Below are positions 1 through 40,455 of a DNA stretch of 40,455 bases, piece after piece. The notes beneath the pieces are model-generated. The model did not search any database. It was not told the origin of the DNA and saw only the letters and a program-made list of their open reading frames with translations. The stretch comes from Spirochaetaceae bacterium (GTDB lineage Bacteria > Spirochaetota > Spirochaetia > WRBN01): NCBI GenBank assembly GCA_009784515.1, contig WRBN01000005.1:1-40455 (forward strand), written 5' to 3'. The stretch's first letter is position 1. Each line of letters starts with the position of its first letter. The position numbers were made by a program, and so were the translations under genes.

Positions 1-2
1 CC

Positions 3-398
3 GATTTTGCCGATGGTGAGGTGGCCCGGCTTAGTTTTCCTAATAATTTAAGCAGTCTTAAAAACGGCCGGGCAGGTAATGCTCTTTTTGCCTTTAACGA
101 AGAAGGTAAACAATGCGAACTTACTTTGCGTTTACTTAAAGGTTCGGCCGACGATAGGTTTTTAAATGGCTTGCTGAGCGATATGTTACAGCAAGGAGTA
201 GCCTTTAAGCTGCTTAACGGCAAGCTGGTTAAAAAGTTGGGCGATGGTTACGGCCATATTCAGGAAGAGCAATATCTTTTAACCAACGGGGCCTTTAAAC
301 GCGGAGTAGACAATCAAAGTAACGCCACTGGGGCGGTAGAGCAGGCGATAGCTGTTTATCAATTACACTTTAGCGCCGCACCGCGTTTAATCGCTTAA
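3..398 (+). CDS. Phage tail tube-like structural protein (partial, 5' end outside window)
   Basis: The reading frame is open back to base 3, so the GTG at 21 is probably internal and the gene begins before the window. The readable part starts DFADGEVARLSF and continues with the charged, beta-rich pattern seen in contractile-tail tube proteins of the DUF3277 (KplE1-type) group, where a similar FADGD motif introduces the fold. This family assignment is from remembered motif similarity and is moderate at best. It is followed after 31 bases by a tail assembly chaperone-like gene, the order expected in phage tail modules (tube, chaperone, tape measure). No tape measure gene follows here, so the module is either a remnant or was cut by rearrangement. 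Confidence 0.55.
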   Translation, partial: DFADGEVARLSFPNNLSSLKNGRAGNALFAFNEEGKQCELTLRLLKGSADDRFLNGLLSDMLQQGVAFKLLNGKLVKKLGDGYGHIQEEQYLLTNGAFKRGVDNQSNATGAVEQAIAVYQLHFSAAPRLIA

Positions 399-429
399 AT
401 AAAGAGTAATTTTTATAGGAGAAACAACA

Positions 430-822
430 ATGACTAAAATTTTACCCAGCGGCGCCGAGCTGCAATTTGCCGGCCCGCCCTTTAATGAAGCTGTGGCTTT
501 ATTAGAGGCGGTACTAAAAGAAGGGCAAAACTTTAATTTAACCCTAGAGAGTTTAAAAACTTTGGCAAAGCTAAATATAGATGATATTTTAACGGCAGAT
601 AGTTTTAATCAATTTAAAACAATGATAATTGCTTTGCTTACCAGCCCACAGGTGCTAAAGGCTTTAAAGAGTTGCGGGGCGAGAGCTTTGTATAATAACA
701 GCCGCCTTAATAACTTTGAGTGCCTAGAGGAGGAGGATAAGAGGCAAGATTACTTTTTTATATTGTTTAATTTGGCCGGCCAGAGTTTAGCCCCTTTTTT
801 CAAAGGCCTCGCTATTGCTTAG
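430..822 (+). CDS. Phage tail assembly chaperone-like protein, short (unshifted) form
   Basis: This is a 130-residue mostly helical protein with a good ribosome-binding site (AGGAGA ahead of ATG at 430). It lies directly after the tube-like gene, the usual place of tail assembly chaperones (lambda gpG type), which bind the tape measure protein during tail assembly. Close to its 3' end the message carries C CCT TTT (792-798) and T TTT TTC (795-801), both in the zero frame and both fitting the X XXY YYZ rule for -1 slippage. The name rests on position, length, helical content and the frameshift signal rather than on a recognised sequence motif. Confidence 0.55.
   Translation: MTKILPSGAELQFAGPPFNEAVALLEAVLKEGQNFNLTLESLKTLAKLNIDDILTADSFNQFKTMIIALLTSPQVLKALKSCGARALYNNSRLNNFECLEEEDKRQDYFFILFNLAGQSLAPFFKGLAIA
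792..801 (+). promoter_or_regulatory. Candidate -1 programmed ribosomal frameshift site
   Basis: The bases CCCCTTTTTTC contain two overlapping slippery heptamers in the correct phase, C CCT TTT and T TTT TTC. They lie about 20 bases before the zero-frame stop at 820-822, with an open -1 frame beyond. Confidence 0.6.
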
Positions 823-1040
823 TTAATAGTAGCGAGGCTGCCTCTACAGCTATTAGGCCGCCGGTAAATTTTAACGGCGGCGAATATCGGGCGGTGCTTT
901 ATCAGCTGGCTTATTGCGGCTACGGCAGTGTGGCCGGCTTGCAAAAGATGCCTGCCGGTGAGGTAATGGATATTTGGCACTACGAATGTTTTAGGCATAG
1001 TTATAAACAAGCTTTTATCGAGGCGAATAGGCAGGGGTAG
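801..1040 (+). CDS. -1 frame extension of the tail assembly chaperone (gpGT-like)
   Basis: The -1 frame relative to the chaperone is open from before the slippery bases to the TAG at 1038-1040. It encodes a plausible globular segment (NGGEYRAVLYQLAYCGYGSV, then MDIWHYECFRHSYKQAF). It has no obvious start codon or ribosome-binding site of its own. A -1 slip at 795-801 would make a fusion of about 203 residues, 124 from the first frame and 79 from this one. In many phages the shifted and unshifted chaperone forms act together on the tape measure protein. The frame relationship is read directly from the sequence; actual frameshifting is inferred. Confidence 0.6.
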   Translation, partial: QRPRYCLVNSSEAASTAIRPPVNFNGGEYRAVLYQLAYCGYGSVAGLQKMPAGEVMDIWHYECFRHSYKQAFIEANRQG

Positions 1041-1056
1041 GTATTTTAATTTTTAA

Positions 1057-1170
1057 AGGGTTAGTTCCCCGCCTTTTAGGGGCGGGGAATGTTATTTTAA
1101 AGGTAGCTATCCCTTTATCGATAGCAAAGGTGAACAAAAGCGCTGGGCCACCTTGACACTAACTAGGTAA
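1057..1170 (+). pseudogene. Short C-terminal gene remnant, unidentified
   Basis: A frame without a start codon, open after the TAA at 1054-1056 and ending at TAA 1168-1170, encodes GSYPFIDSKGEQKRWATLTL followed by TR and a stop. It reads like a real protein C-terminus rather than random coding, but I do not recognise the family. It lies at the junction between the phage-like block and the phosphate operon and could be the tail of a gene lost by deletion. The pstC -35 box lies inside it. Confidence 0.3.
1065..1089 (+). terminator. Hairpin after the tail block, possible terminator
   Basis: TTCCCCGCC (1065-1073) pairs perfectly with GGCGGGGAA (1081-1089) around a 7-base loop. The following bases TGTTATTTTA are T-rich but not a strong run, so termination is likely but not certain. 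Confidence 0.5.
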
Positions 1171-1181
1171 ACTTGTATCAT
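1153..1181 (+). promoter_or_regulatory. Sigma70-type promoter of the pst operon
   Basis: TTGACA (1153-1158) and TATCAT (1176-1181) are separated by exactly 17 bases. The expected start of transcription, near 1188, is only about 4 bases ahead of the pstC ATG, and there is no ribosome-binding site there. No pho box could be recognised with confidence. Confidence 0.65.
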
Positions 1182-1191
1182 TCCAAAAAAG

Positions 1192-2055
1192 ATGAAACGT
1201 TCTTACATTATTGCTAGTGTTATGAAATGGGTGTTACTAGCCTTTACAATGATAGCGGCCGGTACTACTTTTTTTATTGTCATTTTTATAGCGATGCGCG
1301 GGTTACCGCTTTTTGCTAGCTTTTCGCCGTTGCAATTTTTGTTTAGCGCCAGCTGGCTGCCCACCGCCGCTGAGCCTAGCTTTGGTATAGCAGCCTTTAT
1401 TGTAGGTACTTTTCAGGTAACTTTACTGGCTTTAGTTATTGCCATTCCGATTAGTTTAGCTTCGGCCATTATTATGGCTTATCTTACCCCGCCTAAAATA
1501 GCGGGTTTTTTTCGTTTAATGGTTAGCCTTTTAGCCGGTATTCCTAGTGTGGTTTATGGCTTTTTTGGTATAGTGGCCGTAGCCCCGTTTATCCGCGAGC
1601 ATATTGGCGGTAACGGTTTTAGTATTTTAACGGCCGGTGTTATATTGGCGGTAATGATTATCCCTACTATCGTGAGTGTTAGCGAAACCAGCTTGCGTGC
1701 CGTAGCCGATGAGATTAAAATGGGCAGCTTAGCGCTTGGGGCCACTTTGTGGCAAACTATTGTGCGTGTGTTGCTGCCATCGGCTAAAAGCGGTATTAGC
1801 GCCGCCATTGCTTTAGGTATGGGCCGGGCGATGGGCGAAACTATGGCCGTGCTTATGGTAGCCGGTAATGCCCCAGTCATTGCCCGAAGTTTAACCGGTA
1901 TGGGGCGTACTTTAACGATGAATGTGGTAAACGAAATGGGCTATGCCAGCGGCACCCATTTATCGGCGTTGTTTGCTACGGCTTTAGTGGTGGTGGTTTT
2001 GGTGCTGCTGCTAAATTTATTGGTATCTTACATTAATAGGGAAAGCAAAAAATAA
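1192..2055 (+). CDS. pstC: Phosphate ABC transporter permease PstC
   Basis: PstC is one of the two membrane subunits of the high-affinity phosphate importer. The 287-residue protein has about six membrane segments and the permease coupling-loop region (EIKMGSLALGATLWQTI followed by a GMGRAMGETMAV segment) typical of PstC. The first of a run pstC-pstA-pstB-phoU; its stop overlaps the ATG of pstA. The ATG at 1192 has no Shine-Dalgarno and lies 10 bases after a -10 box; an in-frame ATG at 1222 also lacks one. The usual upstream pstS is absent. Bases 1465-1501 are the target of a spacer in the CRISPR array of this window. Confidence 0.95.
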   Translation: MKRSYIIASVMKWVLLAFTMIAAGTTFFIVIFIAMRGLPLFASFSPLQFLFSASWLPTAAEPSFGIAAFIVGTFQVTLLALVIAIPISLASAIIMAYLTPPKIAGFFRLMVSLLAGIPSVVYGFFGIVAVAPFIREHIGGNGFSILTAGVILAVMIIPTIVSVSETSLRAVADEIKMGSLALGATLWQTIVRVLLPSAKSGISAAIALGMGRAMGETMAVLMVAGNAPVIARSLTGMGRTLTMNVVNEMGYASGTHLSALFATALVVVVLVLLLNLLVSYINRESKK

Positions 2056-3482
2056 TGGCTTTACGTTTTAAACGGCGCAAAAAAGTGCAAGAAAAATTTG
2101 CCTTTGCTTTACTTTATCTGCTGGCTTCGTTGGCTTTTGTGGCTTTATTTGGCATTTTAGGTTTTATTTTAGTGCGTGGCTTTTGGACCGATACCAACGA
2201 TTTTTCGCAGTTTTTAGCCGAAACCTCCGAGAGTTATCTTTATAACGATGAAGAATGGCAGCTGGTGGTTAATAGAGGAGTGCGGCTTAGGCGCATAACT
2301 ACCGCCCAAATGAACGATGTGGCCGATGGTAATTTAATTAATTATACTAATTTAAGTGGGCAAGATTTATTTATTAGGCCTATGGTATTAATTAATACCG
2401 AGCAATTAACAGAGGCGCAAGCCCACCTCCAGCAGCTCGGGGCTTTTATTTATGGCCCGCAAAATTTAACCGGCCGGCTTGTCGGTGGCAGGGTAGTGCC
2501 GGTTAGGCAGTGGCAGTTAGTGGCTAATAACGCTGTTTTTGGGGATAGACGCACGATTGCTACCTTAACGGCGGCCGAGCAGCAGCAGTTGTTAGAGGGC
2601 GGGATAACTAATTGGCAGCAGCTTAACGGTGAGAATTTAGCCGTTATTAAAGCTTATAGCCTTGCCGAATTACAGGCTAATCCTAGCGCTTTTATGCAAA
2701 CCACTTTTTTTGAATCTAATCAGTTAGATGATGTACGGGTTATTAATGTGTGGGCCCGGCGGCAAGAGCCCAATTTAACGCTTAGTATGCTTATAGAGGC
2801 GCCGCGTATGGCTGGGGCCGCCGGCGGTTTTTCTACCATCATTTTAAATACCATTTATATGATAGCTTTATCGCTGCTGATAGCGGTACCTTTTGGCGTA
2901 GGCACAGCCATTTATTTAACGCATTACGCCAAAAAAGGCAAACTGGTTAAAGTACTACGTACTTTAATTGATATTTTAGCGGGTATTCCTAGTATTATTT
3001 TTGGTTTATTTGGGTTTATTATTTTTGTGGGGATACTGGGTTTTGGGATTGGTTTATTAAGCGGCTGTTTAACTTTAAGTTTAATGTTGTTGCCTACTTT
3101 AATGAAAAATGCCGAAGAAGCCTTAAAGACGGTACCGGCCGGTTATAAAGACGGCAGCCTTGCTTTAGGGGCTAATCTATGGCAAACGGTTTTTTTTGTG
3201 CTTATTCCGGCGGCACGTAACGGGATACTTACCGGTATTGTTTTGGCGGCCGGGCGGGTAATGGGCGAAAGCGCCGCTTTAGTGCTTACTATGGGCTTTG
3301 ATTACGGGGCGGCCAGCTCGCTGTTTAGCAGCAGCCGGGTATTAACCACCCACTTATATATGTTAATCCGCGAAGGTATCTCTATCGAAAGAGCTTTTGC
3401 GGTGGCGGCATTACTGGCCATTATTGTGCTGGTTACCAACTTTTTAGCCAGTAAGTTAATTAGTGGGCGCAAAAACGCTTAA
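2055..3482 (+). CDS. pstA: Phosphate ABC transporter permease PstA with large extracytoplasmic insert
   Basis: This is the second permease subunit. At 475 residues it is much longer than usual PstA (about 280-300). Membrane segment 1 is at about 15-43; residues 45-255 form an extracytoplasmic insert; the normal permease core with five membrane segments follows from about 258 (coupling region [17 protein letters not shown]). Part of the insert (about 152-200: [10 protein letters not shown], then [20 protein letters not shown]) resembles the PstS phosphate-binding fold, where a similar ITNW segment is conserved. I infer a degenerate or partial binding-protein domain fused to the permease. It overlaps pstC at its start and abuts pstB. 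Confidence 0.92.
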
Positions 3483-3498
3483 AAAAGCAGGAGAACCA

Positions 3499-4257
3499 AT
3501 GGAAACTAATATAGTTTTTGAGGTAAAAAATTTATCGTTATTTTATGGAGCGTATCAGGCTTTGCATAATATTTCGTTAAATATAAATAAAAACAAAGCA
3601 ACGGCGTTAATTGGGCCATCGGGCTGTGGTAAAACCACTTTTTTAAGAACCCTTAACCGCATGCACGAACTTATAGAAGGCTGCCGTATAGAGGGTAAAA
3701 TTCTTTTAGAAGGGCGCGATATTATTAAAGATTACGATGCCATTAATTTGCGCAACCACGTGGGTATGGTTTTTCAAAAACCCAACCCTTTTCCTATGAC
3801 TATTTACGATAACATTGCTTACGGGCCGCGCTTGCGCGGGGTTAAAAAGCGCCATTTGCTTGATGAAATTATCGAAAAAGCCCTTAAAGATGCCAACTTA
3901 TGGAGCGAAGCCAAAGATAGGCTGCGCCGCAGCGCGCTTGGCCTTTCGGGCGGGCAGCAGCAGCGCCTATGTATTGCCCGTGCCCTTGCCACCGAGCCCA
4001 GCGTGCTGTTAATGGACGAGCCGACCAGCGCCCTCGACCCGATTTCCACCGGCCATATCGAGGAGCTTATCGATAGCTTAAAAGAAAAATATACGGTAGT
4101 AATTGTAACCCACAATATGCAGCAAGCGGCGCGTATTTCGGATTATACGGCCTTCTTTTTGTTAGGCCATATCGAAGAAGCCGGCGAAACAACGCAAATT
4201 TTTAGTAAACCTAAAAGTAAGAAGACCGAAGATTATATCTCGGGGCGTTTTGGCTAA
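3499..4257 (+). CDS. pstB: Phosphate ABC transporter ATPase PstB
   Basis: PstB is the cytoplasmic ATPase that powers phosphate import. From ATG 3499 it has 252 residues, the normal length. Walker A is GPSGCGKT (39-46), the Q-loop lies in [10 protein letters not shown] (91-100), the signature LSGGQQQR is at 149-156, Walker B VLLMDEPT at 169-176 and the switch histidine at about 205. I chose ATG 3499 because GCAGGAG lies 5 bases upstream at 3487-3493 and the length fits the family; an in-frame GTG at 3463 lies inside pstA and would add a non-conserved tail. Confidence 0.97.
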
Positions 4258-4268
4258 GCGGAGGAAAG

Positions 4269-4922
4269 ATGACACGTACACGATTTACCAAAAAATTAGT
4301 AGAAATAAGAATGGCCGTAGTAACTATGCACGAGCTGGTGGAGCAGGCTTTAAAATCGCTTATCCCTGTCCTTCAAAATGGTTTACTAGATGAAGCCGAA
4401 CGTATTAAGGCCGGCGATGTAGAAATTAATAAATTAGAAGGAAAAATCTTCGATTTATGCGCTAGCGCTATCGTTACCGAGCAGCCGGTAGCCCAAGATT
4501 TACGGCGGGTTATTTCGTCTTTAAAAATTGTGGCCGACCTTGAACGTATCGGCGATTATGCCGCTAACATAGCCAAGCAGCTGCTTAGCTACCCGCATTC
4601 GGTACGCGTGATTAAAGAGGTAGATTTTTTACCAATGATTGAGCAAGGCGTTGCTCAGCTTAGCTCGGCTATCAGCAGTTATGTGAATGATGATACCGGC
4701 GAGGCGCGGTTAGTGGCCGCCGAAGACCGTAAGATGGATAAATTATTTGATGAAGTAATGGAGCGGGTAGCTAACGAACTGGCCGGGCAAAGCGAACCGG
4801 CCCGCGAATCTTGGCTGCAAATAGCTATTATCGGCCGTTACCTCGAGCGACTGGGCGACCATGTAACCAATATTTGCGAGTGGACCGTTTATAGCGTAGA
4901 GGGCGAACTGGTAGAGCTTTAA
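4269..4922 (+). CDS. phoU: Phosphate transport regulator PhoU
   Basis: PhoU links the Pst transporter to control of the phosphate response and limits uptake. The 217-residue protein is all helical with the two duplicated metal-binding signatures of the family, DLERIGDYAANI in the first bundle and YLERLGDHVTNI in the second. The start has a strong ribosome-binding site (GGAGG at 4260-4264) and lies 11 bases after pstB, so it is the last gene of the operon. No PhoR/PhoB pair is present in the window. Confidence 0.96.
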   Translation: MTRTRFTKKLVEIRMAVVTMHELVEQALKSLIPVLQNGLLDEAERIKAGDVEINKLEGKIFDLCASAIVTEQPVAQDLRRVISSLKIVADLERIGDYAANIAKQLLSYPHSVRVIKEVDFLPMIEQGVAQLSSAISSYVNDDTGEARLVAAEDRKMDKLFDEVMERVANELAGQSEPARESWLQIAIIGRYLERLGDHVTNICEWTVYSVEGELVEL

Positions 4923-5164
4923 TTTAATAAGCTCATTAAACCATTTTCACTTAAACTTAAACTAGCCTCCCCATTACTAATCTCTAACACCCCCTTCTTT
5001 AGGTGAAGGAGCCGCCCTCATAGTCCTCTCCCTATCAGGCCGCGCCGGGTTTAACGACATTCCTACAGGTGAAAGTTAAAAGTTAAGAATTAAAAAACTT
5101 TCAGTTATCAGTTTTCAACTATCACTTGGCTTTTAGCCGGGTTGACGGCGGTAATAATACCTAG

Positions 5165-5226
5165 AAAATTAAGAAGTAAGAATTGGAAGGCGCTAGTTCT
5201 TAATTATTAATTCTTACTTTTTAATT
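5165..5226. repeat. AT-rich inverted repeat, copy 1 of a dispersed element
   Basis: AATTAAGAAGTAAGAATT (5167-5184) faces AATTCTTACTTTTTAATT (5209-5226) with one mismatch in 18. The right arm touches the stop of the TPR gene, so it could terminate that minus-strand transcript. A related inverted repeat is at 10046-10084. The 302 bases between phoU and the TPR gene hold no credible gene; they also contain a small inverted repeat GAAAGTT/AACTTTC at 5071-5102. Confidence 0.6.
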
Positions 5227-5836
5227 AAAATACATTAGCCGGGCTAGGAAACACCAAAGCTGTGCCGCGTAAAAGGGCGGCTTCGGGACTGTTGGGGAAA
5301 AGAGTTTGGATACGAACCACCAGCGGCATGGCCTCGTTTATTTGCCTAAGCCGTATATGGTAGCGGTAAATAGCAAACAGCAAAGCGGCATCGGCGTGGT
5401 TGCCAATAAAGTTATTTTCATTTTGTAACAATCTTGTGCCGGCAGTGGCATTACCTTGCAGGCCGTAGATGGTAAAAGTTAGGCTTAAAGCCCGGTTTCT
5501 TTCGTTATTATTAAGCGGCATACGTGCCAGCTGATTAATTATGGCTATAGCTACGCTAAGTTCACCCAACTCGATGGCTAAAAAGCCGGCTCTAAGCGCT
5601 AAAAGATGGTTGACGGGGCGGCTGTAAAAGTAAGCCTGTTGGTAAGCTAATTGCGCCTCTTTTAAATTACCGGCTAACTCGTGGCTAATAGCTAATTGGT
5701 GGTTAAGGGCACTGCGCTCTTCTAAGCTTAAGGGCCCCTCCAAACGTTGCTGCAAAGCGCTAATATTAATGTTGTTTTGCCCCCAGCTAAGAGGGGCCAT
5801 AACAAATAAAAGAGAGCCTAATAGGTATTTAAACAT
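5225..5836 (-). CDS. Exported TPR-like protein
   Basis: The 203-residue protein begins with a signal peptide (MFKYLLGSLLFVMAPLSWG) and continues with helical pairs in the TPR style, for example HELAGNLKEAQLAYQQAYFY and LRAGFLAIELGELSVAIAII. TPR proteins are scaffolds for protein contacts, here probably in the periplasm. It lies 18 bases downstream of the P83/100-like gene in the same direction, so the two are very likely one operon and may work together at the cell envelope. The exact role is unknown. Confidence 0.75.
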   Translation of the reverse strand: MFKYLLGSLLFVMAPLSWGQNNINISALQQRLEGPLSLEERSALNHQLAISHELAGNLKEAQLAYQQAYFYSRPVNHLLALRAGFLAIELGELSVAIAIINQLARMPLNNNERNRALSLTFTIYGLQGNATAGTRLLQNENNFIGNHADAALLFAIYRYHIRLRQINEAMPLVVRIQTLFPNSPEAALLRGTALVFPSPANVF

Positions 5837-5854
5837 AGTACTCCCCTTATGATA

Positions 5855-7636
5855 TTAACGGCTAATGTTAATGGTAGATACCGTAGCTAAAGTGGTTCTA
5901 TCCATAATAACAATTTGACCGCGCCCGGTGTAGGTAGCATAAATAAAGTTACCGTAAACAGTTATGGTGGTATCGGCATCTAGCTGGGCAACACTGGTAG
6001 CCGTTAAGTTAAGCTGTTGGTCAAAACGGCCTAAGAAGAAGTTATTGCCAACCACAGTTACCGCCAAAATATTACCGGCATCGTTGACGATAAAACTATT
6101 CCAGTAAATATTTTGCCCTTCGCTGTTGTGGATAGGCTGTAAGGTTTGCAAATCAAACATTGTTAAGTTATGGCCGGAGGCATGGTTTACGTCCATCGCG
6201 GTGATAGAGACAACCCCGCCGCTAAAAGCTAAAAATTGCCGGCTGCATATTTCCAGCGAGCTGGTAGCCATTATCTCGCCGGCTACCGGGTTAATGGCCA
6301 GTAAACGATTACGGTAATGGCCGTTTAAAAAACGTTCCGATACGTCCATAAAGTAAAAGATACCGCCTACCATCGGGCTAATACCATCTAGCTGTTGCTG
6401 GGCTTGGGCTAACTGCTGTTGAGTATCCACCAAAGTTTGGGCGGTGGTAGCAGGGTCGGCAATGGCTTGCTGCGTAGCTTGGTCAACGGCCAGTTGTTGT
6501 TGCTCTTGCTGTATTTGCTGGGCAATTTGCTGGTTTTCGGTGGCTAACTGCTCATTTTGGTTTTGCAACTGTTCGGTTTGCTGCTGAGTTTGGTCGGCGG
6601 CTTGCTGAGCCTCTTCAGCTTGCTGCTGGGCTTCCTCGGCTTGTTCTTGGGCCTCATCGGCCGTTTGCTGAGCTTGGTTGGCTGCTTGTTGGGCTTGATT
6701 GGCTTGTTCTTGTAGCTGGGCGGCATTAGGGTCGCCGGCAGCTAAAGCTTCATCGGCGGCCTGCTGAGCTTGGTCAGCTGCTTGCTGGGCTTGGTTAGCT
6801 TGCTCTTGGGTTTGATTAGCCTGTTGTTGGGCTTGGTCGGCTTGCTGGCCTGCTTGTTCAGCTTGCTGTTGCAGCTGCGGCAGTTGCTCTTGGTTTTGGG
6901 CAATTTGCTCTTCGTTGGCAGTAATAGCGGCTTCGTTTTGGTCGATAGCATCGGCCCTAATCTCTTGTAAGGCCTCGCGCATATCAATGGCCATATCGGC
7001 CTCTTCGTTGCGGGCTGCCGCCGTTACCTCGCTGCCAAGCACACTAATGGCCATTGTAGAGGCATCTACTAACGGAATAATAAAAGCGGTATTCCCGGCC
7101 CATTCATTCCAAAAGCGCGAAATACCGGCGTTTTGTGCCGTTACGTAATTAAAGACGGCAGGTTTGTAAACGGTTTGTAAAAAAGCTACATCGCCACGGT
7201 AAACGGCGTTGTAAAAAGAGAGGAAGTAAGCTAACACATTAGCATCTTCAAAGCTGTAATCGTAACGTGCCTGCAAAAAGCCGGCAACAATTTGCCGTAC
7301 ATTACGGATATGGTCTACCCTTGCTTGAGGGTCTATAAATAAAATGGCTGCCGAAAAAAGGCCGTCGTTAATATCATCGCTTACCTCTATAATAGAGTAG
7401 CGGTTGTTAATGGTATGCAGTTGGTTAGGGGTAGCCGACGAGGCTAGAGCCAAGCCTTGCCCAATGGCCCGTATTTGCGAGGCGCTTTCGTTGACGGTAA
7501 CGGGGCCGGTAAAGTTGACAAACTGTATATTAGCATTACGCGTGCGGTAAATTTCTTCCACCGCAACTTCTAGGGCGTTTACCAAAAATATGCTGATAAA
7601 CAGGCCAATTATCAGCCCTAATATACCTTTTTTCAT
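5855..7636 (-). CDS. P83/100-family envelope protein
   Basis: The 593-residue protein has an N-terminal membrane or signal segment (about 5-24), a conserved globular region (about 25-215), a long Gln/Ala-rich coiled coil (about 220-410, runs such as QAQQQANQTQEQANQAQQAA), and a C-terminal region with beta-strand repeats like a propeller (about 415-593). This layout matches the P83/100 antigen family of Borrelia and Treponema. The family lies in the periplasm or at the envelope; its precise function is not settled. It starts 11 bases after a GGAGG-type ribosome-binding site on the minus strand. The repetitive low-complexity centre gives long spurious frames on both strands. Confidence 0.8.
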   Translation of the reverse strand: MKKGILGLIIGLFISIFLVNALEVAVEEIYRTRNANIQFVNFTGPVTVNESASQIRAIGQGLALASSATPNQLHTINNRYSIIEVSDDINDGLFSAAILFIDPQARVDHIRNVRQIVAGFLQARYDYSFEDANVLAYFLSFYNAVYRGDVAFLQTVYKPAVFNYVTAQNAGISRFWNEWAGNTAFIIPLVDASTMAISVLGSEVTAAARNEEADMAIDMREALQEIRADAIDQNEAAITANEEQIAQNQEQLPQLQQQAEQAGQQADQAQQQANQTQEQANQAQQAADQAQQAADEALAAGDPNAAQLQEQANQAQQAANQAQQTADEAQEQAEEAQQQAEEAQQAADQTQQQTEQLQNQNEQLATENQQIAQQIQQEQQQLAVDQATQQAIADPATTAQTLVDTQQQLAQAQQQLDGISPMVGGIFYFMDVSERFLNGHYRNRLLAINPVAGEIMATSSLEICSRQFLAFSGGVVSITAMDVNHASGHNLTMFDLQTLQPIHNSEGQNIYWNSFIVNDAGNILAVTVVGNNFFLGRFDQQLNLTATSVAQLDADTTITVYGNFIYATYTGRGQIVIMDRTTLATVSTINISR

Positions 7637-7874
7637 CTTTTTTTATCCTCCACACTTTTTTACTTTATCGGCATTTTAACTGCTGCGCATAAATAAAAAT
7701 TAACCATATATAAGGCTAGAAAAAATGATTAAAATTATGGTATATTTTAGTGGCGAATAGCCGGTTAAAGGGTAGTAAAGCAGCTGTATTTATGCTATAT
7801 TGTATTATAAACTGAAATTTAAATAAAATGTTGTAGTCTAATCTAATGCGTTTTTCAATAAGGAGTTTTTTGTT
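7637..7874. other. Divergent intergenic region between P83/100 gene and chemoreceptor gene
   Basis: These 238 AT-rich bases must hold the promoters of both flanking genes. AAGGAG (7860-7865) is the ribosome-binding site of the chemoreceptor. I see possible -10 boxes (for example TATAAA at 7806-7811) but no convincing -35 partner, so no promoter is called. Confidence 0.4.
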
Positions 7875-10031
7875 ATGATAAAGTTAAAGCTTAAAGGTTT
7901 TAGTATTTTAACTATCTGTGGTGTCTTAACTGTGCTGCTCTCCATAGGGGCGTTGGTTACCGGTTTGTTTACGCGCAACCGGGCTTTTGATAGCTCGGTT
8001 TATATTGCGTCCGGCGAAGCCAAGAGTATCTCTATCTCTACCGAGATGATATTTACCAATAAGTTTAACCATAGCGAAGCTATTGCCAGTGTGGTGCGTA
8101 ATAATATTATCACCATAGCTCCCGAACAAAGGCGCGAAATAGTAAGCGGTAACGTTACGCGTTTTGTGCAAAGAATTAGAGATAATTTTGATTATTTATA
8201 TGTGGTGCTGGAACCTAATGCCCTTGACGGCCTAGACAATCAGTTTATCGGCATTTTGGGCAGCGACCAAACGGGCCGTTTAGCTCTTTTTTATAATGGC
8301 AGAGGGCAGCTTTTGGATTTGCGCAGCGAGGTTTTTAACAGCAATTTATCTTATTATGCCGATGCCTTTCGCAGCGGCCGGCCGCAGTTGATAGAACCTA
8401 CAGAGGTACGCGGCACGTCATCTATTACGGTAAGTGTGCCCATTACCAATGCCGAAGGGCAAAACATTGGGGTAGTAGGTATGGCTTTAAGTGTGGCGCA
8501 ATTGCAAGATTATCTTATTAGCCGTGTGATTGAGATGTTTGGCCGTAGCGAAGGCATTTATAGTAATGTGATGACGCCTACTTTTTCCTCTATCGCCGGG
8601 ATTCAGGGCAGCACAGCGGCTTATTTAGCTAATATTTGGCCGGCCCATATTGTGCAGCCGCTAGAGCGCTCCATTACTAACGGTACATCGTATCAAGGTG
8701 TTTTTTGGAATAACCGTATGCAAGACGATACTTTAATAGTAACTTACCCTTTAAGGATACCGGGGATTGATACCTTGTGGAGCGTAGGTTTTATCATTCC
8801 TATGACTATTGTTAATATCCCGGCCAATACGGTTTTGTTCTTTTCGTCATCTATTACCTTTTTTACTCTTTTAATATCTATCGTTATGGTTTTTATTTTA
8901 ATGAGCTCTATTGTTAAGCCCATTACCAAAGTGGAACAATTAGCTAATACCATATCCAGCGGAGATTTGCGCTTAGATGTTGATGAAAAACTTTTAAAGC
9001 GGCACGATGAAATTGGCGGTATGTCTAAGGCTTTAAACCAAATGAAGCAGCAGTTAACCACCGTTATTGTTAATGCGCAGGCCAATACAAAGGCCGTTAG
9101 CGCCGGCAGCACCGAAATTAACGCCGCCGGCGCCAACATTGCGCATGGTAGCAGCGAGCAAGCGGCCAGCGCCGAAGAGATAGCCGCCAGCATAGAAGAA
9201 ATGGCCAGCACCATTGTCAGTAATACTGAAAATGCCAATAATACCGAAAAAATTGCCGAAGAAGCTGCTCAAAATGCTTTAGCCGGCGGTGAAGCCGTAA
9301 CTAAAACCATTACCGCGATGCGGGCCATTGCCGAAAAAATTGGTGTTATTGAGGGTATTGCCAGTCAAACCAACTTACTGGCCCTTAACGCCGCCATCGA
9401 AGCCGCTCGTGCCGGTGATGCCGGGCGCGGGTTTGCCGTTGTGGCCGGTGAGGTGCGCAAACTGGCCGAACGCAGCGCCCTTAGCGCCACCGAGATAAGC
9501 GCCCTCTCTAAAGAGAGCTTAATTATTGCCGAAAATGCCGGCAGTTTAATTACCGAGATTGTGCCGCAAATTCAACAAACGGCCGGGCTGGTACAAGAAA
9601 TTGCCAGCGCCAGCCGCCAGCAACGTTTAGGGATAGACCAAATAGAAAAAGCCATGAGCCAATTAGATGCCACCACTCAAAATAATGCGGCCAGCGCCGA
9701 AGAGCTAGCTAGCAGCGCCTCTGTACTTATTGAGCAAACTAGCGCCCTGCAAAGAGAAATTGACTTTTTTAAAACCAATGCAGGAAGAAGTACTGCGGCT
9801 TTGCCATCACCTAGTCTACCGGCAGCTAGCCCTAAAATTAGCGCTGCTTCCAAACCAACAAGCGCCAAACCTTATAATCCTGCCGCCGTTAAACCAGTTA
9901 AGGCTCCTCCACCTAAACCCATTATAAAGAACGAAGTTAAAAAAGAGCTGTCCAAAGCAAGCCCTGCTAAAAGTAAGCCTTTACCGGCTTCGCCTACCGC
10001 AACCGATGATGACGATTTTATTAGTTTTTAA
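7875..10031 (+). CDS. Methyl-accepting chemotaxis protein (transmembrane chemoreceptor)
   Basis: The 718-residue receptor has an N-terminal membrane segment (about 10-32), an extracytoplasmic sensor of the double-Cache type (about 40-300), a second membrane segment (about 322-346), a HAMP domain (about 347-400) and the cytoplasmic signalling domain. The invariant hairpin tip is clear ([20 protein letters not shown], then [16 protein letters not shown], about 496-530). It signals through CheA/CheW to the flagella. A Pro/Lys/Ala-rich linker of about 60 residues follows and ends in an acidic tail, DDDDFISF, the kind of flexible C-terminus that can tether adaptation enzymes; that role is inferred. 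The ligand cannot be told. Confidence 0.95.
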
Positions 10032-10045
10032 TTAAGTGTAAAATA

Positions 10046-10084
10046 AATTAAAAAGTGAGAATTTTTATTTCTTACTTCTTAATT
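10046..10084. repeat. AT-rich inverted repeat, copy 2 of a dispersed element
   Basis: AATTAAAAAGTGAGAA (10046-10061) faces TTCTTACTTCTTAATT (10069-10084), pairing with two mismatches. The right arm repeats the arm sequence found at 5167-5226. Like the first copy it lies just after a gene's stop codon. Confidence 0.55.
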
Positions 10085-10224
10085 TTTACTGCTTTAAAGA
10101 GAGGTTTTAAGCTCTATATCGCCATTTAAATAACAAATAAATACTTTACATTAGTAATATATGCCAAAACTCATTCATTATCAATACAATTAGGTTATGT
10201 ATCATAACTATGAAAGCTAACAAA

Positions 10225-10259
10225 AAATAAATCCCCTTAATGAATAAGGGGATTTATTT
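10225..10259. terminator. Bidirectional rho-independent terminator
   Basis: AAATAAATCCCCTTA (10225-10239) and TAAGGGGATTTATTT (10245-10259) form a perfect 15-pair stem with a 5-base loop and A/T runs on both sides. It separates the converging chemoreceptor and outer-membrane protein genes. Confidence 0.85.
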
Positions 10260-10286
10260 TAATTAATTTGAGGTATTAAAAAATAT

Positions 10287-10949
10287 TTAAAAATTCCAAG
10301 CATAACCGGCGCGTAAAGCTACAAAATCGCGGATAAGGCGGTAATCAAGGTACCCATTGGTACTGTTGTAAAAATCTAGGCTAATACCAAAACGGCTGCG
10401 TAAGGCAATAATTAAACCACCGGGGCCAATAGGCAGTTCGATACCGGCTTCGGCTACACCGGCAAAATCCATATAAGGAAAGCCGACCGAAGTGTCATCG
10501 GCACTGCTATGTACCATAAAGCTATAGCCAATTTGCCCGCCAAGACTAGCGTAAAGATTGGCTAGCGGTATATTAATACGAAATAGAGTCTCTACCCCTA
10601 AGCTATTTATTTGGGTAGTAATATCGTTTCTGCTGGAAGTTTCCCAACTGCTCCAGCTGCCATCGGTACGTTCACGCGTTCTATGGTCGCTGCCAAGACT
10701 GTTAAAACCGCCGAAAGCTACGGCCACTTGTAAAGCCATAAGCGGATTAAAATTTAAATTAACAAAAAGCTCAATACCATTGGCTAACCCAAAATCCCTT
10801 ACACTGGTGGCATCGCTGCCACTACCGGTAAAAGCAACGCTGTCAACAAAACCAATACCGCTGCCACCTTTTACACCAAGACCAACTCCTACTGCATAAC
10901 TATTAGTTGCTATTAAACTAAGCAATACTAATAAAGCTATTTTTTTCAT
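10287..10949 (-). CDS. Outer-membrane beta-barrel protein
   Basis: The 220-residue protein has a clear signal peptide (MKKIALLVLLSLIATNSYA) and then alternating polar and aromatic strands with glycine-rich turns, ending in a final strand with C-terminal phenylalanine (ALRAGYAWNF), the recognition signature of barrel assembly. It resembles small 8-strand OmpA- or OmpW-like barrels, but no specific family can be named. It has a ribosome-binding site (GGAGATA) just before the ATG and its own terminator downstream. It appears to be a single-gene unit. Confidence 0.8.
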   Translation of the reverse strand: MKKIALLVLLSLIATNSYAVGVGLGVKGGSGIGFVDSVAFTGSGSDATSVRDFGLANGIELFVNLNFNPLMALQVAVAFGGFNSLGSDHRTRERTDGSWSSWETSSRNDITTQINSLGVETLFRINIPLANLYASLGGQIGYSFMVHSSADDTSVGFPYMDFAGVAEAGIELPIGPGGLIIALRSRFGISLDFYNSTNGYLDYRLIRDFVALRAGYAWNF

Positions 10950-11135
10950 TCATTATCTCCTTTTATTTTTAATAAAAAATATTATACTTTATTTTTAGAT
11001 AATTGTAAATACCTAAATTTATTTGTTATAATGAATATTGCTAAGTGTAATTGTTGTAAATATATAAAAGAGTAGTTATGTAATTTTTAAATGCTAAAAA
11101 ATTTAGTTCTTAAGGTTTTGGGTTTTTTAATAAAA

Positions 11136-11162
11136 AAGCCTCCTTCATTAAAAAGGAGGCTT
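11136..11162 (-). terminator. Rho-independent terminator of the Dps-like gene
   Basis: AAGCCTCCTT (11136-11145) pairs with AAGGAGGCTT (11153-11162). Read on the minus strand the stem is followed by a T-run (complement of 11132-11137). It lies 8 bases after the stop of the Dps-like gene. Confidence 0.85.
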
Positions 11163-11169
11163 ATAAAAA

Positions 11170-11592
11170 TTATTTATTTAAACGGTGCTTAATTTTGTAG
11201 TTAAGCTCTTTGTGCCAACCGGCAATTAAGCCGCCAAGTAAATCTTGTACCGCTATATCGTTAGCAGTGTTACCGCTAAAATCGTTAAATAACTTAACGG
11301 CTAAATCGATAAGTTTACCGTATTCGGCTTCGGCAATTTTTAAGGCCTCCGGTGCGGTAAATTTTTTGTAAGGCATAGCGGGGATAGCTCCTAAAGCGGG
11401 GGTTTCACCCACACTATAGGCCAGCTCGATTACATCATCGTATTTTTCAAAAAGGTCGGTGTACAGGTCGCTAAATAAAAGGTGTAGGCCATCAAAACTA
11501 CTGCCTTCGCCGCTAACGGCCCCAAAATGAATACTATGAAAGAGCTGCTCAGTCTCCTTCATTTTATTTGCAAGTTCAGCTATATTTGCCAT
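11170..11592 (-). CDS. dps: Dps-family ferritin-like protein
   Basis: Dps proteins are 12-subunit shells that oxidise iron with peroxide and protect DNA. The 140-residue protein shows the family pattern: H22 (SIHFGAV, in place of the usual HWNVKG), H37 within DGLHLLFSDLY, and D52/E56 in KYDDVIELA, matching the inter-subunit ferroxidase ligands. Spacing from H22 to H37 is 15 rather than the usual 12, with three extra residues (about GEG), and the residue 4 after H37 is Ser followed by Asp. The N-terminus is short and not lysine-rich, so DNA binding is doubtful. It is transcribed alone. Confidence 0.8.
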   Translation of the reverse strand: MANIAELANKMKETEQLFHSIHFGAVSGEGSSFDGLHLLFSDLYTDLFEKYDDVIELAYSVGETPALGAIPAMPYKKFTAPEALKIAEAEYGKLIDLAVKLFNDFSGNTANDIAVQDLLGGLIAGWHKELNYKIKHRLNK

Positions 11593-11765
11593 TTGTTTAA
11601 TCTCCTATGTTTTTAGGTTAAACTACCTTTAAGAATTTGTCAATACTTTTCGGCTAAAAAATGAGAATTATTATTAATTTAATTTTTAATTAAGATGATT
11701 ATTATTTTTGTTTAAGATATGAAAGTGTTATAACGCTGATTATTAAATATTATTTATAAAAACAC

Positions 11766-11794
11766 TTTTCAAAGAGGAGGTTTTGTGGTATACT
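11766..11794 (+). promoter_or_regulatory. Extended -10 promoter of the small HNH-like gene
   Basis: TATACT (11789-11794) is preceded by TGG, an extended -10 element, with a weak -35 (TTTTCA, 11766-11771) 17 bases upstream. This gives a leader of about 60 bases. Confidence 0.45.
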
Positions 11795-11862
11795 ACTCAA
11801 GCTAATCATTTTTATCTTTGATACACTTGGTTAAGTATTTGGATTATGGAGGTCATATAATT

Positions 11863-12117
11863 ATGACAAAAGTTAAAAATTTACGCGGAACTGGTGGTTC
11901 CAGTACTAATTGGAAAGAGTATTGGGAAAAAGCAACTGGTAGAAAATTTGGGGATTGCTCACGAGAGGGTTGTAATGAAAAAGCGACTGATGGCGCCCAT
12001 GTTAAAAAAGTAGGAGAAACTAATAAGCCATATATCGTGCCATTATGCCATACTTGTAATTTAGATTATGAAAGTGAATTTAATGTGAGAGATGCTGATT
12101 TAGTGCCAGTAAATTAA
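11863..12117 (+). CDS. Small HNH-like zinc-binding protein
   Basis: The 84-residue protein has a CSREGC pair, GAHVKK, and VPLCHTCN, a Cys-Cys / His / Cys-Cys-Asn arrangement like a minimal HNH (treble-clef) fold. Such short proteins occur near mobile DNA and phages; they may be nicking enzymes or structural zinc proteins, and no activity can be assigned. I start it at ATG 11863 because GGAGGT (11848-11853) lies 9 bases upstream; the ATG at 11818 lacks such a site. It stands alone between its own promoter and terminator. Confidence 0.6.
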   Translation: MTKVKNLRGTGGSSTNWKEYWEKATGRKFGDCSREGCNEKATDGAHVKKVGETNKPYIVPLCHTCNLDYESEFNVRDADLVPVN

Positions 12118-12126
12118 TTTTTAAAC

Positions 12127-12148
12127 AAAGCCTGTCAAAGCAGGCTTT
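12127..12148 (+). terminator. Terminator between the HNH-like gene and the Uma2 remnant
   Basis: AAAGCCTG (12127-12134) pairs with CAGGCTTT (12141-12148) around a 6-base loop and is followed by AATTTTC. It also serves the converging minus-strand remnant. Confidence 0.7.
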
Positions 12149-12159
12149 AATTTTCAGTT

Positions 12160-12485
12160 TTAAAATTTCTGTAAATAACTAAAATTTATGTTTAAATCTT
12201 CAAAGATTTGCATCTTAATATCGGTTTGGTCGCGGTAAATACTTTCGGTATAACGGCCCTCGTCATTTAGTAAATAACAGTACACCCAGTAAGGGTTACG
12301 CACCACCCAATATTTGCACACCCCGGCCCGTTCGTAAGTAAGACGCTTTTTGCCTAAATCTTGTTTTAAGGGTAGCAGGCGAGCCTATTTCAATCACCAA
12401 GTTTGGTGCGTCTTCCATCTGGCGGGAGGTTGTCGTAATCTTCTATAGTGTAATAACGGTTTGCTGTAAGAGAGATATTGCCTAT
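12160..12485 (-). pseudogene. Decayed Uma2-family gene (internal deletion, frameshift, ATA start)
   Basis: Reading the minus strand, codons from 12485 give GNISLTANRYYTIEDYDNLP then PDGR, matching the Uma2 N-terminus. The frame then passes, after a stop in one frame, to APNLVIEIGSPATLKT and, one base shifted, DLGKKRLTYERAGVCKYWVV, the C-terminal half ending at 12160. About 80-100 residues of the middle, including the first catalytic Asp region, are missing. The start codon position holds ATA where intact relatives have ATG. Uma2 proteins have a PD-(D/E)XK nuclease fold. Two intact relatives are at 30237 and 30795. Confidence 0.8.
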
Positions 12486-12491
12486 AATTAT

Positions 12492-12520
12492 AGTATAGTT
12501 TACTTACAGGTAACTGTCAA
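12492..12520 (-). promoter_or_regulatory. Near-consensus promoter of the Uma2 remnant
   Basis: On the minus strand TTGACA (12520-12515) and TATACT (12497-12492) are 17 bases apart. The former start codon lies exactly 6 bases after the -10 box, the same spacing as at cas2 and at the intact uma2 gene. Confidence 0.7.
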
Positions 12521-12526
12521 TGAAAA

Positions 12527-12551
12527 AAAAGACGGGCTAGGCCCGTCTTTT
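12527..12551. terminator. Bidirectional terminator of the CoA activase gene
   Basis: AAAAGACGGGC (12527-12537) pairs perfectly with GCCCGTCTTTT (12541-12551) around TAG, with an A-run on the left that becomes a T-run on the minus strand. Confidence 0.88.
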
Positions 12552-12577
12552 AAGCAATATTATTAAGGAGGTAACCT

Positions 12578-15500
12578 TTAACTATTTAATGATTGATGTG
12601 CTCCTCGTGCTAAAAAGCTTAAACGGTTGGCGATGTTTACCTCGCTGCTGCCGGCGTCCATATCGATGAACAACAGATTAAGTTTAGGGAAACGTTCCTT
12701 TAGTTTTTTCTCCAGCCCTTTGGCAATAATATGGTTGGCGATACAACCAAAGGGCTGCAAGCAAAGCACATCGTTAATGCCGTCTTCTATAAAGGTTACA
12801 ATATCACCGGGTAGCAGCCAGCTTTCGCCAAATTGTATCATAAGGTCGATGGCAGTGGCGGCGTTTTCACCCAAGTGCACAATATCGTGGATAGGGCTAA
12901 TGGTTAGTTTACTGCCTTCAATAACTTTGTTGGCTTTTTTAACTAATCCGGCTGTAAGCACACGGGCTAACTTTAAGGTTAAGAGCCCTTTAAAGCTATG
13001 TTCCTCCACATGAACGCTGGCGTTATATTTGCTTTCCACAATGGTAGATAAAAAGAAGTTAATAAGCGGCGGCAGTTCGGGCTCAATACCGTGCTCGATG
13101 AGCCACTGAGCAGTATAGTTATTGCTAAATTCGTTAAATTTAACGTAAATTTCACCCACAATCCCCACACGCGGCATGGCCTCTGTTTTGCATTCAATTT
13201 TATTAAATTCTGCCACTGCTTCTGCCGCTAACTTAAAGATATGGCCACTATGCTTGTAGTCGACACTTTTGCGGCCAAGCTCAATATACTTATTGGCTAC
13301 CTTTAAAGCCCCGCCTTTAACTACTTCGCGGCTGGCTGTAGCCCAATAAAGTTTAGCTAAAATATCGCCGTAAAGAATACCAAGCAGGCAGTTCAACATA
13401 AAATCTGTGCGTTTAAAGATAAAGCCGGGCTGCTCGTGCATACCGCCTTTCGCATCAACGTGAGTAGTAATGGTTACAATGGGAACTTCGGCAAAGCCTG
13501 CATTAACGAGGGCTTTTTTTAGCATACTTACATAGCTGCTGGCACGGCACTGGCCGCCGGTTTGGGTTAAGGCGACGGCGGTTTTGGCTGTGTCATAGTT
13601 ACCGCTTTGCAGCGCTTTAATGAGGTCGCCAATGACAATGGTAGCGGGGTAGCAAATATCGTTGTTGGCGTAGGCTAACCCCACATCGATACTGGCCCTA
13701 TCGGGCATAGGTAATATCTCTAGCTGGTAGCCGGCTTTACGGAATGGCTCCACAATAAAGCTGGTATAAAAGGGGTTAAACTCCGGCGCAATGATGGTGC
13801 GGATTTTATCGTCCAGCTCAAAAATTTTTGGGCTAATCCTTTCCGTTTTTTTACCGCTAAAGCCGACGTCTCGCATTTTAAGGCTTTCAATCATACTGCG
13901 GATACGCAGCTTGACGGAGCCTGGGCTGGTTATTTCATCAATTTTAATAAGAGTTGGGTTTTTACCGTAACTGTTAAGCAGGGTTTTTACCTCATCAACT
14001 ACCACCGCGTCCGGGCCGCAGCCAAAGCTATTCATCTGTACAACTTGCACATTGGCTTGCTGTGCCGCCCATAAAGTGGCCTCATAAATACGGTTGGGGT
14101 AACCCCATTGCGTGAGCACCTCTACTTCATCAAGGCCGGGTCGTTCGTCTAGCGGCAGGCAGTCTTCGGTAAGTACGTGTACGCCCAGCGCGCTAATCAT
14201 CTCCGGTAATTTATGGTTGACGAGGCTATCCACGTGATAGGGACGGCCCAATAACATAATGACAAGGCTGTTACCGGAACGGGCTTTAGCGATAACTTCT
14301 GCGGCCTTAAGCTGCAAGGTTTCGTTATAATCGGCTTTAGATTTTAAAGCAGCTTTGTAAGCTTTTTTAAAGGCGGCCTCCGGCACTTTAAGTATGTCAA
14401 CAAAGTAAGCTTTCGCACTGTCATATTGAAGCTTAGGGGTATTAAAGGCCATCGGTGGCTTATCAAAAGGGATACCGTATTTGGCCTGCGGGTTAATGGC
14501 GCTGGCGATAACCTCTGGGTAGCCGGTAACCACCGGACAGTTGTATTGGTTGAGGGCATCTTCGTATTCGGTTTTACCAAAAAAGACCATGGGGTAAAAA
14601 ATGCGGTCTACTTTGGCTTCGCACAGCTCGATGATGTGGCCGCCGGCAATTTTGGCGGGGAAGCAGATATTTTCGCTCATCACGCCGCCGTAACCTTTTT
14701 CGGCCAGCGCCACCGTGCTGGGGCTGCTAAGTACTACATCAAAGCCGCAGTGTGTGAACAAGGTGTGCCAGTAGGGGTAATCCTCCCACATATTGAGCAC
14801 ACGCGGGATACCAATGCGTCCTTTTTTAGTCGATACGGCCTCATTGGGACGGTTAAAAAGTAGCTCACGTTTATAATCGTGCATATTAAAGCCAATTTCA
14901 TCGGAATTTAAATGATTGGTAAAATTTTTTTCACATTTATTACCGCTGTAAAATTTGCGGCTTTCACCCTCAAAGCTAATTTGAGTAATTTGGCACAAAT
15001 TTTCACAGCCGCTACACTGTAAGCTACGGCGTGTGTTATTTTTAGCTTGGTCTAAATGGGTAAAGCCAATAAAAGTAGATTTTTCACCGTCTTTATAACG
15101 CTCTAAAGCTGTTAAAGCCGCGCCATAAGCGCCCATTAGCTCACAAATATCGGGGCGGGTAACTTCGTGCCCCACAATTTTCTCCAGCGCACGCAGCACG
15201 GCGGGGTTTTTAAAGGTGCCGCCTTGCACCACAATGTTGTCGCCCAGCAGGCTCATATCGGTAAGCTTTAAAACTTTATTAAAACAGTTTTTTACCACGC
15301 TGTAGGCAAGGCCGGCGCTAATATCACCTTGCGTGGCCCCTTCGCGTAAGCTTTGTTTTACTTTACTGTTCATAAACACGGTGCAGCGTGTACCTAAATC
15401 GCCCGGGTTTTGAGCAAGGCAAGCGGCTAAGGCGAAATCTTGCACACTTAGGCTAAGATTTTTAGCAAAAGTTTCGATGAAAGAGCCCGAGCCGGAGGAG

Positions 15501-16852
15501 CAGCTCTCATTAAGCTCAAGATTGTTAATAATGCCATCATTAATAAAGATGGCTTTCATATCTTGCCCGCCAATATCCAAAATGAAGCTGACGTTAGGGT
15601 TAAAGTGGCTGGCGGCGCGGTAATGGGCGATGGTTTCTACCAAGCTATCATCAAACTTGAAGGCAAAGTGGGTAAGTTCCTCACCGTAACCGGTGGTGGC
15701 GCTGCGCAAGATGGTAGGGTTGGTAACGCCTAAGGTAGCCAGCTCATCACGCACGGCACTTAGGCCGCGATGGACGGCATCGATGGGGTTTCCATTATTA
15801 GGACTGTAATTACGGGCTACCACTGCGCCATCTTTATTGATTAATACAATCTTAGTGGTAGTACTCCCGCTATCTATCCCTAAAAAATATTGATGGTTTT
15901 TAACATGCAGCGGCTCGGCTTTGGCCACCACATCTTGGCTGTTCTTTTTAGTTAGCCATTCCTCAAATTTTTTATTATTCTTAAAGAGCGGCTCTAAACG
16001 GGCCGATAGCTCGATGGCTACATCTTTGGTGGCGGTAATGCGGTTTATTAGGTTATCAAGCTCTTCTTCCGGCAAATTATTCGTGCTTAAAGCTGCACCT
16101 AAGGCCGGGATAAGTTCGGTGTGGGGCATATCAATAACGGCGCTTTCGTTAATTTTTAAAATGTCGTAAAAGGCTTTGCGTAGTTCGCTCATAAAGGTGA
16201 GCGGACCGCCGGCAAAGATAATTTTAGGCCGCACATCAAAGCCACGTGTTAAAGCGTTAATGGTTTGAAAGGCTACCGCCCGAAAGATACTGCTGGCAAT
16301 ATCGCCGGCCGGTATGCCGCGTGCGATAAGGTTTTGCACATCGGTTTTAGCAAAAACTCCGCAGCGGCTGGCGATAGGGTAGGTGGTGGCACTGGTTTTG
16401 GCTAAATCGTTCAGCTCTTCTACTTTATAGCCCAGCAGGGTGGCCATTTGGTCGATAAAGGCTCCTGTACCGCCGGCGCAAGCGCCGTTCATACGAATAT
16501 CGGCTTTCATATCGGCGTTAAAAAAGATGATTTTAGCGTCTTCGCCGCCAATATCAATTAAGGTACGGCAATCGCGGTAACGCTGCTCAGCTACCACACC
16601 GGCGGCCACCACCTCTTGCTCAAAGTGAATGGCGGCGCGTTCGGCTACACCCATACCGGCTGTACCGGTGATGGCGGCGCTTAATTTAATGTTGCCGAAT
16701 TGGTTTTTAATATCGGTTAATATTTCAATTAAAGTGGCAAAAATTTGGGTATTGTGGCGCACATATTTACTAAAAACTTGCTCGCCTTGTCTATTTAAGA
16801 GCACCGCTTTGGCGGTGGTAGAGCCTATATCTAGGCCTAAAAAGTGTTTCAT
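12578..16852 (-). CDS. Acyl-CoA dehydratase activase with fused 2-hydroxyacyl-CoA dehydratase-like region
   Basis: This 1424-residue protein has two consecutive BadF/BadG/HgdC-type ATPase domains (GLDIGSTTAKAV near residue 5; GIDSGSTTTKIV near 335). Each carries the conserved Cys motifs (GACAGGTGAF and RCGVFAKTDVQ; ESCSSGSGSF and RCTVFMNSKVKQ) that hold a shared iron-sulfur cluster. A Cys cluster (CSGCENLC) and a DUF2229 region follow, then a dehydratase (HgdB)-like C-terminal half. The activase class couples ATP hydrolysis to electron transfer in anaerobes; the substrate of this large fused type is not established. I start at 16852, where AAGGAG lies a few bases upstream, rather than at 16954, which adds a non-conserved stretch. 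Confidence 0.88.
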   Translation of the reverse strand: MKHFLGLDIGSTTAKAVLLNRQGEQVFSKYVRHNTQIFATLIEILTDIKNQFGNIKLSAAITGTAGMGVAERAAIHFEQEVVAAGVVAEQRYRDCRTLIDIGGEDAKIIFFNADMKADIRMNGACAGGTGAFIDQMATLLGYKVEELNDLAKTSATTYPIASRCGVFAKTDVQNLIARGIPAGDIASSIFRAVAFQTINALTRGFDVRPKIIFAGGPLTFMSELRKAFYDILKINESAVIDMPHTELIPALGAALSTNNLPEEELDNLINRITATKDVAIELSARLEPLFKNNKKFEEWLTKKNSQDVVAKAEPLHVKNHQYFLGIDSGSTTTKIVLINKDGAVVARNYSPNNGNPIDAVHRGLSAVRDELATLGVTNPTILRSATTGYGEELTHFAFKFDDSLVETIAHYRAASHFNPNVSFILDIGGQDMKAIFINDGIINNLELNESCSSGSGSFIETFAKNLSLSVQDFALAACLAQNPGDLGTRCTVFMNSKVKQSLREGATQGDISAGLAYSVVKNCFNKVLKLTDMSLLGDNIVVQGGTFKNPAVLRALEKIVGHEVTRPDICELMGAYGAALTALERYKDGEKSTFIGFTHLDQAKNNTRRSLQCSGCENLCQITQISFEGESRKFYSGNKCEKNFTNHLNSDEIGFNMHDYKRELLFNRPNEAVSTKKGRIGIPRVLNMWEDYPYWHTLFTHCGFDVVLSSPSTVALAEKGYGGVMSENICFPAKIAGGHIIELCEAKVDRIFYPMVFFGKTEYEDALNQYNCPVVTGYPEVIASAINPQAKYGIPFDKPPMAFNTPKLQYDSAKAYFVDILKVPEAAFKKAYKAALKSKADYNETLQLKAAEVIAKARSGNSLVIMLLGRPYHVDSLVNHKLPEMISALGVHVLTEDCLPLDERPGLDEVEVLTQWGYPNRIYEATLWAAQQANVQVVQMNSFGCGPDAVVVDEVKTLLNSYGKNPTLIKIDEITSPGSVKLRIRSMIESLKMRDVGFSGKKTERISPKIFELDDKIRTIIAPEFNPFYTSFIVEPFRKAGYQLEILPMPDRASIDVGLAYANNDICYPATIVIGDLIKALQSGNYDTAKTAVALTQTGGQCRASSYVSMLKKALVNAGFAEVPIVTITTHVDAKGGMHEQPGFIFKRTDFMLNCLLGILYGDILAKLYWATASREVVKGGALKVANKYIELGRKSVDYKHSGHIFKLAAEAVAEFNKIECKTEAMPRVGIVGEIYVKFNEFSNNYTAQWLIEHGIEPELPPLINFFLSTIVESKYNASVHVEEHSFKGLLTLKLARVLTAGLVKKANKVIEGSKLTISPIHDIVHLGENAATAIDLMIQFGESWLLPGDIVTFIEDGINDVLCLQPFGCIANHIIAKGLEKKLKERFPKLNLLFIDMDAGSSEVNIANRLSFLARGAHQSLNS

Positions 16853-17002
16853 GGGTCTCCTTATAGTAAGGTTAAGGCTTACTAGGTTGATGATAGTATA
16901 CATGAAAAAGGGAGGGGTAGTCAATAAAGGAGGAAATACTATTATCACGGCCAATAAGCAGTATGGACTAGGTAAATTTGCTTTTCAATCTAAACACTCT
17001 CT

Positions 17003-17893
17003 TTAATTAAGCATAAATAACTTTTTAAGCACATCATCGTTATTGCGCCAAGCTTTATCGGCCTTTACTTTAATATCCAGCTCTATTTTATAAGGAAAGA
17101 TTAAGCTTAATTCCTTTAAACTTGCCACGCGTATTTTGCGTAAAGTTAGTCCTTCCCGGCCTATCAGCATAGCCTTTTGACTTTCACGCTCTACCACCAT
17201 AAAGAGACGCACCCAAAGTTTACTGCCGCGCATTTCCATATCGGCTATATCAATGTATAAAGCATGAGGCACTTCATTACGCAGCTGTTTAATAGCTTGT
17301 TCACGCAAAATTTCGCTAATACGCAGGGTCGGTTGCTGATCGGTATACATTTCGGCCGGGTATAAAGCCTCACTCTCCGGTAATAGTTCGATGAGCTGGG
17401 TGGTAAGTTCATTGAGGCCGGTTTTTTCTTGTGCCGAAATATGAACCGCTGTTATATCAGGTAAAAAGTGTTTAATAAATTGGTTGTAAAAAGGTAAATT
17501 ACGGACGGCGTCTTCTTTATCTATCTTATTAAATGCTACTAATTTAGTCTTGCCGGTGCCGGCTACTAACTTGGCTACCTCTTCTTCTTCGGGGCCAAGT
17601 TTGCGGCTAACATCAATTAAATAGAGTATCGCGTCTGCATCTTCTAAGGCTCGTTTAGCTTCGGTAAATAAGTAATGATTAATCTTTTTATCACTTTTGT
17701 GCATACCGGGCGTATCAATAAAGACAATCTGCCCCTGCTCTTTATTCACAATAGCTCTAATATTACGGCGCGTGGTTTGCGGCAAGGGCGACACGATAGC
17801 GGTTTTGTAACCGGTTAAACTGTTGATGAGGCTGCTTTTTCCCGCCGATGGCCGCCCTACAATGGCCACAAAGCCGGCTTTAAAGTTGTTCAT
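17003..17893 (-). CDS. era: GTPase Era
   Basis: Era is an essential GTPase that binds the 3' end of 16S rRNA and helps mature the small ribosomal subunit. The 296-residue protein has G1 GRPSAGKS (13-20), the switch threonine near 41 (PQTTRRNI), G3 DTPG (60-63), G4 NKID (122-125), and a C-terminal KH domain with the RNA-binding GREGLTLRKI loop. Length and layout are standard. The minus-strand start is 136 bases from the divergent three-gene operon. Confidence 0.97.
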   Translation of the reverse strand: MNNFKAGFVAIVGRPSAGKSSLINSLTGYKTAIVSPLPQTTRRNIRAIVNKEQGQIVFIDTPGMHKSDKKINHYLFTEAKRALEDADAILYLIDVSRKLGPEEEEVAKLVAGTGKTKLVAFNKIDKEDAVRNLPFYNQFIKHFLPDITAVHISAQEKTGLNELTTQLIELLPESEALYPAEMYTDQQPTLRISEILREQAIKQLRNEVPHALYIDIADMEMRGSKLWVRLFMVVERESQKAMLIGREGLTLRKIRVASLKELSLIFPYKIELDIKVKADKAWRNNDDVLKKLFMLN

Positions 17894-17978
17894 AGGGATA
17901 GTTTAGCTGATTTTAAAGCTTTTGTAAAGGTAAGCACAATTACCTTATAATACTTTTTAGTTTTGATATTAAATTTAC

Positions 17979-18007
17979 TTGACAAGTTATTTATTCTAAC
18001 CTATACT
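17979..18007 (+). promoter_or_regulatory. Near-consensus promoter of the AAA+ operon
   Basis: TTGACA (17979-17984) and TATACT (18002-18007) are 17 bases apart. A Shine-Dalgarno AGGAG (18018-18022) lies 7 bases before the first ATG. Confidence 0.8.
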
Positions 18008-18029
18008 TACCCTAGTTAGGAGAAAAAAT

Positions 18030-18338
18030 ATGTTGCCGTTTTTAGGAATAATAGCTGCTGTATTAGGATTGATTACAATTATTGCTGTAATTGAACTTAA
18101 GTTTGAGGTAATTAAAGGTTGGTTTAGAGAAAAATCTACTTTGATGAATCGCAGTGATTCGAGCAAGGTGGCTTTTACACTTAAAGAAGGAATAAAAAAA
18201 GGAAAGTATAGAGTTGTTCAAGGAATTTTTGATAAGGAAAGCAATAAATTATTAGATGGGGTTAGATATGAAGCCGAAAGGCTTGACAATGAAATTGGGG
18301 AGCTTCATAGTAAGGATAAAATTGTCATTTATGAATAA
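18030..18338 (+). CDS. Small single-pass membrane protein of the AAA+ operon
   Basis: The 102-residue protein has one N-terminal membrane segment (about 3-24, LGIIAAVLGLITIIAVIEL) and a charged cytoplasmic part with a predicted beta-rich stretch (KGKYRVVQGIFDKESNKLLD) and acidic C-terminus. I recognise no family. It is the first gene behind a strong promoter, with a good ribosome-binding site, and its stop overlaps the start of the next gene by 8 bases, so the genes are translationally coupled. A membrane anchor for the downstream ATPase is a reasonable guess. Confidence 0.65.
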   Translation: MLPFLGIIAAVLGLITIIAVIELKFEVIKGWFREKSTLMNRSDSSKVAFTLKEGIKKGKYRVVQGIFDKESNKLLDGVRYEAERLDNEIGELHSKDKIVIYE

Positions 18339-18684
18339 AAACGATATTGAAGAGAGTGAAGCACAAATAGCTGTGCTAGAGGCTGGATTACCTACTTTAG
18401 GTGATTGTTGCAGCGACCTTATATTTTATTTTAAAGAACTAAAAAATGTTGCCGACATTTTCTTGGGTGTATGTCATGAATTTAGTACTGAATGTGAGAA
18501 AGTAGGGTATGAATTTAACCGCGCTGACTATGCGAGTCAGAATGATATTACGGAAAAAATTAAAAAATTTAGCGATAAAATAGAAGAATATAAAGAAGTA
18601 GAGGAGAGGCACTGCAATAATTTTAGTGAGATTATAAATTTATTGGAATTGAGAAGCCCTAAGCATGAACTTAATCTTAACTAA
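18331..18684 (+). CDS. Small helical protein of the AAA+ operon
   Basis: From ATG 18331 the protein is 117 residues, almost wholly helical and acidic, likely to form a coiled coil or helical bundle (for example ITEKIKKFSDKIEEYKEVEE). No family is recognised. The longer frame from 18256 overlaps the previous gene heavily, so I use 18331, which overlaps its stop by 8 bases. Its own 3' end overlaps the AAA+ gene by 20 bases. Such tight packing suggests the three products act as one unit. Confidence 0.65.
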   Translation: MNKNDIEESEAQIAVLEAGLPTLGDCCSDLIFYFKELKNVADIFLGVCHEFSTECEKVGYEFNRADYASQNDITEKIKKFSDKIEEYKEVEERHCNNFSEIINLLELRSPKHELNLN

Positions 18685-19711
18685 CATTCCCGATTTTAAT
18701 GAAAAAGACACTGTAAAATTTATTAACCGTGCTACAGCCACCCTAAATAAAATTTTGCCCAAAAAATACAGAAAAATTCACTCTGTAGAACTATCTCTTT
18801 ATTCATCAAAAAAAGAAAATAATGAGAAAGAAAAATTTTCTATTTTAGCTCAAGAGCCTTTATACTCTTTTGAGCAAATTATTTTAGAGCCTAGCACCCT
18901 TAAAGAGCTAAACTATGCCATCAGGTTTGAAAGTGTTAAAAATAAAGTTTATAATGAGTGGGGACTTGCTCAAATAGAGCCTAATCCCAAATTAGCCTTA
19001 AATTTTCATGGCACTAGTGGTACTGGTAAAACTATGGCAGCACACGGTCTTGCGAAAGCAATGAGGCGCAAAATTATCTTAGTCAGCTATGCCGAATTGG
19101 AGAGTAAATATCATGGTGACGGCCCCAAAAATGTCAAGAAATTCTTTCAAATAGCCAGCGAAAATAATGCCGTATTATTTATCGATGAAGCCGATAGTCT
19201 GTTATCTAAACGACTTACTAATATAACACAAGGCAGTGAGCAAGCTATTAACTCTATGCGCAGCCAGCTGCTTATTCAAATAGAGCAGTTTAATGGAGTT
19301 GTTATTTTTGCTACTAATCTAGCCCAAAACTATGATAAAGCTTTTGTAACCCGTATAAGAAGTATTCACTTTAAAAAACCAACCCTCGAAATGCGTAAAA
19401 AGTTATGGCAAGCTATGCTTTTACCACAATTACCGCTTGATAAAGGCATTAATGTTAATGAGCTAGCGGTTATAGATGATATTTGCGGCAGGGACATAAA
19501 AAATGCTATCATTAAGGCTGCTGTTACAACAGCAATAGATGATAAATTATTTATAACCGAAGAACTATTAATAGAAGCATTAAAAGATATTAAGAAAACC
19601 AATTACCAAATTACTAGTAGTTCTCTTTTAGAGGAAGAAAAAGAAGCTATAACCACAAAAGTTAAAGCGGCTCTATCTATTAACAACTCCTTTCACCCTG
19701 CCGATAAATAA
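18665..19711 (+). CDS. AAA+ ATPase (classic clade, VPS4/FtsH-like core)
   Basis: The 348-residue protein has an N-terminal non-ATPase part (1-105) and one AAA+ module: Walker A GTSGTGKT (116-123), a pore-loop-like ESKYHGDGPKN (146-156), Walker B AVLFIDEAD (169-177), sensor-1 ATN (216-218) and arginine fingers (TRIR, 229-232). This is the layout of hexameric threading ATPases related to VPS4, katanin and FtsH. It has no protease or metal site, so it is probably an unfoldase or remodeller. It ends an operon with two small proteins, one in the membrane, and is followed after 3 bases by a flagellar gene. Confidence 0.8.
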   Translation: MNLILTNIPDFNEKDTVKFINRATATLNKILPKKYRKIHSVELSLYSSKKENNEKEKFSILAQEPLYSFEQIILEPSTLKELNYAIRFESVKNKVYNEWGLAQIEPNPKLALNFHGTSGTGKTMAAHGLAKAMRRKIILVSYAELESKYHGDGPKNVKKFFQIASENNAVLFIDEADSLLSKRLTNITQGSEQAINSMRSQLLIQIEQFNGVVIFATNLAQNYDKAFVTRIRSIHFKKPTLEMRKKLWQAMLLPQLPLDKGINVNELAVIDDICGRDIKNAIIKAAVTTAIDDKLFITEELLIEALKDIKKTNYQITSSSLLEEEKEAITTKVKAALSINNSFHPADK

Positions 19712-19714
19712 ACC

Positions 19715-20113
19715 ATGAATATACCTAGCCTTAACAGCAACCTAGATAACTTTAATAATGCCCGTACTCAACAGCAAGATGGGGCTATTAGCGGCCTGCG
19801 TGCCATAGCGGAAGTTGATGTAGCCGCACTAAGCCCCAGCGAGTTGGAAGCTATTAAAGCTAAAACCCAAGAGTTTGAAGGCTTGTTCATTAAAATGATG
19901 TTTGATGAAATGCGCAAAAGCCTAAACCCGCCCTCTTCGGGCAGTATGGCCCATGACCAAGGACGAGACATTTTTAATGATATGCTACATGACCAATACG
20001 CGCAAATGCTTAGCCGCAGCGGTGGCATTGGTATAGCCGATATGATATTTAGACAGCTAACCACCCCCGTGATACCGGCTAGTGAGATAGCAAGAAGGTA
20101 TGGGGATAATTAA
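19715..20113 (+). CDS. Flagellar rod-binding protein (FlgJ N-terminal domain type)
   Basis: The 132-residue protein contains the rod-binding domain (about 45-110): AIKAKTQEFEGLFIKMMFDE and then MRKSLNPP and FNDMLHDQYAQMLSRSGGIG. FlgJ proteins cap the growing rod in the periplasm. The muramidase domain found in enterobacterial FlgJ is missing, as is usual in spirochaetes and alphaproteobacteria. There is no clear ribosome-binding site; the ATG comes 3 bases after the stop of the AAA+ gene, so it may depend on readthrough from that operon. Confidence 0.8.
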   Translation: MNIPSLNSNLDNFNNARTQQQDGAISGLRAIAEVDVAALSPSELEAIKAKTQEFEGLFIKMMFDEMRKSLNPPSSGSMAHDQGRDIFNDMLHDQYAQMLSRSGGIGIADMIFRQLTTPVIPASEIARRYGDN

Positions 20114-20138
20114 TTGATAATATTTTTTTAAAAATAAC

Positions 20139-20167
20139 TTGACGACTGGCTAAAAGATGGGTATAGT
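20139..20167 (+). promoter_or_regulatory. Promoter of the cas3-cas5c-cas8c-cas7 operon
   Basis: TTGACG (20139-20144) and TATAGT (20162-20167) are 17 bases apart, giving a start of transcription near 20174, about 20 bases before the likely cas3 start. Confidence 0.75.
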
Positions 20168-20193
20168 TTAGTAAATCTAAAGATAGGGGAAAG

Positions 20194-22629
20194 ATTATAC
20201 TAAAACCCGAATATATTCGCAACTACTACGCCCGCACTAAAACCGATAACTTTGGCAACACTATCGTAGGTGCACCCAAACAACTTCTTACAGACCATTT
20301 GGAGGAAGTTGCCAGACTCACCGCCGGCTTTTCAGCCAAACTTCAGCCTGTAATTAATAATAGTATTGATAGTAAACAATTAGGTTATTTGGCCGGCCTG
20401 TTGCACGATTACGGTAAGCTACAGTCCGCCTTTCAAAATAAGTTAAAGGGCATTAAAAGCGACTGTCCACACGCAGGCGCTGGAGCTAAGTATTTACTGG
20501 GTCAGCAAAATTTTAATCCCTTATTGAAAGACATTTTAATAAACATTATCGCCGCTCATCATGCCGGCCTTTACGATACCCTTGCCGCCGATAATAAACT
20601 GCAAAATGTTTTAAGCAAAGATTATGCCGAAACCAGTTACGCTAATAGTGTTGATTACCTTTTTTTAGAGAATGAACTTACTAAGTTTAACACAAAAGGT
20701 TCATTCTTTAACCCCGCACTAATTGATAAGGACGGGGCGGTAAATTTTAGCCTAACTTTCCTTAGCCGAATGCTCTTTAGTATGTTGGTTGATGCCGACC
20801 GTCTTGATAGTGAAGCCTTTAATGAAGAAGGTAAAGAAAATAATAAGGCCGAAAAACGTAAAGAATATAAAAAGATTAATGAACTGGCCAAAAAATTTTT
20901 GAATTATTATCAAAATAAATTTGGCAACTTAAAGCCCGATTTAGCCACCAAAGATGGCCTATTAAATAGCCAGCGTAGTGCCATTTATAACGAATGTTTA
21001 GCCGCTGCCGATAAACCCATCGGTCTGTTTAGTTTAACCGTGCCCACCGGTGGCGGTAAAACCTTAAGTAGTATGGTCTTTGCCTTAAAACATGCTATAA
21101 AGTACGGGCAAGAAAGGGTTATTTATGTAGCGCCCTTTACTGCTATTATCGACCAGAATGCGAATGAATATGCAAAAATTTTTGGTGAGGAAGAGGTATT
21201 AGCCCATTACAGCACCAACAATTATCAATTTAAAAATACTCATGAGGGCAAAGAAGAGCAAATTAACCACCGTGCCGAACTTGCTAGCGAAAACTGGGAC
21301 GCACCCATTATTGTAACCACCGCCGTGCAATTTTGGGAGAGCCTCTTTTCGGCTAATCCTCAAAAAACGCGTAAAATTCATAACATATTAAACAGTGTGG
21401 TTATTTTAGATGAATGCCAGCTACTCCCCACCCAGTATCTTATCGCTTTGCTAGAAACCCTAAAGGAACTACCTAAATACAATACCAGCGTGGTGCTGTG
21501 TACGGCTACTCAGCCGGCTTTGTTACAAAGCCATTTACCTGCAAAAATAGCTGAAAAAGGTTTTGGGTTGCCCGAAAAAGATGTTACTGAAATCATCAAT
21601 AATCCGCTGGAGCTAGCCAAACATTTTGAGCGGGTTACGATAGAGCTAAAAGAGCAAATAACTAAAGACAAGCTCATTAATGAGCTTGCAAACCTTAACC
21701 AAGTTTTGTGCATTGTTAGCACGCGTAGGTTAGCGCGTGAACTCTTTGAAGAGCTTAGCAAAGATAAAACTGAAAATGTTTATCATTTAAGTGCCTTAAT
21801 GTGTGTACAGCATAGGTTAGAGATACTGGACAAAGTAAAAGAGTGTCTTAAAAATAACCAGCCCTGCCGCCTTGTTACCACTCAACTTATTGAGGCGGGG
21901 GTAGATATAGATTTTCCGGTAGTTTACCGTTATAAGGCGGGGCTAGATAGTTTGGTACAGGCCGCAGGCCGTTGTAACCGCAATAATAAGTTACCGCAGT
22001 TGGGGAAGTTTGTTATTTTTAGCTTGACTAGCGATGAGTACAAAGAGCCGCTACTCTTTCAAAAGCAAACAGAGACCTTTGAGATGGTAAAACGTAATTT
22101 TGCTACAGAAGAATTTTTTGCACAAAGTACTATTACTTTATATTTTAAAAAACTTTATAGTAAATATAGTTTAGATGAAAAAGAGGTTCATGAACTTTGT
22201 AAATGCAGTACAAGCTTTACTAAAAGCCTCTTTGAAACCGGCTATAGGGGCTATAATTTTGCCGGTGTTGATAAAAATTTTAAAATTATTGATAATGAAC
22301 AATACTCTCTTATTATTCCTTACAATAATGCAGCTTTAGAATTAATTGAAGATTTACAAAAAATAATTGCAGAGAGAAAGCTAGGGCTAGATGAGAGGAA
22401 ACCTAGAAGTATCAGTAAAATTTTAAAAAAACTTGCTAAAAGCCAAGTTTCGGTGTATGATAATACCTTTAGTAAGCTTAATAAATTAGGTGCTTTAATT
22501 CCGCTAGCTATTAACAAAGATAGCACGATTTATATTTTAAATAAAAATTATTATACAGATTGTTATAGTAGCAACTATGGCCTAAGTGAAGAGGCCGAAG
22601 CCGGTAAGCCCGAAGATTATATAATTTAG
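20194..22629 (+). CDS. cas3: CRISPR-associated nuclease-helicase Cas3 (type I-C), non-ATG start
   Basis: Cas3 nicks and degrades DNA marked by the type I surveillance complex. In this frame the HD nuclease part has its first His in TDHLEEVA (H35) and the HD pair in GLLHDYGK (71-72). The helicase has Walker A TGGGKT (near 284), ILDECQ (near 405), and the motif VI region (LVQAAGRCNRN). The frame has no ATG, GTG or TTG before TTG 20299, yet the codons from about 20209 (EYIRNYYART...) are family-like and H35 lies just before that TTG. I therefore place the start at ATT 20194 (or ATA 20197), 4-7 bases after AGGGG; TTG 20299 would cost the metal-binding His. From 20194 the length is 811 residues. 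Confidence 0.9.
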   Translation: MILKPEYIRNYYARTKTDNFGNTIVGAPKQLLTDHLEEVARLTAGFSAKLQPVINNSIDSKQLGYLAGLLHDYGKLQSAFQNKLKGIKSDCPHAGAGAKYLLGQQNFNPLLKDILINIIAAHHAGLYDTLAADNKLQNVLSKDYAETSYANSVDYLFLENELTKFNTKGSFFNPALIDKDGAVNFSLTFLSRMLFSMLVDADRLDSEAFNEEGKENNKAEKRKEYKKINELAKKFLNYYQNKFGNLKPDLATKDGLLNSQRSAIYNECLAAADKPIGLFSLTVPTGGGKTLSSMVFALKHAIKYGQERVIYVAPFTAIIDQNANEYAKIFGEEEVLAHYSTNNYQFKNTHEGKEEQINHRAELASENWDAPIIVTTAVQFWESLFSANPQKTRKIHNILNSVVILDECQLLPTQYLIALLETLKELPKYNTSVVLCTATQPALLQSHLPAKIAEKGFGLPEKDVTEIINNPLELAKHFERVTIELKEQITKDKLINELANLNQVLCIVSTRRLARELFEELSKDKTENVYHLSALMCVQHRLEILDKVKECLKNNQPCRLVTTQLIEAGVDIDFPVVYRYKAGLDSLVQAAGRCNRNNKLPQLGKFVIFSLTSDEYKEPLLFQKQTETFEMVKRNFATEEFFAQSTITLYFKKLYSKYSLDEKEVHELCKCSTSFTKSLFETGYRGYNFAGVDKNFKIIDNEQYSLIIPYNNAALELIEDLQKIIAERKLGLDERKPRSISKILKKLAKSQVSVYDNTFSKLNKLGALIPLAINKDSTIYILNKNYYTDCYSSNYGLSEEAEAGKPEDYII

Positions 22630-22641
22630 AAGAGAGGCAAT

Positions 22642-23307
22642 ATGCAGGGAGTACAAGTTTATTTTGAGGGCCAATATGCCTGTTTTACCCGCCCCGAGCT
22701 AAAAACCGAGCGGGTAAGTTATGATGTACCCACACCGGGTGCCGTACGCAATATGCTGCAGGCTATTTATTGGAAGCCGGCAATAGAGTGGCATATCCGC
22801 TCTATCACGGTGCTAAAACCTATTCAGTTTATGACGGTAAAACGTAATGAGGTGTACGGCCAGCAAAGCGAAAGCGGTGGAAATAAGGGCGGTATCATTA
22901 TTGAGAACAACCGCGTGCAACGTAACGGTTTACTGTTAAAAGACGTGGCTTATATAGTAGACGCTTACTTTACCTTAACCGCTAAAGCAGGAACGGAAGA
23001 CACCGAAGAAAAACACTTTGCTATCATCAAACGGCGTTTACAAAATGGCCAATGCTTTGCCCAGCCCTTTTTGGGCTGCCGTGAGTTTAGTGCCTTTTTT
23101 AGAGAGGCTCAAGATGTACATACTGAGCTTGAGTTTATTAAAGCTAAAGGTGAGCAAGTTGCAGAAATTGACTATAAAGATTTAGGGTACATGCTTTATG
23201 ATGTGGATTATAGTAACCCTCAAGCTAAAGTTTTACAGCCGCGTTACTTTGAGGCAAAATTGATAAATAATGTGCTTACAATAGAGGGTGTAGAGGTAAA
23301 ACAATGA
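22642..23307 (+). CDS. cas5c: Cas5c, crRNA-processing endonuclease (type I-C)
   Basis: In type I-C, which lacks Cas6, Cas5c cuts the repeat RNA and stays on the 5' handle. The 221-residue protein shows the likely catalytic residues of the family: Y43 (AIYWKPAIEW), and the adjacent K124 and H125 (TEEKHFAIIK), corresponding to Tyr46, Lys116 and His117 described for the Bacillus halodurans enzyme. The CFTRPELKTERVSYDVPTPG start is typical. The start codon follows AGAGG at a good distance, 12 bases after cas3, and its stop overlaps cas8c as ATGA. Confidence 0.96.
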   Translation: MQGVQVYFEGQYACFTRPELKTERVSYDVPTPGAVRNMLQAIYWKPAIEWHIRSITVLKPIQFMTVKRNEVYGQQSESGGNKGGIIIENNRVQRNGLLLKDVAYIVDAYFTLTAKAGTEDTEEKHFAIIKRRLQNGQCFAQPFLGCREFSAFFREAQDVHTELEFIKAKGEQVAEIDYKDLGYMLYDVDYSNPQAKVLQPRYFEAKLINNVLTIEGVEVKQ

Positions 23308-25145
23308 TACTAAACGCTTTATACAAGTTATATAATCGGCTAGAAAGTGACCCTAATGAGCGTGAAAATATTCCTAGTAGGTCATCAAGTAAAATTAAGG
23401 TAAACTATGCTTTAGTTATTAATAAAGAAGGTAAACTCATAGCCATAAACCTTATAGGGAATGCCGAAAAAGCTAAGGTACAAAGTAAAAAACTCTTTGT
23501 GCCTTATCAACTAGACGATAGCGGCGGTATCCGCGAACGCTTTTTGTGCGGTAAAGCCAAATATTTATTAGGAGTAGATAGTAAAGATAGCAAACTTTAC
23601 GAGGCTTACTTTGAAGCTACCAAAAAACTGCACCATGCTATAGGTGATAAATTAACCAATAATAGTGAAATGCAGGCGGTGATTAAGTTTTTTGATAACT
23701 GGTTACCTGAACAAGCCTTAGAAAACAACATTATTAAAGAAAAATGGGACGATTTAGTAAAAAACCCGGCCAGCTTAGTCTTTGAGGTTGAAATGGGTGA
23801 AAGCCTTTATGTGCATGAAAATGAGGAGATTAAAGAGGCTTTTAAACAAGACTACGAGCAAAAGTTTAGCGGCAGCGATGTAACTAAAGGAACTTGCCTG
23901 ATAAGCGGGAAAGAAGATATGCCCTTAGTACGTTTGCACGAAAAAATTAAAGGTGTAGCAGGGGCGCAACCTACTGGGGCCAACCTTGTAAGTTATAACG
24001 ACACCATCTTTGAAAGTTATGGCCTTAAGGGTGGCGAAAATGCTAAAATTAGCGGGGAAACTGCCTTTAATTATGCCGCCGCCCTTAATTATTTGCTTAG
24101 TAATAGCAAGCGGTATACACGTGCTGGGAGTACCACTTTTGTTTATTGGAGTGAAATTAAAGACCCCGCCGAAGATGAAATTGATTTAATTATTGAAGCC
24201 GAAGAGACTGCCCTTGATAATTTGCTGGCTGAATATTCTCAGTTAAAGCAAAACAAGGTTACTTTAAAGGCAAGGGATAATCAAGCTTTTTACATTTTAG
24301 CCCTTATCCCCGCGGCTGGGCGGCTGGGCATTCGCTTCTTTTTAGAAAGTAATGTTGATAAATTAAAAATGAGCATTGCCAGCCATTACCAAGATATAGC
24401 TTTAGGCACACCGCCCGATGAGCCCGCCAAAGATGAAGAGAGAAAGCCCATTAAAGCTAAAAGCGGTAAAGATGGCACGAAAAAAATTAAGCAATATGTG
24501 GGGCTTTATAAACTAATGGATAGTCTTGTAAGCCAAAATATTAAGAAAAATAGAAGTGAAGCTATTGACGATAACCTAGCCGGTAAAATTGCCTACGCTA
24601 TCTTTAGCGGAATAAATTATCCGCAAAACTTATTAGTGGCGGTAATACGGGCTATTAAGGCCGATGGGCAGGTTACACGGCCGCGTGCCAGCATTATTAA
24701 AGGTGTATTAGTAAGAAATTATGATAAACGAGAGGAGATAAATAAAGTGCTTAATGAACAATTAGACGATGTGGGCTACCTGTGCGGGCGGCTCTTTGCC
24801 GTGCTAGAGGCCACTCAAAATAAAGCCATTGGCGGCGGTACTACTATTGCCGACAAATATTTGGCCACCGCAGCCAGTACGCCGGTGCGAGTTTTTCCGC
24901 AATTATTAAACCTTAACCAGCACCACAAAAGTAAAATTGGTGGTGGCCTTGCCGTTAATATTGATAAAGAGTTACAAGAAATTTTTAACCTCTTTAAAGA
25001 GGGTATGAACTTTCCTAAAACTCTCTCCACAGAGGGGCAAGGATTGTTTTACATTGGCTACTACCAAGAAAAAGCCGCTGTGTGGCAAAGATTAAAATCG
25101 GCTAAACCCGCAGATATTAACCCAACTGAAGAAGGAGCTAACTAA
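23304..25145 (+). CDS. cas8c: Cas8c, large subunit of the I-C complex (Csd1)
   Basis: Cas8c reads the PAM and holds the displaced strand in the I-C surveillance complex; an internal start in its gene often also makes a small Cas11-like subunit. The 613-residue product matches the Csd1 pattern, including the N-terminal ALYKLYNRLESDP, the zinc-like CLISGKEDMPLVRLHEKIKG region, and the LNYLLSNSKRYTRAGSTTFV stretch. Length is normal. It overlaps cas5c by 4 bases and is 2 bases from cas7. Several internal ATG codons exist in the C-terminal third (for example at 24516), but I cannot point to one with a convincing ribosome-binding site. Confidence 0.94.
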   Translation: MILNALYKLYNRLESDPNERENIPSRSSSKIKVNYALVINKEGKLIAINLIGNAEKAKVQSKKLFVPYQLDDSGGIRERFLCGKAKYLLGVDSKDSKLYEAYFEATKKLHHAIGDKLTNNSEMQAVIKFFDNWLPEQALENNIIKEKWDDLVKNPASLVFEVEMGESLYVHENEEIKEAFKQDYEQKFSGSDVTKGTCLISGKEDMPLVRLHEKIKGVAGAQPTGANLVSYNDTIFESYGLKGGENAKISGETAFNYAAALNYLLSNSKRYTRAGSTTFVYWSEIKDPAEDEIDLIIEAEETALDNLLAEYSQLKQNKVTLKARDNQAFYILALIPAAGRLGIRFFLESNVDKLKMSIASHYQDIALGTPPDEPAKDEERKPIKAKSGKDGTKKIKQYVGLYKLMDSLVSQNIKKNRSEAIDDNLAGKIAYAIFSGINYPQNLLVAVIRAIKADGQVTRPRASIIKGVLVRNYDKREEINKVLNEQLDDVGYLCGRLFAVLEATQNKAIGGGTTIADKYLATAASTPVRVFPQLLNLNQHHKSKIGGGLAVNIDKELQEIFNLFKEGMNFPKTLSTEGQGLFYIGYYQEKAAVWQRLKSAKPADINPTEEGAN

Positions 25146-25147
25146 CC

Positions 25148-26104
25148 ATGAGTAATATTGAAAACCGCTACGACTTTGTCTATTTTTTTGAGGTAACCAA
25201 CGGTAACCCCAACGGCGACCCTGATGCCGGCAACCTTCCCCGTGTTGATGTGGAGACGGGTTTAGGTATAACTACCGATGTATCTTTAAAACGTAAAGTA
25301 CGTAACTATGTAACTATGACAGATAAGCCACAAGGGGAAGACAACTATGTCTCAGAAAATAGTGAAGAAAGACGTTACAATATTTATATTAAAGAAGCGT
25401 CTGTTTTAAATCGTAATCACGATAAAGCACATGAAGCCGTTGGTAGCGATTTAAGGGAGAAAAGCCCAAATGCAACCAAAGGTAATGCTAAAACTGATAA
25501 TGCTAAAAAATGGCTTTGTAATAACTTTTATGATATTCGTACCTTTGGTGCGGTGATGAATACCGGCGCTGCCAGCGGTGTAGTGAGAGGTCCTGTGCAG
25601 TTTACTTTTAGTCAAAGCGTAGAGCCTGTTATGCCCACCGAAATTAGTGTAACCCGTATGGCTGTAACTAAAGAAGAAGATTTACAAAAAGAACGTACCA
25701 TCGGCAAAAAAACCTACATTCCCTACGGCCTGTACCGCATGGAGGGCTTTATTAGCGCTAACCAAGCCGCTGCCACAGGTTTTACCCAAGAAGATTTAGA
25801 TTTACTATGGGAGAGCTTAATTAACATGTTTGAGCAAGACCATTCGGCAAGTAGAGGCAAAATGGGAGCGAGAAAGCTGATTGTGTTTAAACACGAAAGC
25901 AAGCTAGGCAATGCCCCTGCACAAACCCTGTTTGACCTAGTACGCGTTAAACGCCTTAATGACAAAGGCGAAGCCGTGGGTGATGTGGTTACCCAAAAGG
26001 AACTGCTAAAAGATTTGCCGCCGGCAAGGTATTTTGCCGATTATAAAATTGAGGTGGAGAGCGGTAAGTTGCCTAGTGGTGTTGTGATTGAAGAGAAGCT
26101 ATAA
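25148..26104 (+). CDS. cas7: Cas7, backbone subunit of the I-C complex (Csd2)
   Basis: Cas7 polymerises along the crRNA spacer. The 318-residue protein has the family N-terminus RYDFVYFFEVTNGNPNGDPD followed by LPRVDVETGLGITTDVSLKR and the DIRTFGAVMNTG segment. GAAGGAG upstream provides a ribosome-binding site. It is the last gene of the first cas block: a strong hairpin and a new promoter follow immediately. Confidence 0.96.
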   Translation: MSNIENRYDFVYFFEVTNGNPNGDPDAGNLPRVDVETGLGITTDVSLKRKVRNYVTMTDKPQGEDNYVSENSEERRYNIYIKEASVLNRNHDKAHEAVGSDLREKSPNATKGNAKTDNAKKWLCNNFYDIRTFGAVMNTGAASGVVRGPVQFTFSQSVEPVMPTEISVTRMAVTKEEDLQKERTIGKKTYIPYGLYRMEGFISANQAAATGFTQEDLDLLWESLINMFEQDHSASRGKMGARKLIVFKHESKLGNAPAQTLFDLVRVKRLNDKGEAVGDVVTQKELLKDLPPARYFADYKIEVESGKLPSGVVIEEKL

Positions 26105-26112
26105 AAATTTGT

Positions 26113-26141
26113 TTGACAAATGGGTACTCCTAGTGTAAACT
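26113..26141 (+). promoter_or_regulatory. Promoter of the DUF262 gene, overlapping a palindrome
   Basis: TTGACA (26113-26118) and TAAACT (26136-26141) are 17 bases apart. The -10 box straddles the loop and right arm of the hairpin at 26123-26150, so the same bases could also act as an operator. Confidence 0.65.
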
Positions 26142-26159
26142 AGGGGTACCAAAATTTTT
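26123..26159 (+). terminator. Hairpin after cas7, likely terminator or attenuator
   Basis: GGTACTCCTAGT (26123-26134) pairs with ACTAGGGGTACC (26139-26150); the single DNA mismatch is a G-U pair in RNA, giving 12 pairs closed by a GUAA (GNRA) tetraloop. AAAATTTTT follows. This would end or thin out the cas3-cas7 transcript. Confidence 0.65.
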
Positions 26160-26182
26160 GGCTATTAGGTGGTAGATTAAAG

Positions 26183-27805
26183 ATGAATAATATAACAACC
26201 ATTGCCAACTTGCTAACAAATACCATTGCCGTACCTAATTACCAACGAGCCTATGCGTGGCGAGAATGGCGGGACAAAGGGCAGCTTAGCCAGTTTATAG
26301 AAGACCTTGAAGAACACTATAAAGCTATTACTACAGCAGGGCTAACTACTCCTTACCACTTTGGGCATTTTTTATTTGAAAAGAATGAAGATGATAATTT
26401 TTACGTAATTGACGGCCAACAAAGACTGACAACAATTGTTATATTTTTAGCTGCCACTTCAGCTAATTTAAATAATTATAATATTAATCTTAATAAATTT
26501 TCAACCATTGGTTATGATAATCAATTTTTTATTGACTATGTGATGAATAAAACCAAAACAAATAAAGACAATTTACCAACAAAATCATCACAGCGTATAG
26601 CTAATGCCTTTGACTATTTTAACAAAAGATTACCCTACAAAGTACAAGAACATATTGAGGCTCTTGTTGATATAGTTTTAAAAGCAAGCTGTACTACGGC
26701 TCAGTTGGTTCAAAATTCTATGCAGGCTGCTCAAATGTTTATTTTTCAAAATGATAGGGGGCTGAAAGTTACCATTCTAGAAAAAATAAAAGCCCAATTC
26801 ATGCATAAGTTACATCTCTTTGGGAGTGGACAGGCCGCCGAAAACATTAATAAGCTCCAGCAACATTTTGAAAATATCTATAAAGCTCAAGCCATTATTA
26901 ATATAGATGAAGATACCGTTTTGGGGTGGTTTGCCAGAGTTTGGTATGGAAAGCTTACACCTACAATTAATGTTCATGAAGAAATTATGCAAACATTTAA
27001 CAATGAGAAATTTCAGGGAACAAAGGGTGTTGATTTTATCTTAAGGTTTTGTGAACAATTAGAAAAGTGTTTTAATAATTTAATTTATTTTTACAGAGAT
27101 GATAGTTTGAATTTTCCCAATATACGTAGTTTAATCATTTTAGAAGACGAAAGTTATCTCTTTATGCCTTTTATTATTAAAGCCTATAACTTTAATTTAC
27201 CTAAAGCTGACATTGATACTTTGTGCAATAATTTTATGGCTCTTGAAGTACGCAGACGCTTAATAGGCGGTAAAGGCTACTTGCATCAACGTTTAGGTGA
27301 TGTGTTTAATAAGTTTAATGACAACAGTAACGATATAAGCCCTATTACAGACCGAATTGAAGTTTTAAAAACGATGCGAAGCGGTCAAAAAATAGAAATA
27401 AATGAATTTAAAATTGCTGGAGACTATTGGAATAACACCAAAATAAAAGAAGCCTTAGAAGAGTCTGTTGAAGATAAAGAAAAAGTTATTAAATTTATTT
27501 TATGGCAATATGAAACAAATAACGGTGATAAATGTAATTATGATTACGATGAGCTTTCATTAGATTATATTCGTGCTAAACCCGGTAAAAATTATACTAA
27601 ATTTGACTTGTTGGGGAATTATATTTTATTAACTCCTCGAAACACTGTTAAAGGTGACTCTAGTTTTGACAAAAAGAAAAGCAGCTTTATTCATTTAAAG
27701 CAACAACTTGAAATTAGAGACGACCATCAATTAGAGGTGTGGGATAGCGAGGCCATTGAAAAACGCCATAAAAAATTAGTACAATTTGTGCTAGAGAACT
27801 TATAG
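26183..27805 (+). CDS. DUF262-domain protein (GmrSD/SspE-like), HNH part degenerate
   Basis: The 540-residue protein has the DUF262 (GmrS, ParB-like NTPase) motifs VPNYQRAYAW (17-26), DGQQRLTT (77-84) and FQNDRGLKVT (near 192). The C-terminal third looks like a DUF1524 (GmrD HNH) domain: LLGNYILLTPRNT and a conserved FDKKK, ending in the family-like WDSEAIEKRHKKLVQF. The HNH His expected in an EHIxP-type motif is replaced (LDYIRAKP), so DNA cutting through that site is doubtful. Relatives restrict modified phage DNA or sense phosphorothioate. It has its own promoter and sits between cas7 and cas4, an unusual place. Confidence 0.8.
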   Translation: MNNITTIANLLTNTIAVPNYQRAYAWREWRDKGQLSQFIEDLEEHYKAITTAGLTTPYHFGHFLFEKNEDDNFYVIDGQQRLTTIVIFLAATSANLNNYNINLNKFSTIGYDNQFFIDYVMNKTKTNKDNLPTKSSQRIANAFDYFNKRLPYKVQEHIEALVDIVLKASCTTAQLVQNSMQAAQMFIFQNDRGLKVTILEKIKAQFMHKLHLFGSGQAAENINKLQQHFENIYKAQAIINIDEDTVLGWFARVWYGKLTPTINVHEEIMQTFNNEKFQGTKGVDFILRFCEQLEKCFNNLIYFYRDDSLNFPNIRSLIILEDESYLFMPFIIKAYNFNLPKADIDTLCNNFMALEVRRRLIGGKGYLHQRLGDVFNKFNDNSNDISPITDRIEVLKTMRSGQKIEINEFKIAGDYWNNTKIKEALEESVEDKEKVIKFILWQYETNNGDKCNYDYDELSLDYIRAKPGKNYTKFDLLGNYILLTPRNTVKGDSSFDKKKSSFIHLKQQLEIRDDHQLEVWDSEAIEKRHKKLVQFVLENL

Positions 27806-27834
27806 CCCATTTCCATAGGAAGGTAAATTAAAAC

Positions 27835-28200
27835 ATGGCATGGACAAAAGCCCCTGCGGATATGACCGATTGGCTTACCACACAGATGGAGCACTACCCG
27901 CTACAATACCGCCCCATGTTTGGTTACCCTACATGGTTTTACAACGGTAATATGTTTAGCAGCGTGCACGGCGAAAATATTATGCTACGTTTAAAACCCG
28001 CCGACCAAGCGGCCATGATGGAAGCTTTTGATGAGGTGCAGCCCTTTGTGGCCTTAAATGGTAAGGCCATGAAAGATTACGTGATGTTTAGTGCCGATTT
28101 GTTTAGTGAAACACCTGAACTGCAAAAATGGTTTGATAAAGGTTTTGAACATGTAAAAAGTTTGCCGGTTAAAGAGCCGAAGGTTAAAAAATCTAAGTAA
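27835..28200 (+). CDS. TfoX N-terminal domain-like protein
   Basis: The 121-residue protein resembles the stand-alone TfoX_N domain: RPMFGYPTWFYNGNMFSSVH, then NIMLRLKPADQAAM, PFVALNGKAMKDYVMF and a Lys-rich C-terminus. In gammaproteobacteria TfoX controls competence, but lone N-terminal-domain proteins occur widely and their role is unknown. A ribosome-binding site (AGGAAGG) lies before ATG 27835. It is 29 bases after the DUF262 gene and 12 bases before cas4, so all three are likely on one transcript. Confidence 0.7.
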   Translation: MAWTKAPADMTDWLTTQMEHYPLQYRPMFGYPTWFYNGNMFSSVHGENIMLRLKPADQAAMMEAFDEVQPFVALNGKAMKDYVMFSADLFSETPELQKWFDKGFEHVKSLPVKEPKVKKSK

Positions 28201-28212
28201 AATGAGTTAATC

Positions 28213-28902
28213 ATGCACAACACCGACACCTACTTCCTCATCTCTGGCTTGCAACACTTTACCTTTTGCCGCCGCCGCTGGGCCTTAATTTATATAGAGC
28301 AAGTTTGGGCCGACAACGCCCTTACTATACAGGGCGCACTTATGCACGAAAAAGCCCATAACCCGCTTTTAACCGATAAACGAGGTAATGTACTCATTAG
28401 CCGCGAAATGCCCATTATCTCGCATAAGCACCAAATGCAGGGTAACTGCGATATTGTTGAGTTTATAAAAGCCGATGAGGGCGTGCCGCTATTTGGCCGT
28501 GAAGGGCTGTGGCAACCCACACCGATTGAGTATAAAAAAGGCAAAGGCCGAGTAAGCGGAGGGCTTTGCATATCGCATGGCCACGAGGCCGATAGCCGCC
28601 AACTGTGCGCACAGGCGATGTGCCTAGAAGAAATGCTGTGCTGTAAGCCCATCGAAACAGCCTATATTTATTATGGTGAAATTAAACGCCGTGAGCCTGT
28701 AGCCATTACTGTCGAGCTACGGCAAAATGTGGCCAATTTACTGGCCGAAATGCGTAATTACTACGCGCGGGGCTACGTACCCAAAGCCAAACCCGCTAAA
28801 CATTGTGATAACTGCTCGCTAAAAGAGGAATGCCTGCCCAATTTAGCTAAAAGAGAAAGCGTAAAAAGTTATTTAGCGAATATGTTAAGTGATGATGATT
28901 AA
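28213..28902 (+). CDS. cas4: Cas4, adaptation nuclease (type I-C)
   Basis: Cas4 trims new spacers and selects those with the right PAM. The 229-residue protein has an iron-sulfur cluster formed by C19 and C198, C201, C207 (CDNCSLKEEC), and the RecB-type nuclease residues H45, D80 (GNCDIVEF), E106 and K108 (PIEYKKGK), with a QLCAQAMCLEEM helix. Length is normal for stand-alone Cas4. It is separated from cas1 by about 2.4 kb that includes two minus-strand units, unlike the compact cas4-cas1-cas2 order usual in I-C. Confidence 0.95.
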   Translation: MHNTDTYFLISGLQHFTFCRRRWALIYIEQVWADNALTIQGALMHEKAHNPLLTDKRGNVLISREMPIISHKHQMQGNCDIVEFIKADEGVPLFGREGLWQPTPIEYKKGKGRVSGGLCISHGHEADSRQLCAQAMCLEEMLCCKPIETAYIYYGEIKRREPVAITVELRQNVANLLAEMRNYYARGYVPKAKPAKHCDNCSLKEECLPNLAKRESVKSYLANMLSDDD

Positions 28903-28906
28903 AACT

Positions 28907-29140
28907 TTACTTTTGTAAGTAATTTAAATCAATGGTTAAACCTTCAAAGCTGTGTACCTTAATGCTAGCCTCGTTACGGTGTACGCTTTCTACATAAACA
29001 CCATCGTTATTAAGTACAAAGATGTGCACAAAATAGGGGTTACGCACCACCCAATTCTCTTTTACTCCAGCACGCTCATAAGCAGCACGTTTTTTGCCTA
29101 AATCGGTTTTAAGGGTGCTAAAAGAGCCTATCTCTATCAC
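28907..29140 (-). pseudogene. Truncated Uma2-family gene (C-terminal half only)
   Basis: The 77 residues begin VIEIGSFSTLKTDLGKKRAA (from GTG 29140, just after an upstream in-frame stop) and match the second half of the Uma2 fold, including the catalytic Glu and the YERAGVKENWVV segment. The N-terminal half with the other catalytic residues is missing. It runs towards cas4 on the opposite strand, with stops only 4 bases apart. Together with the remnant at 12160 it is one of two decayed Uma2 copies, both broken near the same IEIGS motif. Confidence 0.8.
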
Positions 29141-29239
29141 CCTGTTATATCAAGTAAACCATCATTTATTCCGTAAAGGCTTTTTGTTACCTTCTCAATA
29201 ATTTTTTCTTGTGCTTTCTATCTTCATATAAAAAGGCTC

Positions 29240-29350
29240 ATGCCTTGCGCAAAAAAAGCTATAAGGCCATGCATGGTGAAGAGGAAACCTAAAAAGGTTT
29301 TAAAAGCCACAAAGAAAGCACTCTTTTTAGAAGAGTGCCTTAGTAATTAA
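29240..29350 (+). CDS. Possible very small basic protein (36 residues)
   Basis: A frame from ATG 29240 to TAA 29350 encodes a Lys/Arg-rich peptide (MVKRKPKKVLKATKKALF in its middle). It has AAAGG shortly upstream, but part of it is the hairpin at 29318-29338 that probably terminates the lipoprotein transcript. It may be chance. Otherwise the 253 bases between the Uma2 remnant and the lipoprotein gene hold nothing I can name. Confidence 0.2.
   Translation: MPCAKKAIRPCMVKRKPKKVLKATKKALFLEECLSN
29318..29338 (-). terminator. Terminator of the lipoprotein gene
   Basis: GCACTCTT (29318-29325) pairs with AAGAGTGC (29331-29338); on the minus strand a T-rich stretch (TTTCTTTG) follows. It lies about 55 bases after the lipoprotein stop. 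Confidence 0.55.
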
Positions 29351-29393
29351 ATAAAATAGAGCTGTTTTAACCTTTGCTAAATGTAATCACCTT

Positions 29394-30068
29394 TTATTCA
29401 AGCAAAGAAATCATAAACAAAGCATACTGAAACCATTCCATTGCATCTTCATCCGTCATGTAGCTTGTATCACCATCTATATTTACATACTCCCAGCCAT
29501 TTCCTAAAGCTGTCAATACTCCTTGGTCTCCCCCCATATCGCCATTTATCGGGTCATCTGCCGTCCAGCTAATAATATTGCCATCTTCATCTTTTCTTTC
29601 AAAGCCAAAATACCTATCTCCCATAACAACTTTAGTTAAATTGGCATCATCAACCCTATTGCCGGCTTCATCAAGTATGTCTCTATCAAAATAAAACTCT
29701 AGCCATGCTCTAAATTCGTGCCAACCATCAGCGTAGCCATCAAAATATTCGGGTGGTAGCGTTTCCATTTCGCCAGTAAATCTTGCACGGCCGGTATCTA
29801 CAAATAAGGCAGTAGTATCATCTTGCCCAACCCAAAACCTATCGGGCACATCGGCAAAGTTTACCCTGCTATCATCATTTCGCATTAAAAAAGCACGCGC
29901 CGTAACTTCGTTATCAAAACGTTCAATAATAGCGGCCCGCATAGCTAAAGCGCGTGCGCTTAAACCATTGGTTTCTTCGGCCCCATTGCTATTCCTGTTA
30001 AGATTGCAGGCCACCGCTAAAGCTGCAAATATGGCTGCAATTAGCCAAACCATTTTGTTTTTAACCAT
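29394..30068 (-). CDS. Putative lipoprotein
   Basis: The 224-residue protein begins with a signal peptide ending in a lipobox (LAVAC, Cys 21), so it should be lipid-anchored at the envelope. The mature part is acidic and rich in Asp and aromatic residues (for example YADGWHEFRAWLEFYFDRDI). I recognise no family. A ribosome-binding site (GGAGAG) precedes the ATG. It lies inside the cas locus, opposite in direction, and has no clear link to CRISPR function. Confidence 0.65.
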   Translation of the reverse strand: MVKNKMVWLIAAIFAALAVACNLNRNSNGAEETNGLSARALAMRAAIIERFDNEVTARAFLMRNDDSRVNFADVPDRFWVGQDDTTALFVDTGRARFTGEMETLPPEYFDGYADGWHEFRAWLEFYFDRDILDEAGNRVDDANLTKVVMGDRYFGFERKDEDGNIISWTADDPINGDMGGDQGVLTALGNGWEYVNIDGDTSYMTDEDAMEWFQYALFMISLLE

Positions 30069-30120
30069 TTTTCTCTCCTTTTATGGCTATTTAATTTTGG
30101 CTAATCACTAAAGAAAAGAT

Positions 30121-30168
30121 TCTTAGCAGCTATGCTGCTAAGATGCAATAGGCTAGCCTATTTTTTTT
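30121..30168 (+). other. Two consecutive hairpins upstream of uma2
   Basis: TCTTAGCAGC (30121-30130) pairs with GCTGCTAAGA (30134-30143) around TAT. The self-complementary AATAGGCTAGCCTATT (30147-30162) follows and runs into eight T's. The second looks like a terminator on the plus strand that insulates the following promoter, or part of the control region of the divergent lipoprotein gene. Confidence 0.5.
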
Positions 30169-30201
30169 CAATTTTTTCAGAAAATAACCTGCTCATTTTA
30201 T

Positions 30202-30230
30202 TTGCCATGCCCTTTAACTTGTGGTATACT
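30202..30230 (+). promoter_or_regulatory. Promoter of the uma2-uma2-cas1 unit (leaderless)
   Basis: TTGCCA (30202-30207) and TATACT (30225-30230) are 17 bases apart. The ATG at 30237 comes 6 bases after the -10 box, so transcription should begin at or next to the start codon. Confidence 0.7.
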
Positions 30231-30236
30231 AAAGCC

Positions 30237-30791
30237 ATGAGCAATATCCCCCTTAACAAATACCTTACTTTAACCGACTATTTTAACCTACTTCTTGATG
30301 AACGCGGCAAACAGGAGCTTATAGATGGTATACTCACCATGTCTCCCTCTCCTAGCAGTAATCATGCCCGAATGGTGCGGCATTTAACAAAGTACCTTAT
30401 TAATTATTTTGATGATAAAACCTGTGAATTTTTTGCCGACCACGATGTTCAGCTCTTTCAAGATGAGCCGCTTATTTACCGCCCCGACTTATTAGTTGTA
30501 TGCGACCGCAGCAAAATTACCGAACAGCAAATATTAGGGGCTCCCGATTTTATTGTGGAAGTTGGTTCACCGTCCACCCTTAACAGAGATTTAACCAAAA
30601 AACGCACCGATTACGAACGCGCAGGCGTTGCCGAATATTGGGTAATGGTTAGCCCAGTGCTGGTTTATACATACTGCCTCAATGCTGATGGAAAATTTGA
30701 AGAGACCGTACACCGTAACCCCAAAAGCATAAAAGTGCATAGCTTTGATGAACTTGTTATCGATTTTAGCCGCTTACAACAAGGAATGTAA
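30237..30791 (+). CDS. Uma2-family protein 1 (PD-(D/E)XK nuclease fold)
   Basis: From ATG 30237 the protein is 184 residues. It has the family residues E27 (QELIDG), D84 (YRPDLLVV), E108 (FIVEVGSP) and a Lys pair (121-122) in DLTKKRTDYERAGV, i.e. an intact putative nuclease site. Uma2 (DUF820) proteins have the restriction-nuclease fold but their cellular role is mostly unknown. I prefer 30237 over 30132 because the upstream part is promoter DNA and the sibling protein starts with the same MS(N/S)IPLNKY. Three bases before the next gene; probably one operon with it and cas1. Confidence 0.8.
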   Translation: MSNIPLNKYLTLTDYFNLLLDERGKQELIDGILTMSPSPSSNHARMVRHLTKYLINYFDDKTCEFFADHDVQLFQDEPLIYRPDLLVVCDRSKITEQQILGAPDFIVEVGSPSTLNRDLTKKRTDYERAGVAEYWVMVSPVLVYTYCLNADGKFEETVHRNPKSIKVHSFDELVIDFSRLQQGM

Positions 30792-30794
30792 CCC

Positions 30795-31355
30795 ATGAGC
30801 AGCATACCTCTTAACAAATACTTTACTTTGCAAGATTATTTTAGCTTACCTTATAAAGGCAATGAAGAGCCGCGTTTTGAGCTAATTGATGGAATAATGA
30901 TGATGTCGCCATCGCCCAGTAATAAACATCAGCAAATTATGCTTAATTTAACTAGGCAGTTGGCCAATTTTTTTGATGATAAAGCTTGCCAAGTTTTTTT
31001 TGAATTTGATGTCAAACTCTTCCCTCGCAAAGCCACTGTTTATTGCCCAGATTTGATTGTGGTATGCAACTCAAACCAAATTACCGAGCAATATATAGAT
31101 GGCCCGCCTAACTTTATCATCGAGGTAGGCTCACCCGGCACCCTTCATAAAGATTTAACCAAAAAACGCACCGACTACGAACGCGCAGGAGTAAACGAAT
31201 ATTGGGTAGTTGATGGCGTTTATCGTGTTTATACCTATCTGCTTAATGAAAATAATAAATATGATGAAATTATTTACGAAAAACAAAAAGAAATACCTGT
31301 TAAAAGCTTTACAGGCTTAACTATTAGCTTTGAACGCCTACAAAAAATGCTATAA
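30795..31355 (+). CDS. Uma2-family protein 2 (PD-(D/E)XK nuclease fold)
   Basis: This 186-residue protein is a clear paralogue of the preceding one (same MSSIPLNKYF start and DLTKKRTDYERAGV segment). The putative site is complete: E29 (FELIDG), D86 (YCPDLIVV), E110 (FIIEVGSP) and K123/K124. It carries a few residues (NEEPRF) near position 24 that copy 1 lacks. The stop is 3 bases from cas1, so translation is likely coupled. Whether the pair helps adaptation or simply rides in the operon cannot be told from sequence. Confidence 0.8.
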   Translation: MSSIPLNKYFTLQDYFSLPYKGNEEPRFELIDGIMMMSPSPSNKHQQIMLNLTRQLANFFDDKACQVFFEFDVKLFPRKATVYCPDLIVVCNSNQITEQYIDGPPNFIIEVGSPGTLHKDLTKKRTDYERAGVNEYWVVDGVYRVYTYLLNENNKYDEIIYEKQKEIPVKSFTGLTISFERLQKML

Positions 31356-31358
31356 AAA

Positions 31359-32396
31359 ATGAAAAAACTTTTAAATACCCTTTATGTTAATCAACCCGAT
31401 GTCTACCTATCATTAGATGGGGAAAACATTGTCTTTTTAGGGGTAAATAATGTCGAAGTAAATCCTCGCCGCCCGCTGCACTTATTTGAAGGCATTGTGA
31501 GCTTTGGTTACCGCGGTGTAAGCCCAGCCCTTATGGGCAAATGCGTCGAAATGGGCATTAGCCTCAGCTTTTGTAAGCCTAGTGGCCGTTTTTTAGCCGA
31601 AGTTAGCGGCGAGGTGCGTGGTAATGTGCTCCTAAGGCGCAAACATTACCGCATAGCCGATGATGTAGAGCAAAGTTTAAGTTTAGCTAAAGTTATTACC
31701 GCAGCCAAAATAACCAATAGCCGTTGGGTGTTAGAACGAGCCACTCGCGACCATGCCCTGCAAGTTGATGGTGAAAAAATTACTAGGGCCATTACCAGCT
31801 TAAAAAAGGCTAAAGATGATGCCCTAAAGAGCCTAACCCACGAAGAACTGATGGGTATAGAGGGCAAAGCTGCCAGCAGCTACTTTTGGGCCTTTGATGA
31901 ACTTATCTTACATAGTAAAGAACATTTTTATTTTAAAGAGCGCACTAAACGCCCACCAATGGATAACGTTAATGCCCTACTCTCCTTTGTTTACAGCTTA
32001 CTTACCAAAGAGATAGCCTCTGCTTTAATTGCGGTGGGATTAGACCCTTTTGTAGGTTTTATCCATAAAGAACGGCCGGGCCGCCACTCGCTGGCCCTTG
32101 ATTTAATTGAGGAGTTACGCGCCCCAGTAGCCGATAGATTTGTACTTACCCTCATTAATACTCGCCGTGTAAATGCCAAAGGCTTTACGCAAAAAGAAAA
32201 CGGTGCTGTGATGATGGACGAAAATACTCGTAAAACCTTTTTAACCGCTTGGCAAGAGCATAAAAAAGAACAGCTTACCCACCCTTATTTAAAGGAAAAA
32301 ATTAGCTGGGGCTTGGTGCCCCATGCACAGGCTCAACTACTGGCTAGCTATTTACGCGGCGACCTTGATGGTTACCCGCCGTTTTTGTGGAAATGA
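31359..32396 (+). CDS. cas1: Cas1, spacer integrase (type I-C)
   Basis: Cas1 with Cas2 inserts new spacers at the leader end of the array. The 345-residue protein has the metal-binding residues E168 (MGIEGKAASSYF), H236 (VGFIHKERPGRHSLA) and E251 (DLIEELRAP). The N-terminus (LLNTLYVNQPDVYLSLDGEN) is typical of I-C Cas1. It has no strong ribosome-binding site and probably depends on coupling to the uma2 gene 3 bases upstream. cas2 is 1.6 kb away. Confidence 0.97.
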   Translation: MKKLLNTLYVNQPDVYLSLDGENIVFLGVNNVEVNPRRPLHLFEGIVSFGYRGVSPALMGKCVEMGISLSFCKPSGRFLAEVSGEVRGNVLLRRKHYRIADDVEQSLSLAKVITAAKITNSRWVLERATRDHALQVDGEKITRAITSLKKAKDDALKSLTHEELMGIEGKAASSYFWAFDELILHSKEHFYFKERTKRPPMDNVNALLSFVYSLLTKEIASALIAVGLDPFVGFIHKERPGRHSLALDLIEELRAPVADRFVLTLINTRRVNAKGFTQKENGAVMMDENTRKTFLTAWQEHKKEQLTHPYLKEKISWGLVPHAQAQLLASYLRGDLDGYPPFLWK

Positions 32397-32426
32397 TAGG
32401 TTACTTTAAACAACACTTTACTAAGG

Positions 32427-32455
32427 TTGACGAAATTTCTCACTTATGTTACACT
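32427..32455 (+). promoter_or_regulatory. Promoter of the DUF2130 gene
   Basis: TTGACG (32427-32432) and TACACT (32450-32455) are 17 bases apart; a ribosome-binding site AGGAG lies before ATG 32519. Confidence 0.65.
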
Positions 32456-32518
32456 CTTAAATATAAGAGGTTTTGGTGTCTTTAAAGCATCAAAGCTCAA
32501 AACTATTAGGAGTAAAAT

Positions 32519-33835
32519 ATGAATGAAATGATAATTAACTGCCCAAAATGTAACCAAACATTTAACTTGTTAGAGCAAACGACCATTGATGGCCATGTAA
32601 AGCAAGAAATTGATAAAGCTCTACAAGCTGCAAAAAACTCTTTTGATAAAGAATTAGAAACAGCTAAAAAATTAGTTACGGAAACCACGACAAATTTGTT
32701 AAAAGACGAACTACATGAAAAAGACAGGTTAGTGTTAGAGCTAAATGTTAAGCTAACTCAAATTAAAGAAGAAAAAGAAAATGCTATAAAATTGGCCATA
32801 GAAGAGACAAAAAATTTATCGAAAGATGAGCTAAGTAGCAAAACTCTAGAAATAGAGAAAATAAAGGCTGCAAATGATAAATCTATATCAGAGCTTCAGG
32901 CTAAAATTGACTTATTTGAAAGAGACAAAAAGTTAGAAATTTCTCAAATAATAAGTGAAGAACAAGAAAAACATACAGACCTAAAGGTTAAAATTGCCGA
33001 ACAAAATACAAAATTTGCAGAGATGGAGAGTAACTATAAAGGCATTATTGCATATAAAGATAAGGAGATTGAACGTGTGGAAAAGATGAAAAAATCATTA
33101 TCAACTAAAGCTTTAGGTGAATCTTTAGAGATATATTGTCAAAATGAATTTAATAAAATTTGCTCTTCGGCTTTCCCTAATGCTTTTTTTCAATAAAGAT
33201 AACGATGCCAGTAGCGGCAGTAAGGGAGATTTTATCTTTCGTTACCCTGCAGAGGGCGTTGAATCTATTTCCATCATGTTTGAATGTAAGCATGAAAGCG
33301 AAGATACTGCCGTAAAACAAAAAAACGAAAGTTTTTTAGCAAAACTAGATAAAGACCGTAACAAGGAAAAATGTGAGTATTCAATTTTAGTCTCTACCCT
33401 TGAAGCTGATAATGATTTATATAATCAAGGCATAGTTGATGTTTCCTACCTCTATCCTAAAATGTATGTTATTAGGCCGCAGTTTTTATCCTCATGATTA
33501 CCATGCTTAAAAATGCAGCTGAGAAATCTTATGAAGCCAAAAAAGAATTAGCTATAGCTAGAGAGCAGAATATAGATATTACGAATTTTGTAAATAATGT
33601 AGCTAATTTTAGAAGTAGTTTTTTCCAAACAATGGAATATGCAAATAACAAACGTGAAGAAGCTATCACGCAAATTGATAACGCTATTAGAGGTCTTGAA
33701 AATGCAAAGGAAGCATTAAGGATATTCAATGGGCATTTTAATACAATGGATAATAAATTGGAAAAATTTACTGTTGAGCGATTAATTAAGAATAATCCAA
33801 CAATGATAGAATTGTTTAATAAGCTAGAAGAATAG
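32519..33835 (+). pseudogene. DUF2130-family gene broken by two frameshifts
   Basis: Three consecutive frames together make one DUF2130 protein of about 430 residues: an N-terminal zinc-like CPKCNQTF, a long coiled coil, the conserved LGESLEIYCQNEF, then (second frame) DNDASSGSKGDFIFRY and FECKHESEDTA with a PD-(D/E)XK-like look, and (third frame, from about 33490) a helical C-terminus starting MITMLKNAAEKS. The first break is at a run of seven T's (33184-33190), where one T fewer restores AFFNKDND. The second is at five T's (33483-33487), where one T more restores PQFFILMITML. Either the gene is dead, is read by slippage, or the homopolymers are sequencing errors. Confidence 0.8.
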
Positions 33836-33880
33836 CTCGATAATTATTATAGATTTTCTTATTTTTATTGTACTTTTTAG

Positions 33881-33886
33881 TATACT
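33881..33886 (+). promoter_or_regulatory. -10 box ahead of the miniature CRISPR unit
   Basis: TATACT (33881-33886) ends one base before the first diverged repeat. The -35 region is weak (T-rich, TTCTTA near 33856). Transcription would start inside the 5' end of the repeat. Confidence 0.45.
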
Positions 33887-33887
33887 T

Positions 33888-33984
33888 GTCGTGCTTTTAC
33901 CAGCACGTGAATTGAAACAGTAATGTGTTTTTTAAAATGCAATGAATTATATCGTCCCTCTATCGAGGGGCGTGAATTAAGTTC
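33888..33984 (+). CRISPR. Miniature CRISPR unit with two diverged repeats and one 35-base spacer
   Basis: The first diverged repeat (33888-33918, 31 bases) begins GTCGTGCT, has the stem GTGCT/AGCAC, and ends with the array's exact 3' tag GTGAATTGAAAC. A 35-base spacer (33919-33953) follows, the usual length of the main array. The second diverged repeat (33954-33984) begins GTCCCTC, has the stem CCCTC/GAGGG, and ends GTGAATTAAG. Both keep a hairpin although the stem bases differ completely from the main repeat. The unit lies between the DUF2130 gene and cas2, its end 4 bases from the cas2 -35 box. Confidence 0.75.
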
Positions 33985-33988
33985 TTAC

Positions 33989-34016
33989 TTGACAGAAACA
34001 GGAATTATGCTAAACT
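33989..34016 (+). promoter_or_regulatory. Promoter of cas2 (leaderless)
   Basis: TTGACA (33989-33994) and TAAACT (34011-34016) are 16 bases apart. The cas2 ATG at 34023 is 6 bases after the -10 box, so the message should begin at the start codon. No ribosome-binding site is present. Confidence 0.7.
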
Positions 34017-34022
34017 GAAACT

Positions 34023-34307
34023 ATGCTAATACTCATAGCCTACGATGTAAACACCGAAACTCCAGCCGGCAAGCGCCGCCTAAGACAAGTGGCCAAAGTT
34101 TGTGTCAATTACGGTCAGCGCGTGCAGAATTCCGTTTTTGAGTGCGAACTTGATAACGCTTTGTTCATCAAAGTAAAGCATCAATTAGAAAATATCATTG
34201 ATAAAGAAACCGACAGCCTGCGCTTTTACCGCTTAGGAAATAATCCACAAATTGAGCATATAGGTGCTAAAGAGAGTTATGACCCTAAGGGCATACTTAT
34301 TATTTAA
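34023..34307 (+). CDS. cas2: Cas2, adaptation protein (type I-C)
   Basis: Cas2 is the dimeric core of the Cas1-Cas2 integrase. The 94-residue protein starts MLILIAYDVNTETPAGKRRL, with the conserved Asp at residue 8, and contains GQRVQNSVFECELD and a C-terminal strand region. Length is normal for I-C. It has its own promoter, separate from cas1, directly after a miniature CRISPR unit, and is the last gene before the leader. Confidence 0.96.
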   Translation: MLILIAYDVNTETPAGKRRLRQVAKVCVNYGQRVQNSVFECELDNALFIKVKHQLENIIDKETDSLRFYRLGNNPQIEHIGAKESYDPKGILII

Positions 34308-34508
34308 TTACTGGTGCGAAGGGGAAGCTAACATAAAAAGGGCTAACCTTTCGCACTTACCTTGCTATAGAAATAGGTTTTGCCTATACTCATATTATAA
34401 ATATATTTATTTCAATCTTATAGTATTATAGACAAAATAAGCATTTTTTGATATACTAAGGGAAATTTCTCGCAACGAGGAATAACGAGGTTAGCTTTAA
34501 TCTCTGCC
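34308..34508 (+). promoter_or_regulatory. CRISPR leader with array promoter
   Basis: This AT-rich 201-base stretch separates cas2 from the first repeat. It holds an inverted pair GTGCGAA (34314-34320) / TTCGCAC (34350-34356), two direct GCTAAC copies inside it, and a further inverted copy GTTAGC near the first repeat (about 34490). A promoter TAGACA (34429-34434) / TATACT (34452-34457) with 17-base spacing should start the pre-crRNA near 34464. Confidence 0.75.
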
Positions 34509-37500
34509 GTCGCGCTCCGCATGGAGCGTGTGAATTGAAACATTTAAATTTCCTTTATAGATTTTAAAAATTGCGTCGCGCTCCGCATGGAGCGTGTGAA
34601 TTGAAACTTAAAACGCATACGTTATCTATCGCAGCAGGGGCGTCGCGCTCCGCATGGAGCGTGTGAATTGAAACTTTTGTTTTAGATTACTTTAACAGTT
34701 GGCTTAGATTGGTCGCGCTCCGCATGGAGCGTGTGAATTGAAACAATACCTTTATACCTAGCGGCCAGTACAGTGAATGTCGCGCTCCGCATGGAGCGTG
34801 TGAATTGAAACAAACCAAAGGAAGCCGATACCTTAATAAAACGCTGTCGCGCTCCGCATGGAGCGTGTGAATTGAAACATAACATCAGCAGGTACATAAA
34901 TAGCGTACCTGTCGGTCGCGCTCCGCATGGAGCGTGTGAATTGAAACACGTTATACAAAGGGCCAACTATAGTAATTGAGGTCGCGCTCCGCATGGAGCG
35001 TGTGAATTGAAACGGTATAGCCTTAAAGGGCCCCCCCCAAAAAAAAAGGTCGCGCTCCGCATGGAGCGTGTGAATTGAAACTATTAATACTAAGTCTACA
35101 ATCTTTTAATTTTTTGGTCGCGCTCCGCATGGAGCGTGTGAATTGAAACCTGTTGTAGTGCTGTATATTTACCACTTTTTGAGGTGTCGCGCTCCGCATG
35201 GAGCGTGTGAATTGAAACCTGCCGGCACGTAGCGCTTACCCCGCCAGCTGGGAGGTCGCGCTCCGCATGGAGCGTGTGAATTGAAACTCTAAAGGCGGTG
35301 GGTAAAGCCGACCAGCTTACGCGGGTCGCGCTCCGCATGGAGCGTGTGAATTGAAACTACGCCCGCAAAGCACGGGCGGCATTTGTAGAGGGTCGCGCTC
35401 CGCATGGAGCGTGTGAATTGAAACATTATATTGCTTTGGTTGCTGGTGGAAAACTGATGTCGCGCTCCGCATGGAGCGTGTGAATTGAAACAATAGACAG
35501 TCTGTTTTCTGCCATTGCTTCATCTAGTCGCGCTCCGCATGGAGCGTGTGAATTGAAACTTTTGTGTGTATATTTTTATTGTTCGTAATAAATGTCGCGC
35601 TCCGCATGGAGCGTGTGAATTGAAACTGTCAATATGATACGAAGTAGCTCCGGGTACTGCGTCGCGCTCCGCATGGAGCGTGTGAATTGAAACTCTTTAA
35701 AGATTTGCCGGCCAATCTTTTGCTCATTCTCGGTCGCGCTCCGCATGGAGCGTGTGAATTGAAACTTTAGATTTCAGCGCGCGGATAGCTGGAACGGAAA
35801 GTCGCGCTCCGCATGGAGCGTGTAAATTGAAACCTTATTGAAGTTTTCCGCTTTTATCGTAATATGCTGAGGTCGCGCTCCGCATGGAGCGTGTGAATTG
35901 AAACAGTATTTTATCGAAAAATAACACCGAAAACTATGTCGCGCTCCGCATGGAGCGTGTGAATTGAAACCTTGAAAGTAGACTTTAAAGATAAGCTGCT
36001 TTAATTAAGTCGCGCTCCGCATGGAGCGTGTGAATTGAAACCCTAATATTGTCTTTGTTCTGGTAATGAATAAAACTATGGTCGCGCTCCGCATGGAGCG
36101 TGTGAATTGAAACCTTTACATTAATAATATTGATAAAGAAGTAGCTAAAAAAAGTCGCGCTCCGCATGGAGCGTGTGAATTGAAACGGCTTACTGTGGCC
36201 ACAGAAAAAGCCAAAAATTTATACCGTCGCGCTCCGCATGGAGCGTGTGAATTGAAACCCTTTGTTTGCCTTAATTACGGGTGATATGCCTATTATGGTC
36301 GCGCTCCGCATGGAGCGTGTGAATTGAAACCCTTTGTTTGCCTTAATTACGGGTGATATGCCTATTATGGTCGCGCTCCGCATGGAGCGTGTGAATTGAG
36401 GTCGCGCTCCGCATGGAGCGTGTGAATTGAAACTAAAATAGAATTTAGAGCAGATAAACACCATAAAGGTCGCGCTCCGCATGGAGCGTGTGAATTGAAA
36501 CCCTATTTTAGGCGGGGTAAGATAAGCCATAATAATGGCGTCGCGCTCCGCATGGAGCGTGTGAATTGAAACGCTAGAGGCGCTATCACCGCTAAGCACT
36601 ATAAAAGGTCGCGCTCCGCATGGAGCGTGTGAATTGAAACACCATCGGTGCTAGGGGCAACTAGGGTAAACGTAAGTCGCGCTCCGCATGGAGCGTGTGA
36701 ATTGAAACATTGGGTACTTTATTTTTTGTTAGATGATTATTTTGTCGCGCTCCGCATGGAGCGTGTGAATTGAAACCGTGAATGGCATGAAATGGCCGAA
36801 CATGACGATGTCGCGCTCCGCATGGAGCGTGTGAATTGAAACCGTGAATGGCATGAAATGGCCGAACATGACGATGTCGCGCTCCGCATGGAGCGTGTGA
36901 ATTGAAACCTTTTCTAATGCCATAAAGCCAATATTTACAGAGGGGTCGCGCTCCGCATGGAGCGTGTGAATTGAAACCTTTATACCTAGAGTTAATAGAT
37001 AATTATTTGCAGTCGCGCTCCGCATGGAGCGTGTGAATTGAAACTTATTGCATAATTATTTATATCAAAGTTATCTTGTCGCGCTCCGCATGGAGCGTGT
37101 GAATTGAAACAAACATTTGTTTGATTTTATTATCCAATTCTTCCAGTCGCGCTCCGCATGGAGCGTGTGAATTGAAACCTTTAAATAATTTGGCTAATAA
37201 TATTGCGCAATCATGGAGTCGCGCTCCGCATGGAGCGTGTGAATTGAAACTATTGCTAAAGTCAATCATTCCCCGCCAGCGCCTAGGTCGCGCTCCGCAT
37301 GGAGCGTGTGAATTGAAACTAATTTAGTTGCTGATGATGTTAATATTAATATAGGTCGCGCTCCGCATGGAGCGTGTGAATTGAAACTCAAGATTTTATG
37401 GCCAGTAATAGGCACAGGTTGTGTCGCGCTCCGCATGGAGCGTGTGAATTGAAACTTAAGGCTGCTAACGGGGATAACTAATGAATAATATTGTCGCGCT

Positions 37501-40317
37501 CCGCATGGAGCGTGTGAATTGAAACACTTCTCATGGCGTCAAGGGGGGCAATAAGGTTATATCTGGTCGCGCTCCGCATGGAGCGTGTGAATTGAAACAT
37601 CTAAGAGGTCGTTTCGCCAGAGCAGATAAACTGGTCGCGCTCCGCATGGAGCGTGTGAATTGAAACTGCTTTTAAAAATAAAGAGATAACCTATGGCTAT
37701 AGGGTCGCGCTCCGCATGGAGCGTGTGAATTGAAACAATTTGCTTTTTGGGCCACGGTAAATACAGCCGAGTCGCGCTCCGCATGGAGCGTGTGAATTGA
37801 AACCATTATTAGTTAAACCCACTAACCAAATAGAAAATGTCGCGCTCCGCATGGAGCGTGTGAATTGAAACTGATGACATTTAGCCACATCAAGCGTACT
37901 AGCCAAGTCGCGCTCCGCATGGAGCGTGTGAATTGAAACACTCTCCATACTCTCCATATCTAAAAGTTACCACTTTGCGTCGCGCTCCGCATGGAGCGTG
38001 TGAATTGAAACTCCTGCTCCAGCTGCACTTTACATATCATTGGAAAACGTCGCGCTCCGCATGGAGCGTGTGAATTGAAACAATATCACTGGCGCAGCGT
38101 GCTAAATATGTTTATGTCGCGCTCCGCATGGAGCGTGTGAATTGAAACTAATTACGGTAGCTACCGCCGCAAAGGGTGGTATGTCGCGCTCCGCATGGAG
38201 CGTGTGAATTGAAACTGGCGGCAATGGTAGAGGATGGCCGGCTAAGGGCTAGTCGCGCTCCGCATGGAGCGTGTGAATTGAAACAAATCTGTTGAGGGGG
38301 TACGCTTAGGGTTAGAAGATGTCGCGCTCCGCATGGAGCGTGTGAATTGAAACACTATATAATTGAAAATAAATTTATAAAAGCAAAGTCGCGCTCCGCA
38401 TGGAGCGTGTGAATTGAAACTACGTGCATTTAATTGATAGTGTAACAAGTGAAGGTCGCGCTCCGCATGGAGCGTGTGAATTGAAACAACATTATGGCCG
38501 AAGAGCAAGCAAGAAAATTACTAGTCGCGCTCCGCATGGAGCGTGTGAATTGAAACAAACTTAATCCTAAACTAGACGAAGCTAAACTAAGTCGCGCTCC
38601 GCATGGAGCGTGTGAATTGAAACCTTTATACCTAGAGTTAATAGATAATTATTTGCAAAGTCGCGCTCCGCATGGAGCGTGTGAATTGAAACCTAGTTCG
38701 TCAAACTGGGCAAATGTTTTGGCACTGGTCGCGCTCCGCATGGAGCGTGTGAATTGAAACTTTTATCACGCAATCACCTATATTGGTGGGTGATAAGTCG
38801 CGCTCCGCATGGAGCGTGTGAATTGAAACACTCCCCTACTCATTATGCAAAAATGCTGCGCCTCAGCGTCGCGCTCCGCATGGAGCGTGTGAATTGAAAC
38901 TATTCTACCGGCCAATTTATTTTAGTACCGAGGTAGTCGCGCTCCGCATGGAGCGTGTGAATTGAAACCGGTGACAGAAGTGCCGCAGGCTACCATCCGC
39001 CGGTCGCGCTCCGCATGGAGCGTGTGAATTGAAACATCAGATCAAGCTATACTATCACGTGAAATTTACGTCGCGCTCCGCATGGAGCGTGTGAATTGAA
39101 ACTTTTGCTGGGCAAAGAAAAAGGGCCGCGTTTAAGTCGCGCTCCGCATGGAGCGTGTGAATTGAAACTTAGCTACTCCTGTATCTATAGCAAATTCAGT
39201 TAGGTCGCGCTCCGCATGGAGCGTGTGAATTGAAACGGGTATAGCTATCTACTTGGAATGTAATAATTCCAGTCGCGCTCCGCATGGAGCGTGTGAATTG
39301 AAACACTCTTCTAGTCATTGGTGCTCCCTAGCCTTAAGCTGTCGCGCTCCGCATGGAGCGTGTGAATTGAAACATAATTGATGACCCAGATGAAGAGCAA
39401 CCGCTTAAAAGTCGCGCTCCGCATGGAGCGTGTGAATTGAAACTAGAAATATCAGTATGCAATCAAACTTTATCAGAAGTCGCGCTCCGCATGGAGCGTG
39501 TGAATTGAAACATCGAGGGGATGTCTTCAGGAATTTTTTTACAGCAGTCGCGCTCCGCATGGAGCGTGTGAATTGAAACTCGAATGTCGAATGCGTTGTT
39601 ACGAAAGTCAAATAGTCGCGCTCCGCATGGAGCGTGTGAATTGAAACTCAGGATACACGCAAAATAATAACATTAGCACACGTCGCGCTCCGCATGGAGC
39701 GTGTGAATTGAAACCTCCGGAGAAGGCGGAAGCGCCACCAGCGAGTAGGTCGCGCTCCGCATGGAGCGTGTGAATTGAAACCTCGATGTGTCCGGTAACG
39801 TTTCCGAAGAACGCAGTCGCGCTCCGCATGGAGCGTGTGAATTGAAACTGGACAAGATTAAAGGAGGGGTTGGCCGAAATAAGTCGCGCTCCGCATGGAG
39901 CGTGTGAATTGAAACACTGACGGGGCAACTGGTGCAGTTTCTAGTTTAAGTCGCGCTCCGCATGGAGCGTGTGAATTGAAACTATTTCTTCGTCTGTTTC
40001 ACTATCAATTAAGTGCGTCGCGCTCCGCATGGAGCGTGTGAATTGAAACAGAATATCAATAGCATAATCGGTATTAAATGCTTGTCGCGCTCCGCATGGA
40101 GCGTGTGAATTGAAACAGTAAATTGCTAGCGCTTGTTTTAGAACTACGTTTGTCGCGCTCCGCATGGAGCGTGTGAATTGAAACACCGTATGCAGGGCTT
40201 CCCTAGTAAGGCGCTGCGTCGCGCTCCGCATGGAGCGTGTGAATTGAAACACCTATTCCTTTCGATTGATAATTGCGGGGCGGCGTCGCGCTCCGCATGG
40301 AGCGTGTGAATTGAAAC
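34509..40317 (+). CRISPR. Type I-C CRISPR array, about 86 repeats of 33 bases
   Basis: The repeat begins GTCGCGCTCCGCATGGAGCG and ends TGTGAATTGAAAC, with the stem CGCTCC/GGAGCG around GCAT. I count 86 copies at about 68-base spacing; spacers are mostly 33-39 bases. The repeats are almost invariant: the copy at 35801 has one change (TGTAAATTG), and the copy at 36370 lacks its last three bases and its spacer. The leader is at the left, next to cas2. Two repeat-spacer units are tandemly duplicated (36226-36369 and 36744-36875). One spacer (36502-36539) matches pstC of this window. Reading the minus strand of repeats gives spurious protein frames that are not genes. Confidence 0.98.
36502..36539 (+). 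other. Spacer matching the pstC gene in this window
   Basis: Bases 36503-36539 are the exact reverse complement of 1465-1501 in pstC; only the first of the 38 spacer bases differs. The match is 37 of 38. Confidence 0.9.
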
Positions 40318-40403
40318 TAGATTACTCGCATGTGTAAGTGTCAAGTAATTCAAGAACAAATAGCTTGTTTTTTTAGTAGAGGTGTAGTGCCGATGCCCTG
40401 ATG

Positions 40404-40431
40404 TATCCTATGCTCGTTATAGTATAGGATA
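40404..40431. repeat. Inverted repeat beyond the array
   Basis: TATCCTAT (40404-40411) pairs with ATAGGATA (40424-40431) around a 12-base loop, in the 138 bases after the last repeat. These bases also hold a weak AACAA/TTGTT hairpin with a T-run near 40355-40375 that could terminate the pre-crRNA. No gene is visible. Confidence 0.45.
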
Positions 40432-40455
40432 TATTTTAAAAGTTCAAGTTCAAAC

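Follow-up and report, generated by a model that had tools for sequence, protein, structure and literature searches.

A candidate CreA-like guide beside a predicted nuclease gene in a spirochaete type I-C CRISPR locus

Regulatory CRISPR units and the present locus

CreTA, a type VIII toxin-antitoxin system, has been described in Haloarcula hispanica, H. hubeiense and Acinetobacter (PMC8501985, PMC9458426, PMC10097628). In the proven match between CreA and its promoter in H. hubeiense, positions 1-5 and 7-11 of the guide are needed whereas mismatches at positions 6 and 12 are tolerated, and the guide can be co-transcribed from the repressed promoter (PMC8501985). CreA units also show a pattern of decay, in that psiR1 retains the Cas5-binding handle and psiR2 does not (PMC9458426). 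A CRISPR-repressed protein toxin, CrePA, was reported by Shu et al. in 2025, and in the account given by a review CreP is typically a KilA-N domain protein that acts on FtsZ; that 2025 review treats CRISPR-repressed protein toxins with other CRISPR types or cellular targets as an open question (PMC12737573). CreR guides repress cas promoters in types I-B, I-E and V-A (PMC13131331), and phages encode solitary repeats, termed Racr, that act as RNA anti-CRISPRs (PMC10651486).

The locus described here is present on a 40,455-nucleotide stretch of contig WRBN01000005.1 from a Spirochaetaceae bacterium (GCA_009784515.1), hereafter the window (Table 1). As in CreTA, a spacer is found between two degenerate repeats outside of the array, its seed (positions 1-5 and 7-11) matches the promoter of a neighbouring gene, the guide gene is downstream of the target gene, and the Cas5-binding handle is present in psiR1 and lost in psiR2. 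Unlike CreTA, where the regulated creT is a small toxic RNA, the regulated gene proposed here encodes a nuclease-like protein of 400+ residues; moreover, the effector is of type I-C, the seed match extends to position 18, and the PAM is CTT rather than TTC. The similarity to CrePA is that a CreA-like guide appears to let a CRISPR effector repress an adjacent protein-coding gene. In contrast to a typical CreP, the protein is a predicted PD-(D/E)XK-like nuclease of the DUF2130 family with no KilA-N domain in Pfam, and its gene is broken in the assembly. Standalone-repeat regulatory mini-arrays, some of them aimed at cargo genes, are reportedly the subject of a 2023 NAR paper by Shmakov et al. 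The unit resembles CreR and other standalone repeats (Liu et al. 2023) in its position within a cas locus and in its partial match to a promoter, but the target is a cargo promoter instead of a cas promoter, and type I-C lies outside of the CreR list given above. Racr likewise consists of solitary repeat-like sequence outside an array, whereas the present unit is chromosomal, lies within the cas locus, and combines a pair of hairpins with a spacer that has a target of its own.

By kind, then, the unit belongs to a known type of device, the CreA-like guide, in a new setting of type I-C and nuclease cargo. Judged from the sequence, it is likely that the mini-unit is a CreA-like guide that represses the DUF2130 cargo nuclease through Cascade, in the manner of CrePA. 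Such a locus represents a concrete and testable candidate of type I-C, with a nuclease in place of an FtsZ-acting KilA-N protein, and would also suggest a role for the DUF2130 family. Along with a unit in a second genome of the family (G001, below), it suggests that type I-C effectors in this spirochaete family use regulatory guides, adding a subtype to those in the CreR list of PMC13131331.

Organization of the cassette and the mini-CRISPR unit

A complete type I-C locus lies within the window, comprising cas3, cas5-cas8c-cas7, cas4, cas1, cas2 and a type I-C repeat. The gap between cas1 and cas2 is 1626 bp, as compared to 2-21 bp in 25 other I-C loci, indicating that positions 32397-34022 are an inserted cassette. 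This cassette of ~1.6 kb, absent from the 25 loci, is arranged in the order promoter, DUF2130 gene, mini-CRISPR unit and cas2 promoter. Other foreign-looking cargo is also found between the cas genes, namely a GmrSD/DUF262-type protein and two tandem Uma2-like (PADLOC PDC-S03) proteins at 26183-27805 and 30132-31355, and no guide unit was seen for this GmrSD/DUF262-type or Uma2-like cargo. At the apparent N-terminus of cas3 (20194-20299) there is no ATG, GTG or TTG codon, the frame opening at an ATT (20194) that is preceded by a GGGG motif; this may be a rare start codon, a mutation or an assembly error. Within 36226-36433, the array has a duplicated repeat-spacer unit and, at 36370-36433, two repeats joined without a spacer.

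Table 1. Positions of the genes, CRISPR elements and predicted sites in the window
Feature	Position	Strand	Remarks
cas3	from about 20194		
cas5-cas8c-cas7	22642..26104	+	intact I-C effector (Cascade) genes; cas5 22642, cas8c 23304, cas7 25148
cas4	from 28213		
cas1 (type I-C)	31359..32396	+	
Proposed target (protospacer)	32388..32422	-	guide nt 1-18 against 32405-32422; remainder unrelated
PAM position	32423..32425	-	5'-CTT-3' (plus-strand AAG)
Predicted DUF2130 promoter	32427..32455	+	TTGACG-17-TACACT; TG before -10 (extended -10)
DUF2130 gene	32519..33835	+	proposed regulated gene; Pfam: DUF2130 only
DUF2130 broken frame	32519-33196, 33144-33497, 33494-33835	+	three ORFs; two frameshifts
Weak candidate mini-unit promoter	33816..33844	+	TTAATA-17-GATAAT; consensus match only
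psiR1	33888..33918	+	first degenerate I-C repeat, 31 nt; GTCGTGCTTTTACCAGCACGTGAATTGAAAC; 6-bp hairpin
Predicted guide 5' handle	33908..33918	+	TGAATTGAAAC; same as array handle
Guide spacer	33919..33953	+	35 nt; AGTAATGTGTTTTTTAAAATGCAATGAATTATATC; length inside array-spacer range
psiR2	33954..33984	+	second degenerate repeat; GTCCCTCTATCGAGGGGCGTGAATTAAGTTC; decayed handle (TGAATTAAGTTC)
Predicted cas2 promoter	33989..34016	+	TTGACA-16-TAAACT; directly after psiR2
cas2	34023..34307	+	
Main CRISPR array	34509..40455	+	86 repeats in window; goes on in contig C51

The original prediction had proposed two repeat-like elements around a 35-base spacer, across cas2 from the real array, with stems that both still pair, and each of these features is borne out by the sequence. 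Both elements fold, psiR1 at -7.6 kcal/mol (z -2.5) and psiR2 at -13.9 kcal/mol (z -4.2), the psiR2 hairpin extending to 8 bp if the last base of the spacer is counted. A pair of elements that each consist of a hairpin and GTGAATT, one spacer apart, occurs once in the window and in 0.1% of simulated windows. The further claim that neither stem has bases in common with the main one holds for psiR2, whose CCCTC/GAGGG stem is truly different from the main array stem of the window, but fails for psiR1, whose stem (CGTGCT/AGCACG) has 5/6 and 4/6 bases in common with that of the array (CGCGCT/AGCGTG). Relative to the array stem, one C-G pair of psiR1 has become T-A by a two-sided change, one G-T has become G-C, and two loop-side pairs are gone. 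The CCCTC/GAGGG stem of psiR2 is identical to the core stem of the array repeat of G001 (L015 array), and the mini-unit may thus have descended from a G001-like I-C repeat. A search of Rfam with the mini-unit gave no match.

The last 12 nucleotides of psiR1, GTGAATTGAAAC, are exact array-repeat sequence, and genome-wide the only exact copies of this 12-mer are those in psiR1, the array, and the continuation of the array on contig C51; other ectopic handles in the genome are one-mismatch matches only, at chance level. Processing by Cas5d yields an I-C handle of 11 nt. Retention of the handle in psiR1 and its decay in psiR2 is the pattern suited to a guide that takes its handle from the first repeat and its 3' hairpin from the second.

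As to transcription of the unit, a TATACT box at 33881-33886 had been noted directly before it, but the promoter scan found no -35 partner for it, and a transcript from this box would begin within the first hairpin because the box ends one base before psiR1; it is thus probably not the promoter of the mini-unit. Nor did the scan find a strong promoter immediately upstream of the unit. It is possible that the mini-unit is co-transcribed from the repressed DUF2130 promoter instead of from a promoter of its own, the arrangement noted above for H. hubeiense.

The seed match at the predicted DUF2130 promoter and its interpretation

When the window was scanned for seed matches of the type I kind, a single site stood out. 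The first 18 nucleotides of the guide, AGTAAtGTGTTtTTTAAA, are identical at 16 of 18 bases to the minus-strand sequence AGTAAaGTGTTgTTTAAA (32422-32405), with identity at positions 1-5, 7-11 and 13-18; positions 6 and 12 are the sole mismatches. In type I guides, these two positions are flipped out and left unpaired in the complex. Pattern searches found this to be the single genome-wide site, other than the guide itself, with a 16/18 match and mismatches at 6 and 12, and a control search with the reversed pattern found zero genomic sites. A site on contig C33 matches at 17/18 bases, but there position 8 is the one mismatched and the PAM position reads AAG. The guide spacer is AT-rich, making chance matches likelier. 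Of dinucleotide-shuffled spacers, 2/20,000 reached 16 matching bases in the cassette, and 2/1,500 did so in the window. For comparison, the best match to the window among the 84 array spacers scanned was 13 bases. The PAM position is one base from the -35 box (TTGACG, 32427) of the predicted DUF2130 promoter. The PAM sequences compare as CTT at the mini-unit target, TTT at the G001 target, and TTC in a studied I-C system (PMC8406640). No PAM could be derived from the array spacers, for which one blastn search against phages gave only a 67% match and for which IMG/VR yielded no hit in four exact scans.

The match of the spacer points to the DUF2130 promoter and leads to a revision of the original prediction on several points. 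No convincing seed match had been seen in the promoters, nor any toxin-sized gap, whereas there is a 16/18 match at the promoter of DUF2130, the gene that immediately precedes the unit. Candidate targets in the cas promoters were rejected, as the matches there were of 5 bases only. The central proposal, that the unit is a diverged guide of the CreA or CreR kind and not a decayed remnant, gains support from the unique seed match with mismatches at 6 and 12 and from the differing fates of the psiR1 and psiR2 handles. The regulatory guide is retained from that proposal, but its probable target is the promoter of a cargo gene and not of a cas gene.

Based on these observations, we infer that a transcript of the mini-unit would be cut by Cas5 at both hairpins to give a crRNA-like RNA with a normal 5' handle, beginning UGAAUUGAAAC-AGUAAUG and ending past the psiR2 hairpin. 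The intact Cascade of the type I-C locus (Cas5-Cas8c-Cas7) would take up this guide and be led to the adjacent DUF2130 promoter. In Xanthomonas, interference and cleavage by a type I-C system needed 27 or more matching bp (PMC8406640), and so the match here, with 16 bases over positions 1-18, should permit binding but be too short for cleavage, such that Cascade would sit beside the -35 box and repress DUF2130. The DUF2130 gene would accordingly be off in a cell with a working CRISPR system, and loss of Cascade or its block by an anti-CRISPR would release the protein as a toxin or fallback nuclease. That DUF2130 is specifically a Cascade-gated fallback nuclease, freed by an anti-CRISPR or Cascade loss for abortive infection or back-up restriction, is a more tentative proposition. 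The interval between 32456 and 32519 may also encode a small toxic RNA.

Other origins of the unit and of the match can be envisaged. The unit may be an array relic, in which decayed repeats and an old spacer were left by a rearrangement of the cassette or of cas2 and the promoter match arose by chance. Degenerate repeats are indeed known near array ends, for instance at position 14262 of a Paenibacillus dendritiformis locus (L039), and AT-rich spacers give matches of at least 16 bases somewhere in the window at about 0.1%. A relic is nonetheless unlikely, as both stems pair, the handle is perfect in psiR1, where it is needed, and lost in psiR2, where it is not, and the seed match has the periodic mismatches of type I systems and falls at a promoter of the same cassette. 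A full phage match to the spacer had been named as the sign of a remnant; none was found, with no exact 22-mer match in IMG/VR and none significant among phages, and a phage origin of the spacer was rejected.

It is also conceivable, since the site and the start of the spacer are on opposite strands and at both ends of the 1.6-kb insertion between cas1 and cas2, that the two 18-mers represent terminal inverted repeats that bound a mobile DUF2130 cassette, rather than a guide and its target. This is very improbable given that the match begins exactly at spacer nucleotide 1 and stops short of the repeat, that the mismatches are exactly at 6 and 12, and that the supposed terminus is flanked by CRISPR repeats; furthermore, the genome has no third copy of the 18-mer, and no transposase was found. 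The least probable reading is that the unit is a guide of the CreR type that controls the cas genes and not the cargo gene. Repression of cas promoters is what CreR guides do in other subtypes, and G001, of the same family, carries such a solo repeat ahead of its cas5, but here no match close to the cas3 promoter exceeds 5 bases (20170, PAM TTT), which is chance level, and the 16-base match is to the DUF2130 promoter, although a bound Cascade might also stop read-through from cas1. The CreA-like guide acting on DUF2130 remains the preferred reading.

The DUF2130 protein and related loci

The DUF2130 protein has a zinc-ribbon-like N-terminus, a coiled coil, and a PD-(D/E)XK-like core. Relatives with ~38-46% identity, all free of internal stops, are found in a further 20 genomes from the phylum sample. 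The motifs GE, KGD and E-M-K are invariant in 11 relatives, and the pieces in the window retain GE, KGD and E-C-K; GE/KGD/E-M-K is a PD-(D/E)XK signature. The best PDB matches to an AlphaFold model made for one relative (pLDDT 76) are restriction endonucleases, namely EcoT38I, BstEII and the small subunit of BspD6I, with fold-match probabilities of 0.97, 0.96 and 0.80, respectively, although these matches are weak (best E 7e-3). Motifs and model both lead to the prediction that the protein is a PD-(D/E)XK nuclease. PADLOC, NCBIfam and PHROGs gave no name for the DUF2130 pieces, and no known function of the family was found.

The two frameshifts imply that the effector may be dead, or that the assembly is wrong. 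The frame breaks are close to T-runs at 33184 and 33483, and the remaining sequence is well kept. An assembly error may account for them; however, the other 28.7 kb of coding sequence contains 17 homopolymers of at least 7 with zero such breaks, and the evidence thus leans towards a real and recent lesion.

DUF2130 homologues elsewhere in the phylum have no CRISPR repeats within their 1.5-kb flanks, arguing that the family is not a dedicated CRISPR partner. A search of 12 genomes of Clostridia and Bacilli gave no DUF2130 match, but the control likewise gave no match anywhere. The family is present on many plasmids, as found with a query that began with four stray letters (MTKK).

Similar units, solo repeats included, were not seen beside Cas1 relatives of 53-61% identity, in the Clostridia and Bacilli I-C loci examined, or in those further spirochaete I-C loci examined that have an array. 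G001, the one additional genome of the family that the searches met, also carries an I-C-type locus, in which a solo perfect repeat (L116:6455-6486) lies between cas3 and cas5 behind a TATACT box, and is followed by a spacer and then by a terminator-like hairpin (L116:6455-6592; G001:C1:578454-578591). Across its positions 1-5 and 7-16 (15 bases), this spacer is identical to the sequence starting at L116:6556, the sole mismatch in the stretch being at position 6, with TTT as the PAM, and 0/20,000 shuffles equalled this match in the intergenic region. The matched site is upstream of a promoter-like sequence, TTGACA-17-TAGAAT, before cas5. Such an arrangement is suggestive of CreR regulation, and the G001 unit is probably a type I-C CreR. 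In the P. dendritiformis I-C locus mentioned above, the array is interrupted by a short gene pair (L039:11868-12622) that includes a zeta-toxin-like P-loop protein.
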